From positions 434,001 through 498,000 of the forward strand of contig NZ_CP034086.1 in the NCBI RefSeq assembly GCF_003855495.1: a stretch of DNA of 64,000 nt, in the 5' to 3' direction. Position 1 is the first letter of the stretch. Each line of letters opens with the position of its first letter. This document shows, piece after piece, positions 1 to 64,000 of this stretch. Both the position numbers and the translations under genes were made by a program. This DNA comes from Methylocystis rosea (GTDB lineage: Bacteria; Pseudomonadota; Alphaproteobacteria; Rhizobiales; Beijerinckiaceae). The notes below the pieces were generated by a model. The model saw nothing but the letters and a program-made list of their open reading frames with translations. It made no database searches and was not told where the DNA came from.

Positions 1-226
1 AGGCGGCGACGGCGACCGCCGCGCGGCCGAGCTCCTCGAAGGTGAGCGTCGCGCCGAAACTCTCCATCGCGGTCCTGTCGGCGAATTCCGCAACGCTCGC
101 GTTGAACATATTGACCAGCGTCGAATAGGACGATTCGGCGATGTCGGCCGGGACGCCAGCGGGATACGAAGAAAGCCACGGCCGCTTCGCGTAGGGGTCC
201 TCTCGGTGTTGTTCCGCGCTTGTCAT
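1..226 (-). CDS. fadD: Long-chain fatty acid--CoA ligase, N-terminal fragment
   Basis: Only the first 75 codons are inside the window; the gene runs off the left edge. The reading frame starts at an ATG at 226 and carries a block typical of FadD-type acyl-CoA synthetases: a RPWLSSYPAGVPADI segment near residues 15-29, then an S-x-L-V-x-M-F stretch and the start of the AMP-binding domain (LTFEEL near residue 64). Family members activate fatty acids to acyl-CoA with ATP for beta-oxidation or phospholipid synthesis. The catalytic AMP-binding motifs lie outside the window. The N-terminal pattern is distinctive, so the family call is fairly secure. Confidence 0.75.
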   Translation of the reverse strand, partial: MTSAEQHREDPYAKRPWLSSYPAGVPADIAESSYSTLVNMFNASVAEFADRTAMESFGATLTFEELGRAAVAVAA

Positions 227-368
227 GTCGTCCTGGACCTCCGCGAGGCGGCGGCGATCTCGCATTGCGAATCGTCTGCTCCGCCCATGTGCTTTTATTC
301 AAGATAGCGCGTCTCGCGTCGAATGAGGCCACTCCTGCCGCAATCATTATGTTGCGTCGCGAGCGGCG

Positions 369-1373
369 TCACGCCGTCCCGGGTGGCGCCGGCCCGAGGC
401 CGAAGAGCAGCGAAACGCCGAGCGCCAGAACGAGAACTGCGGCGATGAACTCGCCGCCACGGGCGATGATGACCGCGCGCCGTGAATCCTTCGCGCCAAA
501 CCGCACCGCGGCGCTCTTGGCGTAAACCGCCGTCGCGGCGAGGGCGCCCGTCGTGATCGCCGTTCCCGCCGACATGGCGATGACCGCCCCGGCGCCGGCG
601 GCGAAAAGCCCCTGCGACAGGGTGAAGACTAGCACCAGAATGGCCCCCGAGCAGGGGCGCAGGCCGGCGGCGACGACGGTCGCGGCCGCGTCGGCGAGGC
701 GAAATTTTGGTCCTCCCAATGTCGAAGGGTCCGGCGCGTGGCGGCAGGTCGCGTCATGCACATGCGTCGGGTCGTCGATGGCCTCGCAGATGAAGCCGCG
801 CGCCGTTGGGGCGATTGCAGGCATGCGGACGGCCGCCGCCAGCGCGTGGCCTTTCACCCAGGCGAGCCGCGCGCCGAGCGCCGCGACCGCCGCATAGCTT
901 GCAAGCTCGATAAGGCGGGTCGCGTCGCTCATTTGATTCGCGGTCGCGCGAAAAAACATCGCGGCGGCGCCGACGACGGCGATCGCGACAACTCCCTGCA
1001 GCAGCGCGGCGAGCGCCGCAAGCAGCAGACCGCGGCGCAGCGCCGTTTCATTGGCGAGCATGTAGGATGCAAGCACCGCCTTCCCATGGCCGGGACCGGC
1101 GGCGTGAAAGGCGCCATAGGCGAAAGTCGCCGCGGCGAGCGCGAAGAAAGCGGAAGGATCGGTCTTCAGCGCGCGCACGGCCGCGTGCAGCTCAGCGTGG
1201 AACTTGCTTTGCCAGGCAAGGATCAGTCCGGCGATTCCTGTCGCCGCCGCGGTCGACTCTTGCGCGCCGACCGCAAACGGATGGCGCGGCGCGCCCCAAG
1301 CCGATGAGGCGGCGATCAGGGCCATCGCCGCGGCCGTTACGCCGAGCCAAACCACCCTCTGCCCAATCTTCAC
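369..1373 (-). CDS. NicO-family nickel/cobalt efflux transporter (RcnA-like)
   Basis: A 334-residue polytopic inner-membrane protein. A hydrophobic signal-like segment (residues 8-27) is followed by about six membrane spans. Residues 90-99 carry the family motif H-x-x-x-P-G-H-G-K-A, and 237-250 a second conserved block (GLRPCSGAILVL). The loop between holds a cluster of possible metal ligands: C196, H204, H206, C210, H212. NicO proteins export Ni2+ or Co2+. The start is a GTG whose GTGA overlaps the stop of the upstream DUF1007 gene, so the two are translationally coupled; this DUF1007-NicO pairing is common. Substrate (Ni, Co or another divalent cation) cannot be read from the sequence. A link to the cobalamin genes 4 kb away is possible but not shown. 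Confidence 0.85.
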   Translation of the reverse strand: MKIGQRVVWLGVTAAAMALIAASSAWGAPRHPFAVGAQESTAAATGIAGLILAWQSKFHAELHAAVRALKTDPSAFFALAAATFAYGAFHAAGPGHGKAVLASYMLANETALRRGLLLAALAALLQGVVAIAVVGAAAMFFRATANQMSDATRLIELASYAAVAALGARLAWVKGHALAAAVRMPAIAPTARGFICEAIDDPTHVHDATCRHAPDPSTLGGPKFRLADAAATVVAAGLRPCSGAILVLVFTLSQGLFAAGAGAVIAMSAGTAITTGALAATAVYAKSAAVRFGAKDSRRAVIIARGGEFIAAVLVLALGVSLLFGLGPAPPGTA

Positions 1374-2014
1374 GGACAGGCCACGATCGCGCGCGTCGCC
1401 AGCTTCATGCCGAAATCGGCTCCCGGCGACATGTTCTGAAAGAACGCTTCGCTCAGTTTCTGGCTTTCATTCGCCACGAGCGGCGCAGGTTCGACGAGAC
1501 TGAGCGAGCATCCGCCCGGCGCTCCCGCGAGCGTTACGGGATCCTTCTTTTCCAGTCCGAAGGAGACGAAATAAGTCGGGTCATAGACCTGAAAGGAGAA
1601 CGGCTTCTTCGCCGCGATCGGCGTCTGCAGCGGCAGGAAGAAGCGCAGCGTGACGATCTTCTTGTCATTGGCTTCGAGCGTCACATTCTCCGGCTGCTTG
1701 AACGCAAGCTTGGCGCTGTTCTGCTTGGCGAAGGTGAAAAATTCGAATTCGGCCAGCGACTCGACGTTCGTCCTGGCGAGCGGCGCGAGTTCTTCCCGGG
1801 TGGGCGGCTTGCCGTCCTTGCCGAGCCCCTGTACGGCATAGGCCGAATACATTTCGTCGAATTCCCAAGCATGTTGAACGCCCGCGATTTTTCCGTCGGG
1901 CGCGAATATGACCTCGCTGCGCACCGCCACCCAGACATGGGGGTGCGCGAAAGCCGCGCCGATTCCCAACGCCGTCGTCAAAAGGATGAGAATCGAGTTT
2001 ATTTTCAGCTTCAT
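1370..2014 (-). CDS. DUF1007 family periplasmic protein
   Basis: 214 residues from the ATG at 2014. A Sec signal peptide (about residues 1-23, ending AFA) is followed directly by HPHVW, the conserved mature N-terminus of DUF1007 proteins, which places histidines at the processed end. The rest is a soluble domain with a YDPTYF segment near residue 140 that is also typical. The gene overlaps the downstream NicO transporter by 4 nt. Partner proteins of this type are thought to help metal export or delivery, but the molecular role is not established. A longer open frame upstream to 2767 runs antisense to the next gene and is not used. Confidence 0.85.
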   Translation of the reverse strand: MKLKINSILILLTTALGIGAAFAHPHVWVAVRSEVIFAPDGKIAGVQHAWEFDEMYSAYAVQGLGKDGKPPTREELAPLARTNVESLAEFEFFTFAKQNSAKLAFKQPENVTLEANDKKIVTLRFFLPLQTPIAAKKPFSFQVYDPTYFVSFGLEKKDPVTLAGAPGGCSLSLVEPAPLVANESQKLSEAFFQNMSPGADFGMKLATRAIVACP

Positions 2015-2287
2015 GCGAGTCTCGCGCTTAGGCGGCGAAGGCGGCGAAAACGCGGCGCAGGCTCCCGCTTCGAGCCTGTGCATGCTAGCAGATCCGTCCT
2101 TGAAAAGGCGCTTCCGTGTGGCATAAGGTGGCGGAATAGAATCGGCGCTAGTGGGGCGCCTCTGCGGCGGAAGGCCGCCCAGCTGGGTCTTTGAACCGGA
2201 TTCGTTCACGGGTTGATCCTTGCTTTTAGCGTGTGAGCGCAAGAGTCCCAAGCGCGCTTCGCCCCGATTTCTCGCAGGAGAGCAGTA
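2015..2287. promoter_or_regulatory. Divergent intergenic region with a hairpin near the DUF1007 start
   Basis: This region separates the leftward DUF1007-NicO operon from the rightward indolepyruvate oxidoreductase gene and must hold both promoters, though no clear -35/-10 pair stands out. A 7-bp perfect hairpin (CAGGCTC at 2058-2064, GAGCCTG at 2072-2078) lies about 44 nt upstream of the DUF1007 start and would be in its mRNA leader. I looked for a cobalamin riboswitch because of the metal-transport context and did not find a convincing B12 box. Confidence 0.35.
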
Positions 2288-5200
2288 ATGGCGGACATCG
2301 CCGCCGGCGACGCAAAGACCGGCTCCGCCTTTGCCGAGGCGTCGCTCTCCGATCGATTTGATCTCGACAGGTCGCGCGTTCTGATCACCGGCACCCAGGC
2401 GATCGTGCGCATGCTGCTGATGCAGAAGGAGGCGGACCGCCGCGCTGGATTGAACACCGCGGGTTTCGTCACCGGCTACCGCGGCTCGCCGCTCGGCGGC
2501 GTCGACGCGCAGATGCACAAGGCCAAGGCGCTCTTCGACGCCAATAATATCTTGTACATGCCCGGGCTCAACGAGGATCTTGCCGCGACCGCCATCTGGG
2601 GCGCGCAGCAGGCCGAGATGCGCGGCGAAGGCAAGTATGACGGCGTCTTCTCGCTCTGGTACGGCAAAGGTCCAGGCATCGACCGCAGCGGCGACGCCTT
2701 CCGCCACGTCAATCTCGCCGGCACGTCGCGCCATGGCGGCGCGCTGGCGCTCATGGGCGACGATCACACCGCCGAATCCTCAACCACCGCGCATCAGTCG
2801 GATTATCATTTCGTCGATGTGATGATCCCGATCCTGTCGCCGGCCGGCGTGCAGGAAATTCTCGATTACGGGCTTTACGGCTTCGCCCTGTCGCGCTTCG
2901 CGGGCGTGTGGGTCGGCCTGAAGCTCCTCAAGGACACGGTCGAGTCGACGGCCTCGATCGACGGTTCGCTCGACCGCATCCGCCCGATCGCGCCCCCATC
3001 TTTCTTCATGCCGCCGGGCGGCCTCAACATCCGACCCGGCGATCCGGTCCTCGCGCAGGAAGCGCGCATGCAGGAGAGCAAGCGCGACGCGATGCTCGCC
3101 TTCATCCGCGCCAATCGATTGAACCGCATCATTACCTCCGGCGGCGCCAATCCGAAGATCGGCGTCATCACCGTCGGCAAGTCCTATCTCGACGTGCGCC
3201 AGGCGATGGACGATCTTGGCCTCGATGAAGTGAAGGCGAACGATCTCGGTCTGCGCCTTTACAAGATCGCCGCGCCCTGGCCGCTGGAGCCGCAGGGTCT
3301 GCGTGAATTCGCCCGCGGCCTCGACCTCATCATCGTCGTCGAGGAGAAGCGCTCGCTCATTGAAGTGCAGCTGCGCGAGGAACTGTACGGCGCGCCGCAT
3401 CAGCCGCTCTGCATCGGCAAGAAGGACGAACGCGGCGAATGGCTGTTCCCGGTCAAGGGCGCGCTCGACTCCAACGACGTCGCCATCGCCATCGGCCGAC
3501 GGCTGTTAAAATATCATTCGCTCGACGAGCTGGAGGCGCGCGTGCGCCGGCTCGAGAAGCTCCAGGATCGCCGCCGGACGATGACCGACGTCACCGTTCG
3601 CGTGCCGCATTTCTGCGCCGGCTGTCCGCATTCGACGTCGACCCATGTGCCCGAGGGCTCGCGCGCTTATACCGGCATCGGCTGCCATTACATGGCGCAA
3701 TGGATGGACCGCTCGACAGAGGGGTACACCCATATGGGCGGCGAAGGCGCGAACTGGATCGGCGAGGCGCCGTTCTCGACGCGCAAGCATATGTTCCAAA
3801 ATCTCGGCGACGGCACCTATAATCATTCGGGGTCGCTCGCCATCCGCTTTGCCGTCGCGACCAACACCAACATCACCTTCAAGATACTCTTCAACGGCGT
3901 CGTCGCGATGACCGGCGGCCAGAAGCATGAAGGCGAGCTGACCGTCGAGACGATCGCGCGGCAGGTCGCAGCCGAAGGCGTGCAGAAAATCGCGCTCGTC
4001 TCCGATGAGCCTGGCAAATATGCGCCGACGATCGGCTGGCCGCCGGGCCTGACGATCCATCATCGCAATGTCCTCAACGAGGTGCAGCGCGATCTGGCGC
4101 AAACGGACGGCGTCACCGTCCTGATCTATGATCAGACCTGCGCGACGGAAAAGCGTCGCCTGCGCAAGCGCGGGCTGATGAATGATCCGGATTCGCGCGT
4201 CATCATCAACGAACTCGTGTGCGAGGGCTGCGGCGACTGCGGCACGGCGTCGAACTGCGTCGCGGTGCAGCCGGTCGAAACCGAATTCGGCCGCAAGCGG
4301 CGCATCGACCAGTCCGCCTGCAACAAGGACTTCTCCTGTCTCGAGGGGTTCTGCCCGAGCTTCGTCACCGTGCATGGCGGGCGCATGAAGAAGGCGCCGC
4401 TGCCCTCGACGCAGGACGACGGCGGACTGCCGGCGTTGCCGGAGCCTGCGATCGCCGAGATCGGCGCCGTCCCTTATGGCGTTCTCATCGCCGGGCTTGG
4501 CGGCACCGGCGTCGTCACGGTTTCCGCCATTCTCGGCATGGCCGCGCATCTCGAGGGCAAAGGCGTCGGCGTCATCGATATGGCGGGGCTCGCGCAGAAG
4601 GGCGGGGCGGTCTATTGCCACGTGAAGATCGGCCGCACGCCGGCGGACGTTCACGCCATCCGCATCGCTGCGGGCGAAGCCGATCTTCTACTTGGCTGCG
4701 ACCTCGTCGTCGCCGGCGCGAAACAGGTGCTCGCCGCCGTCGAGCACGGCAAGACGGCGGTGCTCGTCAACAGCGCCGAAGTGTTCCCCGGCGATATCGA
4801 GCGCAATCCCGACTTCGTGCTGCCGTCGGAAGAGATCAAGCAGGCGATCCGCCGCGCGGGCGGGCCGGAGTCGACCTTCATCGACACCACGGCGCTCGCG
4901 CAGGCGCTGCTCGGCGACTCGATCGCCGCGAATATTTTCATCCTCGGCTACGCGTGGCAGAAGGGCTATCTGCCGCTGTCGGAGGCGGCGATCCTGCGCG
5001 CCATCGAACTGAACGGCGAATCCGTGCCGATGAATCAGTCGGCCTTTCTGTGGGGCCGGCGCGCCGCGCATGATCTGAGCAGCGTGCTCGCCACCGTTAA
5101 GTCGCTGCGCCAGCCCAATGGCGATCGCGGGAAAGCGAAGACGCTCGAGGACATCATCGAACGTCGCGCGGCTTTTCTCGTCGGTTATCAGAACGAAGCC

Positions 5201-5803
5201 TATGCCGCGCGTTATCGCGCCCGAGTGGAACAGATTGCGCGGCTCGAATCCGCGCGCGCGCCGGGTTCCCGCGAATTGACCGAGGCGGTCGCCCGCTATC
5301 TCTTCAAGCTAATGGCGGCGAAAGACTATTATGAAGTCGGACGGCTTTACACGGACGGCGCCTTCCAACGTCAGCTTAAGGAAACTTTCGAGGGCGATCT
5401 TCGCCTCGAACTGCATCTTGCGCCCAACTTCCCGTCCCTTCAGCGCAAGACCGACTTCGGCGGCTCGCGCAAGATCACCTTCGGTCCCTGGATGTTCAAG
5501 GTGCTGCGTCTGTTGGCGCGGATGAAGAGCTTGCGCAACACCTGGTTCGACGTGTTCCGCTTCGACCACGACCGGGTGGTCGAGGGCAGGTTGCTGAAGG
5601 ATTACGAAGCGCTGCTTGACGAGTTTGCCGCTTCGTTGACGCGGGAAAACCATGCAAGCGCCGTCGCGCTGGCGCGCGTGCCCGAATACATCCGCGGATT
5701 TGGCCACGTCAAGGCGCGTCACATCGCGGCGGCGGACGCCGAGCGCGAGCGGCTCATGGCCGAATATCGCCAGCCAAGCGCGGTGAAACTCGCCGCCGAG
5801 TGA
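2288..5803 (+). CDS. Indolepyruvate:ferredoxin oxidoreductase, single-chain (IorA-IorB fusion)
   Basis: A 1171-residue cytoplasmic enzyme predicted to decarboxylate arylpyruvates such as indolepyruvate to aryl-acetyl-CoA, reducing a ferredoxin or flavoprotein. The N-terminal half is the pyrimidine/TPP part, with the CAGCPHST motif near residue 444 and a TGIGCHYM segment after it. An iron-sulfur segment follows (CEGCGDCGTASNC, about 644-656, with more cysteines to about 690). From about 730 comes the gamma/IorB-like domain, opening with a glycine-rich AGLGGTGVV motif. The last 200 residues match the C-terminal extension of proteobacterial single-chain forms. Archaeal enzymes have two subunits; fusion is usual in proteobacteria. 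The gene is monocistronic. The ATG has an AGGAG-like site just upstream. Confidence 0.9.
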   Translation: MADIAAGDAKTGSAFAEASLSDRFDLDRSRVLITGTQAIVRMLLMQKEADRRAGLNTAGFVTGYRGSPLGGVDAQMHKAKALFDANNILYMPGLNEDLAATAIWGAQQAEMRGEGKYDGVFSLWYGKGPGIDRSGDAFRHVNLAGTSRHGGALALMGDDHTAESSTTAHQSDYHFVDVMIPILSPAGVQEILDYGLYGFALSRFAGVWVGLKLLKDTVESTASIDGSLDRIRPIAPPSFFMPPGGLNIRPGDPVLAQEARMQESKRDAMLAFIRANRLNRIITSGGANPKIGVITVGKSYLDVRQAMDDLGLDEVKANDLGLRLYKIAAPWPLEPQGLREFARGLDLIIVVEEKRSLIEVQLREELYGAPHQPLCIGKKDERGEWLFPVKGALDSNDVAIAIGRRLLKYHSLDELEARVRRLEKLQDRRRTMTDVTVRVPHFCAGCPHSTSTHVPEGSRAYTGIGCHYMAQWMDRSTEGYTHMGGEGANWIGEAPFSTRKHMFQNLGDGTYNHSGSLAIRFAVATNTNITFKILFNGVVAMTGGQKHEGELTVETIARQVAAEGVQKIALVSDEPGKYAPTIGWPPGLTIHHRNVLNEVQRDLAQTDGVTVLIYDQTCATEKRRLRKRGLMNDPDSRVIINELVCEGCGDCGTASNCVAVQPVETEFGRKRRIDQSACNKDFSCLEGFCPSFVTVHGGRMKKAPLPSTQDDGGLPALPEPAIAEIGAVPYGVLIAGLGGTGVVTVSAILGMAAHLEGKGVGVIDMAGLAQKGGAVYCHVKIGRTPADVHAIRIAAGEADLLLGCDLVVAGAKQVLAAVEHGKTAVLVNSAEVFPGDIERNPDFVLPSEEIKQAIRRAGGPESTFIDTTALAQALLGDSIAANIFILGYAWQKGYLPLSEAAILRAIELNGESVPMNQSAFLWGRRAAHDLSSVLATVKSLRQPNGDRGKAKTLEDIIERRAAFLVGYQNEAYAARYRARVEQIARLESARAPGSRELTEAVARYLFKLMAAKDYYEVGRLYTDGAFQRQLKETFEGDLRLELHLAPNFPSLQRKTDFGGSRKITFGPWMFKVLRLLARMKSLRNTWFDVFRFDHDRVVEGRLLKDYEALLDEFAASLTRENHASAVALARVPEYIRGFGHVKARHIAAADAERERLMAEYRQPSAVKLAAE

Positions 5804-5857
5804 GCGCCGCTCTGAATGATGCGGTGATATAAAGCCCAGTGGCCGGAGCTTCCGGGC

Positions 5858-5950
5858 TGTCATTCCCGGCGGACCGAAGGTCCGACGGGGAATCCAGTAT
5901 CGAGATAAGGTCTGGATTCCCGATCGCGCTTCCGCGCGTCGGGAATGACA
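5858..5950. repeat. Nested palindromic repeat element (93 bp)
   Basis: The ends are perfect 11-bp inverted repeats, TGTCATTCCCG at 5858-5868 and CGGGAATGACA at 5940-5950. Inside are a second inverted pair (GGGAATCCAG / CTGGATTCCC) and two small hairpins (GGACC-gaa-GGTCC and GCGC-ttcc-GCGC). This layout is that of the short intergenic palindromic elements scattered through many alphaproteobacterial genomes. It lies between the oxidoreductase stop and cobK, so it could act as a stem-loop at the mRNA end or simply be a passive insertion. A long open frame across it into cobK exists, but the element is intergenic in character. Confidence 0.75.
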
Positions 5951-5997
5951 TTCGTGAAAACTTCGACTGGGTTGTTGTGACGCGCGTGAATGGATTG

Positions 5998-6792
5998 ATG
6001 GAATTCGGCCCGAAGGGTGCGGACTCGGCATGCTCTCATTCGTCCGCGCCGACGGAGCGCCGCCGCGCGCTCGTGCTCGGCGGCTCGAGCCAAGCGCGCG
6101 CGCTTGCGACGCGTATCGCCGCCGACCCGCATCTTGCAGGCGTCATCTCGCTCGCCGGCCGCACCAGCGCGCCGATCGCGCATGATCTGCCCACTCGCGT
6201 CGGCGGCTTCGGCGGCGTTGAAGGATTGACGCGCTATCTCATCGAAGAGCGCATTTCGCATGTCGTCGACGCGACGCATCCCTTCGCCGCGCGCATCTCC
6301 GCCAACGCACGCGCCGCCTGCGCCGTCGCCGGCGTGCCGCTGCTCGTCCTGACACGCCCGCCATGGGTCTCGTCGCAGGGCGATCGCTGGATCGACGTCG
6401 ACGACAACGCCGCAGCGGTAAGCGCGCTCGGCGCCGCGTCGCGCCGGGTCTTTCTCGCGATCGGCCGGCAGGGCGTCGCCGATTTTCGCGCCGCGCCACA
6501 GCACGACTATCTCTTGCGGGTGATCGAACCGCCCGACTCCGATGACCTGCCGCCCTCCTGCGAGGTGATCTTCGGTCGCGGTCCCTTCGCGCTCGAAGAT
6601 GAGATCGCGCTGATGCGCGAGGGGCGCATCGAGATCGTCGTCACCAAGAACAGCGGCGGCGCGCTCGCCTACGCCAAAATCGAAGCGGCGCGGATGCTCA
6701 GGCTTGACGTCGTCATGATCGCGCGTCCGGCAAGCGCGGACGCCGCGACGACGCATAGCATCGACGCGGCGATGGCTTTCCTCGCTTCATGA
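5998..6792 (+). CDS. cobK: Precorrin-6A / cobalt-precorrin-6A reductase
   Basis: 264 residues. It catalyses the NAD(P)H-dependent reduction of the precorrin-6A macrocycle in corrin-ring synthesis. Visible family features are the N-terminal LGGSSQAR motif, VVDATHPFA in the middle of the N-terminal domain, FLAIGRQG before the second domain and VTKNSGG near the C-terminus. The ATG at 5998 is chosen because the family motif begins about 25 residues after it; a GTG at 5986 in the same frame is an alternative, and the longer frame upstream crosses the palindromic repeat. Its stop overlaps the cobQ start by 4 nt. It is the first gene of a four-gene cobalamin operon. Confidence 0.9.
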
Positions 6793-8246
6793 GCCGCACG
6801 CTGATGATCCAAGGCACGGGCTCCGACGTAGGCAAGTCGCTGCTCGTCGCCGGGCTCGCGCGCGCCTTCGCCAATCGCGGCGTCAGGGTCGCGCCCTTCA
6901 AACCGCAGAACATGTCGAACAACGCCGCCGTGACGAGCGACGGCGGCGAGATCGGCCGGGCCCAGGCCTTGCAGGCGCGCGCCGCGCGGCTTACGCCTCG
7001 CATCGACATGAATCCCGTGCTGCTCAAACCGCAAGGCGCCTCGGGCGCGCAAATCATCGTGCAGGGACGCGTCGTCGGCCAGGCGAAGGCGCGCGATTAC
7101 CAGGACTTGAAGCCGCGTCTGATGCAGCCTGTGCTCGAGAGCTACGCGCGGCTGAAAGCGGAAGCCGAGCTTGTCATTGTCGAAGGCGCCGGCAGCGCCG
7201 CCGAAATCAATCTTCGCCAGAACGACATCGCCAATATGGGCTTCGCTCGCGAAGCCGACGTTCCGGTCGTGCTGGTCGGCGACATCGACCGCGGTGGCGT
7301 CATCGCGCAACTCGTCGGCTGCAAGGCGGCGCTCGGCGATGACGACGCGGCGATGATCGAAGGGTTTATCGTCAACAAGTTTCGTGGCGACGCCTCGCTG
7401 TTCGACGATGGCCTGCGCTTCATCGAAACGCGGACCGGCTGGCCCTCGCTCGGCCTCGTGCCTTTTTTCGAGGCCGCGGCGCGGCTTCCGGCGGAGGACG
7501 CATTCGGGTTGCGCATGCGAAGCCACGATCAGCGCGATGGCGTGGTGATCGCCGTTCCACTGCTGCCGCATATCGCTAATTTCGACGACCTCGATCCGCT
7601 GAAAGCCGAGCCCGGCGTGCGCCTGGTCTTCCTCAAGGATGGAGAGCCGCTGCCGCCGGAAACGCAACTCGTCATCCTACCGGGATCGAAAGCGACGATC
7701 GCCGATCTCGCGGCGCTGCGCGCCAACGGCTGGGACATCGACATTCTCGCGCATGTCCGCCGCGGCGGGCGCGTCTTCGGCGTCTGCGGCGGCTATCAGA
7801 TGCTGGGCCGCGTCATCCGCGATCCGCTCGGCGTCGAAGGCGCCGCCGGCGACGCGCAGGGATTGGGTCTCCTCGATGTTGAAACGACGCTGACGGGAGA
7901 AAAAACGCTGAGTCCGGTCAACGGTCACGCGCCGATTTTCGACGCGCCGTTCTGCGGCTACGAAATGCATGTCGGCGCAACCACCGGTCCCGACTGCACG
8001 CGGCCGGCGCTGCAACTGGCGGATGGGCGTGCAGATGGCGCGATCTCGCGCGATGGGCGTGTGGCGGGCGCCTATGCGCATGGGATTTTCGCGGACGATT
8101 GCTTGCGCGCGTCGCTGCTGCGCACGCTTGGCGCGCCGCAATCGTCGCTGCGATACGAGGAGTCGATAGAAGAGACGCTCGACGCGCTTGCAGCGCATTG
8201 CGCGCGCCATATCGATCTCGACGCGCTCTGGGAGATGGCGCGATGA
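6789..8246 (+). CDS. cobQ: Cobyric acid synthase (glutamine-hydrolysing)
   Basis: 485 residues. It amidates four carboxyl side chains of adenosylcobyrinate a,c-diamide using glutamine and ATP. The N-terminal DTBS-like ATP-binding domain opens with GTGSDVGKS (residues 9-17) and [10 protein letters not shown]. The C-terminal class-I glutamine amidotransferase domain has its nucleophile in GVCGGYQM (about 330-337) and the catalytic His in AYAHGIF (about 429). Length and domain order are normal. It overlaps cobK upstream and cobD downstream by 4 nt each (ATGA), so translation is coupled along the operon. Confidence 0.95.
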
Positions 8247-9271
8247 CGGCGCATTCCGCAATCGGCACGCCGCCGCTCGTCGCGCATGGCGGGCGACTCG
8301 ACGCTGCGCGCCAACTCTATCCCAACGCGCCGCAGCCCTGGATCGATCTGTCGACGGGCGTCAATCCGCGCGCCTATCCGCTGCCGCCGCTCGCCGATGA
8401 TGTGTTTACGCTGCTACCCGACGATGACGCTTTCGCCGGGCTCGACAGCGCCGCACGCAAGGCCTATGGCGCGCCCGCCGGAGTCGACGTCGTTCCAGGC
8501 GGCGGCGCGCAAGCCTTCATTCAGATGCTTCCGCGCGTTTTCCCGGCCAAACGCGTCGCGATCCTCGGCTTCACCTACGCCGAGCACGCCGCCTGCTGGG
8601 CGGCAATGGGCGCGCAGGTCGATACGGTGGAAACATTGGACGCGCTTGCGAACGCCGACGTCGGCGTGATCGTCAATCCCAATAATCCGGACGGACGCGT
8701 GGTCGAGCCGCACGATATTTTGTCCGCCGGCACCCAGATGTCGCAACGCGGCGGCCTGCTGATCGTCGATGAATCCTTCATGGATTTCACCCCGGAAGGG
8801 AGCGTCGCGCGTTTCGCTCAGAATGAGAGCCTCGTCGTGTTGCGTTCCTTCGGCAAGGCTTACGGGCTTCCCGGCTTGCGGCTCGGCTTCGCGCTCTGTT
8901 CGCGTGCGCGCGGGGCGAAACTGCGCGCGGCGCTCGGACCCTGGGCCGTGTCCGGTCCGGCGCTCGCCATCGGCGCTCGCGCGCTTGCGGATGACACATG
9001 GCGCGCGAACGCCGGGCGAGCCTGCGCGGGCGACGCTGCGCGCCTCGACGCGATTTTGACGCACGCCGGTTTTCACATCATGGGCGGAACGACGCTGTTT
9101 CGTCTGGCGGCGCATCCGCAGGCCTCTCGCTGTTTCACGCATCTCGCCGCGCGCGGCATATTGACCCGAGGCTTCGCCGGAAAGTCTGACTGGCTGCGGT
9201 TCGGTCTGCCGCCGAACGAATCCGCCTGGGCGCGGCTCGCCGCGGCGCTGGAGAGCGTCAATGGCGATTGA
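8243..9271 (+). CDS. cobD: L-threonine-O-3-phosphate decarboxylase (CobD/CobC type)
   Basis: 342 residues, a fold-type I PLP enzyme. It makes (R)-1-amino-2-propanol O-phosphate for the nucleotide loop linker of cobalamin. The class-I/II aminotransferase pattern is clear: NPNNPDG near residue 150, the DES segment of the PLP-aspartate region, and [15 protein letters not shown] around 203-217 with the Schiff-base lysine. The start is the ATG overlapping the cobQ stop; a longer frame upstream lies inside cobQ. It is called cobC in the Pseudomonas denitrificans nomenclature. It overlaps bluB by 11 nt. Confidence 0.9.
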
Positions 9272-9986
9272 GGCCCCGAACAAGCCGGCCGAGAAGCCAG
9301 CGGATCTGGCGCCCGCCGCAGCCTTCAGCGAGGCCGAGCGCGCGGCGATCTACCGCGTCATTCACGCGCGCCGCGACGTGCGTGACGAATTCCTTCCCGA
9401 AGACGTGCCGCGCGACGTTCTGCTGCGCATCCTCGACGCGGCCCATCATGCGCCCTCCGTCGGCTTCATGCAGCCATGGAACTTCATCGTCATCCGGGAC
9501 GCCGAGAAGCGGCGCGCCGCCTATGCGGCCTTTCAACGCGCCTGCGAAGCCGAGGAACTGGCGCTGGAGCCGGAGCGCCGCTCGCTCTATCGCAGCCTCA
9601 AGCTGCAGGGCATCGTGAAGGCGCCGCTCAACATCTGCGTCACCTGCGATCGCGCGCGGTTTGGCGCAACCGGGCTCGGACGCACGCAGCAGCCGGACAC
9701 CGATATTCTGAGCACCGCCTGCGCTGTTCAAAATCTATGGCTTGCGGCGCGGGCCGAAGGCGTCGGCGTCGGCTGGGTGAGCATCGTCAAGGATGCAGAT
9801 CTGCGCGAGATCTATAGAATTCCCAAAGAGATAGCCATCGTGGCCTATCTCTGCGTCGGCTATGTCGCGCAGGCCTATAGACTGCCGGAGCTCGAAGCGA
9901 AACGCTGGGCTTCGCGTCTGCCTTTGGAGAATCTGATCTTCGAGGACAGCTGGGGAGAACTGGTCGCTTCCACAAACCCGCCTTAA
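9261..9986 (+). CDS. bluB: 5,6-dimethylbenzimidazole synthase
   Basis: 241 residues of the nitroreductase fold. BluB cannibalises its FMNH2 with oxygen to make dimethylbenzimidazole, the lower ligand of B12, so its presence implies aerobic cobalamin synthesis with the standard lower base. Recognisable are RRDVRDEF near residue 38, HHAPSVGFMQPWNF around 60-73, TDILSTACAVQNLWLAARAEG in the second half and VGWVSI after it. It ends the cob operon, its start lying inside the end of cobD. Confidence 0.93.
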   Translation: MAIEAPNKPAEKPADLAPAAAFSEAERAAIYRVIHARRDVRDEFLPEDVPRDVLLRILDAAHHAPSVGFMQPWNFIVIRDAEKRRAAYAAFQRACEAEELALEPERRSLYRSLKLQGIVKAPLNICVTCDRARFGATGLGRTQQPDTDILSTACAVQNLWLAARAEGVGVGWVSIVKDADLREIYRIPKEIAIVAYLCVGYVAQAYRLPELEAKRWASRLPLENLIFEDSWGELVASTNPP

Positions 9987-10037
9987 ATAACTGAAAGGCT
10001 GAGCGCGGCTTTCCTGTGGACTCCTATAGACAACCTG

Positions 10038-10069
10038 TTAGCGTCACTCATCTTTTGGCGTGATGTTAA
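10038..10069. promoter_or_regulatory. Imperfect inverted repeat in the bluB-downstream gap
   Basis: TTAGCGTCAC at 10038-10047 and GTGATGTTAA at 10060-10069 form an imperfect dyad (8 of 10 positions pair) with a 12-nt spacer. It lies about 65 nt upstream of the small hypothetical gene that follows. It could be an operator or a weak stem-loop after bluB. No T-run follows, so it is not a canonical terminator. Confidence 0.25.
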
Positions 10070-10133
10070 GGGTTGGGCGTTAGGAATCCCTGAATTGTCG
10101 AAGCTCCATCTCGGGGGCGTCGGAGACGCGAAC

Positions 10134-10421
10134 ATGGCGCCGGTTAATTTGGAACAGCTGTTCGAGAAAGACTTCCCCCTCGCCAACAACACCATTCTCA
10201 CCGTCACGGAAGTGCCAGACTGCGAAGAGCAGCTGCTAAAATTGCTCGAACGCGCCATGCTCCGAGGCTTCGACAATCACGCGCGGCTCACGCAGATCCA
10301 GCTGCCGATGGAGCGGTTTCCCGATCTCGATTCCAAGTTCTGGCACGTCCCGATTGAGGATTGCGGCGCGGCCCAGGTGCTGCGCTTCTTCTTCGCGGCG
10401 CCACAACCGCCGGCGCACTAG
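10134..10421 (+). CDS. Hypothetical protein, small and acidic
   Basis: 95 residues from the ATG at 10134; a TTG at 10095 would add 13 residues. I do not recognise the family. The protein is soluble, with no signal peptide or membrane span, and has an N-terminal NLEQLFEKDFP segment and a FWHVPIEDCG segment near the end. Its codon use fits the neighbourhood, which supports a real gene. It lies 147 nt after bluB on the same strand and ends directly against the convergent mdtC stop, so it may be the distal gene of the cobalamin transcript or have its own promoter. Confidence 0.55.
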   Translation: MAPVNLEQLFEKDFPLANNTILTVTEVPDCEEQLLKLLERAMLRGFDNHARLTQIQLPMERFPDLDSKFWHVPIEDCGAAQVLRFFFAAPQPPAH

Positions 10422-13400
10422 CTAAGCTCCGCTGACCTTTAACGGCGTGACCCGCGCTTGCGCGGGCGCGGCCGGCTTTGCGCGCCGAAGCTTGCTCATC
10501 AACAGATAGATCACCGGCGTCGTGTAGAGCGTCAGCGCCTGGCTGAGCAGCAATCCGCCGACGATGGTGATGCCGAGCGGACGCCGGAGTTCGGCGCCGA
10601 TCCCGGTTGCGAAGGCGAGCGGCAGCGCGCCGAAAATCGCGGCAAGCGTCGTCATCAGAATGGGACGGAAGCGTTCGCGCGCCGCCGCGAGCGCCGCGTC
10701 ATGCACGGACATGCCGCCGTCGCGCTCCGCTTGCAAGGCAAAGTCGACGAGCATGATGCCGTTCTTCTTGACGATGCCGATCAGCAGCAAAATGCCGATG
10801 AAGGCGATAATGGTGAATTCGACATTGAATAGTTCGAGCGACAGCAGCGCGCCCAGGCCTGCCGAGGGCAGCGTCGAGATGATCGTGATCGGATGGATGA
10901 GGCTTTCGTAAAGAATGCCAAGAATGATGTAGACCGAAAGCAGAGCGGCGAGGATCAGCGCCGCCATTCCCGCCGCCACCTTGCGGAAATCCGCGACATC
11001 GCCTGCGAATTCGGCGCGCAGGCCGCCCGGCGGATTGAGTTCGGCGATCGCCAGTTCGATCGCCGCGACGGTGGCGTCAAGACTGTAGCCTGGCGCGACG
11101 TTGTAGGAGATTGTCGTCGCCGGCACGACGCCCTGATGATGAACGACAAGAGGCATCGAGCTGCGCTCGATACGGGCCATCGCGGTGAGCGGAATCTGCT
11201 CGCCGGTGACCGAGGAGACATAAATGCCGGCGAGGTCGCGAATGTCCCGCTGACGTTCGAGCGGCGTCTCATAGATCACGCGATACTGGTTGCGCTGGGT
11301 ATAGACGATTGCATCTTGTCTCTGGCCGAAAGCGCTGTTCAGCGCCGCGTCGATCGCGGCGATCTGCACATTCATTCGCGAGGCGGCGGTGCGATCGATG
11401 ACGACCTTGGCGCGCAGCCCGCCGCGCTCCTGGTCGGAGGCCACGTCAATGAGTTCGGGCGCCTGCTTCAGGCGCTCCAGCACCTTGTCGCGCCACGTCT
11501 CGAGAATCTCGATCGACGGACTCGACAGGGTGAACTGATATTGCGACTTGCTCAGCCGTCCGCCCGTTCGCAGATCCTGAGATGGCACCATGAACACGCT
11601 GAGGCCCGGAATTTTCGCGAATTCGCCGCGCAGGCGCGCGATCACATCCTTGCTCGATGCGCGCCGTTCATCTGCCGGCTTCAAGGCCACGAACAGCCGG
11701 CCCTGATTCGTCGAGGCGGTCAGGTTGCTGGCGCCGATGAATGAGCCGACATTGGCGACGTCGGGATCGGCGACCAGAACGTCGGAGGCGAGCCGCTGCA
11801 AACGCGCCATCTCCGTGAAAGACACGTCGCCCGCCGCCTCGGTCGTTCCATTGATCAGACCAATGTCGTCTTGCGGCAGGCTGCCCTTGGGGATCGTCTG
11901 GTAGAGACGCACCGTCCAGCCGATCGAGACGACCACGACAATAAGGGTGGCCCAGGGATGATCGATCACCGGCCGCAGGCTGCGCGCGTAGAGATCGACG
12001 ATTCGATCGAGACTGCCTTCGATAAGCCGATCGAAGCGCGAAGGCGCCCTTTCCCGAGGCGCCGGCAGGCGCGCGCAGACCATCGGCGTCACGGTCAGGG
12101 AGATGATCGTCGAAATCGCAATGGCGAAGGTCAGCGTCCAGGAAAACTCGCGCAGCAGCCGGCCCATCACGCCTTCCATGAAAAGAAGCGGAATGAAGAC
12201 GGCGACGAGCGACAGGCTGATCGAGACGACGGTGAAGCCGATCTGCTTGGAGCCGACCAGCGCCGCTTCGATGCGACTGAGACCGCGCTCGGCGTTGCTT
12301 TGAATATTTTCGATCATGACAATGGCGTCGTCGACGACGAAGCCGACCGAGATCGTCAGCGCCATCAGCGACAGATTGTCGATCGAGAAGCCCGCGACCC
12401 ACATCGCGGCGCAGGTGCCGACCAGAGAGAGAGGCACGGTGATGCCGGCGGCGATGACGGGCGTCGCGCGGCGCAAAAACACGTAGACGACCATCATCAC
12501 CAGAAAGACGGAGATCGCCAGCGTGCGCTGAATGTCGTGAATGCTGGCGCGGATGGTCTGGGTGCGGTCGGCAAGCACATCGATCTTGACGCCGCTCGGA
12601 ATCCACTCCTGAAATTGCGGCATCATCGCTTTGATCTGATCGACCGTTTCGATCACATTGGCGTTTGGCTGCTTGGTGACGATAAGAAGAACGGCCGGCT
12701 TGCCGTTGAACCAGCCGGCGGCGTTGCGGTTTTTGACGCCGCGCTCGACCGTGGCGACGTCGCCGAGCTTGACCACCGCCCCGCCGCGCGCTGCGATGAC
12801 GATGTTGCGATAGTCTTCGGGCGTCGACAGCTGGTCGGTCGTCGCGAGCGTGATCTCCCGCGTATCGCCGCCCAGCGCCCCTACGGCGGAATGGGCGTTG
12901 GCGGCGTTGAGCGCATTGGCGACGGCGTCGACGCCAAGCCCCATGGCGGCGAGACGCGCGCTGTCGACCTGGACGCGGATCGCCGGCTGCTCGGCGCCGG
13001 CGAGGCGCGCCTCGGCGACGCCTGGAATCTGCGAAACCCGCTGCGCGATCACGGAATCGGCCGCATCGAAAATCGCGCTCGTCGGCAATGTGTCGGAGGT
13101 CATCGCCAGCACGAGCACGGGCATGCTCGACTGGCTCGCCTTTCGATAGACGGGCGCCATCGGCAGATCCGACGGCAGGTCGGTGATGGAGGCGTTGATC
13201 GCCGCCTGAACGTCGCGCGCCGCCGCGTCCAGCGGCCGTGAGATGTCGAATTGCGCGATGATCTGCGTCGAGCCCAGCGAATTCGCCGATGTCAGCTCGT
13301 TGAGGCCGGCGATGCTGGACAGACGCCGTTCGAGCGGCGCCGCGACGGACGCCGCCATGGTCTGCGGATCGGCGCCGGGCCGCGACGCGGAAATGCCGAT

Positions 13401-13532
13401 AATCGGAAAATCCACCGCTGGCAGGCTCGCCACCGGCAGGAAAAAATAAGCGACGGCGCCGACGAGGAAGAGCGCGCTGGCGAGCAGCGTCGTCGCGACC
13501 GGCCGCCTGATGAAGGGCGCGGAGACATTCAC
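10422..13532 (-). CDS. mdtC: Multidrug RND efflux permease, MdtC-like
   Basis: 1036 residues, the size and pattern of a HAE1-type inner-membrane RND pump: a membrane span near residues 12-30, a large periplasmic domain, spans 2-6 with the TM4 proton-relay pair in FVVDDAIVMIEN (about 400-411), a second periplasmic domain, and C-terminal spans containing FIGILLLIGIVKKNGIM. It is the second of two tandem RND genes, overlapping the upstream one by 4 nt. Tandem non-identical permeases with one membrane-fusion protein are the hallmark of MdtBC-type heteromeric pumps, which export bile salts, novobiocin and metal-chelators in enterobacteria. Substrates here are unknown. Confidence 0.85.
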   Translation of the reverse strand: MNVSAPFIRRPVATTLLASALFLVGAVAYFFLPVASLPAVDFPIIGISASRPGADPQTMAASVAAPLERRLSSIAGLNELTSANSLGSTQIIAQFDISRPLDAAARDVQAAINASITDLPSDLPMAPVYRKASQSSMPVLVLAMTSDTLPTSAIFDAADSVIAQRVSQIPGVAEARLAGAEQPAIRVQVDSARLAAMGLGVDAVANALNAANAHSAVGALGGDTREITLATTDQLSTPEDYRNIVIAARGGAVVKLGDVATVERGVKNRNAAGWFNGKPAVLLIVTKQPNANVIETVDQIKAMMPQFQEWIPSGVKIDVLADRTQTIRASIHDIQRTLAISVFLVMMVVYVFLRRATPVIAAGITVPLSLVGTCAAMWVAGFSIDNLSLMALTISVGFVVDDAIVMIENIQSNAERGLSRIEAALVGSKQIGFTVVSISLSLVAVFIPLLFMEGVMGRLLREFSWTLTFAIAISTIISLTVTPMVCARLPAPRERAPSRFDRLIEGSLDRIVDLYARSLRPVIDHPWATLIVVVVSIGWTVRLYQTIPKGSLPQDDIGLINGTTEAAGDVSFTEMARLQRLASDVLVADPDVANVGSFIGASNLTASTNQGRLFVALKPADERRASSKDVIARLRGEFAKIPGLSVFMVPSQDLRTGGRLSKSQYQFTLSSPSIEILETWRDKVLERLKQAPELIDVASDQERGGLRAKVVIDRTAASRMNVQIAAIDAALNSAFGQRQDAIVYTQRNQYRVIYETPLERQRDIRDLAGIYVSSVTGEQIPLTAMARIERSSMPLVVHHQGVVPATTISYNVAPGYSLDATVAAIELAIAELNPPGGLRAEFAGDVADFRKVAAGMAALILAALLSVYIILGILYESLIHPITIISTLPSAGLGALLSLELFNVEFTIIAFIGILLLIGIVKKNGIMLVDFALQAERDGGMSVHDAALAAARERFRPILMTTLAAIFGALPLAFATGIGAELRRPLGITIVGGLLLSQALTLYTTPVIYLLMSKLRRAKPAAPAQARVTPLKVSGA

Positions 13533-16500
13533 TCGGCAGCCTCCCGGGCAGGCGGCTTCGGCGACTCGCCGATCGGCTCAAACTCCTTCTCGGCGGTCGG
13601 CGGCTCGGCCGGTGGCGAGAGCCGCACACGCAGCCGCTCCACGGCGAGATAGATGACCGGCGTCGTGTAAAGCGTCAGCGCCTGCGACAGCAGCAGGCCG
13701 CCGATGATCGCGACGCCTAGCGGAATGCGCAACTCGCTGCCCGGCCCATGCGAGAGCGCGAGCGGCAGCGCGCCAAAGAGCGCGGCAAGCGTCGTCATCA
13801 TGATGGGACGGAAGCGCAGATGGCAGGCGCGCACGATCGCCTCTCGCGCCGAGAGTCCGTCGTCGCGCTCGGCGTCCAGCGCGAAGTCGATCATCATGAT
13901 CGCATTCTTCTTGACGATGCCCATCAGCAGAACGACGCCGATCAGCGCGACGATGGACATCTCAATTCGAAATAAGAGAAGCGCGAGCAATGCGCCGACG
14001 CCCGCCGAGGGCAGAGTCGTCAAAACGGTGAAAGGATGGGCGAAGCTCTCGTAAAGAACGCCGAGCACGACATAGATCGACACGACCGCCGCAAGTATGA
14101 GCCAGGGCTCGCTCGCCAGAGATTTGTTGAATTCGGCGGCGTCGGCGCTGAATACGCCAAGGATCGACGACGGCATGCCGATCGCGGCCTCCGCTTTGGC
14201 GATCATTTTCACCGCATCGCCAAGCGCATAGCCCTCCGCAAGATCGAAGCTGATCGTCGACGCCGGAAATTGGTCCTCATGCGCGACGGTCAGCGGCGCC
14301 GAGAGGTTTTCCAGCCTCACGAAACTCGCAAGCGGCGTCTGCGGTCCCCCGCCAAGCGGCGCGACATAGAGCTTTTCCAAAGCCGAGGGATCGCGCTGAT
14401 ATTGCGCGGCGGCTTCGAGAATGACGCGATACTGGTTCGATTGCGTGTAGATTGTCGAGATCTGCCGCTGTCCGAAGGCGTCGTTGAGCACGTCATCGAC
14501 CATCTGCGCGGTGATGCCGAGCCGCCCCATCTTCTCTCGGTCGATTCGCATAAGCGTGCGCAGGCCGCCGTCCTGCGTTTCGGCGGCGACATTGCGCAAC
14601 CCTGGGGTCTCGCGCAGGCTGTCGAGCAATCGATTCGACCAGGTCAGCAATTCCTCGCGGTCGGGGGAGGTCAGCGTATACTGATACTGTGACCGGCTCG
14701 GCCGCGTCGTGATCTGGATGTCTTGCACCGGCTGGACGTACAGCGCGACGCCGGGGAGTTTTTGCCCCGCGGCCTTCAGCCGGTCCGCAATCTTTTCAGC
14801 ATTCTCGTGGCGCTCGCTATGCGGGCGCAGCATCACGGTGAGCCGCGCCACATTGGTCGTCGCATTGAGTGGCCCGACGCCGAGCACGGACGTCACCGCC
14901 CTGACGTCCGGGTCACGGCGGAACTCCTCGGCGATCTTCGCCTGCAGCGTCGTCATTTTGTCGAAGGACGCGTCCGCCGAGGCCTCTAGAACCACCGACA
15001 GCACGCCGGTGTCCTGCCGCGGCAGGAAGCCCTTGGGAATCACAATATAGAGCGCGACGGTGAGCGCGAGAGTCGCGACGGTGATCGCGAGCATGAGCTT
15101 CTCGCGCTTGAGCGCCCAGTCGAGCGACACGTAATAACCGCGGTCGAGCGCAAGCGAAAGCGTCTCCAAGCGGGAGGGGCCCCGCGGCGGCGCAAGACGC
15201 AGCAGGACCGCGCAGAGCATCGGCGTCAGGGTCAGCGAGATCACCGCCGAGACGACGACGGCGATCGTCAAGGTCAGCGCGAATTCGCTGAACATCCGCC
15301 CGACAATGCCGGTCATGAACAGCAGCGGTATAAAGACGGCGATAAGCGAGACGGTGAGCGATACGACCGTGAAGCTGATTTGGCGCGCCCCGTCGAGCGC
15401 GGCCTGACGCGGCGCTTTGCCTTCCTCGATATTGCGCACGATGTTCTCGATCATCACGATCGCGTCGTCGACGATGAAACCGGTGCCGATGGTCAACGCC
15501 ATCAGCGACAGATTGTCGAGCGAGAAGCCCGCCGCCCACATGATCGAGAAGGTGGCGATGATCGAGAGCGGCAGGCTGACGCCGGCGATGATCGTCGCCC
15601 GCCAGCTGCGCAGAAACATCAACACGACGAGCACGACGAGCGCCGCGGCGATGACGAGCGTCAGCTGAACCTCGAAAATCGAGGCCCGGATCGTCACGGT
15701 CCGGTCATTGACGATCTCAAGAGACATGCCGGCGGGAAGCGCCCGCTGAATTTGCGGCAGCTCCTTCTTCACCAACTCGACGGTATTGATGATATTGGCG
15801 CCGGGCTGTCGCAGCACGTCGAGAACGACCGTCTGCTCGCCATTGTGCCAGCCGCCAACCCGGGAGTTCTCGAGCCCGTCGACAACCTGCGCAACGTCGC
15901 GAAGCGCCACCGGCGCGCCATTGCGCCACGTGACGATGATGTCATTGTATTGACTGGCGCGCAGAATCTGGTCGTTGGCGTCGAGGGTATAGGACTGCCG
16001 CCTGCCGTCGAGCGAACCCTTGGCGCCGGCGACGTTCGCCGCGGCGACGGCGAGGCGCAGCTCCTCCATGCTGATGCGATTGGCGGCGAGCCGGCCGAGA
16101 TCGGCCTGGATGCGCACGGCGGGGCGGACGCCGCCCTGCACCGACACGCGCCCGACGCCTGTGACCTGCGAGAGCTGCGGCGCGATCAAGGTGTCGGCCC
16201 GATCGCTCAAGTCCCGCAGCGTGGCGGTCTTCGAACGCAGCGTCAGCGTCAGGATGGGCGTATCCGCAGGGTTCACCTTGGCGTAGACCGGCGGATAGGG
16301 AAGGTTGCGGGGCAGCGTCGAGGCGGCCGCGTTGATCGCCGCTTGAACGTCTTGCGCGGCCGCGTCGATGTCGCGATCAAGGTCGAACTGCAGCGTGATC
16401 TGCGAAAGCCCGAACGAGCTTTGCGACGACATGCTGGTCAGCGACGGAATCTGGCCGAACTGCCGTTCGAGCGACGCTGTCACCAGTGAGGCGATCGTGT

Positions 16501-16669
16501 CAGGGTTGGCGCCCGGAAGCTGCGTCGTCACCTGGATCGTGGGAAAATCGACCTGCGGCAACGGCGAGACGGGAAGCCGCAGATAGCCCATCACGCCAAA
16601 CAGCAGCACGGCGAACGCCAAGAGCGACGTCGCCACCGGCCGATGGATGAAGGGCGCCGAAACGTTCAT
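13529..16669 (-). CDS. mdtB: Multidrug RND efflux permease, MdtB-like
   Basis: 1046 residues. It has the same architecture as its downstream neighbour, with FIVDDAIVMIENIV in TM4 carrying the paired aspartates needed for proton coupling and VVLLMGIVKKNAIMM in the C-terminal half. The N-terminal start (MNVSAPFI followed by RPVAT) is almost identical to that of the next gene, pointing to an old tandem duplication. The last 25 residues are a Pro/Glu-rich cytoplasmic tail. It overlaps the membrane-fusion gene by 4 nt upstream and mdtC by 4 nt downstream. Confidence 0.87.
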   Translation of the reverse strand: MNVSAPFIHRPVATSLLAFAVLLFGVMGYLRLPVSPLPQVDFPTIQVTTQLPGANPDTIASLVTASLERQFGQIPSLTSMSSQSSFGLSQITLQFDLDRDIDAAAQDVQAAINAAASTLPRNLPYPPVYAKVNPADTPILTLTLRSKTATLRDLSDRADTLIAPQLSQVTGVGRVSVQGGVRPAVRIQADLGRLAANRISMEELRLAVAAANVAGAKGSLDGRRQSYTLDANDQILRASQYNDIIVTWRNGAPVALRDVAQVVDGLENSRVGGWHNGEQTVVLDVLRQPGANIINTVELVKKELPQIQRALPAGMSLEIVNDRTVTIRASIFEVQLTLVIAAALVVLVVLMFLRSWRATIIAGVSLPLSIIATFSIMWAAGFSLDNLSLMALTIGTGFIVDDAIVMIENIVRNIEEGKAPRQAALDGARQISFTVVSLTVSLIAVFIPLLFMTGIVGRMFSEFALTLTIAVVVSAVISLTLTPMLCAVLLRLAPPRGPSRLETLSLALDRGYYVSLDWALKREKLMLAITVATLALTVALYIVIPKGFLPRQDTGVLSVVLEASADASFDKMTTLQAKIAEEFRRDPDVRAVTSVLGVGPLNATTNVARLTVMLRPHSERHENAEKIADRLKAAGQKLPGVALYVQPVQDIQITTRPSRSQYQYTLTSPDREELLTWSNRLLDSLRETPGLRNVAAETQDGGLRTLMRIDREKMGRLGITAQMVDDVLNDAFGQRQISTIYTQSNQYRVILEAAAQYQRDPSALEKLYVAPLGGGPQTPLASFVRLENLSAPLTVAHEDQFPASTISFDLAEGYALGDAVKMIAKAEAAIGMPSSILGVFSADAAEFNKSLASEPWLILAAVVSIYVVLGVLYESFAHPFTVLTTLPSAGVGALLALLLFRIEMSIVALIGVVLLMGIVKKNAIMMIDFALDAERDDGLSAREAIVRACHLRFRPIMMTTLAALFGALPLALSHGPGSELRIPLGVAIIGGLLLSQALTLYTTPVIYLAVERLRVRLSPPAEPPTAEKEFEPIGESPKPPAREAAE

Positions 16670-17931
16670 CTTCTTGTTCGATTACCTCGCATCGCAGGCG
16701 CAGGCGCTTCGCTGGGCGCGCTGCGCCGGTCTTCGGCGCCAGGGTCGTTTTTTTCGGCGTTGGCGGTTTCCGGCGCATTCATGACGCGCACTTTCGCGCC
16801 ATCCGACAGCCGCGAAAAGCCGCTTGTGATCAAGACGTCGCTGGGCTCGAGCCCCGAAGTGACAACGGCGATCGTCTCATCTTGCCGGCCGGTCGTCACC
16901 GGGCGCATCGTGGCGACGTTATCGGGCCCCACGACATAGACGAAGGCGCCGCTCGGCCCGCGCTGCACGGCCTGACTCGGCGCAACGAGGACGTTCTTCA
17001 TCGTATCGAGCATCAGCCGCACATTGACGAACTGGCCGGGCCAGAGCGCCAGGTTCGGATTGGCGAAGGTCGCTTTCAAACGCACCGTGCCTGTCTGCTG
17101 GTCGATCTGATTGTCGATGACGGTCAGCTCGCCGACTTCGATCGGCGTGGCGTTGTCCGGACCGAGCGCCGAAACCTTGGCCTTTCCTTGAGCCTTCTGC
17201 ACCGCCGGCAACGCCTGCTGAGGCAATGTGAACACAACATAGATCGGCTTCAGTTGCGTGATGACGACAATGCCGGTCTGGTCGGAGGCGTGCAGAATAT
17301 TGCCGACATCGACGAGGCGGATGCCGACGCGTCCGTCGATCGGCGAACGGATCGTCGCATAGTCGAGCGTGGTTTTGGCGTTGTCGATCGCCGCTTTGTC
17401 GGCGCGCACCAGCGCTTCAAGCTGGGCGACGGACGCCTTTTGAGTGGCGTGTTGCTGCTTCGAGGCGTAGGCGCCGACGAGAAGTCTTTCGTAGCGCGCG
17501 AGATCGACGCGAGCGTTGGCGAGATTGGCTTCGTCCTGCGCTCTTTTGGCCACCGCCTGATCATACTGCGCCTGATACAGCGCCGGATCGATTTCGGCCA
17601 AAATGTCGCCTTTGCGGACGTCCTGTCCCTCCGTGAAGGCGAGGCGTATCAGCCTCCCGTCCACCTGCGTGCGGATCGTCACCGTATTGAGCGCCTGCAC
17701 GGTGCCGACGGCGTCAATGGTCACAGGCACGTCGTCGAGACGCGCCTTGGCTGCGGTGACGGTGACGGTCCCCTCGCTGCGCCCGCCGCCGGGACGCCCG
17801 GCGACCGGGCCCTGGTCCTTGGCCGCGAAGCCAGGAAGCCTGCCCGTCTGATACGCCCACGCAAGGGCCCCGACGAGCGCGAGCGCGCCGGCGGCAAGCA
17901 GCACCCTTCGGCTGATGCGGCTCATGGCCAA
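16666..17931 (-). CDS. mdtA: RND efflux periplasmic adaptor (membrane-fusion protein), MdtA-like
   Basis: 421 residues. An N-terminal hydrophobic anchor (about residues 10-27) precedes the lipoyl/barrel-sandwich half-motif (VQALNTVTIRTQVDGRL), an alpha-hairpin with repeated Q/K/A residues, the second lipoyl half (ATIRSPIDGRVGIR) and the beta-barrel and membrane-proximal domains. The last 40 residues are a low-complexity, charged tail. The adaptor bridges the two RND permeases to the outer-membrane channel encoded just upstream, which it overlaps by 10 nt. A second ATG two codons in is an equally possible start. Confidence 0.88.
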   Translation of the reverse strand: MAMSRISRRVLLAAGALALVGALAWAYQTGRLPGFAAKDQGPVAGRPGGGRSEGTVTVTAAKARLDDVPVTIDAVGTVQALNTVTIRTQVDGRLIRLAFTEGQDVRKGDILAEIDPALYQAQYDQAVAKRAQDEANLANARVDLARYERLLVGAYASKQQHATQKASVAQLEALVRADKAAIDNAKTTLDYATIRSPIDGRVGIRLVDVGNILHASDQTGIVVITQLKPIYVVFTLPQQALPAVQKAQGKAKVSALGPDNATPIEVGELTVIDNQIDQQTGTVRLKATFANPNLALWPGQFVNVRLMLDTMKNVLVAPSQAVQRGPSGAFVYVVGPDNVATMRPVTTGRQDETIAVVTSGLEPSDVLITSGFSRLSDGAKVRVMNAPETANAEKNDPGAEDRRSAPSEAPAPAMRGNRTRR

Positions 17932-19466
17932 GGTCCTCTGTCGGCCTCATAAGCGGCGTTGGAGCGCGTGATCTCGATTTCGCGCGTCGTCGGCGACCAG
18001 CCGCCGCCGAGCGCCTGATACAGGCTCGTCGCCGCCTGGAAGTGGGAGAGACGCGCGATCGCGAGCTGATCCTCCGTCTGAAAATACGTCGTCTGCGTCT
18101 GCGCAAGCTGCACGATATCGATTGTCCCTTCCCGCAGACGCATCTCTACGGCGTCCAATGCGCGTCGAGCCGCGGAGACGGCGACGCCCAGGAGCTTCAT
18201 CTGGCGGTCCGTTTCGCGTATTGCAATCAGCGCGTTCTCAGTATCGGACAGAGCGGTTAGAATCTGCTTGCGATAAAGCGCCGCTAATTCGGAATATCGG
18301 CCCTTCTGCAGATCATATTGGCCCTGCAGGTTCCAGCCGTCGAACACGGGCTGCGTGAGCGAGCCGGCGATCTGCCAGGCGATCGCGTCCGGCCTCATAA
18401 TGAGCGTCGACAGCATCGAACTCTGGAACCCATACAGCCCCGTCAGAGTCAGGGACGGAAAAAAGGCCGCCCGCGCCTGCAGCACCGAAAATTCCTGGGA
18501 TGCGAGGCGCGCTTCCGCTTCGGCGACGTCTGGGCGGCGCAGCAGCACTTCAGAGGGCAGCCCTGGCGCAATCTGCGGAAACTTGAGCTTTACGAGAGAG
18601 CCGCCCTTTACAGTCATGCTTTCGGGGGTCTGTCCCAGCAATACCGCAAGGTTGTTGCGCGTCTGGCGCAAGGTCTGTTCGAGCGGCGGGATCGTCGCGC
18701 GCTGTTGAGCCAGTATCGTTTCCTGCTGCGAGGTGTCGAGGACGGTCGCCGTCCCGGCTTCAAGCCGCGCGTTGATGGCGTCCATGACCCCTTGCGCGAT
18801 CGCGACGTTCTGATTGGCGATGCGCAGACGGTCCTGCGCCGTGAGCACCTGGAAGTAGGCGTTCAGCACGGCCGCGACGGTCGAGATTTCAACAACGTTG
18901 CGATCGAAGCGCGAGACATTGGCGAGGATGCGCGCGGCTTTTGAGGCGTTCTCATTCTTGCCCCAAAAATCCACCTCGTAGCTCGCCGTAAGAGCAAGCT
19001 GGAAGAAGCCGAAGGTCCGCGCGTCGAAGCCTTGCTGCGATCCTGTGCTCGACGTCGAAGGATTAAAGCCGGTGCTTGAGGAGCCCACGTTGATCGTCGT
19101 GCCGGGAACGCGCGTGGAGCGAGCGATATCGGTCATGTTAACGGTTGGAAACAGCGCAGCGCTCGAGACCCGCGCTTGAGCGTCGGCCTGAGTGATGCGG
19201 GCGATTGCGGCTGCGATATCCTGGTTGTCGTCGAGCGCGCGCTCCACGAGTTGGGTCAGTTCCTTCGAACCAAATTTGGCGGCGAAATCCCGCCCGCCGG
19301 CGATGGGAGGCTGTGGCTGCGGCTTCGCTTCCCGAAATTGCGCGGGCGGCGGGGCCGAGAGATCGGGCTTGTCCCACTCCAGATCACAGCCGGCGAGCGC
19401 CGCCGCGAGCGTCGCGGCGGCCGCCAGCGCTGGTCGAAAAGAGCGAGACAGAGCGGGCGCGATCAA
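17922..19466 (-). CDS. Outer-membrane efflux lipoprotein (NodT/OprM family)
   Basis: 514 residues. The signal peptide ends in a lipobox (LAGC, cysteine near residue 27), so the protein should be lipid-anchored. Two TolC-like OEP repeats follow; SFRP and the YEVDFWGKN segment near residue 160 are typical. It forms the trimeric outer-membrane exit duct of the tripartite pump. The start is a TTG at 19466, the only initiation codon that keeps the signal peptide; the Shine-Dalgarno sequence is weak. First gene of the operon outer-membrane protein-mdtA-mdtB-mdtC. Confidence 0.85.
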   Translation of the reverse strand: MIAPALSRSFRPALAAAATLAAALAGCDLEWDKPDLSAPPPAQFREAKPQPQPPIAGGRDFAAKFGSKELTQLVERALDDNQDIAAAIARITQADAQARVSSAALFPTVNMTDIARSTRVPGTTINVGSSSTGFNPSTSSTGSQQGFDARTFGFFQLALTASYEVDFWGKNENASKAARILANVSRFDRNVVEISTVAAVLNAYFQVLTAQDRLRIANQNVAIAQGVMDAINARLEAGTATVLDTSQQETILAQQRATIPPLEQTLRQTRNNLAVLLGQTPESMTVKGGSLVKLKFPQIAPGLPSEVLLRRPDVAEAEARLASQEFSVLQARAAFFPSLTLTGLYGFQSSMLSTLIMRPDAIAWQIAGSLTQPVFDGWNLQGQYDLQKGRYSELAALYRKQILTALSDTENALIAIRETDRQMKLLGVAVSAARRALDAVEMRLREGTIDIVQLAQTQTTYFQTEDQLAIARLSHFQAATSLYQALGGGWSPTTREIEITRSNAAYEADRGPWP

Positions 19467-19745
19467 GTAGCAGACGTCTCCGGAGGGACCGCGGGAACGG
19501 CCGCGTGCGTCCCCTTCCTTAAGCGTCGGCGAAGGCGCCGGGAAGGCCTCTCGCTCGTCTCTGCGGCTCGCTTTCGCTCGTCCGAAGACCTGACGAGCAG
19601 CGAGTTGCGGGCCTCGGAGCGGCGGCGGGGAGGCGCGCGCTGGCCGTCAACGCGCGAAAAGCTGTGAGTTCTAAGCTCGCGCGGCGCGCCGCGACGGTCA
19701 AGTTACGTATCGGTAAGGACCGAATGCCGCGCGCCCATCACGCCG
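19467..19745. other. Intergenic region, efflux operon promoter side
   Basis: No gene seen. It lies upstream of the efflux operon and downstream of the DUF2147 gene (both leftward), so the efflux promoter should be here. No TetR-type palindrome or adjacent regulator gene is visible, and the local regulator is not in the window. Confidence 0.4.
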
Positions 19746-20312
19746 CTATTCCGCTGGAGGGGCTGTCGTCTTGCCTTTTGCCGGTTTCGCCGCCTTGGCG
19801 GCAGGCTTCGTCGTCTCCTTGGCCGCTGGTTCGTGGGCTGCGGGTTTCGCGGCGGCAGGCTCCTTCGCGTCCGGCGCGGGCGCGGCCGTTTTGGCGGCAG
19901 GCTGTCCGGCGGGCTTGGCGTCGGCCGCCGGCTTGGTCGGGCCGGAGACTTTCGTCCAGGTCTCGCTTTGGCACAGGAACGAGACCAGGCAGCCGGTCAT
20001 CGTCAGCGTCGTCGGCGAGTCGAGCGCGATCTTGCCGATGTAGGTCTTGCCGCTTTCGGGATCATTGATCTCGCCCTCCCAGTGGTTGGGCGTTGTTTTT
20101 GCGGCGTTGCGCAGGACCTGAGGCGCCGGCGAGCCATCTGGCATCGCCTCGATGCCCTTGGCGCAAAGCTTGCCCGAGCAGTCGTAGAATTCCAGCTTGT
20201 CGTTCGGATGTCCTTCGCGAACCCAGACGCCGTAAACGCTGTCGGCGGCGTACGCCGCCGTGGGGGCGCAGAGGGCCGTCGCCATCGCGATGCGTAGAAA
20301 TGCTTTTCTCAT
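19746..20312 (-). CDS. DUF2147 domain periplasmic protein with Ala/Pro/Lys-rich tail
   Basis: 188 residues from the ATG at 20312. The signal peptide (residues 1-23, ending AYA) is followed by a DUF2147 core of about 100 residues: VYGVWVREGHPNDKLEF, a cysteine pair around YDCSGKLC, and WEGEINDPESGKTY. The last 60 residues are a repetitive Pro-Ala-Lys tail of the kind that spans or binds the cell wall. The function of DUF2147 is not established. It lies 73 nt after the hpnN stop on the same strand and may be co-transcribed. The extra upstream frame to 20483 lies inside hpnN and is ignored. Confidence 0.8.
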   Translation of the reverse strand: MRKAFLRIAMATALCAPTAAYAADSVYGVWVREGHPNDKLEFYDCSGKLCAKGIEAMPDGSPAPQVLRNAAKTTPNHWEGEINDPESGKTYIGKIALDSPTTLTMTGCLVSFLCQSETWTKVSGPTKPAADAKPAGQPAAKTAAPAPDAKEPAAAKPAAHEPAAKETTKPAAKAAKPAKGKTTAPPAE

Positions 20313-20385
20313 GACGCGGGACCTCTGTTTCGGTTGCAATGAATACGATTCGCTCAACGTAGCGAACGGCGGAACGCCGACTCCG

Positions 20386-22980
20386 TCAAGCCACGTCCCC
20401 CGCATCCGTCGGGGGGGCGCGCGGCGGGCCAAGAAACGCCGGCACGATAATGAAGGCGGCGAGCAATGTGAAGAACAGCGCAATGGCGAGAAGTTGGCCC
20501 ATGCTCGCGGTTCCGGGATGGCTCGACAGGATCAAGCTGCCAAATGCGGTGCCCGTCGTTAGAGAACTGAAAAAGATGGCGCGAGTCAGGCTAGACGCCA
20601 ACATGTCGACGACGCCCTTTCGCCAAGCGATGACATAATAGATGTGGAAGGCGACGCCGACGCCGAACATCAGCGGCAGCGCAATGATGTTGGCGAAATT
20701 AAGCGACATGCCGAGTAAGTCTGCGGCCTGAAGGCTCATGATGCCGGCGAGAACCAGCGGGCCCAGCGTCAAGGCGACGTCGAGCGGATTGCGCAGCGCC
20801 ACCGCCAAGATGATGAAGATCGCGATAAAGGCGTAGAGTCCAGCTTCGAGAAACGCGCGCGTAATGGTCTTTTGCGCTTCCGACACGATCACCGGCGGAC
20901 CGCTCGCGTCCGGCGCGATGGCTTGCATCGCTTGGGCGAATTCGGTCATGACGACGCGGTCATTGCTGTCGCCTTTGGGCGTCACCTCGACGCGCACCAC
21001 GCCGGTGTCGGAAATCCAGTCGCGACGCAAATCCTCGGGCAGCGTGTCGATCGTCACGCGCTGCGCTTGCAGCGCCTGACGGATTTCGCCGAGCATCTTG
21101 TCGAAGCCGCCGAACACCGCCTGGCGCGCGGCCGCGCGCGTCTCCGGGCTCGCCTTGGCGAGAGCGTCGAGGTCGTTGGCGAAGCGCGTCACGGCCGGGA
21201 TGGGCTTCTTCGCCGTCGCGCGGCGCAGCGCCTTGGCGGCGTCCGTCAGCGCCTTGACGGTCTGGGCGTCGCTTGGCGGTGATTTCTGCTTGGGATTCAG
21301 CACGCCGCGTAATTGCGAAACCGCCATGTCGACGAGGGCGAGCTTGTCGTCCTGGTCCTTGGGGACCAATGAGTCGATCGAGTCGACGTGATCGACTTGA
21401 GGCAGCGCCTCGATCTTCTTTTCCAGTTCGCGCGCGGCGTCGATCGAGGGCGCGAGCACCTCGATCTTGTTCGGCGCCGTCTTGGGGTCCTTGGAGAGAT
21501 CAAGAAAAGTCGCGACCGATTCCACTTTCTGATCGCGCAGGTTCATCGGATTGGAGTCGAAGGTCAGATGCATCAGCGCCGGCATGCCGGCGAGCACGAC
21601 GATCGCCGTGGCGATCAGCACGAAGGCGCGGTGATGCGCGATCCAGTGGTCCACGGCGGCGAGCGAGGTCGTCGCGATCGGCACATGCTCCGCGCGCGGG
21701 CGCAGCAATTTGATCGCCGCCGGCAGGAAGGTGAGGGTCGCGATGTAGGCGACGATCATGCCGACGCCGGCGATGAGTCCGAGTTCCGACACGCCGCTGA
21801 ACGAGGTCGGCAGAAAGCAGAAGAAGCCCGCGAGCAGCGACACCGCGGCGAGCGTCAGCGAACTGCCGATGCCCCGAGTCGCTGAAAGCAGCGAGCGTTC
21901 GAGATGGTCGTCGCTGTGCCGTTCTTCGCGATAGCGGGTCGCGAACTGGATTCCGAAGTCGACTCCAAGCCCGATGAACAGCGCGGCGAAGGCGACCGAG
22001 ATCAGGTTGAAGCGGCCGATCATCAATATCCCAAGCCCCGACGTCATGGCGAGACCTGCGAGCAGGGTGGCGAGGACGGCGAGAATGAGCTTTGGCGAAC
22101 GCAGCGCGGCGAACAGAATGAGCGTCACCACGGCGAGCGTGCCAACGGTGTTCAGGGTCATGTTTTCCGAGATGGTGGCGAATTCGTCGTCCGCGAGCGG
22201 CACCTGACCCGTCAAGCGCAGCTTGACTCCGTGTTGTTCGTCGAGATGCAGGTCGGCCGCCGTCTGTCGCACCAGCCTGATCGCGTCGGCGCCCGGCTCA
22301 AGGTCGGAATAATTGACGACCGGCTTGGCGATCACGATGCGTCGCTTGTCCATTTCAGGCGCGGCGGGCGCGCTGCCGCCTGACGCCAGCAGCTTGCCCC
22401 AGTCGACCTCCGCCTGCTTTCCAGCGAGCGCCTGTTCAATCCCGGCGGAAAACTCCTCGACGCCGCTGATGTACATTTTCATCGCGCGGTCGCTGCCGGA
22501 AGCGGACTTGAAGTTGCCGACGAGCACGCTCGCCAGGCCGCGCAAACTTGGATCTTCGGCGAGCGGTTGGAGAACGTCGCGCTGACCGATCATCACGCCG
22601 ACATTTTTTTCGATGTCGGAGACCGGCAGGAACAGCAGGCCGTTCTTGCGGAAATATTCGTGCTCGTCCGGGCGCCATACGCGCGACAGGAGAGGCTTGT
22701 CCTGCAGCGCCGCGTTGAGCCGCTTCGCGGCGTCGTCGGCCTCTTCGCTGGTTTTGCCGTCGATGACGATGACGATGACGTCGAGGAGGTCCGGGAAGGC
22801 TTTGTAGAGCGCCGCTTCATTCTTTCGCCAAGGGATATCTGGCGAGAAAAGATTTCCGGTGTCAGTATCGATGGCGAACCGCTCAGCGGTGACATAAACG
22901 CCCCCCGCCGTCAGGCAGAGAGTGAACAAAACCACTGTCCAGGGCCAGCGGAGACAAAAGGCGACCAGCTTTTCAAGCAT
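20386..22980 (-). CDS. hpnN: Hopanoid transporter HpnN (RND/MMPL family)
   Basis: 864 residues with the two-repeat RND topology: a span near residues 14-31, a periplasmic domain containing DTDTGNLFSPDIPWR close to the start, a cluster of five spans around 270-420, a second span near 450, another periplasmic domain and a C-terminal five-span cluster. HpnN moves hopanoids from the inner to the outer membrane. The N-terminal DTDTxxLFSPDLPWR-like block is diagnostic of the hopanoid group within MMPL proteins. No other hpn gene is visible here, so it is away from the biosynthetic cluster. Confidence 0.88.
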   Translation of the reverse strand: MLEKLVAFCLRWPWTVVLFTLCLTAGGVYVTAERFAIDTDTGNLFSPDIPWRKNEAALYKAFPDLLDVIVIVIDGKTSEEADDAAKRLNAALQDKPLLSRVWRPDEHEYFRKNGLLFLPVSDIEKNVGVMIGQRDVLQPLAEDPSLRGLASVLVGNFKSASGSDRAMKMYISGVEEFSAGIEQALAGKQAEVDWGKLLASGGSAPAAPEMDKRRIVIAKPVVNYSDLEPGADAIRLVRQTAADLHLDEQHGVKLRLTGQVPLADDEFATISENMTLNTVGTLAVVTLILFAALRSPKLILAVLATLLAGLAMTSGLGILMIGRFNLISVAFAALFIGLGVDFGIQFATRYREERHSDDHLERSLLSATRGIGSSLTLAAVSLLAGFFCFLPTSFSGVSELGLIAGVGMIVAYIATLTFLPAAIKLLRPRAEHVPIATTSLAAVDHWIAHHRAFVLIATAIVVLAGMPALMHLTFDSNPMNLRDQKVESVATFLDLSKDPKTAPNKIEVLAPSIDAARELEKKIEALPQVDHVDSIDSLVPKDQDDKLALVDMAVSQLRGVLNPKQKSPPSDAQTVKALTDAAKALRRATAKKPIPAVTRFANDLDALAKASPETRAAARQAVFGGFDKMLGEIRQALQAQRVTIDTLPEDLRRDWISDTGVVRVEVTPKGDSNDRVVMTEFAQAMQAIAPDASGPPVIVSEAQKTITRAFLEAGLYAFIAIFIILAVALRNPLDVALTLGPLVLAGIMSLQAADLLGMSLNFANIIALPLMFGVGVAFHIYYVIAWRKGVVDMLASSLTRAIFFSSLTTGTAFGSLILSSHPGTASMGQLLAIALFFTLLAAFIIVPAFLGPPRAPPTDAGDVA

Positions 22981-23136
22981 TCCGTTTTTTCCCGCCTTCT
23001 GGCGTAAGACCTAATATGAGCGGGAACCGGCGCTCTTCGGTCGGGTTCCTCTATACAAGCGCGCTGCGCGACCACCAAGGCGGCTTACGCCGAAACCTTA
23101 ATGGCGACGCGATGCGTCAATTTGACGCCGCTGTCG

Positions 23137-24354
23137 TCATAAATACGTCAGCCACCAGAGATCGCGGCGTCGACGCTTCACCTCCGCAAACCAGCGGCAC
23201 AGCGGGTACAGCGCCAAAACAATCAATATCCACGCGACGTAAGCGCCCGCGAGCCCAACGCCGAATTCCGGCGGCGGCCCCCCGCTCTTTGCCCAGGCTG
23301 CGACGTCCTCCAGGGAATAGCCGCGCGCGAAGGTGAGCGCCAGCGCCGCGAGGGCGCCGACGTAAAGATGCAGGACATAAAAGAACAACGGCGTGCGGCC
23401 GAAGACCGTCAGCGCGTCGCCGATTCTTTTTCCGGCGCGCGCCAACACGGGCAGCGTCAACGCGGCGCCGCCAAGCGTCACCAAGAGATAGAGCAGCGAG
23501 GGCGGATATTTCGTGACGTTGAGAAAGGAGAGCAGGGTGAAGACGGAGTCACGCTGCACGCTCCAAGGCCGCGGATCGCCATAGAGATTGGAGAAGCGCA
23601 GCACGACAAAAAGCGCTAGCGCCGCGCCGCCAGCAAGATAAAGCGTGCGGTCGCGCAGTATCGCCGGCTTGAGGAACAGCGGCCCGAGTCCGTAACCCAG
23701 CGCGCCGACGCCGATCCAGGGAAGCGCCGGATAGAGGACGCCGCCCGGCACGTCGAAGGGCAGTTTGCCGGGCTCATGCAGCAGAGACCACCACGGTCCA
23801 AACGCGCCGAGGTCGGCGGCATGAATCCCATCGAGCAGATTATGGCCGAAGATGATCGTGACGCCGATAAGCAGCACAATTCGCGGCGACAGGCGCGAGA
23901 GGGCGGCGAGCGCCACGAGGCTGCAGCCGATCGCCCAAAGCGTCGATAGCTCGATTCGGCCCCAGCCCATGCTCCAGATCGGGCTTATGACGGCGGCGTC
24001 GAGCAAGATGAGCCATACGCCGCGCGCGGCCAGAAATCTCGTAAGCGCCGCGGGGTCTTTCACCTTCACGCCGTAGAGATAGGCGCTCACGCCGGCGAGA
24101 ACGGTGAAGGTCGGCGCGCAGAAATGCGTGATGAAGCGCGTGAAGAACAGAAACGGATAGGTGTGATCGAGATCGGTCGGCGAGAAGCGCATGACGTCCG
24201 CGTCGAAGAAATCGCGCATATGGTCGAGCGCCATGAGGACCATGACGAGGCCGCGCAGCCGGTCGATCTCCGGCAGCCGGTGCTCGTCATACAGCGGGTT
24301 TTGCGCGCCGCCTATCCGAGCCTGGCGAGGCCAGGAAACAGCTCCAGTAGCCAA
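23137..24354 (-). CDS. DUF1624 family polytopic membrane protein (HGSNAT-like acyltransferase)
   Basis: About 405 residues with roughly ten membrane spans. The family signature is near the N-terminus: RLPEIDRLRGLVMVLMALDHMRDFF, given here in part as LRGLVMVLMALDHMRD. The conserved DHxRDF histidine is present, related to the catalytic His of heparan-alpha-glucosaminide N-acetyltransferase. The first in-frame ATG lies inside this conserved block, so the true start must be upstream; a TTG at 24354, preceded by CAGGAG at 8 nt, fits and places the start inside ccdA (43-nt overlap). The acyl acceptor is unknown. It is probably co-translated with ccdA. Confidence 0.75.
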   Translation of the reverse strand: MATGAVSWPRQARIGGAQNPLYDEHRLPEIDRLRGLVMVLMALDHMRDFFDADVMRFSPTDLDHTYPFLFFTRFITHFCAPTFTVLAGVSAYLYGVKVKDPAALTRFLAARGVWLILLDAAVISPIWSMGWGRIELSTLWAIGCSLVALAALSRLSPRIVLLIGVTIIFGHNLLDGIHAADLGAFGPWWSLLHEPGKLPFDVPGGVLYPALPWIGVGALGYGLGPLFLKPAILRDRTLYLAGGAALALFVVLRFSNLYGDPRPWSVQRDSVFTLLSFLNVTKYPPSLLYLLVTLGGAALTLPVLARAGKRIGDALTVFGRTPLFFYVLHLYVGALAALALTFARGYSLEDVAAWAKSGGPPPEFGVGLAGAYVAWILIVLALYPLCRWFAEVKRRRRDLWWLTYL

Positions 24355-25040
24355 TAGGACATCTCCTGCACGCCGCCCGTGAGAAATGCGACGCCGGTGA
24401 AGACGAGCAACACGCCGACGACTTTTTCGACTTTTCCGAAATGCCGGCGGAAACGCGCAACGAAGGCGAGGAAGCGGCCGAGCGCCAGGCCGGCCCCGAT
24501 GAAAGGCAGACCGAGGCCGAGCGAATAGGTGGCGAGTAGAGCGGCGCCGAGCGGCACCGTCTCCTGCGTCCCCGCGACGGCGAGAATGGCGGCGAGGATC
24601 GGCCCGATGCAGGGCGTCCAGCCGAAAGCGAAGGCAAGTCCCATGACATAGGAGCCGAAAAGCCCCATGGGCTTGGCGATCTCGGCGCGCTTCTCGCGAT
24701 ACAGCAGGTCGACTTTCAGGAGTCCGATGAAGTGCAGGCCCATCAGAATGATGATGCCGCCCGCGACCCAGGACAGAATGTGCATATTGGCGCGCAGCAC
24801 GCCGCCGAAGGCGCTGGCCGTCGCGCCAAGCGCGACGAAAACCGTCGTAAAGCCAAGGACGAAGAGAATGGACGACAGCAGAATGTCGCGCCGCGCGGCG
24901 GAGCGCGTCTCGAGTTCGAGATCCTCCATGCTGACGCCCGCGAGATAGGTCAGGTAGGGCGGCACGAGAGGCAGGACGCAGGGGGAGAGAAAAGACAGTA
25001 GTCCCGCCGCCGCAGCAGCCGGGAATGTGACATCCGCCAT
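24312..25040 (-). CDS. ccdA: Cytochrome c biogenesis protein CcdA
   Basis: 242 residues, six membrane spans. It transfers electrons from cytoplasmic thioredoxin across the membrane to periplasmic thiol partners, keeping apocytochrome c haem-binding cysteines or other substrates reduced. The two redox cysteines are visible in conserved contexts: SPCVLPLVPPYL near residue 20 and FGWTPCIGPILAAIL near 138. A GxxxFxxG-rich first span and the proline-bounded motifs are normal. The last 43 nt overlap the start of the DUF1624 gene. Confidence 0.9.
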   Translation of the reverse strand: MADVTFPAAAAAGLLSFLSPCVLPLVPPYLTYLAGVSMEDLELETRSAARRDILLSSILFVLGFTTVFVALGATASAFGGVLRANMHILSWVAGGIIILMGLHFIGLLKVDLLYREKRAEIAKPMGLFGSYVMGLAFAFGWTPCIGPILAAILAVAGTQETVPLGAALLATYSLGLGLPFIGAGLALGRFLAFVARFRRHFGKVEKVVGVLLVFTGVAFLTGGVQEMSYWLLELFPGLARLG

Positions 25041-25108
25041 TAAGGCTCCTCGGTGGGTCGCTCGGCGCGTCTGCCACAGGGCGGGCCGGACCGCAAAGGC
25101 TTACGCAA

Positions 25109-25138
25109 GAAGAAGCCCCGCCGAAGCGGGGCTTTTCT
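25109..25138 (-). terminator. Rho-independent terminator after the Bax-inhibitor-1 gene
   Basis: A perfect 7-bp stem GCCCCGC (25115-25121) / GCGGGGC (25126-25132) with a 4-nt loop. On the minus strand it is followed by TTCTTCTT and preceded by AAAA. It begins about 20 nt after the stop of the gene at 25154-25921 and ends that transcript before ccdA. Confidence 0.8.
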
Positions 25139-25153
25139 CGGGCGGGCGCCCGT

Positions 25154-25921
25154 TTAGTTGTTGCGCTGGCCGAACAGGAACAGCAGCGACTGGAACATGT
25201 TGATGAAGTCCAGATAGAGCGAGAGCGCGCCAAAAACGCTCTTCTTCTGCGCGACTTCATTGCTGTCGCTGCTGTAATACATGTCCTTGATGTTCTGCGT
25301 GTCCCAGGCCGTCAGGCCGGCGAACACCAACACCGCGATGATCGACAGCGCGAACTGCAGGCCGGTCGACTGCAGGAACAGATTGACGAGGCCGGCGATC
25401 ACGAGCCCCCAGACGCCCATCACCAGGAAAGAGCCGAAGGCCGACAGGTCCCGCTGCGTCATGTAGCCGTAAAGGCTCAGCCCGCCGAACGCCGCCGCGG
25501 TAATGAAGAAGACGCGCGCGATCGATACGCCCGTGAAGACGAGCAGAAGCGAGGACATCGACAATCCCATCACCGCCGCGAAAGCGATGAAGAGGTTGCG
25601 GGCCGTCGCCGCCGAAATGGCGTTCGCGCGCGCGCCCAGGAAGAAAATGAACGCCAGCGGCGACAGAATCACCACCCAGCGCAGCGGCGTGGCGTAGAGC
25701 GTGTGGCCGAAGGACGTCAGTTCGATCGCGCCGGGCGCCACCCTGGCGACGGCGAGCATATAAACGCCGAGCGCGACGAGCCCGGTCACGGCCAAGCCCA
25801 ACGTCATATAATTATAGACGCCAAGCATATAGGCGCGCAGGCCCTGGTCGATCTCAGCCGTGGTCGGCCGCGCGACCCCGCGCCCGTAGCCGAAGCTGGT
25901 GTTGCGGTCGAAGTTGGACAT
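25154..25921 (-). CDS. Bax inhibitor-1 / YccA family membrane protein
   Basis: 255 residues with seven membrane spans. N-terminal AEIDQGLRAYMLGVYNYM is the typical entry to the TMBIM/YbhL family, and DTQNIKDMYY near residue 210 is the conserved loop before the last span. Bacterial homologues (BsYetJ, YccA) form pH-gated calcium leak channels or modulate the FtsH protease. The C-terminus FLFGQRNN is normal for proteobacterial members. Single-gene transcript with its own terminator. Confidence 0.9.
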   Translation of the reverse strand: MSNFDRNTSFGYGRGVARPTTAEIDQGLRAYMLGVYNYMTLGLAVTGLVALGVYMLAVARVAPGAIELTSFGHTLYATPLRWVVILSPLAFIFFLGARANAISAATARNLFIAFAAVMGLSMSSLLLVFTGVSIARVFFITAAAFGGLSLYGYMTQRDLSAFGSFLVMGVWGLVIAGLVNLFLQSTGLQFALSIIAVLVFAGLTAWDTQNIKDMYYSSDSNEVAQKKSVFGALSLYLDFINMFQSLLFLFGQRNN

Positions 25922-26379
25922 GTGTTCCTCTTGGTCTGTTTGGCCGTTCCGCGCTTCGCGATAGAGAAAGCGCTCCCAGCCTCGCGCTGAATATGGCTCC
26001 GCCTCAATTGGGTGGCAAGCTTGCCACTGATGAACTCTTGTTAAGGTGTTTTCACGACGGAAGGCCGGCGGAGAATATTTTTCTGATTTTGGTCAATTTT
26101 ATTTCGCGCTGCAACATACATTCTCCCCAGCGGCGTTCGTTTGGCTGCCGGCGATTCCAAGGCGCGCCGTGTGAAAAGACGGCCGCCATGTTGCGCACCG
26201 CGGAAACAGCGGCCGATTGTCGCACCCTTGCTGATGCGCCGGAATCCGCTAACATCAAGCCTCAGGCGTTGTTAGGAGCGACTCCCGAGCGTAAGCCTGA
26301 CGGGAGTGGTTTGTGCGGCGCGAAGGCAACATTTCTGAGAGTCGCGTGTTCTTGTCACACGAAGACCCAGGAGGTCATC
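25922..26379. other. Intergenic region, about 460 bp, with a stem-loop
   Basis: Divergent spacer between the Bax-inhibitor-1 gene and the membrane-anchored protein at 26380. An open frame crosses it in frame with that gene, but it looks non-coding in composition and has no family features. The stretch around 26060-26120 is notably AT-rich (ATTTTTCTGATTTTGG and similar) and is a plausible promoter area. A 7-bp inverted repeat, ACTCCCG (26281-26287) and CGGGAGT (26301-26307), lies about 75 nt before the downstream start. Confidence 0.4.
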
Positions 26380-27132
26380 ATGCGTGATGGTGGAAATCCG
26401 GAAGCGCATCCCGCGCCGGACGTGGGCGAAGATCGCTTCGCGCAGCGGAACGCTTGCCGTTTCGCTAGAGGCCTGCGCCTCGCTGTTTTATCGGCCGCGG
26501 CTGTTGTCGTGACGATGGTCGCCGGCGCGCCCGCTCCGGCAGAGGCGCATGGGCGCTTGGGGGCGGCCGAAGGCCGGTGCCGGCTCTTCATTGGGCCGGA
26601 CATCATGAATTTCACGGGCTATCTGCCGGAAGCGTCCAAGAACGAATTCTGCGAAGACATTCCCGCCACCGGGCCGATTATCATGGTTTTCGATGCGGAG
26701 CAGGAAGAGCTGCGCGACATGAAGGTCGAGCTGCGCATCGTCAAGGACATCGGCGGGGAGGAGAAAGAAAACCAGGATCTCCAGGCCGTCACTGTCGCCT
26801 ACCGGGAACCCAAGAGCTACCCGACAGGCACGATCAATTTCGAACATACGTTCAATGAGCCGGGCTATTTCGTCGGCATCGTCACGGTCACGGGCGATCA
26901 CGGTGAGCGATGGGTGTCTCGCTTCCCCTTCTCGGTGGGAAAGAGCTTCATGCGCGATCTGCCCGTCTATCTTACGCTCGGCCTCGGCACGATCGCCGCC
27001 TTCTTAATCTATCTCGTGCATCGCCGTCGTGACACGACGACCGCGGCTAAGGCGCACAAACCTCCGCCGCCGCCGCCGCCGCCGAGTGCGCCCGATGAGG
27101 ATCACGGGCCGGAGGCGACTCCGGCTGAGTGA
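26380..27132 (+). CDS. Periplasmic protein of unknown family, C-terminally membrane-anchored
   Basis: 250 residues from the ATG at 26380, which has a strong CAGGAGG site 5-6 nt upstream. A 30-residue cytoplasmic lead is followed by a hydrophobic segment (about 33-50) ending APAEA, so signal cleavage would leave His57 at the mature N-terminus. The periplasmic domain has two conserved-looking cysteines (C67 and C91, the latter in NEFCEDIP) and many acidic residues. A single span (about 193-211) leads to an arginine-rich stop and a poly-proline cytoplasmic tail (eight prolines near 227). I do not recognise the family. The His-first mature end plus acidic domain suggests metal, perhaps copper, handling, but this is speculative. 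Confidence 0.7.
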   Translation: MRDGGNPEAHPAPDVGEDRFAQRNACRFARGLRLAVLSAAAVVVTMVAGAPAPAEAHGRLGAAEGRCRLFIGPDIMNFTGYLPEASKNEFCEDIPATGPIIMVFDAEQEELRDMKVELRIVKDIGGEEKENQDLQAVTVAYREPKSYPTGTINFEHTFNEPGYFVGIVTVTGDHGERWVSRFPFSVGKSFMRDLPVYLTLGLGTIAAFLIYLVHRRRDTTTAAKAHKPPPPPPPPSAPDEDHGPEATPAE

Positions 27133-27160
27133 TGGCGCCTCGCGTAGGCGTTTGGGAATT

Positions 27161-27193
27161 GCGCCGGCGCCGATCGCGCCGGCGCATTTTTAG
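27161..27193 (+). terminator. Rho-independent terminator
   Basis: A long GC stem, GCGCCGGCG pairing with CGCCGGCGC around a short loop, followed by ATTTTTAG. It starts 28 nt after the stop of the gene at 26380-27132 and points rightward; on the other strand no T-run follows. It separates this gene from the convergent lytic transglycosylase. Confidence 0.8.
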
Positions 27194-27202
27194 TTTAACG
27201 GG

Positions 27203-28000
27203 TCACTGGTAGGCGCCGCCGCCGTCGATCTGGCGGCCAATCTGCGCAATCGCCTGCTGATAGACCGAAGCTGCATTCCACGCCTGGATCGCGCTGAAAT
27301 TGCTCTCGCCCGGCTGATAGCCGCCCCCTGCGCGCCAGCCATGGGCGTGAAGGAAATTCGCCGTGGCGTTGAGCGCCGCGGCCGAGTTGTCGAGATTGCC
27401 CCCGCCGCCATAGTTGAGGATGTTTTTCGGGAGGAACTGCGTCTGGCCAATTTCGCCATGCATCGAGCCGCGCGCGCTCGGCGACAGCGCGCCCCGATCC
27501 ACCAATGTCAGCGCGGCATAGAGCTGATCGGTGAAAAAGTCCGAGCGGCGGCAATCATAGGCCAAGGTCGCGACAGCCGACAGCGCGTGCTGATTGCCAT
27601 GCACCGCGCCAAATCCGGTCTCCATCCCCCAGATCGCGAGAAGGGGCCCCGGCGGCACGCCGTAGCGCTGCTCGATCTGGGCGAAGAGCCCGCCGTAGGA
27701 GCGCTTGAGCGCGCGGCCACGCGACACAATGGCCGAGCCGCCGCGCTTGGCGAGGAACTGGTCGAGCGAAAGGCGGAAACTCTTCTGGCCGCGATCGGCG
27801 GAAATCGTCGCCGCGTTGTAATGGGTGCCCATCAACGCGCTGATGCCGGCCTGACCTATCCCTTGGCCGCGCGCTTCCTGCGCAAATTCCTGCTTCCAAT
27901 TGTCGAAGCCCGCAGCCGAGCGTCCACACTGGGCCGCCAGAGCGGGATACGAGATTCCAACAAACGCGAAAGCAATCGAAAATTTGAGGACAGTCCGCAT
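27203..28000 (-). CDS. Lytic murein transglycosylase (MltB/SLT_2 family)
   Basis: 265 residues. A signal peptide (1-22, ending ALA) precedes a GH103-type domain that cleaves peptidoglycan glycan strands to 1,6-anhydro products. The catalytic glutamate is in IWGMETGFG (about residue 127); GEIGQTQFLP near 187-196 and the Asn/Trp-rich ALNATANFLHAHGW segment that follows are also diagnostic. It lacks a lipobox, so it should be soluble in the periplasm. It also lacks the C-terminal peptidoglycan-binding domain of longer homologues. Monocistronic. Confidence 0.88.
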   Translation of the reverse strand: MRTVLKFSIAFAFVGISYPALAAQCGRSAAGFDNWKQEFAQEARGQGIGQAGISALMGTHYNAATISADRGQKSFRLSLDQFLAKRGGSAIVSRGRALKRSYGGLFAQIEQRYGVPPGPLLAIWGMETGFGAVHGNQHALSAVATLAYDCRRSDFFTDQLYAALTLVDRGALSPSARGSMHGEIGQTQFLPKNILNYGGGGNLDNSAAALNATANFLHAHGWRAGGGYQPGESNFSAIQAWNAASVYQQAIAQIGRQIDGGGAYQ

Positions 28001-28435
28001 AGTCTGTTTCCTTTTGTTTAAATTTTTGGACTCGCTTCCGTCGTGGCCGTCAGGCGCGGCCGCTCGGCCGCCGCGGCGTTCCAGCTTCTGTCACCTCTTC
28101 CCGCTTAGCGAGAGCTTACCCCGAATGGCCGTTTCAGCGCCACCGCCACATGGCGCTTCCACACGGCGCGTTCACACGGAGCGTTCACATGGCGCTTCGT
28201 AAGCTCGGCATTGAAGGCCCTGCCGCAGGTGTTCTTGTTGGAGCGACGCTTGCGTTAGGAGGTCGTTCGAGCGCAGATTTCACGCGCCGCGAGCCTGGCC
28301 AGGGCGGAGTCTAGCCCAGGATCATTGACGCACGCCGTCAGTCAGCTAGCATCGATCATTCGTGTAAACCTCATGCGTTCCCGGATGATCATCGCTGCAG
28401 CCATGAGCGCAGGAGCGGAGCCGGTGAGTGGGGAT
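28001..28435. other. Divergent intergenic region with tandem repeats
   Basis: This spacer lies between the transglycosylase and the Ala/Pro-rich protein. It contains the 13-bp tandem repeat array described separately and no recognised gene. The promoter of the transglycosylase should be in its left part, where AT-rich sequence (TTTTGTTTAAATTTTTGG) lies just upstream of that start. Confidence 0.4.
28148..28199. repeat. Four tandem 13-bp repeats
   Basis: Four contiguous units: ACATGGCGCTTCC (28148), ACACGGCGCGTTC (28161), ACACGGAGCGTTC (28174) and ACATGGCGCTTCG (28187). Outer and inner pairs resemble each other most, giving an A-B-B-A order. A 13-bp period is slightly longer than one helical turn. 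They sit about 150 nt upstream of the transglycosylase start and 240 nt upstream of the rightward gene. They could be binding sites for a regulator or replication-slippage products. Confidence 0.7.
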
Positions 28436-29740
28436 ATGATTTTGCAAGAAATTCTTGAAAGCGATTGGACGCTCGGCGCCTATAAACGCCGTGAAGACGC
28501 GCGGCGCAGCAGCGAGCGCGGCTCTTCCGCAGGCGGCGCCGACATCGGCGAAACGCGCCGAGCGCACGATGGATCCGGCAATAATTGGATCGCTGAAGCC
28601 TTCAGGCGCCGGCAAGAGGAAGAGCGCGCAAAAGCGGCGAGCCATCAATCCCGTAGCGGACATCCGCATGCGGCGAGCAAGGAAGTTCCCGTCGATAACT
28701 GGCTCATCGAAGGCTTCAAGCGTCACCAGCAAGAAGAACGGCGACGAGAAACGATCGCCAGACCTGATGAAGCAGAAGCGCCGCGTGTTGGCGACGACCA
28801 TCCCATTTCAGATCTGGACTCGTCGCCATCAGATAGCGGCGCCGTGGCGGAGCGCATCAGCCTGTCCGAGGATCAAGGGTCTGCGAACCAAGACGCGGCG
28901 ACAGGCGCCAATGATGAAGCTTCAGCAACAGCCCTTGTGCCTCTCGTAAGCCGCGACGGCGGAACGGTTCTCGACAAGCCGCCGCGCCGCGCCGGCCGAA
29001 TCATCATGATCGCCGGTCTGGTCGTTGTTGGCGGTTTGGCTTCGGTCATTGGCGTCAAAACATTGCTCTTTGGCTCTGCCGATTCAACCAAACGCGCAGG
29101 CGCGCCGCCGCCGACAAAAACGGAAAATGTCAATCGCAGCCAGAGCGCATTGCCCAAGACCGAGACGAGCGCCCCGGCGGCAAAGCCCATGGAGAAGGGA
29201 AGCGCGCCGACAAACGACGCGGCGCCACATCCGAGCAGCGCCGCGCCGGCAGGGCCGAGCGACGCCGCGATCATCGCCGCGCCTCCGGCCGCAACGCCAG
29301 AAAGCTCGAAACCCGATCCTGTTGCGCCGGGCGGCGAGCAGGGAAGCAAAGCGCGCTCTCCATCCCAGGAGCGTGAGCAGGGAGACAAGGCGCTCCATGG
29401 CAATGAGGCTGCGCCAGCGGCGCCTCTGGCGGCGCCGGCTCCGCGCGCCGCTCCGGAATCCGCCGCGCCTGCAAAGCCGGACAAGAATTCAAATGCCGAG
29501 CCCGCGGCCGTGGCGCCGGAAAGATCGCGTGAGCAGATCAGGCCCGAACAAGAGCAAAACGCCTCGGAGTCCAAACGCGGAGCCGTCAATACCGGCGCGG
29601 ACGCCAAACCCAAGCATCAAGCCAAGGACAGGAACGCCAGCCATCAAACCTCTCGGAAGTCCGACGGCTTCTCCACCTTCCTGAAGCGCACCGCGAATTC
29701 GGTTCGCAAGTTTTTCGGACGGCTCGGGGAGAAGCAGTAA
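28436..29740 (+). CDS. Single-pass membrane protein, Ala/Pro-rich, with a triplicated tryptophan motif
   Basis: About 434 residues from the ATG at 28436; earlier in-frame starts (28403, 28373) are possible and no Shine-Dalgarno decides. The cytoplasmic part carries three copies of a short motif about 38 residues apart (SDWTLGAYKRRE, NNWIAEAFRRRQEEE, DNWLIEGFKRHQQEE). A membrane span follows at about 189-212 (IIMIAGLVVVGGLASVIGV). The remainder is a roughly 200-residue Ala/Pro/Lys/Glu-rich tail ending in a basic amphipathic stretch (FLKRTANSVRKFFGRLGEKQ). I do not recognise a family. The layout, a folded or docking head, one span and a disordered tail, suggests an envelope scaffold. Strong third-position GC supports coding. 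Confidence 0.6.
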   Translation: MILQEILESDWTLGAYKRREDARRSSERGSSAGGADIGETRRAHDGSGNNWIAEAFRRRQEEERAKAASHQSRSGHPHAASKEVPVDNWLIEGFKRHQQEERRRETIARPDEAEAPRVGDDHPISDLDSSPSDSGAVAERISLSEDQGSANQDAATGANDEASATALVPLVSRDGGTVLDKPPRRAGRIIMIAGLVVVGGLASVIGVKTLLFGSADSTKRAGAPPPTKTENVNRSQSALPKTETSAPAAKPMEKGSAPTNDAAPHPSSAAPAGPSDAAIIAAPPAATPESSKPDPVAPGGEQGSKARSPSQEREQGDKALHGNEAAPAAPLAAPAPRAAPESAAPAKPDKNSNAEPAAVAPERSREQIRPEQEQNASESKRGAVNTGADAKPKHQAKDRNASHQTSRKSDGFSTFLKRTANSVRKFFGRLGEKQ

Positions 29741-30047
29741 ACCTTCGTAGTTGATCGACGCAGCCGCCCACAATCGATAGCCACTCGCGGCGCCGTGACC
29801 AGTCTTGGCGCAATCGGTTCGGCATCCAGTGCACGTGCCGCGTCAAACGCGCGAACGCCAGAACGCGCCGAACTGCCAGACGAACCCCAAAATTAAATCC
29901 ACGAGAGAGAGAAGCTCGCAGACGCTGTGAAAGAGCGGCGATGCATGCCCTTGGCGCTTGGAAGTGGACCAGCCGTGCGATGAGGCCCATTTGAGTAGCA
30001 CGTGGCCGACAGCCCGGTCGGTTCGGCTATCAATCGCGAGCATTCCC
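29741..30047. promoter_or_regulatory. tnaA upstream region
   Basis: About 300 nt between the Ala/Pro-rich gene and tnaA. It contains an AT-richer patch (CCCCAAAATTAAATCC near 29885) that could hold a promoter and a short possible leader ORF listed separately. In enterobacteria tna operons are controlled by a leader peptide and Rho-dependent termination; whether that holds here is unknown. Confidence 0.35.
29941..29994 (+). CDS. Possible TnaC-like leader peptide
   Basis: A 17-codon ORF preceded by a purine-rich GAAAGAG, ending 53 nt before the tnaA start. It encodes MHALGAWKWTSRAMRPI, with two tryptophans in the middle and a proline one residue before the stop. Known TnaC peptides have one essential Trp about 12 residues before a terminal proline; here the spacing is 7 or 9 residues and an Ile follows the proline. 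The resemblance is suggestive only; an ORF of this length can occur by chance. Confidence 0.2.
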   Translation: MHALGAWKWTSRAMRPI

Positions 30048-31424
30048 GTGAGAACGATCATCGAGCCGTTTCGCATCAAGATGACCGAGGCGCTGCCCAT
30101 CACCACGCGCAGCGAGCGTGAGGCGTTTCTCGCCAGCGCCTTCAACAATGTTTTCCTGTTGGACGCCGACCACGTCACCATCGACTTGCTGACCGACAGC
30201 GGCACGGGCGCTATGTCGGACCGTCAATGGTCGGCTCTGATGCTCGGCGACGAGAGCTACGCCGGAAGTCGCTCCTGGCGGCGCTTCGAGCAAACCGTAC
30301 GCGAGATTACCAGCTTCAAGCACATTTTTCCCACGCATCAGGGGCGAGCCGCCGAGCGCATTCTGGCCGCGACGCGTCTCAAGAAAGGGAACGTCGTTCC
30401 CAACAATGGTCACTTCGACACGACGCGCGCGAACATCGAATATGTCGGCGCGATTGCAACGGATTTGCCGTCGACCGAAGCGCGCGAACTGCATTCTGAG
30501 AAGCGGTTCAAGGGAAATATGGACTTAGACAAACTCGAACAATTGATCGAGGCCGAAGGCGCCGGAAACATTCCCTTCTGCATGCTGACAGTGACCAACA
30601 ACACCGGCGGCGGCCAACCGGTGTCGATGGAAAACGTCAGAAGCGTCAAGGAAATCTTGAACAAGCGCGGTATTCCGCTGATCATCGACGCATGCCGCTT
30701 TGCGGAAAACGCCTTCTTCATCAAAGAGCGCGAGCAAGGCTTCGCCGATCGAAGCCTGCTGGAAATTGCGCGGGAAATGTTTTCATTCGCCGACGGGGCG
30801 ACGATGAGCGCAAAGAAGGACGGGCTCGCAAATATCGGCGGATTTCTCGCCTGCAACAATGATTCATGGGCCGACGACTTTCGTAACCTGCTCATCCTGA
30901 CCGAAGGCTTTCCGACATACGGCGGTCTCGCCGGCCGCGATCTGGAAGCTATCTCCGTCGGCCTGTTGGAGGCTTTGGAATACGACTATCAGCGCTATCG
31001 GCACGCGACCGTCGAATATGTGGCGTCGGCGCTGATCTCGCGCGACATACCAATCGTGCGCCCAGCTGGCGGCCACGCCATATTCATCGACGCGGCCGCG
31101 TTTTGCCCGCATTTGAGGGCCAGCGACTATCCCGGCATCGGACTCGTCAATGCGCTTTATCTCGAGGGCGGGGTTCGCGCCGTTGAGCTCGGCAGCGTCA
31201 TGTTCGGAAAGCCTGCGCCGGGAGGGGGAGAGGAGATCGCAGCGCCGCACGAATTGGTGCGGTTGGCGTTCCCTCGCCGGGTCTATACGCAGAGCCATTT
31301 CGACTATCTGATCGAAGTGCTCGACGCCATCGGCCGCCGGCGCGAAGCAATCCCGGCTTACCGGATCACTGAACAGGCGCCATTTCTCCGGCACTTCACC
31401 GCCCATTACGAACGGGTCGGTTGA
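30048..31424 (+). CDS. tnaA: Tryptophanase (tryptophan indole-lyase)
   Basis: 458 residues. A PLP enzyme that splits L-tryptophan to indole, pyruvate and ammonia. The start is a GTG at 30048, which puts the family N-terminus (VRTIIEPFRIK) in place. Visible motifs are LLTDSGTGAMSDRQW, YAGSRS, FPTHQGRAAE, NNGHFDTTRANIE and the PLP lysine in MSAKKDGL (about residue 256). The discriminating site reads VRAVELGS, lacking the Met/Arg pair (SMERG) that marks tyrosine phenol-lyase, so tryptophanase is favoured. The C-terminus LRHFTAHYE is normal. No permease gene accompanies it. It is rare in this type of organism and may be acquired. Confidence 0.85.
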   Translation: MRTIIEPFRIKMTEALPITTRSEREAFLASAFNNVFLLDADHVTIDLLTDSGTGAMSDRQWSALMLGDESYAGSRSWRRFEQTVREITSFKHIFPTHQGRAAERILAATRLKKGNVVPNNGHFDTTRANIEYVGAIATDLPSTEARELHSEKRFKGNMDLDKLEQLIEAEGAGNIPFCMLTVTNNTGGGQPVSMENVRSVKEILNKRGIPLIIDACRFAENAFFIKEREQGFADRSLLEIAREMFSFADGATMSAKKDGLANIGGFLACNNDSWADDFRNLLILTEGFPTYGGLAGRDLEAISVGLLEALEYDYQRYRHATVEYVASALISRDIPIVRPAGGHAIFIDAAAFCPHLRASDYPGIGLVNALYLEGGVRAVELGSVMFGKPAPGGGEEIAAPHELVRLAFPRRVYTQSHFDYLIEVLDAIGRRREAIPAYRITEQAPFLRHFTAHYERVG

Positions 31425-31475
31425 GCCTCGAGCGCTGCGGCGGCAAGTGAGGTACGTGAGGCCGAGCGACTCGGG

Positions 31476-31745
31476 TCAGGCGGTCGACGATGGGCCGCCC
31501 TGAGCGGCTTGAAACTGCTTGATGTCAGTCGCCGAATATTCGCCGCGTGTGTTGCAGTTCGGACACGTCACGCTGAACGTCGCAGGCCCGGATATCTCCA
31601 AAGCGCCCGCGCCTGTCGGCTCGGTCAAGATGGCGAAGTGCTGGCGGCACTTTTTGCATGCAAAGCCAATATACCAGCTCCCCGGGATCAGCGCCGGCAA
31701 GGCTGCGACTTCGTAAGCGCCTGTGAAGCAAATGCCTTGGGGCAT
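31476..31745 (-). CDS. Small zinc-ribbon-like protein
   Basis: 89 residues from the ATG at 31745 (upstream frame to 31949 not used). Two CxxC knuckles, FACKKCRQHF near residue 30 and VTCPNCNTRG near 60, are about 30 residues apart and should bind one zinc ion. The family is not recognised beyond that. The protein is soluble with a Gln/Ala-rich end. Its function could be nucleic-acid or protein binding. The local sequence looks less GC-rich than the rest of the window. Confidence 0.6.
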   Translation of the reverse strand: MPQGICFTGAYEVAALPALIPGSWYIGFACKKCRQHFAILTEPTGAGALEISGPATFSVTCPNCNTRGEYSATDIKQFQAAQGGPSSTA

Positions 31746-31816
31746 AGTCGGGCTCCTATCTTGTGATTTAATCCATGTAGCGCTGGAAAGGCCCGGTGCG
31801 ATCCCTACTGCGTCCA

Positions 31817-32647
31817 CTACAAAGTTACAGCATTCCCTACCGTGCAAAGCGAGTAATACCCGTAAAGGGGCGACGCCAACGGCTGATCCGGCCAGTAGGT
31901 TCGATAAAGATCGGCGACTGTGCAGCGATCGAAGACGCTCGCCCCGCACCGCGCGGTTTGCTCCGCAAGATTCTCGATCCCGTACGTCCAGGGGGCGCCC
32001 ATTGCGGCGAATCTCTCGACGACGCTGGTGATTTCAGGATCGCCGGTTGTGTGCTTGATCACGTCCTCAGCCATATAGTCGAAGGACACGGAGCAGCGCT
32101 CGATATGGCGCATGAGGTCCGTCAGGATTTGACAAACAAAAGCTTCGTTCAAATACATTGTGTTGCCTTCCCATATGACATGCGTGGGAAGTTTGTAATC
32201 AAATCCGTTTCGACCAAGGAGGCCGATCATTCCATCCGTCACATAATCCGCCCCGATATATGTCGTGTTGGGATCGACATTGCTTGCTTTGAGCTTCGCC
32301 TGCTTGAACGCCTGAGTTTCAGGAGCGTCGATTTCAAAATAGGCGACGCCTTCGGCCGCGATCCGCTGCGGCCTGGTGTCGAGACCGGCGCCTAGTATGA
32401 GGATCTGCCGGCGCCCTTGGTCGATCTGATGACGAAGCCGGTCGTCGAAGTAGCGAGTCCTCAGTCGCACATTGTTCCTGATCGGCGGAAACGACTGGGA
32501 AATGCGATCCGCCGCCTCCTTCGTTTCCCGATCGAGGAACAGGTGCACGTAGGGATCACGGTAGAGCGGATGAGCTTCTTTGTTTTCGTCATTGCGGAAT
32601 TCCGCAACGACAAAAGCGGTGCCAACCACTTTTTGAATTTTGATCAT
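31817..32647 (-). CDS. Class I SAM-dependent methyltransferase (LCMT/PPM-like, TIGR00027 type)
   Basis: 276 residues. The SAM-binding motif I is ILILGAGLDTRPQR (about 83-96), the arginine after LDTR being typical of the leucine carboxyl methyltransferase-like family. FEIDAPETQAFKQAKL (about 104-119) is motif II, and VIWEGNTMYL near 158 is the characteristic EGxxxYL block. Members methylate carboxyl groups or take part in polyketide and small-molecule tailoring; the substrate is not evident. It is followed by the zinc-ribbon gene on the same strand. Confidence 0.85.
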   Translation of the reverse strand: MIKIQKVVGTAFVVAEFRNDENKEAHPLYRDPYVHLFLDRETKEAADRISQSFPPIRNNVRLRTRYFDDRLRHQIDQGRRQILILGAGLDTRPQRIAAEGVAYFEIDAPETQAFKQAKLKASNVDPNTTYIGADYVTDGMIGLLGRNGFDYKLPTHVIWEGNTMYLNEAFVCQILTDLMRHIERCSVSFDYMAEDVIKHTTGDPEITSVVERFAAMGAPWTYGIENLAEQTARCGASVFDRCTVADLYRTYWPDQPLASPLYGYYSLCTVGNAVTL

Positions 32648-32771
32648 GGGCTCGTCTCGATCGGACTCGGGTTCGGCGCCAGAACGCGTTCCGGCGTTCG
32701 TTGAAGGTTAATGCAACTTCTTGGAACTCTTAGCTGCGTCTGCAGGGCGCTATCAAAGGGGAGCGAGCCGG

Positions 32772-33542
32772 TCACTTTTGAGGATAGCGCTCCAGCAGTT
32801 GCGCAAGCGGCTCGGAACTCACCGCATTGGGCGGCGAATAGGGCTCGTCCACGGATGCGACAAGCGATATCGGGACGATCGCCGCCAAAGCGAAAATTGC
32901 CTGCGCGAGAAGCTGAGGCCTCGGGCGGTCGAGATGCACGACGGCAATGGCGATCTGCGTGATGAAGGCGATGATGAGGACCGCCGCCCATTTGCGATCG
33001 TCGGGAAAGGCCGCCGCAATCGCGAGTCGTTGTTCGCGCGCCGATCGCAAACGCATCACCGTATCGACGAGCGCGCGCTGGAAGGCCGCCTCGATTCTCG
33101 CGCTGGCGACCGCGCGCGTGAGTCTGTTCAGCGCGGCCTCGGTTTCCGGCGCTTCTTTGCCGTCTTCCATGGTTTTCCATTCGAGGCCAACGGCGGTTTC
33201 CACATAGTCACGCACGGCGCGCGGAATATCGTCCGCGCTGTCTCCGTGATTGCCGGAAAGCGCTGCGAGCGTCGCCAATTGTTCGCGCTCCATGGCGATG
33301 GCGCGATAGGCGCTGCGATTTGCGTCCCAGACGTCCTGCGAGAGAAACGTCATCAGCAGGCCAAACAGGGTCGCCGGGACGGCCACGAAGGGCGGCACGA
33401 CGCCTTTCCAGCTCTGTGCATGGGCGGCGAAGCGCGAGGCGAAGCTGAGCCAGCACAGGAAAAGCGCGACGGCGGCCATGGCGCCTGTGAGCATGAGCGC
33501 CATGACGAGCGTCGTCTGCGACATCCAGAATTTTAGAAGCAC
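32772..33542 (-). CDS. DUF4239 family membrane protein
   Basis: About 256 residues. Two N-terminal spans (about 13-32 and 43-65) and two C-terminal spans (about 185-225) flank a helical domain with SQDVWDANRSAY near residue 70, the typical block of DUF4239 (bestrophin-like) proteins. The GTG at 33542 is chosen because a GAGGGA site lies 5 nt upstream; the ATG at 33524 is an alternative. Function unknown; the fold is thought to be channel-like. It is divergent from the sensor kinase gene. Confidence 0.7.
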   Translation of the reverse strand: MLLKFWMSQTTLVMALMLTGAMAAVALFLCWLSFASRFAAHAQSWKGVVPPFVAVPATLFGLLMTFLSQDVWDANRSAYRAIAMEREQLATLAALSGNHGDSADDIPRAVRDYVETAVGLEWKTMEDGKEAPETEAALNRLTRAVASARIEAAFQRALVDTVMRLRSAREQRLAIAAAFPDDRKWAAVLIIAFITQIAIAVVHLDRPRPQLLAQAIFALAAIVPISLVASVDEPYSPPNAVSSEPLAQLLERYPQK

Positions 33543-33679
33543 GTGTTCCCTCGAATCGACAGGTAATGGCGATTGAAGGGCATCATAATCGAGATTCGCC
33601 AGACGATCGTACGGGGTTCCTCTCGCGTTCAAACGCGTTACCTTCAGCAAAGCTGATCGTCGATCTGAGTTCGGTAGGC

Positions 33680-35932
33680 ATGACAACCGAGACGGACATT
33701 TCCGCCTATGCGAGTTCGATCCTTGAGACCGTGGGCTTGCCGCTGCTGGCGCTCGATTCACAGCTCACGGTCGAGTTCGCCACTGACGCGTTCCTCAGTC
33801 AGTTTCAGGTGACGCGCGAGGAGACAGTCGGCCGGCTGGTTTATGAGCTTTGCGACAGGCAGTGGGACATCCCGGCGCTGCGCCGGCTGCTCGAACAAAT
33901 TGTTGAGCCAAACAGTGCGATCGAGGACTGCCGCGTTGAACATGACTTCGAACGCGTCGGCCGTCGCATCCTGCGGCTCAAGGCCAGGCTCATCCGCAGG
34001 CCGGATGAAAAAGATTGCGTCCTGCTGGCGATATCCGATGACACCGAGCGCGAGCGGCTCCGAGATGAACTCGAGGGCCGAATAGAATTCGCCGAGAAAC
34101 TGATCGACAGCGTTAGTGAAGCGCTGCTGATTCTCCACGGGGACCTCACGGTTCACTCGGCGAATCGGCCCTTCTACCAACTTTTCGGCGGAGATCCGAA
34201 GGAGACGGAAGGGCGCCCCATTTACGAGCTTGGCAATGGCCAGTGGGACACCCCGGAGCTGCGACGGCTGCTTGAGGACATTCTGCCTCGCCGACAGAGT
34301 TTCGACGACTACCGGATCGAACGCGTGTTCCAAGGGTTTGGTCCTCGGGTGATGCTGCTGAACGGGCGTCGGCTCGACCAGCTTAACCTGATCCTTCTCG
34401 CCATACGCGACACGACAGAGCAGCGGACGCGCGAGGCGAGCCGTCTCCTGATCGATCTGAACGACCGTTTGCGCCCGTTGGCGGATCCCATGGCCATTCA
34501 GGCTGCGGCGAGCGAAGTCCTGGGCCGGCATCTCGAGGCCAACCAGGCGGCCTATGCGGAGATCGACGAGGCCGGCGAATACGCAACTGTTCAGCGCGAC
34601 TGGAACGACGGCGCGGCGCCCAGCAACGCCGGGCGCCATCGTCTCGCGAGCTGGGGAGAGCCCCTGATCGCAGACCTCAAGCGCGGCAGAACAATCGTCG
34701 TTAGCGACGTCCGCAACGACCCGCGCACAGCGGCGCCTGAGACCCTCAGCTCATTCGAAAGCCGTTCGGTTTCCGCTTTTCTGGCTGCGCCGCTGGTCAA
34801 GGACGACCGGCTGGTCGCTGTGGTTACCGTTGATTCGCGGCTACCGAGGACGTGGAGCGCCGCTCAGGCCGCGGTCGCGGAAGATGTCGCCGAGCGGACG
34901 TGGTCGGCGATCGAGCGGGCGCGCGCCGAAGAGGCGCTGCGCGACAGCGAGTCGCGGTATCGCCTGCTGTTTGAATCCATTGACGAAAGCTTCACGGTGG
35001 TCGAGCCGCTCTATGACGAGGAAGGTCATGCGGTCGACTACCGCTTCCTTGAAGTCAATCCAGCATTTGAGGCTATTACTGGACTGAAGAACGTTGCAGG
35101 GCGGAGGGGGCGCGAGCTTGTGCCCAGCCTGGAAAAGGACTGGATCGATACGATCGGCAGAGTCGCGGCGTCGGGGAACGCCGAACGCGTCGTCCGCAGA
35201 GCGCGAGCGCTCGGCAAGATCTATGACGCCTTTGTCTTCCGCATCGAGGAAGCGGAAAGCCCAAGAGTCGCCGTGCTGTCGAGGGATGTGACTGAGCGCG
35301 TGCGCGCCGAGGAACAGCGCGCTCTTCTCATGCGTGAGCTCAATCACCGCTCGAAAAATATGTTGAGCATCGTGCTGGCCATCGCGCGAGCGACCGCGGG
35401 CGATCCAGGACGCGACTTCGAGGAAACGTTTCAAGAGCGCATTTTGTCTCTCGCCGCAAACCAGGACCTGCTGGTCGCCAGCGATTGGCAAGGCGTCACG
35501 CTAAGCGATCTCGTGCGCGCGCAGCTCGCTCATCTGGAGGATTTGATCGACGATCGCATCACGCTAAAAGGCCCGCCGCTGACCATCTCGGCCGCGGCGT
35601 CGCAATCTTTCAGCATGGCGCTGCATGAGCTGGCGACCAACGCCGTCAAATATGGCGCTCTTTCCAACGCGGATGGCCGCGTCGACATCGAATGGGGCCA
35701 GGAGCACGATGGCGAGGGCCGGCGCTTCACGATGAGTTGGCGTGAAACGGAGGGTCCCACGGTCGTTACGCCTGCGCGTAAGGGCTTCGGGTCCACAGTC
35801 ATTCGCGATATGATCAGACTGAACCTCAGAGGGGATGCAAGGCTCCAATACGACAGCGCAGGCATCGTCTGGGACTTCAACTGTCCGATCGAGAATGTGC
35901 TGGAGTCGACGGAAGCTTCCCGAGCCGAATAA
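33680..35932 (+). CDS. Sensor histidine kinase, PAS-PAS-GAF-PAS with HWE/HisKA_2 kinase domain
   Basis: About 750 residues, no membrane span, so a soluble sensor. Two similar PAS domains lie at about 15-120 and 140-250 (each with a YELCDRQWDIP- or YELGNGQWDTP-type segment, showing duplication), then a GAF domain (about 270-410), a third PAS (about 430-545) and the kinase. The phospho-accepting His is in RELNHRSKNMLS (about 554), the HWE/HisKA_2 form, and the ATP domain has HELATNAVKYGALS (about 648-661). Such kinases often act in light, redox or general stress signalling in Alphaproteobacteria. No response regulator lies next to it, so it is an orphan. The start could be 33566. Confidence 0.85.
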   Translation: MTTETDISAYASSILETVGLPLLALDSQLTVEFATDAFLSQFQVTREETVGRLVYELCDRQWDIPALRRLLEQIVEPNSAIEDCRVEHDFERVGRRILRLKARLIRRPDEKDCVLLAISDDTERERLRDELEGRIEFAEKLIDSVSEALLILHGDLTVHSANRPFYQLFGGDPKETEGRPIYELGNGQWDTPELRRLLEDILPRRQSFDDYRIERVFQGFGPRVMLLNGRRLDQLNLILLAIRDTTEQRTREASRLLIDLNDRLRPLADPMAIQAAASEVLGRHLEANQAAYAEIDEAGEYATVQRDWNDGAAPSNAGRHRLASWGEPLIADLKRGRTIVVSDVRNDPRTAAPETLSSFESRSVSAFLAAPLVKDDRLVAVVTVDSRLPRTWSAAQAAVAEDVAERTWSAIERARAEEALRDSESRYRLLFESIDESFTVVEPLYDEEGHAVDYRFLEVNPAFEAITGLKNVAGRRGRELVPSLEKDWIDTIGRVAASGNAERVVRRARALGKIYDAFVFRIEEAESPRVAVLSRDVTERVRAEEQRALLMRELNHRSKNMLSIVLAIARATAGDPGRDFEETFQERILSLAANQDLLVASDWQGVTLSDLVRAQLAHLEDLIDDRITLKGPPLTISAAASQSFSMALHELATNAVKYGALSNADGRVDIEWGQEHDGEGRRFTMSWRETEGPTVVTPARKGFGSTVIRDMIRLNLRGDARLQYDSAGIVWDFNCPIENVLESTEASRAE

Positions 35933-36684
35933 CACGCCGCAGCATGTGGCTGCTACGTCTTCACCCTCTACGCGAGGCGCTCGTCGAAGCGAGCCCGCTG
36001 TCGAGGCCGGCACATTAGCTGAGATCTTTGCCGCTCTATGGAACGCCCCGTCACATCCACGGTCAGGGCGTTCGTTTGCTAAACGCTGTCCCGTCCAAGC
36101 TTTGCGCGGCTGAGGCGCTCACAGGCGCCCCGCCGCCAATCTCTATCGGCGATCGCCTTGACCACCGACGCTGGACGAGCCGCGCGACAGCTTCGGCCGA
36201 GGCTGACTCAGCCATCCGCCGGAGTGCGGCAAATGATCCCCGCAGAACGGACGAGTTTCGAGATTCTGGAGAAGCGATCTAATCGCGCTTCGCCTTCGCT
36301 GAACCTTCCTGGTGGTCATTGGAAATCTCCTTCTTTAGAGACGGACCACTGAACAACCTATTTAAGAGCGTCATCCTAACAACGAATGAAATCAAGCTCT
36401 GTTCCGATCTCCTCGCGTCTTTCCGCGAAGAATTACGCCAAGCGTTGTAAATTTGTCGCGGCGCTTTATGGCTCTCAATAGATCTTCGGCGCAAAGCATC
36501 TGCTCCAAAAGTTGAGCGCCGCGCTCATTAGGGACCATGTTCGCCCCGCAGATCCACCCACAATCGATCACGCAAATCGCTTATGAATGGTCGCCCATCG
36601 TCTATCGTCGCCCAGTCGTTCGTGCGGACATACGACGTCGTCGGAGGCGCTTCTTGGACACTATCGGCTTATCAGGGAGGAATG
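35933..36684. other. Long intergenic region, about 750 bp
   Basis: No recognised gene. Composition is clearly less GC-rich from about 36290 to 36560. A short rightward frame (TTG at 36319, stop at 36450; about 43 codons) and a leftward frame (36279-36494) overlap; neither has a convincing Shine-Dalgarno or a family match. The region may be a gene remnant. The promoter of the HAD phosphatase should be near its right end. Confidence 0.4.
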
Positions 36685-37710
36685 ATGAAAGCGCTGGTTC
36701 GATTGGGCTTCCTGATCGCTGTGATGGCCACAACATTCCTGTTGGCGGGATCATCCGCCGGGGCGGGAAGCGATCCGCTTCCGTCATGGAACGAAGCGCC
36801 GACGAAACATGCCATCGTCGAATTCATTCGAGCGACGACCGATCCGTCGAATACGAAATTCGTCCCGCCCGAGGAGCGCATCGCGGTCTTCGATCAGGAT
36901 GGCACGCTCTGGGCGTCCCATCCGATCTATCCGCAGTTGATGTATTGTCTGGATCGCCTGCCTGCCGTCGTAAAGGCAAGACCGGCGCTCGCGAAGATCG
37001 AACCCTTCAAGACAGCGCTCTCGCGCAACATGGAGGCGATATCGAAGCTTTCGACGAAGGACCTCATCAAGATCATGGCCGCGCCGCTGAGCGGCATGAG
37101 CATAGAGCGGTTCAGAGCCGATGCGGAGACATGGCTTGAGACAGCAAGACACCCGCGCTGGGGCCGCCGTTACACCGAGCTGACATATCTGCCGATGCTT
37201 GAGCTGATGAAACATCTACGCGCCAACGGCTATAAGACCTATATCGTCACCGGAGGCGGGCAGGATTTCGTGCGGGTCTACGCAGAGAAGACCTATGGCG
37301 TTCCGCCGGAGCAGGTTGTCGGAACTCTGGAGAGCGTGAGTTACCGCTATGACAAGCGCGGGCGTCCCGTTCTGATCGAGAGCGCCGAAACGCTGCTCAG
37401 CGATGTCGGCGCCGGCAAACCCGAGGCAATCCATTTGATGATTGGTCGTCGGCCGCGCGCCGCGTTCGGAAACTCAACGGGCGACCGGCAGATGCTCGAA
37501 TACACGACGTCCGGGGACGGCGCGCGGTTTGGCATGTTGGTTTTGCACGACGACGCCCAGCGCGAATACGCCTATGGTCCGGCGCTCGGCTTGCCTGACA
37601 CCAGAATTGGGACTTTTCCTCAGTCTTTGTATGACGAGGCGAAGCGGCAAGGATGGCTTGTCGCCAGCATGAAAAGCGATTGGAATCGGATGTGGGCTTT
37701 CGAACAATGA
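36685..37710 (+). CDS. Exported HAD-family phosphatase
   Basis: 341 residues. GGGAGG lies 4 nt before the ATG at 36685. A signal peptide (about 1-27) precedes a haloacid dehalogenase-type domain with motif I in VFDQDGTLW (about 67-75), motif II in YIVTGGGQDF (about 188), and the C-terminal acidic motif in GNSTGDRQM (about 266). Exported relatives dephosphorylate organic phosphates in the periplasm; the substrate is not deducible. Motif I reads D-Q-D rather than the common D-x-D-x-T, but D-Q-D-G-T does match that consensus, so activity is expected. It is convergent with the porin gene. Confidence 0.82.
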   Translation: MKALVRLGFLIAVMATTFLLAGSSAGAGSDPLPSWNEAPTKHAIVEFIRATTDPSNTKFVPPEERIAVFDQDGTLWASHPIYPQLMYCLDRLPAVVKARPALAKIEPFKTALSRNMEAISKLSTKDLIKIMAAPLSGMSIERFRADAETWLETARHPRWGRRYTELTYLPMLELMKHLRANGYKTYIVTGGGQDFVRVYAEKTYGVPPEQVVGTLESVSYRYDKRGRPVLIESAETLLSDVGAGKPEAIHLMIGRRPRAAFGNSTGDRQMLEYTTSGDGARFGMLVLHDDAQREYAYGPALGLPDTRIGTFPQSLYDEAKRQGWLVASMKSDWNRMWAFEQ

Positions 37711-37751
37711 AGCGTATGGGAGCAGCGCGCTTAAAGCCGTAGGATCGAACC

Positions 37752-39503
37752 CTAGAAGGGAAAGTAGCGGAAGCTCGTCAAGATGGTGTTTTCCGAGCCA
37801 CGTGGCGCGCCGCCGACCGCGTTGAAGCCGTTACGAATGATATGGGCGAATTGCACGCCGACCCTGATTTTGCCGGCCGGTCCCTCGTAGAGCGTGTGCC
37901 AGGCTCCGGTGGTGATTTCGCGCAGCGCGTGGGTCTGTCCGGAACAATTGAAAAGGGGATTGCCGAGCGCCGCAAGTGGAACGGCTGCCGCGACGCCCGG
38001 CGTAACCTGCGAAATGGAATTTTCCAGATTACAGCCGATATTGTTATAAAGCGGATTGCCGTATCCACCGGCGAAGATTGTGCCGTTGATGGCGGTGACC
38101 TGCGGATTCTTGCCGGCGATGTCGCCGCCCGCGAATGCAAAAACATCGGTTTGCGGCGTCGGATGCAGCGTTGCGCCGACGAGGAGGCTTCGTTGGTAGA
38201 GCGGCTGGAGCGCGCCGAAAGCCGTATAGGTCGCATCGGGAAGCTGACTCGATGCAAGGCGGCCGACGCCGCGCCCGATCATGCCCGACACTTGAAATTC
38301 CAGGAGCTTGGGAATGATTGGGATAATTGCGCCGGCGCCAACGCCGCCTACCCAAACTCGATGATTGCCGAAATAGACGCGCTCGGTCATCTCACGCGCC
38401 ACCCCGAACGCTTCCAGATGCACAGTACGGTCGCCGAGTGGCGCATCCCATGCGGCCTTGCCGACGAGATCGGGAAGTCGATTGAAGGAATAAGTGTCCA
38501 AGGTGTTGAGCGAGCCGCCATTCGTCGCCAGGGCGAGCAGGGCGGGCGCGGGGATTCCGAGATTGTTGGGAAGAAGCGTGGAGACGGGCCCGAATCCAGG
38601 GCCCGGCGCGGCGAAGGTGTTGGCCGAGCCTTCCGCGGCCAAGGCCAACCAAAATTGCTTTCCGAAATCCTTGTAAATGCGGATGCCAGGATTTCGATCC
38701 CAGACATAGCCGGGCATGTAATTGTGGTCGATCGTCGGCGGCTGCAACGACGTGTCAGGCCGAGTGCCCAGTGAATTCATCGTTACGAGCGACCAGGTCT
38801 GACCTGCCGTGAAATGCAGCCCATAATCGTCATTGTCGATGTTGGTGTAGGCTTGGCGAACGCGGAGATTGTACGAATTGCTCTGGTTCGCGTTCGCCGT
38901 CTGGGCCGCGCCGAGAAAGTCCGTTTCGAAATAGCCCTGGATATGCGTCGTGGGACTGAGATCGCCGCGCACGAGGAGAGCGGGGCGCGTCGCGCGGGCG
39001 CTGAAGTGAAACTCGTCCGTATGTCCGGCCGTCGCGAAGCCATAGGGAATGGCGTTGAAGGGCGTGGCGACGTCGGCGCCGACCCAGTGGTTGCGCCAGA
39101 CCGACTCGAGCGCCAGAAAGCCGCCGGGAATGATCTCCAGACCCTTGTAGACGAACCTATCTGGGATCCTTGGCATGGCGACGGCGGCGACCGGCGTCAG
39201 CGCCGTTTCCCTGACGTTCGCACTGCGGGCATTTACTGTTTCGGCCCGGCGACGCTCCTGCTCATCTCGGTCCTTTTTATCCATGCGGGCTTTAAGTTGC
39301 TTCACCTGACCAAGGAGCATTTGCAGCTGCTCCTTGTCCGTCATGGCCATGGCGTGATGTGGCGGCAATAGAGCCAGGACGCCAGCAGCCGTAAGCGAAA
39401 TTGCGGAACGCTTGACGTCTTTAAGTAAATTGATCCCCGCCTTTGCGCCGCTCCAGAAAGGCTCAGCTCGAAAAAAAACCTTGGCATTCTGGCGCGTCTG
39501 CAT
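37752..39503 (-). CDS. Outer-membrane porin-like beta-barrel protein
   Basis: 583 residues from the ATG at 39503 (AGAGGA about 8 nt upstream). After a long basic lead comes a hydrophobic signal region (about 38-54, ending AMA), then a coiled coil (about 62-85, LQMLLGQVKQLKARMDKKDR), then alternating aromatic strands typical of a barrel, ending in aromatic FRYFPF as outer-membrane proteins do. The coiled coil plus barrel resembles the OprO/P or DUF3138-like porins. It lies 166 nt after hyfI on the same strand, so it may be part of, or follow, the SulP-Hyf transcript, perhaps as its outer-membrane entry pore. Confidence 0.72.
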   Translation of the reverse strand: MQTRQNAKVFFRAEPFWSGAKAGINLLKDVKRSAISLTAAGVLALLPPHHAMAMTDKEQLQMLLGQVKQLKARMDKKDRDEQERRRAETVNARSANVRETALTPVAAVAMPRIPDRFVYKGLEIIPGGFLALESVWRNHWVGADVATPFNAIPYGFATAGHTDEFHFSARATRPALLVRGDLSPTTHIQGYFETDFLGAAQTANANQSNSYNLRVRQAYTNIDNDDYGLHFTAGQTWSLVTMNSLGTRPDTSLQPPTIDHNYMPGYVWDRNPGIRIYKDFGKQFWLALAAEGSANTFAAPGPGFGPVSTLLPNNLGIPAPALLALATNGGSLNTLDTYSFNRLPDLVGKAAWDAPLGDRTVHLEAFGVAREMTERVYFGNHRVWVGGVGAGAIIPIIPKLLEFQVSGMIGRGVGRLASSQLPDATYTAFGALQPLYQRSLLVGATLHPTPQTDVFAFAGGDIAGKNPQVTAINGTIFAGGYGNPLYNNIGCNLENSISQVTPGVAAAVPLAALGNPLFNCSGQTHALREITTGAWHTLYEGPAGKIRVGVQFAHIIRNGFNAVGGAPRGSENTILTSFRYFPF

Positions 39504-39669
39504 TGGTGCGTCCTCTACATTTCGCACGCTTGCGTTCTAGCCAAGTTTTTATGCGCAGGTTTTTCCCGAGTTTATCTCTGTACCCTCAAATATTGCTCGT
39601 GAGTTTCGCAAAAATGGCCGTCACCCTGTTTCAGGCGGCGGCCATCTTCAATACGCTCGCTGGCGTCGC

Positions 39670-40185
39670 TCAGCTCATCGTTTCAACGAAAGCGATCAGC
39701 CCTTTGAGCAGCGTCGTCGGATCAGGCGGACAGCCGCGAATATGGAGATCGACCGGGACGACATTCGCGACGGCGCCCACGCATGCGTAGCTCTCGCAAT
39801 AGACGCCGCCGTCAAAGGCGCAGTCGCCGACGGCGATCACCCATTTTGGATCCGGCGTCGCCGCATAGGTTCGCTCAAGCGCTTCGCGCATGTTTTTCGT
39901 CACCGGACCGGTGACGAGCAAGACGTCGGCATGGCGCGGCGACGCGACAAAACGCAGGCCGAATCTTTCGAGATCGTAATAGGCGTTGTTGAGCGCGTGG
40001 ATCTCCAATTCGCAGCCATTGCAGGACCCCGCGTCGACTTCGCGGATCGAAAGACTTCGGCCCAGTTTTTGGCGCGCGGTGCGCCCTAGCGTGTAGCCAA
40101 GTTCCGCGATCGACGTCGGATTCGGAATGGGGGCCTGTTCGGTCAGAGCGCGGCGGAGCAGGCCCTGAAGCAAGAATTTCTGCAT
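39670..40185 (-). CDS. hyfI: Hyf/NuoB-like iron-sulfur subunit (HyfI)
   Basis: 171 residues. It carries the ligands of the terminal [4Fe-4S] cluster (N2-like): SCNGCELEIHAL (cysteines about 54 and 57), GDCAFDGGVYC (about 119) and RGCPPDP (about 150). It is the electron-transfer partner of the HyfG large subunit, at the junction with the membrane arm. Last gene of the hyf-like set, 12 nt after hyfG. Confidence 0.88.
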   Translation of the reverse strand: MQKFLLQGLLRRALTEQAPIPNPTSIAELGYTLGRTARQKLGRSLSIREVDAGSCNGCELEIHALNNAYYDLERFGLRFVASPRHADVLLVTGPVTKNMREALERTYAATPDPKWVIAVGDCAFDGGVYCESYACVGAVANVVPVDLHIRGCPPDPTTLLKGLIAFVETMS

Positions 40186-40197
40186 CGCGCGCGTGTC

Positions 40198-41715
40198 CTA
40201 GAGATCATGCCCCGAGTAGGAACAGTTGAAGGATTTGTTGCAGAGGGGGAAGTCGGCGACGATGTTGTCCTTGATCGCCGCTTCGAGCAGCGGCCACTGG
40301 AACCAGGAGGGATCGCGCAAATGACAGCGCTGCACCACGCCGTCAGCGCGAATGCGCAGCCAGACAAAGATATCGCCGCGGAATCCTTCGACGAGCGCTG
40401 CGCCTTCGCGCGTCCAGTCTTCCGGCAGCGCCCAGGCGGCGATGATCGGTCCCTGCGGCATTTCGTCGAGGATCTGTCTGACGATTTTGAGCGAGGCTCT
40501 GATTTCGTCGAACCGGACCCAGACGCGCGCATCGACGTCGCCTTCCTTCGAAGCGCCGATCTCGAACGTCAGCTGCGGATAGGGGGCGTAACCGATCGCC
40601 TTGCGCGCGTCGAACTCCCGGCCCGAGGCGCGTCCGACATAGCCCCCGCACGCATATTGCTTGGCGAGCTCTTCGCTGACGACGCCGGTTCCGACGGTCC
40701 GATCCTGCAGCGACGTCGTGTCGCCAAAGAGCGCGATGAACCGGGGAGTCATCAGCTCGATCCACTCGATCAGCGTGAAGAGCGCCTTGACGTTCTCTCG
40801 CTCCAGATCGACGACGACGCCTCCCGGCGCGATGCGATCCATCATCAGGCGGTGTCCGAAGCAAGTTGCCGCTGCTCTCAGAATGCGTTCGCGGACGATG
40901 CCGCACTGCGCATGCATCAATGCGAAGGCCGCGTCGTTGCAGATCGCGCCGATATCGCCGAAATGATTGGCGAGGCGTTCCAGTTCGGCCATCAGCGCGC
41001 GCAGATATATCGCGCGCGGCGGAACATTGACGTCGAACGCCGCCTCGACCGCCTGCGAAAAGGCGAGGCCATAGGCGACAGTGCTGTCGCCGGAAATGCG
41101 CGCCGCGAGACGCGCGGCGCGCTCGATCGAGGCGCCCGCCATCAGTTGATCGACGCCCTTGTGCACGAAGCCAAACCGCTCCTCAAGCCGCACGACGGTT
41201 TCGCCATTGGCCGAGAAGCGGAAGTGACCCGGCTCGATAATGCCGGCGTGCACGGGTCCGACCGGTATCTGGTGGAGCGGTTCGCCTTCCGCGGGAAGGA
41301 ACATGTAGCTGTCACTGGCGGAGTCGATCTTCTCGGGGTCGTTGCAAGGATGACGCACGCCCCAGCGGCCATGATCGAGCCAGGGCCGCTCGTCGGGCGC
41401 GTTTTCGGCCCTCAGCCCATAAAGATCGCGGATCGCGCGCTCGAGCCTCGACGCCGGCGGATGCAATCGCCCGACGGATGGAAAGGAGCCTTCAGGGCAC
41501 TCCAATGTGATGATGCGCAGGCGCGGCTCCCGCTCTTCGAGCACCGCCATGTGAACGCTCGCAGGTTCGCCCCACAGGCTGAGGAGCTCGCGATCGCCTC
41601 TCGCAAGACTTTCGGCGAAAGCGAGCCAACCAGCTCTGTCGACGATCTCACGCGGCCAGGGCAGACACGTCGGCGGCGACGGCTGGGCCTCTATCTGTTT
41701 GCTGGCGAAGTTCAT
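40198..41715 (-). CDS. hyfG: Hyf/NuoCD-like large subunit lacking the Ni-site cysteines (HyfG)
   Basis: 505 residues. A NuoC-like N-terminal domain (about 1-150) is fused to a NuoD/hydrogenase-large-subunit domain opening with HQIPVGPVHAGIIEPGHFRF. In true [NiFe]-hydrogenases the active site is held by two CxxC pairs. Here the first position reads RISGDSTVAYGLAF with no cysteines, and the C-terminus reads FPLCNKSFNCSYSGHDL, where the two cysteines are CX5C rather than CX2C. So it should not be a hydrogenase. Related proteins occur in Hyf-like and Mbx/Nuo-like respiratory complexes. The start at 41715 has a GGATG-rich leader, and the larger upstream frame lies in hyfF. Confidence 0.85.
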   Translation of the reverse strand: MNFASKQIEAQPSPPTCLPWPREIVDRAGWLAFAESLARGDRELLSLWGEPASVHMAVLEEREPRLRIITLECPEGSFPSVGRLHPPASRLERAIRDLYGLRAENAPDERPWLDHGRWGVRHPCNDPEKIDSASDSYMFLPAEGEPLHQIPVGPVHAGIIEPGHFRFSANGETVVRLEERFGFVHKGVDQLMAGASIERAARLAARISGDSTVAYGLAFSQAVEAAFDVNVPPRAIYLRALMAELERLANHFGDIGAICNDAAFALMHAQCGIVRERILRAAATCFGHRLMMDRIAPGGVVVDLERENVKALFTLIEWIELMTPRFIALFGDTTSLQDRTVGTGVVSEELAKQYACGGYVGRASGREFDARKAIGYAPYPQLTFEIGASKEGDVDARVWVRFDEIRASLKIVRQILDEMPQGPIIAAWALPEDWTREGAALVEGFRGDIFVWLRIRADGVVQRCHLRDPSWFQWPLLEAAIKDNIVADFPLCNKSFNCSYSGHDL

Positions 41716-41732
41716 CTTTTCATCCTTTGAAC

Positions 41733-43181
41733 TCAACCCAAGAGCCGCGCGACGTTCTGGAACCAGGTTACGACGTGAGAGGGAAGGTAGATTCCCGCCA
41801 GCAGCACAAGTGAGAGATGCGCGTAGACAGGCCACATCGAAGCCTTCACCTCGCCTTGGTCGCGGCTCGGCTCGCCGAACGCCATTCCGGTGAGTCGCAA
41901 CAGCAACGCGCCAAAGGCCAGCAGGAGGCCGAAGACCAGTGGAATAGCGAGGAGGGGCTGGCGCGCGAAGGTCGAACTCACGACGAGAAATTCGCTCATG
42001 AAGATGCCAAGCGGCGGCAGACCGATGATTGCGACGACGCCAGCGACGAGGGACCAGCCGAGCGCCGGTTGGCTTTGCGTCAGCCCTCTGATGTCGGCGA
42101 TTCTCTGCGTGCCCTTGACCTGCGCGATGTGGCCGACCGAGAAGAAGATCGCGGACTTCGTCAGGCTGTGCATCGTCATGTGCAGCAGACCGGCGAAGTT
42201 GGCGAGCGGTCCGCCCATGCCGAAGGCGAAGGCGATAATGCCCATGTGCTCGATGGAGGAGTAGGCGAACAGCCGCTTGATGTCGCCACGGCGGTAAAGC
42301 ATGAAGGCCGCCATGATGAGAGATGCAAGGCCGAGCGTGATCATCAGCGGGCCCGGCGTAATCGCCGCCGCATTCGCCGTCAGCAGCATCTTGAACCGCA
42401 GCACCGCGTAAAGCGCGACGTTGAGAAGGAGGCCGGACAAGACCGCCGAGATCGGCGTCGGGCCTTCCGCATGCGCATCCGGAAGCCAGGCGTGCATCGG
42501 CGCGAGGCCGACCTTGGTGCCGTAGCCGAGCATCAGAAACACGAAGGCGACGTTGAGCATCCGGGGATTGAACTGCGGCGCTTGCTGCATCAGCGTCGTC
42601 CAGACCATGGCGTCGTAGCCCTGTCCCAGCACCGGCTCGGCCGCCATGTAAATGAGGATCGTGCCAAAGAGCGCCAGCGCGATCCCGACGCTGCCGAGGA
42701 TGAAATATTTCCAAGCGGCCTCGAGGGCGTGCGGCGTGCGGTACATGCCGACCATCAACACGGTTGTCAGGGTCGCGACTTCGACCGCGACCCACATGAG
42801 GCCGATGTTGCTGGCGAGCAGCGCCAGATTCATGGCGCACATCAACGACTGATACATCGCGTGATAGAAGCGGACGTTTCTCGTGGTCAGCCGGCCAGTT
42901 TCGATCTCATGGTCGATATAGCTCGCGCTATAGACGCTCGTGGTGAAGCCGATGAAGGTCGAGAGCACAATAAAGACGATGTTGAGGTCGTCGACGAAGA
43001 GATAGCCGCCACGTTCGGGTTCGACGACGAGAAGCACAAGCGCGAAGAGAAACGTCGCGCCGGAGGCGCAGAGGTTGATGATCGCCGAGCGTCGGTAGGC
43101 GGGTTCGAGCGCCACGGCGATGGCCGCGACGGCGGGAATGCCGACAAGCGCGTTCGAGACCAGGAAGAGATCGGAACTCAT
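41733..43181 (-). CDS. hyfF: Hydrogenase-4-like / NuoL-M-N antiporter-like subunit (HyfF)
   Basis: 482 residues, about 13-14 membrane spans. The proton-channel motifs of complex I antiporter subunits are visible: VAVEVATLTTVLM (the TM5 glutamate), the lysine in LGYGTKVGLAPMHAWLPDAH, and LTKSAIFFSVGHIAQ in the second half-channel. It should move protons across the membrane when the redox arm turns over. It overlaps hyfE by 4 nt and is 17 nt ahead of hyfG. Confidence 0.88.
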   Translation of the reverse strand: MSSDLFLVSNALVGIPAVAAIAVALEPAYRRSAIINLCASGATFLFALVLLVVEPERGGYLFVDDLNIVFIVLSTFIGFTTSVYSASYIDHEIETGRLTTRNVRFYHAMYQSLMCAMNLALLASNIGLMWVAVEVATLTTVLMVGMYRTPHALEAAWKYFILGSVGIALALFGTILIYMAAEPVLGQGYDAMVWTTLMQQAPQFNPRMLNVAFVFLMLGYGTKVGLAPMHAWLPDAHAEGPTPISAVLSGLLLNVALYAVLRFKMLLTANAAAITPGPLMITLGLASLIMAAFMLYRRGDIKRLFAYSSIEHMGIIAFAFGMGGPLANFAGLLHMTMHSLTKSAIFFSVGHIAQVKGTQRIADIRGLTQSQPALGWSLVAGVVAIIGLPPLGIFMSEFLVVSSTFARQPLLAIPLVFGLLLAFGALLLRLTGMAFGEPSRDQGEVKASMWPVYAHLSLVLLAGIYLPSHVVTWFQNVARLLG

Positions 43182-43840
43182 GAACGTCCTCCGCGCACGC
43201 GATCGAGTTCAGAAAGGTCGACGTTGTCGAATCGCTCGCGGATGCGAAACAGGAAGATGCCGATCACGATGAAGGCGATGAGAATGGAAAAGGCGACGCT
43301 GATCTCGACGACGAGCGGCATGCCGTTCGCCCCTGCCGCCGCCAGCACCAGACCATTTTCCAGCGACATGAAGCCGATAATCTGGCTCACGACGTTACGC
43401 CGCGTCACCATCATCAACAGCCCCAGCAGCACGATCGCCAGGGCGAATGCGATGTCCTCGCGCGACAGCGGATCGGCGGAGGCGGTCGCCGGCAGCATGA
43501 CGACGAGCGACAGCGCCACAAGAAATATGCCGATGAGCATGGTTATGCCGACGCCGCCAACGACCTCCACGGTGCGGTGGATGCGCAAGCGCTTGATAAT
43601 GCGGCGGAGGCTGAACGGAATGATCAGCGCCTTGAAGATCGCCGCGATCGCGGCCGTGAGATAGAGGTGATGTGCATCCTGGTAATAGGCCTGCCAGGCG
43701 ACCGACAGCGACAGAATGACGGCGTGGAGCGTGTAGATATTGATCAGCCCCGACAGTCTGTCCTGATACAGCAGCATGAAGCTCGTCAGTAGGAGCGCGC
43801 CCGCCAGGACATGGGCGATGTCGATTGTCAGAAGCTCCAT
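43178..43840 (-). CDS. hyfE: Hydrogenase-4-like membrane subunit (HyfE)
   Basis: 220 residues with six or so membrane spans, including a NuoK-like part (IGFMSLENGLVLAA near residue 140, with the conserved glutamate). HyfE subunits sit in the membrane arm next to HyfF. It overlaps hyfF by 4 nt and shares one base with the hyfC stop (TGATG), indicating tight translational coupling. Confidence 0.87.
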   Translation of the reverse strand: MELLTIDIAHVLAGALLLTSFMLLYQDRLSGLINIYTLHAVILSLSVAWQAYYQDAHHLYLTAAIAAIFKALIIPFSLRRIIKRLRIHRTVEVVGGVGITMLIGIFLVALSLVVMLPATASADPLSREDIAFALAIVLLGLLMMVTRRNVVSQIIGFMSLENGLVLAAAGANGMPLVVEISVAFSILIAFIVIGIFLFRIRERFDNVDLSELDRVRGGRS

Positions 43841-44793
43841 CAGAGGCTCCGTGTCACGAAAACGAGCAGCGTCGCGAGGAGGCCGAGCATCAGCCCCGCG
43901 CCGAGAAAGTCCGGCACGCGGAAGATGCGCATCTTGGCCGTGGATGTCTCAAATAGCGCGAGCGCGCCGCCGCCGATCGCCAGCTTCAGGACGTAAGCGC
44001 CAAGGCCGATCATCATCGCCTCCGCGCCCGCATCGTGCGACGCGAGTCCAACGGGGAAAAAGACGCAGGCGATGAGCGAGAGATAAAGGAGCAGTTTGAG
44101 CGCGGAGGCGAGTTCAATGAGCGCGAGATAGCGCCCGGAATACTCAAGAACCATCGCCTCATGCACCATCGTGAGCTCGAGATGCGTCGCCGGATTGTCG
44201 ACGGGAATCCGTCCATTCTCCGCGATGGCGACGATGAGGAGCGCGACGAGCGCCATCCCGACCGAGGCGCGCAATTCCAGATTTCCGGCCATATAGGCCG
44301 CAATTTCAGAGAGCTGCGTCGTTCCGGCGACGAAGGAGACGGTGAAGACGATCATCATCATCGCCGGCTCCGCGAGCGAGCCGAACATCGCCTCGCGGCT
44401 CGAGCCGATGCCGCCAAAACTCGTTCCAATGTCCATGCCCGCGAGAGCAAGGAAGAAACGGGCGCTGCCGAGCAGAGCGATGATGGCGATGAGATCGGCC
44501 GACCAGCTGAACGTCAGTCCCGTGGCGAATGTCGGCACAAGCGATGCAGCGACCCAGATCATCGCAAAGATCAGATAGGGCGCCCAGCGGTACAGCCACG
44601 ATGCGTTTTCTGCGAGGACGACCTCTTTGCGCAGCAGCCGAATGAGATCGAGCCAGGGCTGAATGATCGGCGGCCCTCTGCGACGCAAGAGGCGCGCCTT
44701 CAGCTTTCGAACAAAGCCGATAAGCAGCGGCGCCAGCGCGAGCACCAAAAGCATTTGGAGGCTCTGGGCCATAAGGTTGAAAAGAAGCGTCAT
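43840..44793 (-). CDS. hyfC: Hydrogenase-4-like / NuoH-like subunit (HyfC)
   Basis: 317 residues, eight membrane spans. NuoH/HycD-type anchor joining the peripheral redox arm to the membrane arm. RRRGPPIIQPWLDLIRLL near residues 38-55 and ENGRIPVDNPATHLELTMVHEAM near 210-232 (quoted in part: RIPVDNPATHLELTM) are the diagnostic loops. It overlaps hyfB by 4 nt and hyfE by 1 nt. Confidence 0.9.
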   Translation of the reverse strand: MTLLFNLMAQSLQMLLVLALAPLLIGFVRKLKARLLRRRGPPIIQPWLDLIRLLRKEVVLAENASWLYRWAPYLIFAMIWVAASLVPTFATGLTFSWSADLIAIIALLGSARFFLALAGMDIGTSFGGIGSSREAMFGSLAEPAMMMIVFTVSFVAGTTQLSEIAAYMAGNLELRASVGMALVALLIVAIAENGRIPVDNPATHLELTMVHEAMVLEYSGRYLALIELASALKLLLYLSLIACVFFPVGLASHDAGAEAMMIGLGAYVLKLAIGGGALALFETSTAKMRIFRVPDFLGAGLMLGLLATLLVFVTRSL

Positions 44794-46787
44794 ATCGCCA
44801 CCAGGACCAGGAGGAAGACGAGCGCCGCGAAAACCAGCGCGAGATATTCCTGGATCGTCAGGAGACTGAGGATGTTTAGCCCGGTGGCGCAGGACTCAAC
44901 CGCCCGCGTGAGGGGCGCATAGAGATAGTCGAAGATTCGATCCTTGATGTCGACGCTCAGGCGCGCGGTCCGCGTATCGCCAGGCGCCGGCATGTCGAGG
45001 CGCTCCCGCACCGAAAAGGCGATGACGCCAAGGGTGCGTCGGATCGGCTGCGCGAAGCTGCTGCCTGTGTATTGCGTCATGGGGCTAGCTTCGATGTGGC
45101 CGCAGTCCCAGGCCGGCGCGCGCCGCGACCGCGCCGTGCCGAATTTGTGGATGACCCATCTCGCCGAATAGGCGGAGAAAAGAATGAACAGGAAGACCAG
45201 AAGCCCATTGTAGGAGCTGCGGCTTTCGGCGACGGGCGCGATCGAGAGCCAAGAGAGTTCAGCCTGCGTCGGCATGCGGCCGCCGACAAAATCTTTCGCC
45301 ACGGGCGAGATCGTGTCGATGAGGAGGCTCGGCAGCAGACCGGCCGTGAGGCACAGCGTCAGCAAAACCGCCATGGTCGCGAGCGACCAGCGATCCGGGT
45401 CGTGCGCCTTGCGCGCCGCTTCGCTGCGGGGGCGCCCCAGAAAAGCGACGCCATAGGCGCGGATGTAACAGCCGGCGCCGAGCGCCGCGCTCAGCGCCAG
45501 CGCCACGCCGACCGCCGGAACGAGGAGCTTGACGGTCCATTGCGGCAGCGACGGGCTCAGCAGGATCGCCTGAAACACCAGCCATTCCGAGACGAAGCCG
45601 TTCAGCGGCGGCAGGGCGGCGATGGCGACGCACCCGCCGAGAAAAAGGAACGCCGTTTTCGGCATGGAGTGAATGAGCCCGCCGAGACGCTCGATGCTTC
45701 TTTCGCCGCTCGCGTTCAGCACCGCGCCGGCGCCAAAGAACAGCAGGCTCTTGAACAGCGAATGATTGAAAACGTGAAAGAGCGCGGCGGTGAAGGCGAG
45801 GGCGGCCGGCAGCGCCATGCCATTGGCCTTGAACGCCAAGGCAAGTCCGAGCGCGATGAAAATGACGCCAATGTTTTCGATGGTGCTGTAGGCGAGCAGC
45901 TTCTTCAGATCGCTCTGTATCGTCGCGAAGAGAACGCCGATGAGGGCGCTCGCTGCGCCAAAGGTCATCGGCTCGACCGACCACCAGAAGGCCGGCGGCC
46001 CGAGCAAATCGAACACGACGCGAATGAAGCCGTAGACGGCGACCTTCGTCATCACGCCGCTCATCAGCGCCGAGACGTGGCTCGGCGCCGCCGGATGGGC
46101 GAGCGGCAGCCAGATATGCAAGGGCGCGAGTCCGGCTTTGGACCCCATGCCGACGATCGCGAGGGCGAGGACAAGGCCCGACGTCCATCCCATCTTGGTC
46201 GACTCGCGAATCGAGGCGAAGTCATAGGCGCCGCCGACGCCTCCGAGAACGCCAAACGCCATCAACAGCGCAAAACCGCCGAAGCTCGCCATCAACAAAT
46301 AGACGAAGCCGGCGTGCCTGTTCTCCTCCTCATGATGATGTGTCAGCACGAGCGCCCATGAAGTAAGCGACATGAACTCCCAAGCGACGAGAAAGGTGAA
46401 GGCGTCGTCAGCCAGCACGACGAGATTCATGCCAGCGAGAAAAGCGGGATAGAACGGCAGCACGCGCATCGGCTCTTTCTCATGCGCGCCATAGCCGATC
46501 GCATAGGCGCTCGCCGCCGCGGCGCCCAGATTGACGACGGCGAGAAAAAAGGCGGTCAGGACGTCGATGCGAACATGCATGCCGATCCACGGCAGTCCGA
46601 GCGGCAAAACCGTGGAAACGACATGAGCGCCCCTTGGCATGACCGCTGCGAGAAAGATGACGCAGCAGAGGCCGACGCAAAGGCGGTAGACGTTACGGCT
46701 AACGTCATGGTTCCGCCTGTCGACGATGGCGTAGACGCTGACGGCGAGCAGGGCGCTGACACAGGTCAGCGCCAGGTAGAGCGGCAT
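44790..46787 (-). CDS. hyfB: Hydrogenase-4-like / NuoL-like antiporter subunit (HyfB)
   Basis: 665 residues, about 16 membrane spans. It has the antiporter-like proton-path motifs VAWEFMSLTSWALVL (TM5 glutamate), GMGSKAGLAPLHIWLPLAHP (TM7 lysine region) and FNHSLFKSLLFFGAG in the second half. The ATG at 46787 has AAGG 9 nt upstream; a GTG at 46796 is an alternative. First of the hyf genes, 51-60 nt after the SulP gene on the same strand, so co-transcription is likely. Confidence 0.88.
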   Translation of the reverse strand: MPLYLALTCVSALLAVSVYAIVDRRNHDVSRNVYRLCVGLCCVIFLAAVMPRGAHVVSTVLPLGLPWIGMHVRIDVLTAFFLAVVNLGAAAASAYAIGYGAHEKEPMRVLPFYPAFLAGMNLVVLADDAFTFLVAWEFMSLTSWALVLTHHHEEENRHAGFVYLLMASFGGFALLMAFGVLGGVGGAYDFASIRESTKMGWTSGLVLALAIVGMGSKAGLAPLHIWLPLAHPAAPSHVSALMSGVMTKVAVYGFIRVVFDLLGPPAFWWSVEPMTFGAASALIGVLFATIQSDLKKLLAYSTIENIGVIFIALGLALAFKANGMALPAALAFTAALFHVFNHSLFKSLLFFGAGAVLNASGERSIERLGGLIHSMPKTAFLFLGGCVAIAALPPLNGFVSEWLVFQAILLSPSLPQWTVKLLVPAVGVALALSAALGAGCYIRAYGVAFLGRPRSEAARKAHDPDRWSLATMAVLLTLCLTAGLLPSLLIDTISPVAKDFVGGRMPTQAELSWLSIAPVAESRSSYNGLLVFLFILFSAYSARWVIHKFGTARSRRAPAWDCGHIEASPMTQYTGSSFAQPIRRTLGVIAFSVRERLDMPAPGDTRTARLSVDIKDRIFDYLYAPLTRAVESCATGLNILSLLTIQEYLALVFAALVFLLVLVAI

Positions 46788-46847
46788 ACATGTCACCTTC
46801 GAATCGACGCGACAGTCGTCGGTCGCGCCTTGCGGGAACTTTACGGG

Positions 46848-48638
46848 CTAGACGCTGCGCTTGCGCGGGGCGAGGGGATGCTTTGACGTCGCAACGTGTT
46901 GATCCAGTCCGCAAATCTCTGCGTGGCCGCCGTTAGCTTCATAGTCCTCGCAAAAGTGATGCAGGTTCTCCATCACCGTGTGATCGACGCACCAGGACTC
47001 CGAGAGGTCGAAGATCACCGTCTTGCCCTTTGGGAGCTTGGCGAGATCGCCCTTGAGCGCGAGGTAATTGGCGAAAAACGCGGCGCCGCCGATCTTGACC
47101 TGATAGACGCCGGGTTCGCTCTCCACGACGTCGCGACGCAACTTGAAGACCTGCGCCCAATTGACGCTGCGCCAGAAGTGGAACAGGAACTCGGCGGCGA
47201 TGCCGATGGCGACGCCGATCAAGAGATCGGTCGCCAGCACGCCGATGATGGTGATCACGAAAACGGTGAGCTGGTCCCAGCCGATCGCCAGCGTCTTCTT
47301 GAACTCGAGCGGCGAGGCAAGTCGGTAACCGGTGAACACCAGCAGCGCCGCGAGCGAGGCCAGCGGGATCTCATGAATGACCCTCGGGAAAAGCGCGACG
47401 AAGATCAGCAGGAACAACCCGTGGAAGAAATTCGCCCACCCCGTGCGCGCCCCATTATTCACATTGGCGGAGCTGCGCACGATTTCTGCGATCATCGGCA
47501 GACCGCCAATCAGGCCGCAGATGATGTTGCCGAAGCCGACGGCCGCGACGTCGCGGTTGAGATCCGAGGTGCGCTTATAGGGATCGAGCTTATCGACCGC
47601 CGCCGCGCTGAGCAGGCTCTCCAGGCTGCCAACGAGACAGATGGCGAAGACCTGCTGCCAGAACATGCTGGAGCCGATCAGCGAGAAGTCCGGGAAGGCG
47701 AAGCCGGACAGGAAGTTCTGCGGAATCGAGACCAGAAATTTCGGACCGATCGTGAATTCGTGATGCGGCAGAAACGGCGTGTCCGGCAGGAAGAGATAGA
47801 TATGTTCATCGTCGAGATCGTAATATTGCGCGAGAGCCATGCCGATGATCACGACGACGAGCGGCGCGGGGATCATCTTTAGTCGCCGACTCTTCACCAG
47901 CGACCAGGCGATCAGGATCAAGAGCCCAAGGCCGCCGATGATGGCGACTTCCGGATTCATGTCGCGAAGGCTGGCGGGGATGGCGCCGATCGTCTCAAAC
48001 AGCGTCTGCGCATCCGGCTTTACGCCGAGCATGACGTGAATCTGCTTGGCCATAATGATGATGCCGATCGCCGCCAACATGCCATGCACGGCCGAGGACG
48101 GAAAAAAGGCGCTCATCTTGCCGGCTTTCATGAGGCCCATCAGCATCTGAATGACGCTGGCGCATACAATCGCCGCCAAGGTGTAGTGGTAGCCGGCTTT
48201 GGCGTCGCCGCCGCCGAGCGCCTGCACCGAGTCCAGAATGACCACGATGAGGCCCGCCGCCGGGCCGGTGATGGTGACGAAAGATCCGTTAATGCGCGAC
48301 ACGAGGAGGCCGCCAACCACGGCGGTGATGATGCCCGCCTGCGGCGGAAAGCCCGAGGCCATCGAAATGCCGAGGCAGAGCGGCAGCGCAATAAGAAAGA
48401 CCAGAAAGCCGGACAGAATGTCGGCGCGCCAATTTTCGGCCAATCCGGCGAGGCCGGTCTTCGGCGTGAACCTTGTTGGAATCGTCGCTGCGAAATTTGA
48501 CCGATTTTCATCCGCGGCGGGTCTGCCGAGATCCTTGCCCAGCCATGCCTGCGACGACGAACTGGGGCGCCGAGCGGCGCTCGCCTCTGCCGCGCCCGCT
48601 TCGAGGTCGTGGGTGACAGCCTGAGCCTTGCTTTTCAT
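46848..48638 (-). CDS. SulP family anion transporter with STAS domain
   Basis: 596 residues. After an 80-residue cytoplasmic lead, about 14 spans follow with the SulP signatures DILSGFLVFLIALPLCLGI and GGLPMIAEIVRSSANVNNGA. The C-terminal STAS domain (about 470-580) carries VIFDLSESWCVDHTVME. SulP proteins carry sulfate, bicarbonate or other anions, BicA being the Na+/bicarbonate member. The cargo cannot be read off, but a link to hyf genes directly downstream suggests a role tied to ion motive force. The ATG at 48638 has AAGGA 6-7 nt upstream; a TTG at 48653 is less likely. Confidence 0.88.
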   Translation of the reverse strand: MKSKAQAVTHDLEAGAAEASAARRPSSSSQAWLGKDLGRPAADENRSNFAATIPTRFTPKTGLAGLAENWRADILSGFLVFLIALPLCLGISMASGFPPQAGIITAVVGGLLVSRINGSFVTITGPAAGLIVVILDSVQALGGGDAKAGYHYTLAAIVCASVIQMLMGLMKAGKMSAFFPSSAVHGMLAAIGIIIMAKQIHVMLGVKPDAQTLFETIGAIPASLRDMNPEVAIIGGLGLLILIAWSLVKSRRLKMIPAPLVVVIIGMALAQYYDLDDEHIYLFLPDTPFLPHHEFTIGPKFLVSIPQNFLSGFAFPDFSLIGSSMFWQQVFAICLVGSLESLLSAAAVDKLDPYKRTSDLNRDVAAVGFGNIICGLIGGLPMIAEIVRSSANVNNGARTGWANFFHGLFLLIFVALFPRVIHEIPLASLAALLVFTGYRLASPLEFKKTLAIGWDQLTVFVITIIGVLATDLLIGVAIGIAAEFLFHFWRSVNWAQVFKLRRDVVESEPGVYQVKIGGAAFFANYLALKGDLAKLPKGKTVIFDLSESWCVDHTVMENLHHFCEDYEANGGHAEICGLDQHVATSKHPLAPRKRSV

Positions 48639-48880
48639 CTGTTGTCCTTGCAATTGCGCTCAGCCGAAACCTTGGCGCCGACCGGTGAGCGCGCCGCAAC
48701 TTAGGACACACCAGTGGCTGTGGTGTTTCTCCAGTTTTTCAGGCCACAGAGATTGTTTCTGATTCTTTTCCCAAATCCGACGAGATCGGACCAAAGCTAC
48801 GGAAAACGTTGAGAAGCGCAATCTTTTTTGTGATGGAAACACTCTAGAAACACTGCATTATTACGTTCCGCCGAGCTCCA
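48639..48880. promoter_or_regulatory. Divergent promoter region between SulP-hyf and the two-component system
   Basis: Two direct copies of GAAACACT (48836-48843 and 48847-48854, 11 nt apart start to start) lie 26 nt before the response-regulator start. An inverted near-copy, GGTGTTTC (48722-48729), lies about 84 nt upstream of the SulP start. Direct repeats one helical turn apart are what OmpR-type regulators bind. The segment is AT-rich (ATCTTTTTTGTGATGG, TTCTGATTCTTTTCCC), fitting two promoters. Binding by the adjacent regulator is inference. Confidence 0.45.
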
Positions 48881-49627
48881 ATGAAAGCGATTGCGCCTCC
48901 TTTGACCCCTCCCATTTCAATTCTGATCGTCGAGGATGACGCCGAAATCGGCGAGTTCATCTCGCTCTATCTCGCGGCGCACGATATTCAGGCTAAGGTG
49001 GCCGCAAACGCCCAGGCAATGGACGCTGCGTTCAGCGCCGGAGCCTATGACCTGCTGATCCTCGACCTTAATCTTCCCGGCGAAGACGGCTTATCGATCT
49101 GCCGGCGGGTGCGATCCGAGAGACGCATCCCCATAATCATACTGACGGCGCAGTCGGAGGACATCGACAAAATATTGGGTCTGGAGCTCGGGGCCGACGA
49201 TTACATCGTCAAGCCTTTCAACTCGCGCGAGCTGCTGGCGCGTATCCGCGCGGTTTTGAGGCGAACTGAAACCCCGAACGCGAACGCCGTCGACGGGCGC
49301 GCCTTACGGCAAGCGTATCTTTTCTCGGGCTGGCGCGTCGATGTGCTCGCTCGAGAGGTTGTCGCGCCGTGCGGCATAAAGGTGGCCATGACCGGCGCAG
49401 AATTCGATCTGCTGCATGCCTTGTGCGAAAATCCCAACCGGGTGTTGACGCGCGAGCAACTGATTAACATGACGCATGGCCCGACGACCGGGCCCTTTGA
49501 GCGGAGCATTGACGTGCTGATCAGCCGGCTTCGACAGAAGATAGAAGCGGATCCAAAAAAGCCCGCGTTCATCCAGACGGTTCGCTCCGAAGGCTATATT
49601 TTCTCCACTCACGTGGCGCGCGCATGA
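48881..49627 (+). CDS. OmpR/PhoB-family response regulator
   Basis: 248 residues. Receiver domain with the acidic pair in VEDDAE (about 18-22), phospho-acceptor Asp in LLILDLNLPGEDG (about 64), Thr in ILTAQSE and Lys in YIVKPFNSRELL. A winged-helix DNA-binding domain (about 150-245) ends in QTVRSEGYIFS. It overlaps the sensor kinase gene by 4 nt. Divergent from the SulP-hyf genes, which makes them its best candidate targets. Confidence 0.92.
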   Translation: MKAIAPPLTPPISILIVEDDAEIGEFISLYLAAHDIQAKVAANAQAMDAAFSAGAYDLLILDLNLPGEDGLSICRRVRSERRIPIIILTAQSEDIDKILGLELGADDYIVKPFNSRELLARIRAVLRRTETPNANAVDGRALRQAYLFSGWRVDVLAREVVAPCGIKVAMTGAEFDLLHALCENPNRVLTREQLINMTHGPTTGPFERSIDVLISRLRQKIEADPKKPAFIQTVRSEGYIFSTHVARA

Positions 49628-51060
49628 ACTCAACTCGCGTTCCCTGGCGTTTCCGGATCAACAAGCTGGCCGTGCAAATCACGCTGCTCATGCTTGTGTC
49701 CATCGTCGCATTCCAAACTATCGTGATCGGCATGTTCCATGTGTTCGGCCGGCGGCACATTGTCGATCAGGGCGATTTCATAGCGAGCATAATCCTCGCT
49801 CTGGACGTCGCGCCGAATGCAGAGAGAGCGAATATCGTTTCAGAGCTTTCTCTTGCCGTTCCCTACGCCAATATCGAGATCCAGGAGACTCGCCCAGCAG
49901 CGGCGGACGCCTCGTTGGGAAGCGACGTTGCCTTCGATAACGAGATCCGTCACATCGATTCGCTTTTGTGGAAAGGCGCGGACGTGTTCGAGGTCGCCAG
50001 CTCGGCGCCAGGGGACTACGGCGTTCTCGCCGTCGAATTGCGCAAGGGCGGCTACGCGACCATCTCGATCGCGCAGCACCAAAAGTCGCCAGGCTCAATC
50101 TGGCGTTGGCTCTGGCAGCACGCGGAGGACGAACCGATCATCGTCACTCCCGGAGCGCGAACGGCGCTATCTTTCATCATATTCACCGCGATCTTCGTCT
50201 TCTGGGCGCTGAACGCGATCATGGCGCCGCTGCAGCGACTCGCGAAATACGCCGAGCAGATTCCGAATGACATCGATACGAAGACGCCACTTCCCGAACG
50301 AGGTCCCCACGAGGTGCGCGAATTGACTCGCTCGCTCAATCGTATGCAGGCGCGCATCAGCAAGATGATCGCCGCGCGCGCCCATGTGCTTGCGGCGGTG
50401 AGTCATGACTTGCGAACAATTATCACGCGCCTGAAGCTGAAAACTGAGTTCGTGCCAGATCAAAGCCTTCAGCAGCGGATGATGCGCGACGTCGATCTGA
50501 TGGACGCAATGCTGTTCAAGAATCTGCAGTATTTGCGCGCTGAAGGAGACGATAAGTCCGACTGTTCCCTGGTCGATCTCGACAGCGTTCTGCAAACGGT
50601 CGCCGACGAGTTCTGCGACCTTGGGCATCATGTGACCTACCACGGCGGCGGACGCCAAATGATTTTCGGATCGCTCCCCGACATGCAGCGCATTTTTACC
50701 AATCTCGTCGAGAACGCGACGCATCACGCGAAGACAGTGGACGTGCTTCTGACCGATCGGCCTGAAGGACTGATACAGGTCGACGTCATCGACGACGGGC
50801 CAGGAATGTCAGCGGAAAGCAAGCAGACCGCATTCGAGCCTTTCGTTCGCGGTCAGCCCGGACGAACCCTTGACCAACACAGCGGATTTGGATTGGGGCT
50901 ATCGATCGTGCGCTCGCTCGTTGAGAACCACGGCGGATCTGTGTCTCTGCTCGACCGCGAACCCCACGGACTGATCGCGCGCGTGTTCCTGCCGCGCGCA
51001 TCGGAGGGGGACGAGAGGCTGGCTCCCAGCGATTCAAAAGCAGCGCAGGCGTTGCACTGA
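49624..51060 (+). CDS. Membrane sensor histidine kinase
   Basis: 478 residues. Two membrane spans (about 18-40 and 178-198) enclose a periplasmic sensor of about 135 residues, then a HAMP linker (ending about 250), the phospho-acceptor helix with His near 262 (AAVSHDLRTIITRL) and an ATPase domain: N-box NLVENATHHAK, G1 VIDDGPGM, G2 GFGLGLSIV. The H-box reads SHDLRT, as in EnvZ-type kinases. Partner of the overlapping response regulator. The signal is unknown; anion or pH sensing would suit the neighbours. Confidence 0.9.
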   Translation: MNSTRVPWRFRINKLAVQITLLMLVSIVAFQTIVIGMFHVFGRRHIVDQGDFIASIILALDVAPNAERANIVSELSLAVPYANIEIQETRPAAADASLGSDVAFDNEIRHIDSLLWKGADVFEVASSAPGDYGVLAVELRKGGYATISIAQHQKSPGSIWRWLWQHAEDEPIIVTPGARTALSFIIFTAIFVFWALNAIMAPLQRLAKYAEQIPNDIDTKTPLPERGPHEVRELTRSLNRMQARISKMIAARAHVLAAVSHDLRTIITRLKLKTEFVPDQSLQQRMMRDVDLMDAMLFKNLQYLRAEGDDKSDCSLVDLDSVLQTVADEFCDLGHHVTYHGGGRQMIFGSLPDMQRIFTNLVENATHHAKTVDVLLTDRPEGLIQVDVIDDGPGMSAESKQTAFEPFVRGQPGRTLDQHSGFGLGLSIVRSLVENHGGSVSLLDREPHGLIARVFLPRASEGDERLAPSDSKAAQALH

Positions 51061-51066
51061 GAAGGC

Positions 51067-51483
51067 TCAGGCGGGCGCAAGCAGCAGGCTTGTCTCGCTT
51101 CGAGCGATCCCCTCGATCATCCTCACGCCCGACAGCACACGGTCGAATTCCTCGAGATTGGCGCACTCGATTTCCGCGATGAGGTCAAAAGGCCCGTTGG
51201 TGCTGTAAAGCGTGTGGATCTGCGGGAGTCCGCGCAGCGCCTGGGCGACGCGACGGGAATTCTTGCCGGAGACTTCGACCATCATGATCGCCCGGATGCG
51301 ATCGGACGCGGAAGGATTTTTCAGCCGAACCGTAAAGCCCAGGATCACGTCGGACGCGATCAGCTTGTCGAGTCGGTTCTGGACCGTCCCGCGCGAGACG
51401 CCCAGCGCCTTGGCGAGCTGGGACAAGGAGGCGCGCGCGTCCGTCCGCAGCAGCGCGATCAGTCGGTGGTCGAGGTCGTCCAT
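51067..51483 (-). CDS. Lrp/AsnC family transcriptional regulator
   Basis: 138 residues. N-terminal winged helix (LDHRLIALLRTDARASLSQLAKALGVSR, shown in part as LSQLAKALGVSRGTVQ) and a C-terminal RAM/AsnC effector domain with a VEVSGKNSRRVAQAL strand-helix. The ATG at 51483 has AGAGGCG before it. It is divergent from the ornithine cyclodeaminase and amidinotransferase-fold genes, and Lrp-type proteins commonly regulate such an adjacent amino-acid gene, so arginine, ornithine or proline may be its effector. Confidence 0.9.
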   Translation of the reverse strand: MDDLDHRLIALLRTDARASLSQLAKALGVSRGTVQNRLDKLIASDVILGFTVRLKNPSASDRIRAIMMVEVSGKNSRRVAQALRGLPQIHTLYSTNGPFDLIAEIECANLEEFDRVLSGVRMIEGIARSETSLLLAPA

Positions 51484-51520
51484 GGCCCGCGCCTCTGTCG
51501 AAACGGTCAATATCTATGAC

Positions 51521-51560
51521 CGAAATGACAAATTTCGAGCCGTTTCGCCAATTTATGGCG
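51521..51560. promoter_or_regulatory. Two dyads between the Lrp gene and the ornithine cyclodeaminase
   Basis: CGAAAT-gacaa-ATTTCG (51521-51537) is a perfect 6-bp dyad, and CGCCA-attta-TGGCG (51546-51560) a perfect 5-bp dyad just downstream. Both lie in the 133-nt divergent gap and are AT-rich at their centres, as Lrp/AsnC operators are. They are the natural candidates for autoregulation and for control of the rightward operon. Confidence 0.5.
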
Positions 51561-51616
51561 ATTTTGATTAGCGGGCCCGCGTTCTAGTCTCCCCACATGG
51601 ATCGATGGGAGAAGGC

Positions 51617-52684
51617 ATGGTGACGTTTCTGAGCGCGCGAGATATCGCCCGCATCGTTGGAGAAGTGGGCGCGCGACGCTTTTGGTTGTTGCTAGTCGAC
51701 TATCTGCGTCACGATTTTATGCGCTGGGACGCATTCGAGAAGTCGCCGCGTTACGCGAGCCATTCGCCGCGCGGCGTCATTGAACTGATGCCGACGAGCG
51801 ACGGCGAGGCTTTCGCCTTTAAATACGTCAACGGTCATCCCGGCAACACGTACTTCAATCTGCAGACCGTCGTCGCCTTCGGCGCGCTCGCCGACGTCGA
51901 AACCGGCTATCCGACCCTCATCGCCGACATGACGCTCGCCACCGCCTTCCGAACCGGCGCGACCTCGGCGCTGGCGGCGGCGCATCTCGCGCGAACCGAC
52001 AGCAAGACGATGGCGCTGATCGGCCTTGGCGCTCAATCGGAGTTTCAGGCGTGCGCGTTTCACGCCGTTCTTGGCGTTGACCGGCTTCGCGTCTTCGATG
52101 TCGATCCTGACGCCGTCGAGAAGTTCGAGCGCAACATGGCTGACTACGGCCTGACGATCGTTCGGTGCGTTGAAGCGCGCATCGCCGCATCAGGCGCGGA
52201 CATCGTCACGACGATCACGGCGGATAAGAAATTCGCCACGATACTGGCCGACGACATGGTTGTGCCTGGAACCCATATCAACGCGGTCGGCGGCGATTGC
52301 CCGGGCAAGACCGAGCTTCCGCGCGAACTGCTGCTGCGTTCCGAGATCTTCGTCGAATATGCGCCGCAGACGCGCAGCGAGGGCGAAATTCAGCAACTCG
52401 GCCCCGAGCATCCGGTGACGGAACTGCGGGAGATTCTGGCTGGTGATCGACCAGGGCGCACCTCCAAAGACGCGATCACCATCTTCGACAGCGTCGGTTT
52501 CGCCATCGAGGATTTTTCGGTGTTGCGCCTGTTGCGCGACCTTGCGCGGGAGACGGGCGTCGGCCGCAACATCGAGCTGATCGCTGGGCCTGCAGACCCG
52601 AAGGATCTGTTCTCACTGCTGCATCCGCTCGACGCGGAGCAGGAAAACGTCGCAGCTCTCGTAAGGACGGAACAGCCCGCATGA
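51617..52684 (+). CDS. Ornithine cyclodeaminase (mu-crystallin family)
   Basis: 355 residues. NAD-dependent conversion of L-ornithine to proline and ammonia. FAFKYVNGHPGNT is the substrate-side block, TALAAAHLAR-type helix and IGLGAQSEFQACAF the dinucleotide-binding segment (about 140-153), and VGGDCPGKTEL near 225 contains the catalytic aspartate region. The ATG at 51617 has GGGAG 5 nt upstream; another at 51605 precedes it. The stop overlaps the next gene by 4 nt. Larger than the Pseudomonas-type family, it resembles the Ocd forms near amidinotransferases. Confidence 0.88.
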   Translation: MVTFLSARDIARIVGEVGARRFWLLLVDYLRHDFMRWDAFEKSPRYASHSPRGVIELMPTSDGEAFAFKYVNGHPGNTYFNLQTVVAFGALADVETGYPTLIADMTLATAFRTGATSALAAAHLARTDSKTMALIGLGAQSEFQACAFHAVLGVDRLRVFDVDPDAVEKFERNMADYGLTIVRCVEARIAASGADIVTTITADKKFATILADDMVVPGTHINAVGGDCPGKTELPRELLLRSEIFVEYAPQTRSEGEIQQLGPEHPVTELREILAGDRPGRTSKDAITIFDSVGFAIEDFSVLRLLRDLARETGVGRNIELIAGPADPKDLFSLLHPLDAEQENVAALVRTEQPA

Positions 52685-53637
52685 TCGACGCACGTTCAAT
52701 GCCAGAGAATTCGCTGACGAGCTTCGACGCTGAAGCCGCTGTGTTGAGCGATGCGCCGCGGGACGAGGCGCGCGCAGCCGCGCAGCCACGGCCTGCGCCT
52801 GCGCGTCGCGCGCTACTGATGTGCGCGCCAGACCATTTCGGCGTCGATTACATTATCAACCCGTGGATGGAAAATCAGATTGGGCAAGCAGCGCTGCCGC
52901 TCGCGCAGGCGCAGTGGGAGAACTTGCGCGGCAATCTGGCGGCGCATAGCGATATCGCTTTCGTCGCGCCGACGCCGGGCCTGCCGGACATGGTCTTCAC
53001 CGCAAATGCGGGACTTGCGATCGGCGACACGGCCGTCGTGAGTCGTTTCAACGCCAAGGAGCGGCGGTCCGAAGAGCGTCTGTTTTGCGAATGGTTCGAA
53101 GCGCAAGGCTATTCGATCGCACGCTGGCCGGAGAACATTCCCTTTGAGGGCGCCGGCGACGCGCTTCTCGATCATGCGCGGGGCATTGTCTGGTGCGGAT
53201 ACGGCTGGCGCTCAGGCGAGGAAGCGCCCAAACATCTTCAAAAGATATTCGGTCTGCGCGCCGTCGCGCTGAAGCTCGTCGATCCGCGCTTCTATCATCT
53301 CGACACCTGCTTCTGCCCGCTGAGCGGCGGCTGGCTGATGTATTATCCAGCGGCCTTCGATATCGCGTCACAGGAAGCGATCCGAGCCATCGCGCCGGTC
53401 GAGAAGCGGATCGAAGTCGGCGAGAAAGACGCGCTCGCTTTCGCCTGCAACGCAGTCGAAGTCGCCGGGCGAGTATTCCTCAACGCCTGTTCCGACGATG
53501 TTCGATCGCGCCTGATCGACGCGGGATTCATGCCCGTCGTCACGCCGCTCTCGGAATTCATGAAGGCGGGCGGCGCCGCGAAATGTCTGACGCTGCAGTT
53601 GCCGGGCGCCGCGTCCGCGGTCATGCCGCGGGGATAA
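52681..53637 (+). CDS. Amidinotransferase-fold hydrolase (arginine dihydrolase / DDAH-like)
   Basis: 318 residues of the pentein fold. LLMCAPDHFGVDYIINPWM (about 42-60) and PDMVFTANAGL (about 98-108) are typical of the DDAH/ArgZ-like branch; the HLDTCFCPL loop (about 203) and the C-terminal EFMKAGGAAKCLTL carry the catalytic His and Cys. Such proteins hydrolyse guanidino groups: dimethylarginine to citrulline, or arginine to ornithine in the cyanobacterial ArgZ/AgrE branch. Next to ornithine cyclodeaminase, with which it overlaps by 4 nt, the arginine-to-ornithine role is the simpler explanation, but that is inference. Confidence 0.82.
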   Translation: MIDARSMPENSLTSFDAEAAVLSDAPRDEARAAAQPRPAPARRALLMCAPDHFGVDYIINPWMENQIGQAALPLAQAQWENLRGNLAAHSDIAFVAPTPGLPDMVFTANAGLAIGDTAVVSRFNAKERRSEERLFCEWFEAQGYSIARWPENIPFEGAGDALLDHARGIVWCGYGWRSGEEAPKHLQKIFGLRAVALKLVDPRFYHLDTCFCPLSGGWLMYYPAAFDIASQEAIRAIAPVEKRIEVGEKDALAFACNAVEVAGRVFLNACSDDVRSRLIDAGFMPVVTPLSEFMKAGGAAKCLTLQLPGAASAVMPRG

Positions 53638-54178
53638 GCGTTTCTCCGCCGACCGGCCGGCTACAGGGGCAAAGCGCGCCGGTCCGCAAGGCGTCGAGCA
53701 CGCGTAGCGTATCGTCCGGCGCGCGGCCGACGTCGAGATTCGTGGCGTAGACATGTTGAATGACATTGTCGGGATCGACGACGAAGGTGGCGCGATAGGC
53801 GACGCCGGAAGGCGCGCGCACGCCGAGTCCATCGACCAAATCGCCCCTCGAGTCGGCGAACTGCCAGATCGGCAAGCTCTTCAGGTCACGATGGTCGCGC
53901 CGCCAAGCAAGCTTCACGAACTCATTGTCGGTCGAGCCGCCGAGAACGACGGCGTCGCGCTCGGCGAAATCCTTCGACAAACGCGCGAAGGCCGCGATTT
54001 CCGTCGGACAAACGAAGGTAAAATCCTTCGGATAGAAGAAGATGATTTTCCACATCCCTGGAAAGCTCGTCTCGCTGAGCGTTTCGAAGGCTGTTTCGCC
54101 GTTTTCTTCGACCTCATTAAATCCCGGCTTAACGCCGGTGACGACGAAAGGCGGTATGCTGTCCCCAATTCCCAACAT
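53621..54178 (-). CDS. Peroxiredoxin, AhpC/TSA family with CPC motif
   Basis: 185 residues. The peroxidatic cysteine is in FTFVCPTEIAAF (about residue 58). A C-terminal LCPCSRPVGG (about 167-176) supplies resolving cysteines as a C-x-C pair, as in the AhpC form that pairs with AhpD in mycobacteria. It reduces hydrogen peroxide and organic peroxides in the cytoplasm. Overlaps the tail of the convergent amidinotransferase gene by 17 nt. Likely start of an oxidative-stress cluster with the two small genes upstream. Confidence 0.88.
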   Translation of the reverse strand: MLGIGDSIPPFVVTGVKPGFNEVEENGETAFETLSETSFPGMWKIIFFYPKDFTFVCPTEIAAFARLSKDFAERDAVVLGGSTDNEFVKLAWRRDHRDLKSLPIWQFADSRGDLVDGLGVRAPSGVAYRATFVVDPDNVIQHVYATNLDVGRAPDDTLRVLDALRTGALCPCSRPVGGETLIPAA

Positions 54179-54207
54179 GTCTTTCTCCTAAGAAGCACCA
54201 TCGGCGC

Positions 54208-54513
54208 CTATTGCGGATTGCTTCTGGAGACAGTCGCGTCGAACTCCTCCAGCCTCGAGGCGCAGCGCGGACCAGCGCCGCCGTTCGGCGGACCGTAGAG
54301 TTCGGCGCGTCGCCAATCGAGAAAGCGCTCTTCCGTCTCCCACATGGTCACTGAGAAATAGAGCACGTGCGGACCGCTCTGCTTCCCTCGATGGAATTGA
54401 AATCCGATGAGACCGGCCGCTTCCCGCAGCCGGACGCTTGTCTCTCGCCAAGCCGTTTCGAATGTTTCTTCGCAGCCCTTGACGACCTTGAACTGGTTCG
54501 AGGCCATGAACAT
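54208..54513 (-). CDS. Antibiotic biosynthesis monooxygenase (ABM)/haem-degrading-like protein
   Basis: 101 residues from the ATG at 54513 (AAGGA about 8 nt upstream). ABM ferredoxin-like fold: ASNQFKVVKGCEETFE at the start, GFQFHRGKQ in the middle, and TMWETEERFLDW near 65-76. This pattern is shared by haem-degrading HmuQ/IsdG proteins, but the haem-ligand histidine common in IsdG (in an A-H pair after the WxxS motif) is not seen. The assignment to haem degradation is therefore uncertain. It lies 29 nt ahead of the peroxiredoxin. Confidence 0.65.
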   Translation of the reverse strand: MFMASNQFKVVKGCEETFETAWRETSVRLREAAGLIGFQFHRGKQSGPHVLYFSVTMWETEERFLDWRRAELYGPPNGGAGPRCASRLEEFDATVSRSNPQ

Positions 54514-54545
54514 CGCGCGTTCCTTCTGTCCTGTCGCCGAATATT

Positions 54546-54785
54546 TCATAGCGCATGTAGCGCATGCTGCTGCGCACGACGCGTCAGCGCGATGAGCGCA
54601 GCGAATTCGTCACATCTCTTGCGCATGCATTCATCCGGACAGGTAAGCGCATAGTGGCTGCGCAGCGCCGCAAGCCCATAGCCGGCGAGTTCGACTTCAT
54701 CGATCGATGATCGAACCGAGTTTTGGTTCATCGCTTCGGCGAGGATCGAATCAATGCGTTTTCTCTCTCGCGCCAGATCGCACAT
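54546..54785 (-). CDS. Small cysteine-containing protein of unknown family
   Basis: 79 residues from the ATG at 54785 with AAGGAG 6 nt upstream, a good start. A central segment reads CPDECMRKRC, three cysteines spaced C-x4-C-x4-C... more exactly C, C and C within ten residues, which could bind a metal or haem. The rest is helical and charged. I do not recognise the family. It lies 32 nt before the ABM gene on the same strand and probably shares its transcript. Confidence 0.55.
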   Translation of the reverse strand: MCDLARERKRIDSILAEAMNQNSVRSSIDEVELAGYGLAALRSHYALTCPDECMRKRCDEFAALIALTRRAQQHALHAL

Positions 54786-55171
54786 CATTTTCTCCTTGAG
54801 GGCGCGGAACGTCACGCGTGGGGTTGCGCGCCTGATTTTTTGCTCGAGGGTTCAATGCTGAAAGTCTCAGCGGCGCCGCGTGCATGGTATAAAGATTTAA
54901 CAGGCGACTTCCTGCGTCAATACAATTGATCACTCATCGGAAGTCTTTCAGAAAACGCTGTTCGCGGCGTTCTTACTTGCGAAATATTCCAGTTAGAAGG
55001 AAGCGCGTCGTCATCGAGCGCCCCGGCTGTGACCATCACGCCAAGGCCATCGTTCTGGCCTGTGGCTTCACGACAGGGCCATCGTTCTGGCGCAAATCTG
55101 GGTTCATTCGGCGATGCGCCGCGAAGGCTTGGCTTCAGCGCCAACGCAGCGAGAAGAGTTTGAACAAGGGA
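54786..55171. other. Intergenic region, about 390 bp
   Basis: No recognised gene. It is divergent between the small Cys protein and the lipoprotein. A 14-nt direct repeat, GGCCATCGTTCTGG, occurs at 55045-55058 and 55077-55090, 32 nt apart. The left half (54880-54980) is AT-richer and probably holds the promoters. Confidence 0.4.
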
Positions 55172-55462
55172 ATGAAAATGCACAGCATCGCCACGCCCCG
55201 CCGGGCCAAGAAAGCCCTCGTCCTTGCGACGCTTCTGACGGCCTCAATGCCGCTTTATGGCTGCTACACGCCCGCGGAACGCGCTCTCGGCGGCGGCGTC
55301 ATCGGCGGTCTGGGGGGCGCCGGCATCGGCGCGCTTGCCTCAGGCGGACTGGCCGGCCCGACGCTCGCCACGGCGGCGGTCGGCGCAGCAGGCGGCGCCA
55401 TCATTGGCGCCGCGACGGCGCCGCGCCCATATTATTACCGCCGTCATCGGCACTACTACTGA
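55172..55462 (+). CDS. Glycine/alanine-rich small lipoprotein (YMGG-like)
   Basis: 96 residues (94 if translation begins at the second ATG, 55178, which has better spacing from AAGGG). Basic N-terminus, hydrophobic signal and lipobox LYGC (cysteine about 32). The mature part is a Gly/Ala-rich hydrophobic domain (glycine-zipper-like, GGGVIGGLGGAGIGAL) and a Tyr/Arg-rich end (RPYYYRRHRHYY). Glycine-zipper lipoproteins of this size are common in alphaproteobacterial envelopes. Precise role unknown. Confidence 0.78.
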   Translation: MKMHSIATPRRAKKALVLATLLTASMPLYGCYTPAERALGGGVIGGLGGAGIGALASGGLAGPTLATAAVGAAGGAIIGAATAPRPYYYRRHRHYY

Positions 55463-55480
55463 GACAGGACGGTCTCGCTT

Positions 55481-56224
55481 ATGTGCGGGCGCTTCACGCA
55501 GCATCTCTCCTGGGAGGAGCTCCAGCGGCTTGCCGATTTGTTCGGCCAGCCGCGCAATTTGCAGCCCCGCTACAATGTGGCGCCGACGACGATGATCGAG
55601 GTCATCAGGCCGACGCCGGCGGGAAACGAACTTGTCCAGATGCGCTGGGGCTTTGCGCCCTCCTGGTGGAAGAAGCCCCTGCGCGAACTGCCTGCAACCT
55701 TCAACGCGCGCGCCGAGACGGTCGCCGAAAAACCGATGTTCCGCTCGGCCTTCGCTTCTCGGCGCTGCATCATCCCGGCGTCGGGCTTCTATGAATGGAC
55801 CGGGGCGAAAGGCGCCAGGAATCCACATTATTTCACGGCGCCCGACGGCCGCCCGCTCGCCTTAGCCGGCTTGTGCGAGACTTGTCGCGATATTGAGAGC
55901 GATGCGACGATCGACTCCGCGACGATCATTGTCGGTCCAGCGAATGGCTGGATGCGCCGTTTCCATGATCGCATGCCGGTCGTCCTCGACTGGCGCGACG
56001 CCAACGCATGGATGACAGGCGAGGATCCCGGGGCGTTGCTACGCGCGCCGTTCGACGAGGCTCTGCAGGAATGGACCGTGTCGCCGCGCGTCAACCGTTC
56101 GGGCGAAGCCGACGACGATGCGACGCTGATCGCCCCGAGCCTCGCGGCCACTGATCTTATCGATCGCCTCGGCGCCCTGTCCGGCGAAGCGAATCAGCCG
56201 AGTTCGAAGGTCGTGACGCCGTAG
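55481..56224 (+). CDS. SOS response-associated peptidase (YedK/HMCES family)
   Basis: 247 residues. HMCES proteins form a stable thiazolidine cross-link with abasic sites in single-stranded DNA through the N-terminal cysteine. The catalytic Cys2 is present (MCGRF), with the conserved Asn in TFNARAETV (about 72), the Glu in CIIPASGFYEWTG (about 105-117) and the His in HDRMPVVLD near 167. Complete and of normal length. It overlaps the convergent acetyltransferase gene by 31 nt. Confidence 0.92.
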   Translation: MCGRFTQHLSWEELQRLADLFGQPRNLQPRYNVAPTTMIEVIRPTPAGNELVQMRWGFAPSWWKKPLRELPATFNARAETVAEKPMFRSAFASRRCIIPASGFYEWTGAKGARNPHYFTAPDGRPLALAGLCETCRDIESDATIDSATIIVGPANGWMRRFHDRMPVVLDWRDANAWMTGEDPGALLRAPFDEALQEWTVSPRVNRSGEADDDATLIAPSLAATDLIDRLGALSGEANQPSSKVVTP

Positions 56225-57036
56225 CAGCGGTCGATGCGTCCCGGCGGCGTGCCTTTCGTATACATGCGCGCGGTGTCGAACACGGCGGTCATCCGGCGTC
56301 GCTGCGCCAGCGCGATGGCGGCGGCGTTTGCTTCGGGCGTATCGAGAAACACCGGCGCACGCGCGGCTCGCGCGCATAAGCCTTGAAACAGCGCGTCGGC
56401 GATTTGCGAATCATCCGCGAACAGCGGCCCGATCTTGTAGCCGTCGCGACACGCGCGCAGCACGCCATAGCCGGCGAGTCGCCCTTGCTTCACCACGGCG
56501 AGCGCGGCGCTGCGCGGCTGCGCGATCCAGCGCGAAAGAAAATTTGGTCGCGACGTCGGAAAGACCGTTTGGTCATAACGCACAATCTCGTCGAAGGGGA
56601 CGTCAGCCAATTCCGTCAGGTCGGGTGGCGCTTCGCCGCCGCCCACGCATCGATGACGTATGTTGCGATAGGCGAAACTGAATCCGTAGCGCGCATAAGT
56701 CTGCTGAAGGTCGATCGCGGCGTCGAGCCCGACATTGCGGCCCTGCACGTGCTGCAGTGCGACGTCCAAGAGCCGAAGGCCGACGCCCTGTCCACGATGA
56801 GCCGGACGAACGATGAAGAGCCCGACATAGCCGAATGACTCGTCATAGGCGACGGCGCAGACGCAGCCACGAGGCTCGCCCGCGCGTTCGGCGATAAAGA
56901 ACCCTTTCGGATCGACGGCGTAGAAACTCTCCGCGTCATACAGTCCGGGATTCCAGCCCTCGGCCGCGGCCCAATCGAGCGCGCGATCAAGTTCGCTCTT
57001 GGACATTCGGCGAATGACGATGTCTTCCAAGTTCAT
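56194..57036 (-). CDS. GNAT family N-acetyltransferase, two-domain
   Basis: 280 residues. The N-terminal GNAT domain has the acetyl-CoA-binding loop in RPAHRGQGVGLRLL (about 78-91); DPKGFFIAERAGEPRGCV is the preceding strand pair. A C-terminal domain of about 120 residues (the Acetyltransf_18 type, with PFDEIVRYDQTVFP at its start and GYKIGPLFADD) follows. Substrate unknown. The start is the ATG at 57036, since the longer upstream frame is not conserved-looking. Confidence 0.82.
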   Translation of the reverse strand: MNLEDIVIRRMSKSELDRALDWAAAEGWNPGLYDAESFYAVDPKGFFIAERAGEPRGCVCAVAYDESFGYVGLFIVRPAHRGQGVGLRLLDVALQHVQGRNVGLDAAIDLQQTYARYGFSFAYRNIRHRCVGGGEAPPDLTELADVPFDEIVRYDQTVFPTSRPNFLSRWIAQPRSAALAVVKQGRLAGYGVLRACRDGYKIGPLFADDSQIADALFQGLCARAARAPVFLDTPEANAAAIALAQRRRMTAVFDTARMYTKGTPPGRIDRCYGVTTFELG

Positions 57037-57089
57037 GCGAGGCTTGTGGCGCGAGTCGCTGCAGGACGCAACCAACGCGCGCCCGGCGG

Positions 57090-58114
57090 CTAGGGCCGGT
57101 CCTCCAGAAGCTGCGTGATCGAAGCATTTGCGTGCAGGCGTCTGATCGCCTCGGCCAGGAGACCGGCGACGCTGACCACCATCAACCGATCGCCAAGCGC
57201 GGCCGCCATGGACGGTTGCAGCGGCGTTGTATCGGTGATGATGAGCCGGTCGATCGGCGCGCTCTTCAGCGCGGACGCCGCCTTTTCGGAAAAGACGCCG
57301 TGGGTCGCGGCGACCCAGACATGCGCCGCGCCATTGGCGCGGCAGGCCGCAGCGGTGCGCGCCACCGTGCCCCCGCCGGCGATGAGGTCGTCGATGATGA
57401 TCGCGGTGCGATCCTTGACGTCGCCCGCGAAAATATCGCCAGCGACGTGGCCCTCGCTTCGGTATTTATCCATGAAGGCCTTGGCCACGGGCCGCTTCAG
57501 CATGCGTTCGAGCCGCAAGCGAAAAAGCTCCGCGCGTTTTTCGCCGCCAAGATCAGGAGAGACGACGGCGACAGGCCTGTCCCCGATATTGGCCAGGACA
57601 TGACGCGCAAACAGAGCCTGAGCGTCAAGGTGAACCGTCTCGCAACGAAAGGCGTTCTGAAAAGCGGCGATGTTGTGTACGTCGACGCAGACCACACGGT
57701 CCGTCCCAAGCGCTTCAAACAGCTGCGCGACATAGCGCGTGGTGACCGGATCGCGGGGCTTGGTGCGCCTGTCCTTGCGCGCGAAGCACAGATAGGGCGC
57801 GACGGCGGTGACGCGCTGAGCGCCCGCGTCCTTCAGCGCGCCGATGAAGAACAGCAGTTTGCAGAGCTTGTCGGCGCTGCTCGCGACATCGTCGCCATTT
57901 AGGGTGAAAACGACGTAACAGTCGCGGCCGCGCACATTTCGAGCGGCCTGATCTTATATTCGCCGTCTTCGAACTTGCGGTCTTCCAGCGGCGCGAGCTC
58001 AGCGCCAAGCAATTGTGCGACGTCTTCGCCAGCGGATATGCTGGCGCCGAGCGCGAATAGCGCAAGGCTGCTCTCCGCTTCGCGCGGCGGTTCGGTCAGC
58101 GCCATCGTCATCAT
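57090..58114 (-). pseudogene. Ribose-phosphate pyrophosphokinase (PRPP synthase) paralogue, frameshifted
   Basis: The gene is split into two overlapping frames. The N-terminal part (58114 to about 57937) gives SLALFALGASISAGED and then FEDGEYKIRPLE. The next residues of the family should be a N-V-R-G-R-D run. The sequence reads GAAATGTGCGC where GAAAATGTGCGC would keep the frame, so one A is missing in the A-run at 57937-57939. The C-terminal part continues as VRGRDCYVVFTLNGDD and has the PRPP-loop motif IIIDDLIAGGGT. Mending it would give about 341 residues. Such forms sit beside phosphoribosyltransferases in stress clusters. It could be a true mutation or a sequencing error. Confidence 0.82.
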
Positions 58115-58174
58115 TTTCAAACCTTCTGCTTAAGAAAAATTTGGCATGTGTTATTCTTGGACGTTATCCTTGGG

Positions 58175-58819
58175 TCACGCCTGAGGCGCGCAAAGATTCT
58201 CGACAAACCAGCTGGTCGCGCGCTCGACGACGCTCTCCAATGTGCCAGGCTCCTCGAAGAGATGGGTGGCGCCGGGGACGATGTCGAGACGGTTCCGGCA
58301 TCTGAGCAGCTGCTGCGCGCTGCGATTAAGTTCAATCACGCCATAGTCCAATCCCCCGACGATCAGCAATGTCGGCGCTTGAACCCGCCGCAGCGCGTCG
58401 CCTGCAAGATCTGGCCGACCGCCGCGCGAGACGACGGCGGCGACGCGTGGTTCGTCGGCCGCGGCGACGAGCGCCGCTGCGGCGCCTGTGCTCGCCCCGA
58501 ACAGCCCGATGGGCAAGCGAGCCATATCGCTGTCCCTCACCCAGTCGATCGCTTCGCCGACGCGCGCGCCGAGCAGTTCAATGTCGAAGACGTTGCGTCG
58601 GAATTCGCCTTCCTCGGCGGTGAGGAGGTCGAACAGCAAACAGGCGAATCCCTGCGCGACGAGTCGCTCGGCGACATATCTGTTGCGCGGACTGAAGCGC
58701 GAGGAGCCGCTGCCATGCGCGAAAATGACAAGGCCCTGTGGCGACTGAGGCAAGTACAGCGATCCCTCCAATCGATGGGGGCCGATTGCGACGTCGGCGG
58801 TCGTGAAGTCGCGCGTCAT
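58175..58819 (-). CDS. Dienelactone hydrolase-family alpha/beta hydrolase
   Basis: 214 residues, complete. Nucleophile elbow GASTGAA (about 108-114), an aspartate in VGGLDYG (about 163) and the His in ATHLFEEP (about 187) form a Ser-Asp-His triad. N-terminal VIFAHGSGSSR provides the oxyanion-hole region. Proteins like this appear next to phosphoribosyltransferase domains in alphaproteobacterial stress clusters; some are fused. Substrate unknown. The spacing of 61 nt to the PRPP synthase suggests a single transcript. Confidence 0.85.
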   Translation of the reverse strand: MTRDFTTADVAIGPHRLEGSLYLPQSPQGLVIFAHGSGSSRFSPRNRYVAERLVAQGFACLLFDLLTAEEGEFRRNVFDIELLGARVGEAIDWVRDSDMARLPIGLFGASTGAAAALVAAADEPRVAAVVSRGGRPDLAGDALRRVQAPTLLIVGGLDYGVIELNRSAQQLLRCRNRLDIVPGATHLFEEPGTLESVVERATSWFVENLCAPQA

Positions 58820-58965
58820 GGGGACCTCGTGCGGATTGGACGTTTCAGCCTACATGGCGTCCTACATGGCGCCGCAGTATGAATCTTCTTCTGGAGAAAC
58901 CGCTCAGCCCTCGCCATATCCTCTTTAGGACGCCCATTGCGCGTCTCAGTTTTTAGAGGAATTTG

Positions 58966-59219
58966 ATGCATTCGCAGCAGAAGATCGACTTTCTGGCCGT
59001 TGAGCCGTCATCCGACCGCAAGAGAAGATTATGCGCATGATCAAAAAGCTCGAGGATCGCTATGCACGCGCGACAACCTGTCACGCCCTCAAAGGTCCGG
59101 GCGCGCATCAGCAAACCGGCGGGCTCGAAGAGATCAACCTGCATCTTGTCCTGTCGGACAGGCGGACGGCCGGAAAGGCCCGCTCGCGAGCCGCGCCGCT
59201 CATCTGCGTCACGGGCTGA
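58966..59219 (+). pseudogene. HPF/RaiA-like ribosome-associated protein remnant
   Basis: A good start, AGAGGA 5 nt before the ATG at 58966, leads into QQKIDFLAVEPSSDR and a stop at 59038-59040. In a second frame from about 59031, translation continues as IKKLEDRYARATTC, GPGAHQQTGGLEEINLHL and then SDRRTAGK. The pattern R-Y-x-R-x-T-x-C...P-x-x-H-x-x-G-x-x-x-x-x-x-x-H-L is that of the hibernation factor (S30EA) family. The frame then loses the expected C-terminus, and a third frame reads ADGRKGPLASRAAHLR. At least two disruptions are thus present. Probably a decayed gene. Confidence 0.6.
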
Positions 59220-59234
59220 GAAAGCAGCGGGGCG

Positions 59235-60299
59235 ATGGAGTCGATCCCCCATAGCGGAGCGCGCGCCATTGGCGACGCGGGCTCGCCCTCAACGGCCGAG
59301 AAGGTTCGATTTCTCAGTGCGCCCGGCGCCTATTCGCACGCTCCGGACTCGGTCACCGTGCTCGAAACGCATATGTCCTATGTTTTTCTGGCAGGCGACA
59401 AGGTCTACAAGCTCAAGAAACCCGTCTGCTATCCCTTCCTCGACTTCTCGACGATCGATGCTCGCGAACACAATTGTCGCGAGGAGGTGCGTCTCAACCG
59501 CCGGCTCGCGGCCGATGTATATTTGGGCGTCGCGCCGCTGACCTATAGTGCGGAAGGCGGCATGGCGCTTGGCGGCAAGGGAGCCGTCGTCGACTGGCTT
59601 GTCGAAATGCGTCGCCTGCCGCGCGAAGCGATGCTCGATCGGCTGATCGCCGAAGAGCGCTTGAGCGCGGCGCAGATTGACGCGCTCTGCGACACCTTGG
59701 CGGCGTTCTATCGCGGCGTGGAACGCTCCTCGATCAGCGCCGAGGACTATGCGCTGCGGTTTTTTCGCGAGCAGGAAAAGAATCGAGACGTTCTGACGCG
59801 GCGGGATTTCGCGCTCGACCATGGGCGCACGCCCGTTCTGCTCGACCTTCTCGACGCCAGACTGGCGGCCAGCCGGTCAGAGTTGCAGGAGCGCGTCCTT
59901 CAAGACCATGTGATCGACGGGCATGGCGACTTGCGCCCGGAGCACATCTGCTTTCGCGACCCCATCGCCATATTCGACTGTCTGGAGTTCAACGCCGAAC
60001 TGCGCCAGGTCGATCCCTTCGACGAGCTTGCCTATCTTGGCGTCGAATCTGCGCTGCTTGGCGCGAATGCGCTCGGCGTCGAACTTGTCGACAAAGTGGC
60101 GCAGAGACTCTCCTGCGAACCCCCGCGACGCCTGGTGTCGCTTTACGCGGCTTGGCGCGCGGTGCTGCGCGCGCGGCAGTCCGTAGCGCATCTTCTCGAT
60201 GGTTCTCCGCGTGAGCCAACGAAGTGGGAGCCGCTGGCGACGCGCTATCTCGATCTTGCGCAATCGGCGCTCGCCGCCGACTATCAGACGGGAAGGTGA
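59235..60299 (+). CDS. Aminoglycoside phosphotransferase-fold protein (APH/kinase-like)
   Basis: 354 residues. The kinase-like catalytic loop is VIDGHGDLRPEHICF (about 218-232) and the metal-binding motif is IFDCLEFN. The N-terminus (HMSYVFLAGDKVYKLKKPV) is typical of the bifunctional APH/P-loop ATPase family, but the C-terminal P-loop kinase domain of that family is absent, giving the short form. Real aminoglycoside resistance is not implied. It lies 7 nt ahead of the phosphoribosyltransferase on the same strand. Confidence 0.8.
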   Translation: MESIPHSGARAIGDAGSPSTAEKVRFLSAPGAYSHAPDSVTVLETHMSYVFLAGDKVYKLKKPVCYPFLDFSTIDAREHNCREEVRLNRRLAADVYLGVAPLTYSAEGGMALGGKGAVVDWLVEMRRLPREAMLDRLIAEERLSAAQIDALCDTLAAFYRGVERSSISAEDYALRFFREQEKNRDVLTRRDFALDHGRTPVLLDLLDARLAASRSELQERVLQDHVIDGHGDLRPEHICFRDPIAIFDCLEFNAELRQVDPFDELAYLGVESALLGANALGVELVDKVAQRLSCEPPRRLVSLYAAWRAVLRARQSVAHLLDGSPREPTKWEPLATRYLDLAQSALAADYQTGR

Positions 60300-60306
60300 G
60301 GGCGCC

Positions 60307-60978
60307 ATGTCCTTTTACGACCGAACCGACGCTGGACGTCGCCTTGCCGCCGAGCTTGAGAAATTCAAGGGCGAGGATGTTGTCGTCTTCGCCCTGCCGC
60401 GTGGCGGCGCGCCTGTCGCGGAGCCGATCGCGATTTTGCTGAAGGCGCCTCTCGATCTCGTGCTCGTCAGGAAAATTGGCGTGCCCTTCCAGCCGGAGCT
60501 GGCGATGGGCGCCGTGGCGGATGGCGGCGCGCCGATCATCGTGCGCAATGAGGACGTGATCGCCATGGCGAATGTGAGCGAACAAGAATTTGAGGAGGTG
60601 TGCGCGCGCGAGCTTGAGGAGATCGAGAGGCGCCGGCAGCTCTATCTTGGAGGCCGTGAACGACCGGAGGCGAAAGGGCGCATCGCCATCGTTGTCGACG
60701 ACGGCGTCGCCACCGGCGCGACGACGCGCGCGGCCTTGCGCGCCGTCCGCGCGCGTGCGCCCAAAAAGCTTGTGCTGGCTGTGCCGGTCGCGCCTCCAGA
60801 TACGCTGGAGTCTCTTAGCGCTGAAGTCGATGAGATTGTCTGTCTTGAGACGCATCGCGCCTTCGGCGCGATCGGCTTTTTCTACCGGGATTTTCGCCAG
60901 ATCAGCGATGGTGAAGTGATCGAGATTCTTGATCGATGCGCCACGAAGGCCGGGGGCGCGTCGAGCGCGACGTTCTGA
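60307..60978 (+). CDS. Phosphoribosyltransferase family protein
   Basis: 223 residues. The type I PRT fold has FALPRGGAPVAEPIA (about 30-44), KIGVPFQPELAMGA (about 58) and the PRPP-binding loop VVDDGVATGATT (about 130-141). The helix-rich insert with REREEIERRR-type charges is normal for this family, seen fused to dienelactone hydrolase in other bacteria. Probably acts with the alpha/beta hydrolase and the PRPP synthase paralogue. GGTGAGGG lies shortly before the start. Confidence 0.88.
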   Translation: MSFYDRTDAGRRLAAELEKFKGEDVVVFALPRGGAPVAEPIAILLKAPLDLVLVRKIGVPFQPELAMGAVADGGAPIIVRNEDVIAMANVSEQEFEEVCARELEEIERRRQLYLGGRERPEAKGRIAIVVDDGVATGATTRAALRAVRARAPKKLVLAVPVAPPDTLESLSAEVDEIVCLETHRAFGAIGFFYRDFRQISDGEVIEILDRCATKAGGASSATF

Positions 60979-61081
60979 GCAGCCGAACGCAGCATACTTG
61001 ATCTATGTCGTCGATGTCGGCGACCCGAAATCAGCCGTAATCCCCCAAAAAACTCTCTCCGCGGCTTTTGGGAGATCAACC

Positions 61082-61651
61082 ATGCGCCAAAACAGCGGAT
61101 CGATTATTTTTGCCGCGCTTCTCTTCACGGCGGCCCCGGCGCAGGCGTTCGACAGCCCGATCAATCGCGGTCCGCTCGCCGACTTCCTCAATGTGTTTCG
61201 CGAGCAGGCGATACCGCGGCAGGCCGTCTATTGGCGCCATCCGGAATTCAAGCGCGGCACGGTCGTCATCTCGACCAAAGACCGTCGGCTCTATTACGTG
61301 CTTGGCGATCGACGCGCGATTGAATATGGCGTCGGCGTCGGCCGAATGGGCTTCACCTGGTCCGGCGTGAAAACGATTTCGCGCAAGCGCGAGTGGCCGG
61401 ACTGGAGCCCGCCGCCGCAGATGCTCAAGCGCAGACCGGATTTGCCGCGCCATATGGCCGGCGGCATGGAAAATCCGCTTGGCGCGCGCGCGCTCTACCT
61501 CGGCTCAAGCCAATATCGCATTCATGGCTCCAACGAGCCGGACACGATCGGCGCCGCCGTGTCATCGGGCTGCATCCGCATGACCAACAAGGACGTCGTC
61601 GATCTCTACAGTCGCGTGAAGGTCGGGACGAAAGTCGTCGTGCTCAATTAA
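61082..61651 (+). CDS. L,D-transpeptidase (YkuD family)
   Basis: 189 residues. Signal peptide (1-21, ending AQA), then a YkuD domain with the catalytic His and Cys in YRIHGSNEP (about 144) and AVSSGCIRM (about 157-165). It forms 3-3 peptidoglycan cross-links or attaches proteins to the wall, in the periplasm. Monocistronic; its stop overlaps that of the convergent yidD. The longer upstream frame from 60929 is not used. Confidence 0.93.
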
Positions 61652-62004
61652 GGGCGCCTGGCGTCCATCTTGTCTCCGGGCTCGACGGCTTCGCAGACCA
61701 AGCGCTGGCGCCAGACGCCGTAGCGCCAGGGCGTGAGCGGGCGCGCATCGGCGCGCAAGGTCGCGGGCACTGGGTCGAAGCCCGCGCCGCCGCCCGGACG
61801 ACAGCGGCAGATCCGCGCGAACCCCATCCAGCCCCCGGCCCAAAAGCCATGTTTGGCGATGGCCTCGTCGGCGTATTCCGAGCAGGTGGGCGCATAGCGG
61901 CAGAAACGTCCCGCGAAGGCCGAGAAGGTGACCCGGTAGACGAATATCAGCGCGCGCGCCGCGCGAGCGGGCAGGGACAGAGAGGAAGACAGCAGGGAGG
62001 ACAC
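61648..62004 (-). CDS. yidD: Membrane protein insertion efficiency factor YidD
   Basis: 118 residues from a GTG at 62004. The family pattern is clear: [20 protein letters not shown] (about 34-53) and [20 protein letters not shown] (about 66-85), with the conserved cysteines. YidD aids insertion of inner-membrane proteins with YidC and the Sec machinery. It normally lies between rnpA and yidC; here it stands alone downstream of rpoC on the same strand. A TTG at 62013 or upstream codons are alternative starts. Confidence 0.88.
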
Positions 62005-62091
62005 GGACAGCAATCTATGTCGTCGGCGACACGATCGGAAGGGAGGGCGTGTTCGCAGGACGGGACTCGCAATGTGCGCCCGGGGTCCGTC

Positions 62092-62126
62092 CAACAAAAA
62101 GGCCGCCCGGCGAGGGCGGCCTTTTC
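62092..62126 (-). terminator. Rho-independent terminator after rpoC
   Basis: An 8-bp stem GGCCGCCC (62101-62108) / GGGCGGCC (62114-62121) with a short loop. On the minus strand it is followed by TTTTTG and preceded by AAAA. It lies about 22-55 nt downstream of the rpoC stop and should end the large rpoBC transcript before yidD. Confidence 0.88.
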
Positions 62127-62147
62127 GGTCTCAGTGTGTAGGCGATC

Positions 62148-64000
62148 TCATTCCGCGGGCGGCAGCGCCGGCGCAGGCTCGGCCGCTTCGGCGCCGCGCT
62201 GCTCGATGATGAGCTCGTCGCGCCCGCCCGCGACGGCGCGGAACTTGGACATCGCAGCGCCGGTGCCGGCCGGAATGAGCCGGCCGACGATGACGTTCTC
62301 CTTGAGGCCGACGAGCGGGTCGATCTTGCCGTTGACGGCGGCCTCGGTGAGGACGCGGGTCGTCTCCTGGAAGGAGGCGGCCGAGAAGAAGGAACGCGTC
62401 TGCAGCGAGGCCTTGGTGATGCCGAGAAGCACCGGCGTGCCATGCGCAGGCTTGCCGCCATTCTCGAGCGCCTTGGCGTTCGCTTCCTCGAGCTCCAGCT
62501 TGTCGACCTGCTCGCCTTCGAGGAAGCCGGTGTCGCCCGGATCGACGATGTCGATCTTCTGCAACATCTGACGCACGATCACTTCGATGTGCTTGTCGTT
62601 GATGTTGACGCCCTGCAGCCGGTAGACCTCCTGGATCTCGTTGACGAGGTAAGCCGCAAGCTCCTCCACGCCCTTGATCGCCAGAATGTCATGCGGCGCC
62701 GGATTGCCGTCGACGATGTAATCGCCCTTCTCGACGACGTCGCCATCCTGAAGATGGATATGCTTGCCCTTCGGGATCAGATATTCGACCGGATCCGCGC
62801 CTTCCTCGGTCGGCGTGATGGTGATGCGCTGCTTGTTCTTGTAGTCCTTGCCGAAGGCGACCGTGCCGGAGATTTCCGCGATGATCGCGTGATCTTTCGG
62901 ACGGCGCGCTTCGAAAAGCTCCGCGACGCGCGGCAGACCGCCGGTGATGTCGCGGGTCTTGGCGCTCTCCACCGAAATACGCGCGACAATGTCGCCGGCC
63001 TTCACCGTCGAGCCCGGTTCGACGGCGATGATCGAGTCGACGGGCAGCAAGTAGCGAGCGTCGCCGCCGCGGGCCAGCTTGACGATCTTGCCGTCGGCGC
63101 CCTTGATCAGGATCGAGGGCTTCAGGCTCGCCGAACGCAGGTTGAGGCGGTAGTCCATGACCATGCGCTTGGTGATGCCGGTCGATTCGTCGACCGTCTC
63201 CGACATCGATTGCCCTTCGACGAGTTCCTCGAAGCCGATGACGCCGTCGACTTCGCTGATGATCGGACGCGTGTAAGGGTCCCACTCGGCCAGTCGCTGG
63301 CCGCGCTTCACCTTGTCGCCCTCGTCGACCTTCATTTTGGCGCCATAGAGAAGGCGGTTCACCGCCCGCTCCTCGCCATTCGGGCCGAGGATCACGATGG
63401 CGACGTTACGCGCCATGACAATGAGATCGCCGTCCGAGTTGCGGGCGAGATGGCGATTGCGCACATGCACCTTGCCCTCAAAGTTCGACTCGATGAAGGA
63501 CTGGTCAGCCAGCTGCGCCGCGCCGCCGATATGGAAGGTGCGCATGGTGAGCTGCGTGCCCGGCTCCCCGATCGACTGCGCCGCGATGACGCCGACGGCT
63601 TCGCCCATGTTGACGGGCGTGCCGCGCGCGAGATCGCGTCCATAGCACTTGCCGCAGACGCCGTTCTTAGCCTCGCAGGTCAGGACCGAGCGGATCTTCA
63701 CCTCCTGAATGCCGGCGGCGTTGATCGCGTCGATGTGCTGCTCCTGAATCATCTCGCCGGCCGGCACGATCACGGTCTTGCCGTCCTGCGACATCAGAGG
63801 CTCCGCCGCGGTGCGGCCGAGGATGCGCGACGTCAGCGAGGCGACGACCTGTCCCGCGTCGATGATCGCGCGCATGCGGATGCCGTTTTGGGAGCCGCAG
63901 TCGGTCGATGAGATGATGGAATCCTGCGCGACGTCAACGAGGCGGCGCGTGAGATAGCCCGAGTTCGCCGTCTTCAACGCCGTGTCGGCGAGACCCTTGC
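62148..64000 (-). CDS. rpoC: DNA-directed RNA polymerase beta' subunit, C-terminal part
   Basis: About 617 residues are in the window; the gene continues past the right edge. The reading frame is open to 64000 (the upstream residues read [20 protein letters not shown]). The trigger-loop helix [19 protein letters not shown] (about 120 residues in), the zinc-ribbon cysteines ([13 protein letters not shown]) and the C-terminal [13 protein letters not shown] are conserved. The catalytic NADFDGD lies outside the window. The last 20 residues are an alphaproteobacterial Ala/Pro/Glu tail. Confidence 0.96.

Follow-up and report, generated by a model that had tools for sequence, protein, structure and literature searches.

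The seven genes described here encode a SulP anion transporter and a six-subunit, complex I-like Hyq complex (HyqBCEFGI) that has a single iron–sulfur cluster subunit, no ferredoxin subunit and no ligands for a NiFe site. From sequence comparisons we tentatively propose, at slightly less than even confidence, that the transporter and this Ni-free, putatively proton-translocating complex are tied to inorganic-carbon supply. The genes lie in a 64,000 nt stretch of the Methylocystis rosea genome (the window), all on the minus strand and at the positions and in the order given in a preliminary description of this DNA. The first, sulP (46848..48653; TTG start at 48653, alternative ATG at 48638), encodes a 601 aa SulP/SLC26-type protein (PF00916, 202.9 bits) with a C-terminal STAS-like domain that scores 21.5 bits in the profile scan, slightly below its cut-off. 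It is followed by hyfB/hyqB (44790..46796), for a NuoL-type antiporter-like subunit of 668 aa (NF005086, 825 bits over cut-off); hyfC/hyqC (43840..44793), for a NuoH-type subunit of 317 aa (PF00146, 131 bits); and hyfE/hyqE (43178..43840), for a small membrane subunit of 220 aa that reaches 91 bits with NF008556 against a cut-off of 136 and is assigned by position and conservation in related loci. The row ends with hyfF/hyqF (41733..43181), for a second antiporter-like subunit of 482 aa (NF005043, 839 bits over cut-off), hyfG/hyqG (40198..41715), for a NuoCD/HycE-type large subunit of 505 aa (PF00346 and PF00329), and hyfI/hyqI (39670..40185), for a NuoB-type subunit of 171 aa (PF01058, 116 bits). 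From sulP to hyfI the genes are spaced by +51, −4, −1, −4, +17 and +12 nt. An OmpR-type response regulator gene (48881..49627, plus strand; closest NCBIfam model OmpR, 233.6 bits, below the cut-off of 331) diverges from the row and adjoins a gene for an EnvZ-like sensor histidine kinase (49624..51060, plus strand; closest model EnvZ, 169.5 bits, below the cut-off of 415). The response regulator occupies the same divergent site in at least 10 related Methylocystis loci among those listed, and it is likely to regulate the sulP-hyf row.

The row had been put forward as an undescribed system. This does not hold for the six-gene complex, which is securely a member of the published Hyq family: the order of its genes, the length of HyfG and the places of the cysteines agree with those reported for the 'endo-hydrogenase' Hyq from Azorhizobium caulinodans (hyqRBCEFGI; PMC2650096, PMC2930871, PMC3357923). 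Both systems have six structural genes, B-C-E-F-G-I, without hyfA or hyfD; in the window these stand on one strand and hyfH is also absent. Azorhizobium HyqG has 504 residues, no CxxC pairs and cysteines at 258, 491 and 497; the window HyfG, close to the family length of about 504 residues, likewise lacks CxxC and has cysteines at 259, 492 and 498. The four cluster cysteines of HyqI are given as 55, 58, 112 and 152, and those of HyfI are C55, C58, C122 and C152. The absence of the CxxC pairs from Azorhizobium HyqG is itself already in print (PMC3357923). The likeness rests on these published descriptions, and the window differs from them in that sulP precedes hyfB, there is no hyqR, nor any other HTH gene between the two, a two-component system diverges from the row and no NifA/sigma54 box is found upstream of sulP; the hyqR-first arrangement of Azorhizobium with its NifA/sigma54 control is a regulatory trait and not one of the complex. 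New here are the linkage of sulP to hyq, the carbon genes in its company, the SulP clade, the absence of hypD and nifH from many Hyq genomes, and the pocket in HyfG.

In an alignment with Escherichia coli HycE, RISGDSTVAY of HyfG falls under RVCGICGFAH and NKSFNCSYSG under IGSLDPCYSC, so that the four Ni-ligand positions are Ser208, Ser211, Ser499 and Gly502, with Cys498 one residue off. HyfG therefore lacks both CxxC pairs, as originally noted, and with them the four-cysteine NiFe ligation of group 4 [NiFe] hydrogenases; its match to the NiFeSe_Hases profile is below cut-off. Since the ligands are absent and hypD is missing from 40 of 63 Hyq genomes, we regard Hyq as having no Ni site. The CX5C pair (C492, C498) singled out in the preliminary description does exist in this protein, but its two cysteines are kept in no more than 62 and 63 of the 154 family sequences. 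At the place of the Ni site, Arg206 and Asp210 are invariant in the family, Asn493, Lys494, Ser495, Asn497, Tyr500 and Asp504 are nearly so, and position 208 is mostly Ser; a conserved Arg/Ser/Asp/Asn/Lys/Tyr pocket thus appears to stand in for the NiFe site. The predicted fold of HyfG best matches HycE (7z0s_E), which is also the closest solved structure in sequence, and then E. coli NuoCD. Compared with formate hydrogenlyase and hydrogenase-4 (HycE, Hyf), the window Hyq has neither Ni ligands nor ferredoxin-type subunits. The energy-converting hydrogenase-related complexes (Ehr) are likewise group-4-like and devoid of Ni ligands. With respiratory complex I (NuoCD, NuoB, NuoH, NuoL/M/N) Hyq has in common the core fold, four N2-type cluster cysteines and antiporter-like subunits; however, it has only six subunits, and Gly209 of HyfG takes the place of the quinone tyrosine of complex I.

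The retention of N2 cluster ligands in HyfI was borne out, with Cys in 145, 145, 145 and 143 of 145 sequences at positions 55, 58, 122 and 152. This near-invariance indicates electron transfer and counts against the carbon reading. Family alignments also reveal conserved charged residues in HyfB (E140, K220, K298, K349, E404) and HyfF (E134, K223, K302, K342). Hyq could be a proton-pumping oxidoreductase whose HyfI cluster relays electrons to quinone or to a protein, the donor being soluble (formate dehydrogenase, ferredoxin or some other carrier); SulP would then simply use the proton gradient or move sulfate and have no tie to carbon. We consider this possible, though on the unlikely side. 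Besides the cluster ligands, the predicted complex I-like fold of HyfG is consistent with it, and a formate role has been proposed in print for the hyf genes of Acidithiobacillus. However, Gly209 speaks against it, and the lack of a ferredoxin subunit was confirmed: the motif CxxCxxCxxxC is absent from all frames between 36500 and 52000 of the window. A hidden ferredoxin subunit was rejected as well, since the motif occurs near only 16 of 134 Hyq loci and no gene is common to these. Nor does hyq have a constant redox neighbour; the commonest neighbours, among the 25 commonest families listed, are not redox enzymes in surveys that used a crude gene finder and covered 91 of 95 listed upstream proteins and 100 plus 56 hand-picked downstream proteins.

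The published reading, in which Hyq is an H2-active endo-hydrogenase with a non-NiFe active site that recycles nitrogenase H2, seems to us improbable. In Azorhizobium, hyq is NifA-dependent, and in N2-fixing cultures of Δhyq strains H2 evolution is raised about tenfold and growth on N2 is slowed, phenotypes that also count against the carbon reading; Rhodocista is reported to have hyq and no hup/hyp, yet to recycle H2, in a paper that presents no data. The genome studied here carries two full nifH genes and two hypD genes, and nifH above cut-off is commoner in Hyq genomes (11/63) than in controls (3/56). However, 51 of the 63 have no nifH match (a match of any kind occurs in 12, in one of them divided between two hits), and hypD is present in 23. 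These absences weigh against a NiFe or nif role across the family. Neither gene was found in 39 of the 63, including 17 of the 37 genomes that are at least 98% complete, in a tally from hand-transcribed genome lists. Combined NifA and sigma54 boxes are not in excess upstream (5/130 loci versus 19/650 shuffles) and are absent from the window, and HydDB classes the Acidithiobacillus ferrooxidans subunit as non-hydrogenase.

The linkage of sulP to hyq, which the preliminary description proposed to check across genomes, extends beyond one strain and recurs in another class. Of the 18 Methylocystis loci read, 15 have it; among 108 loci from elsewhere it occurs in 7, all betaproteobacterial, a share that is a biased rate because these cases were found from a betaproteobacterial-centred query. 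A locus was scored as SulP-negative only if the sequence upstream of hyfB exceeded 2.2 kb; L152 and also L224, with just a 152 aa piece of SulP and 0.7 kb of upstream sequence, were scored positive. The SulP of L205, which is encoded on the other strand and adjoins a Mo-oxidoreductase row, was left out. In an even 80-genome draw with many draft contigs, SulP lay within 10 kb of hyfG only in the two Methylocystis genomes, which counts against the carbon reading. At least five changes are needed on the HyfG tree, and the betaproteobacterial hyq-linked SulPs belong to other SulP branches than those of Methylocystis. The chance of four or more such cases is roughly 1e-8 to 2e-6, an estimate computed after the pattern was seen, with each genome taken to hold 4,000 genes and, fragments included, 133 SulP matches in 80 genomes. 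That the adjacency is incidental, with unrelated genes behind a common promoter, is unlikely: 101 of the 108 non-Methylocystis loci and three Methylocystis loci lack an upstream SulP and genome G010 has a SulP paralogue, 78% identical, away from hyq, but the tight same-strand spacing is kept across Methylocystis and repeated in betaproteobacteria with other SulP branches. Because SulP is missing beside the majority of the Hyq operons seen outside Methylocystis, a coupling between the two is something we infer; to judge by titles and abstracts, no paper listed in literature searches on SulP with hyf or hydrogenase-4 connects SulP and Hyq.

The possible CO2/bicarbonate link raised in the preliminary description gains support, as a possibility, from the SulP clade and from carbon genes in a few hyq rows. 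In the SulP tree the window protein groups with SulPs that mostly adjoin a β-carbonic anhydrase (CA) gene: on its side this holds for 7 of 10 distinct SulPs unlinked to hyq and on the opposite side for 0 of 13 checked, in a comparison whose background of 20 SulP regions was hand-picked with the 80-genome SulP and β-CA survey results in view. Pairs of can and sulP are predicted to serve bicarbonate uptake (PMC6458275); beside the window sulP there is no CA gene, and Hyq takes its place. Bicarbonate may thus be the cargo, although the match to the BicA model NF050096 (118 bits) is far below the cut-off of 880 and sulfate or some other anion could be carried instead. A few related hyq rows also carry γ-CA/CcmM-like (L206, G361), SLC13 or CsoSCA-like (L194) genes, DabB-DabA 1.5 kb downstream (L174) or a RubisCO gene 0.3 kb downstream (L225), each kind adjoining hyq in one or few of 153 loci. 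In print, hyf (AFE2149-54) and cbbM (AFE_2155) of A. ferrooxidans are numbered consecutively, and one hyf cluster of A. caldus adjoins a β-CA. RubisCO is present in 37 of 63 Hyq genomes versus 58 of 335 others, a tally from hand-transcribed genome lists to which one family, f72, contributes many of the Hyq genomes (14/32 outside it) and in which matches with E < 1e-100 and all those in f72 were kept and 18 of 113 were dropped as RubisCO-like or partial. As constant partners, RubisCO was rejected, 26 of the 63 and the M. rosea genome being without it, and so was β-CA, with none within 10 kb of hyfG in the 80-genome draw (many draft contigs).

Under the inorganic-carbon reading, SulP would move bicarbonate, and Hyq would link a reaction at the HyfG/HyfI interface, at the pocket in the NiFe place, to the passage of protons by way of HyfB, HyfF and HyfC. 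The two might help to sustain the cytoplasmic CO2/bicarbonate supply of this serine-cycle methanotroph, probably under control of the divergent two-component system instead of HyqR/NifA. PEP carboxylase uses bicarbonate. The vectorial carbonic anhydrases DAB and cyanobacterial NDH-1MS also have antiporter-like membrane subunits, joined in them to inorganic-carbon handling (PMC13144422), whereas CO2 chemistry is for Hyq a proposal and DabA (PF10070) was absent from the 10 window proteins scanned. A bolder version, in which Hyq is a third complex I-derived inorganic-carbon machine whose former NiFe pocket now acts on CO2/bicarbonate and links this to the proton gradient, with SulP or SLC13 carriers serving it, seems to us unlikely on present comparisons. 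Public records name HyfG relatives as hydrogenases in methanotrophs, iron oxidizers and rhizobia-like genomes. The many Hyq owners without hypD and nitrogenase, and the repeated company of anion carriers and carbon genes, suggest a testable function for an orphan complex I relative that is widespread, and the same evidence would amend the annotation of H2 metabolism.

The sulP-hyf row comprises seven genes on the minus strand, separated by 51, -4, -1, -4, 17 and 12 nt in order; the window lies at C1:434001-498000 (C1 denotes the contig) of the 4.21 Mb host genome. Gene positions, family matches and measured spacing bear out the one-strand order with overlaps or short gaps given in the preliminary description. 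After hyfI lies a gene for a porin-like 591-aa protein (window 37752-39527, minus strand), also present in a few Methylocystis genomes, for which Pfam and NCBIfam gave no match. HyfG is most similar to HycE of formate hydrogenlyase (166 bits), then to membrane-bound hydrogenase and complex I; its predicted fold, which has a mean pLDDT of 84 and is weak at 136-186, matched HycE best, followed by E. coli NuoCD. Alignment to HycE puts Ser208, Ser211, Ser499 and Gly502 in the Ni-ligand places. None of the four is Cys, confirming the proposed loss of the nickel ligands, and all four cluster cysteines are present in HyfI, as had also been claimed. Gene order, a 505-residue HyfG without CxxC pairs and nearly equal cysteine numbers identify the complex, by comparison with published gene order, size and cysteine numbers, as the Hyq family of Azorhizobium caulinodans. 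The suggestion of an undescribed system therefore does not hold; the complex is known as Hyq and only its setting is new. Passages of the 2012 paper (PMC3357923) judge a NiFe site in HyqG doubtful, even improbable, and call conserved certain cysteines that match C259, C492 and C498 here, by number only.

Among 154 HyfG sequences these three cysteines are present in 70, 62 and 63 respectively. R206, D210, F489 and P490 are invariant, and D488, N493, K494, S495, N497, Y500 and D504 are each conserved in 151-153; at position 208, 138 sequences have Ser, 9 Ala and 7 Cys. Another constrained site has taken the place of the former metal site.

Of 398 Pseudomonadota genomes drawn evenly, host included, 76 gave HyfG matches (E threshold 1e-35), 63 at 41% identity or more and 13 at 27-30%. 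Hyq occurs in 32/39 genomes of the host genus (one more has a 54-residue fragment), and many near HyfG relatives carry the Methylocystis name. Record names among the best 80 loci also include Gallionella, Thiobacillus, Thiomonas, Sulfuritalea, Paraburkholderia, Rhodoferax, Accumulibacter, Thiorhodococcus, Mariprofundus, Nitrospirae and Acidobacteriaceae. One Methylocystis genome has an additional Hyq locus (L143 of G007, 8457-10814) that retains hyfG and hyfI with scraps of hyfF; hyfB, hyfC and hyfE gave no match there, and the locus is probably decayed. A Burkholderiales MAG carries two complete Hyq gene sets in tandem (L167, 5005-19528), and two loci (L133 and L137, in their upstream parts) have two consecutive hyfB-like genes ahead of hyfC. 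In other lineages an XRE-cupin-like gene or a small HTH gene, the latter perhaps the published hyqR, directly precedes hyfB (L132-L138; L087, L088, L090, L092, L093, L111, L118).

The nickel-maturation gene hypD was found in 23/63 Hyq genomes, compared with 10/13 genomes with distant HycE-like matches. nifH exceeded its cut-off in 11 of the 63 (12 with any match) vs 3 of 56 control genomes chosen by hand; it is thus enriched in Hyq genomes yet mostly missing. Neither gene was found in 39/63, including 17 of the 37 genomes at least 98% complete. These counts run counter to the generalization, in passages of the 2010 paper (PMC2930871), that hyq is generally missing from non-diazotrophs. The Azorhizobium results still stand: according to parts of two reports (PMC2650096, PMC3357923), H2 evolution rises there on hyq deletion and hyq is under NifA control. 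There is good evidence that hydrogenase is wrong as a general label for Hyq. Since hypD and nifH are each present twice in the host (the latter at C1:3422701-3423522 and C1:3450243-3451064, equal in score and 27 kb apart), the argument in this strain alone stands on the missing ligands. Separately, the host carries BchX (418 bits against a cut-off of 331) and BchL (437 bits against 345) at C1 ~3.475 and ~3.510 Mb (L266:245-1429, L267:381-1259); with these genes, this methanotroph may make bacteriochlorophyll.

The proposed check of sulP-hyf synteny across genomes found SulP immediately upstream of hyq in 15/18 Methylocystis-genus loci read with context (the present one included), the other three forming a separate branch, and upstream on the same strand in 7/108 other scored loci, all betaproteobacterial (L194, L202, L206, L212, L218, L222, L224). 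SulP lies ~12 nt ahead of hyfB in L194, and one gene intervenes in L206 and L218; in L212:1896-4496 the SulP frame extends into a universal-stress-protein-like region. A quick HyfG tree of 152 rows requires at least five changes of linkage state. Methylocystis and betaproteobacterial linked SulPs share 21-24% identity and lie on either side of the SulP tree; the betaproteobacterial ones occupy two branches intermixed with unlinked SulPs. Against linkage, an 80-genome draw placed SulP within 10 kb of hyfG only in its two Methylocystis genomes. In G361, a compared genome, a STAS fragment, an SLC13-like carrier and a gamma-carbonic anhydrase (CA)-like gene precede hyfB, with a whole SulP further up on the other strand.

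Of the 10 distinct hyq-unlinked SulPs that fall on the same side of the tree as the window SulP, 7 adjoin a beta-CA gene: both other C1 copies of the host (C1:827903-829698 and C1:2490821-2492541), three of G010 and one each of G208 and G805, the exceptions being one each of G455, G284 and G010. On the opposite side such a gene adjoined none of 13 checked (L205 left out). Gamma-CA/CcmM-like proteins in L206 and G361 scored 130 and 125 bits, below equivalog cut-offs, and a CsoSCA-like protein in L194 scored 24.9 bits in Pfam (cut-off 21.5) and 37 in NCBIfam, far below 241. DabB-DabA lies 1.5 kb downstream of hyq in L174, with opposite-strand ORFs intervening, and RubisCO 0.3 kb downstream in L225; DabA, RubisCO and CsoSCA-like genes were each present at 1/153 loci. 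In portions of the published accounts, A. ferrooxidans hyf (AFE2149-54), putatively Hyq, is followed by cbbM (AFE_2155) by gene number, and a beta-CA adjoins one hyf cluster of A. caldus, likewise putatively Hyq. RubisCO is commoner with Hyq (37/63 vs 58/335 other genomes), an excess due partly to one family (f72); elsewhere 14/32 Hyq genomes are positive. A search of the host genome found no RubisCO.

The Glu/Lys residues of complex I antiporter-like subunits have a role in proton transfer, and those conserved in HyfB and HyfF are compatible with it. If SulP moves bicarbonate, the simplest job it could share with Hyq would be raising or balancing cytoplasmic bicarbonate. HyfG itself may act on CO2, or Hyq may be solely a proton mover, driven by redox reactions at the cluster of HyfI; the near-invariance of that cluster is the strongest argument for the second, redox reading. 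The row thus holds a sulP-linked variant of Hyq, already known as a complex but new in its setting, and moderate, indirect evidence points to a role of Hyq in inorganic carbon.
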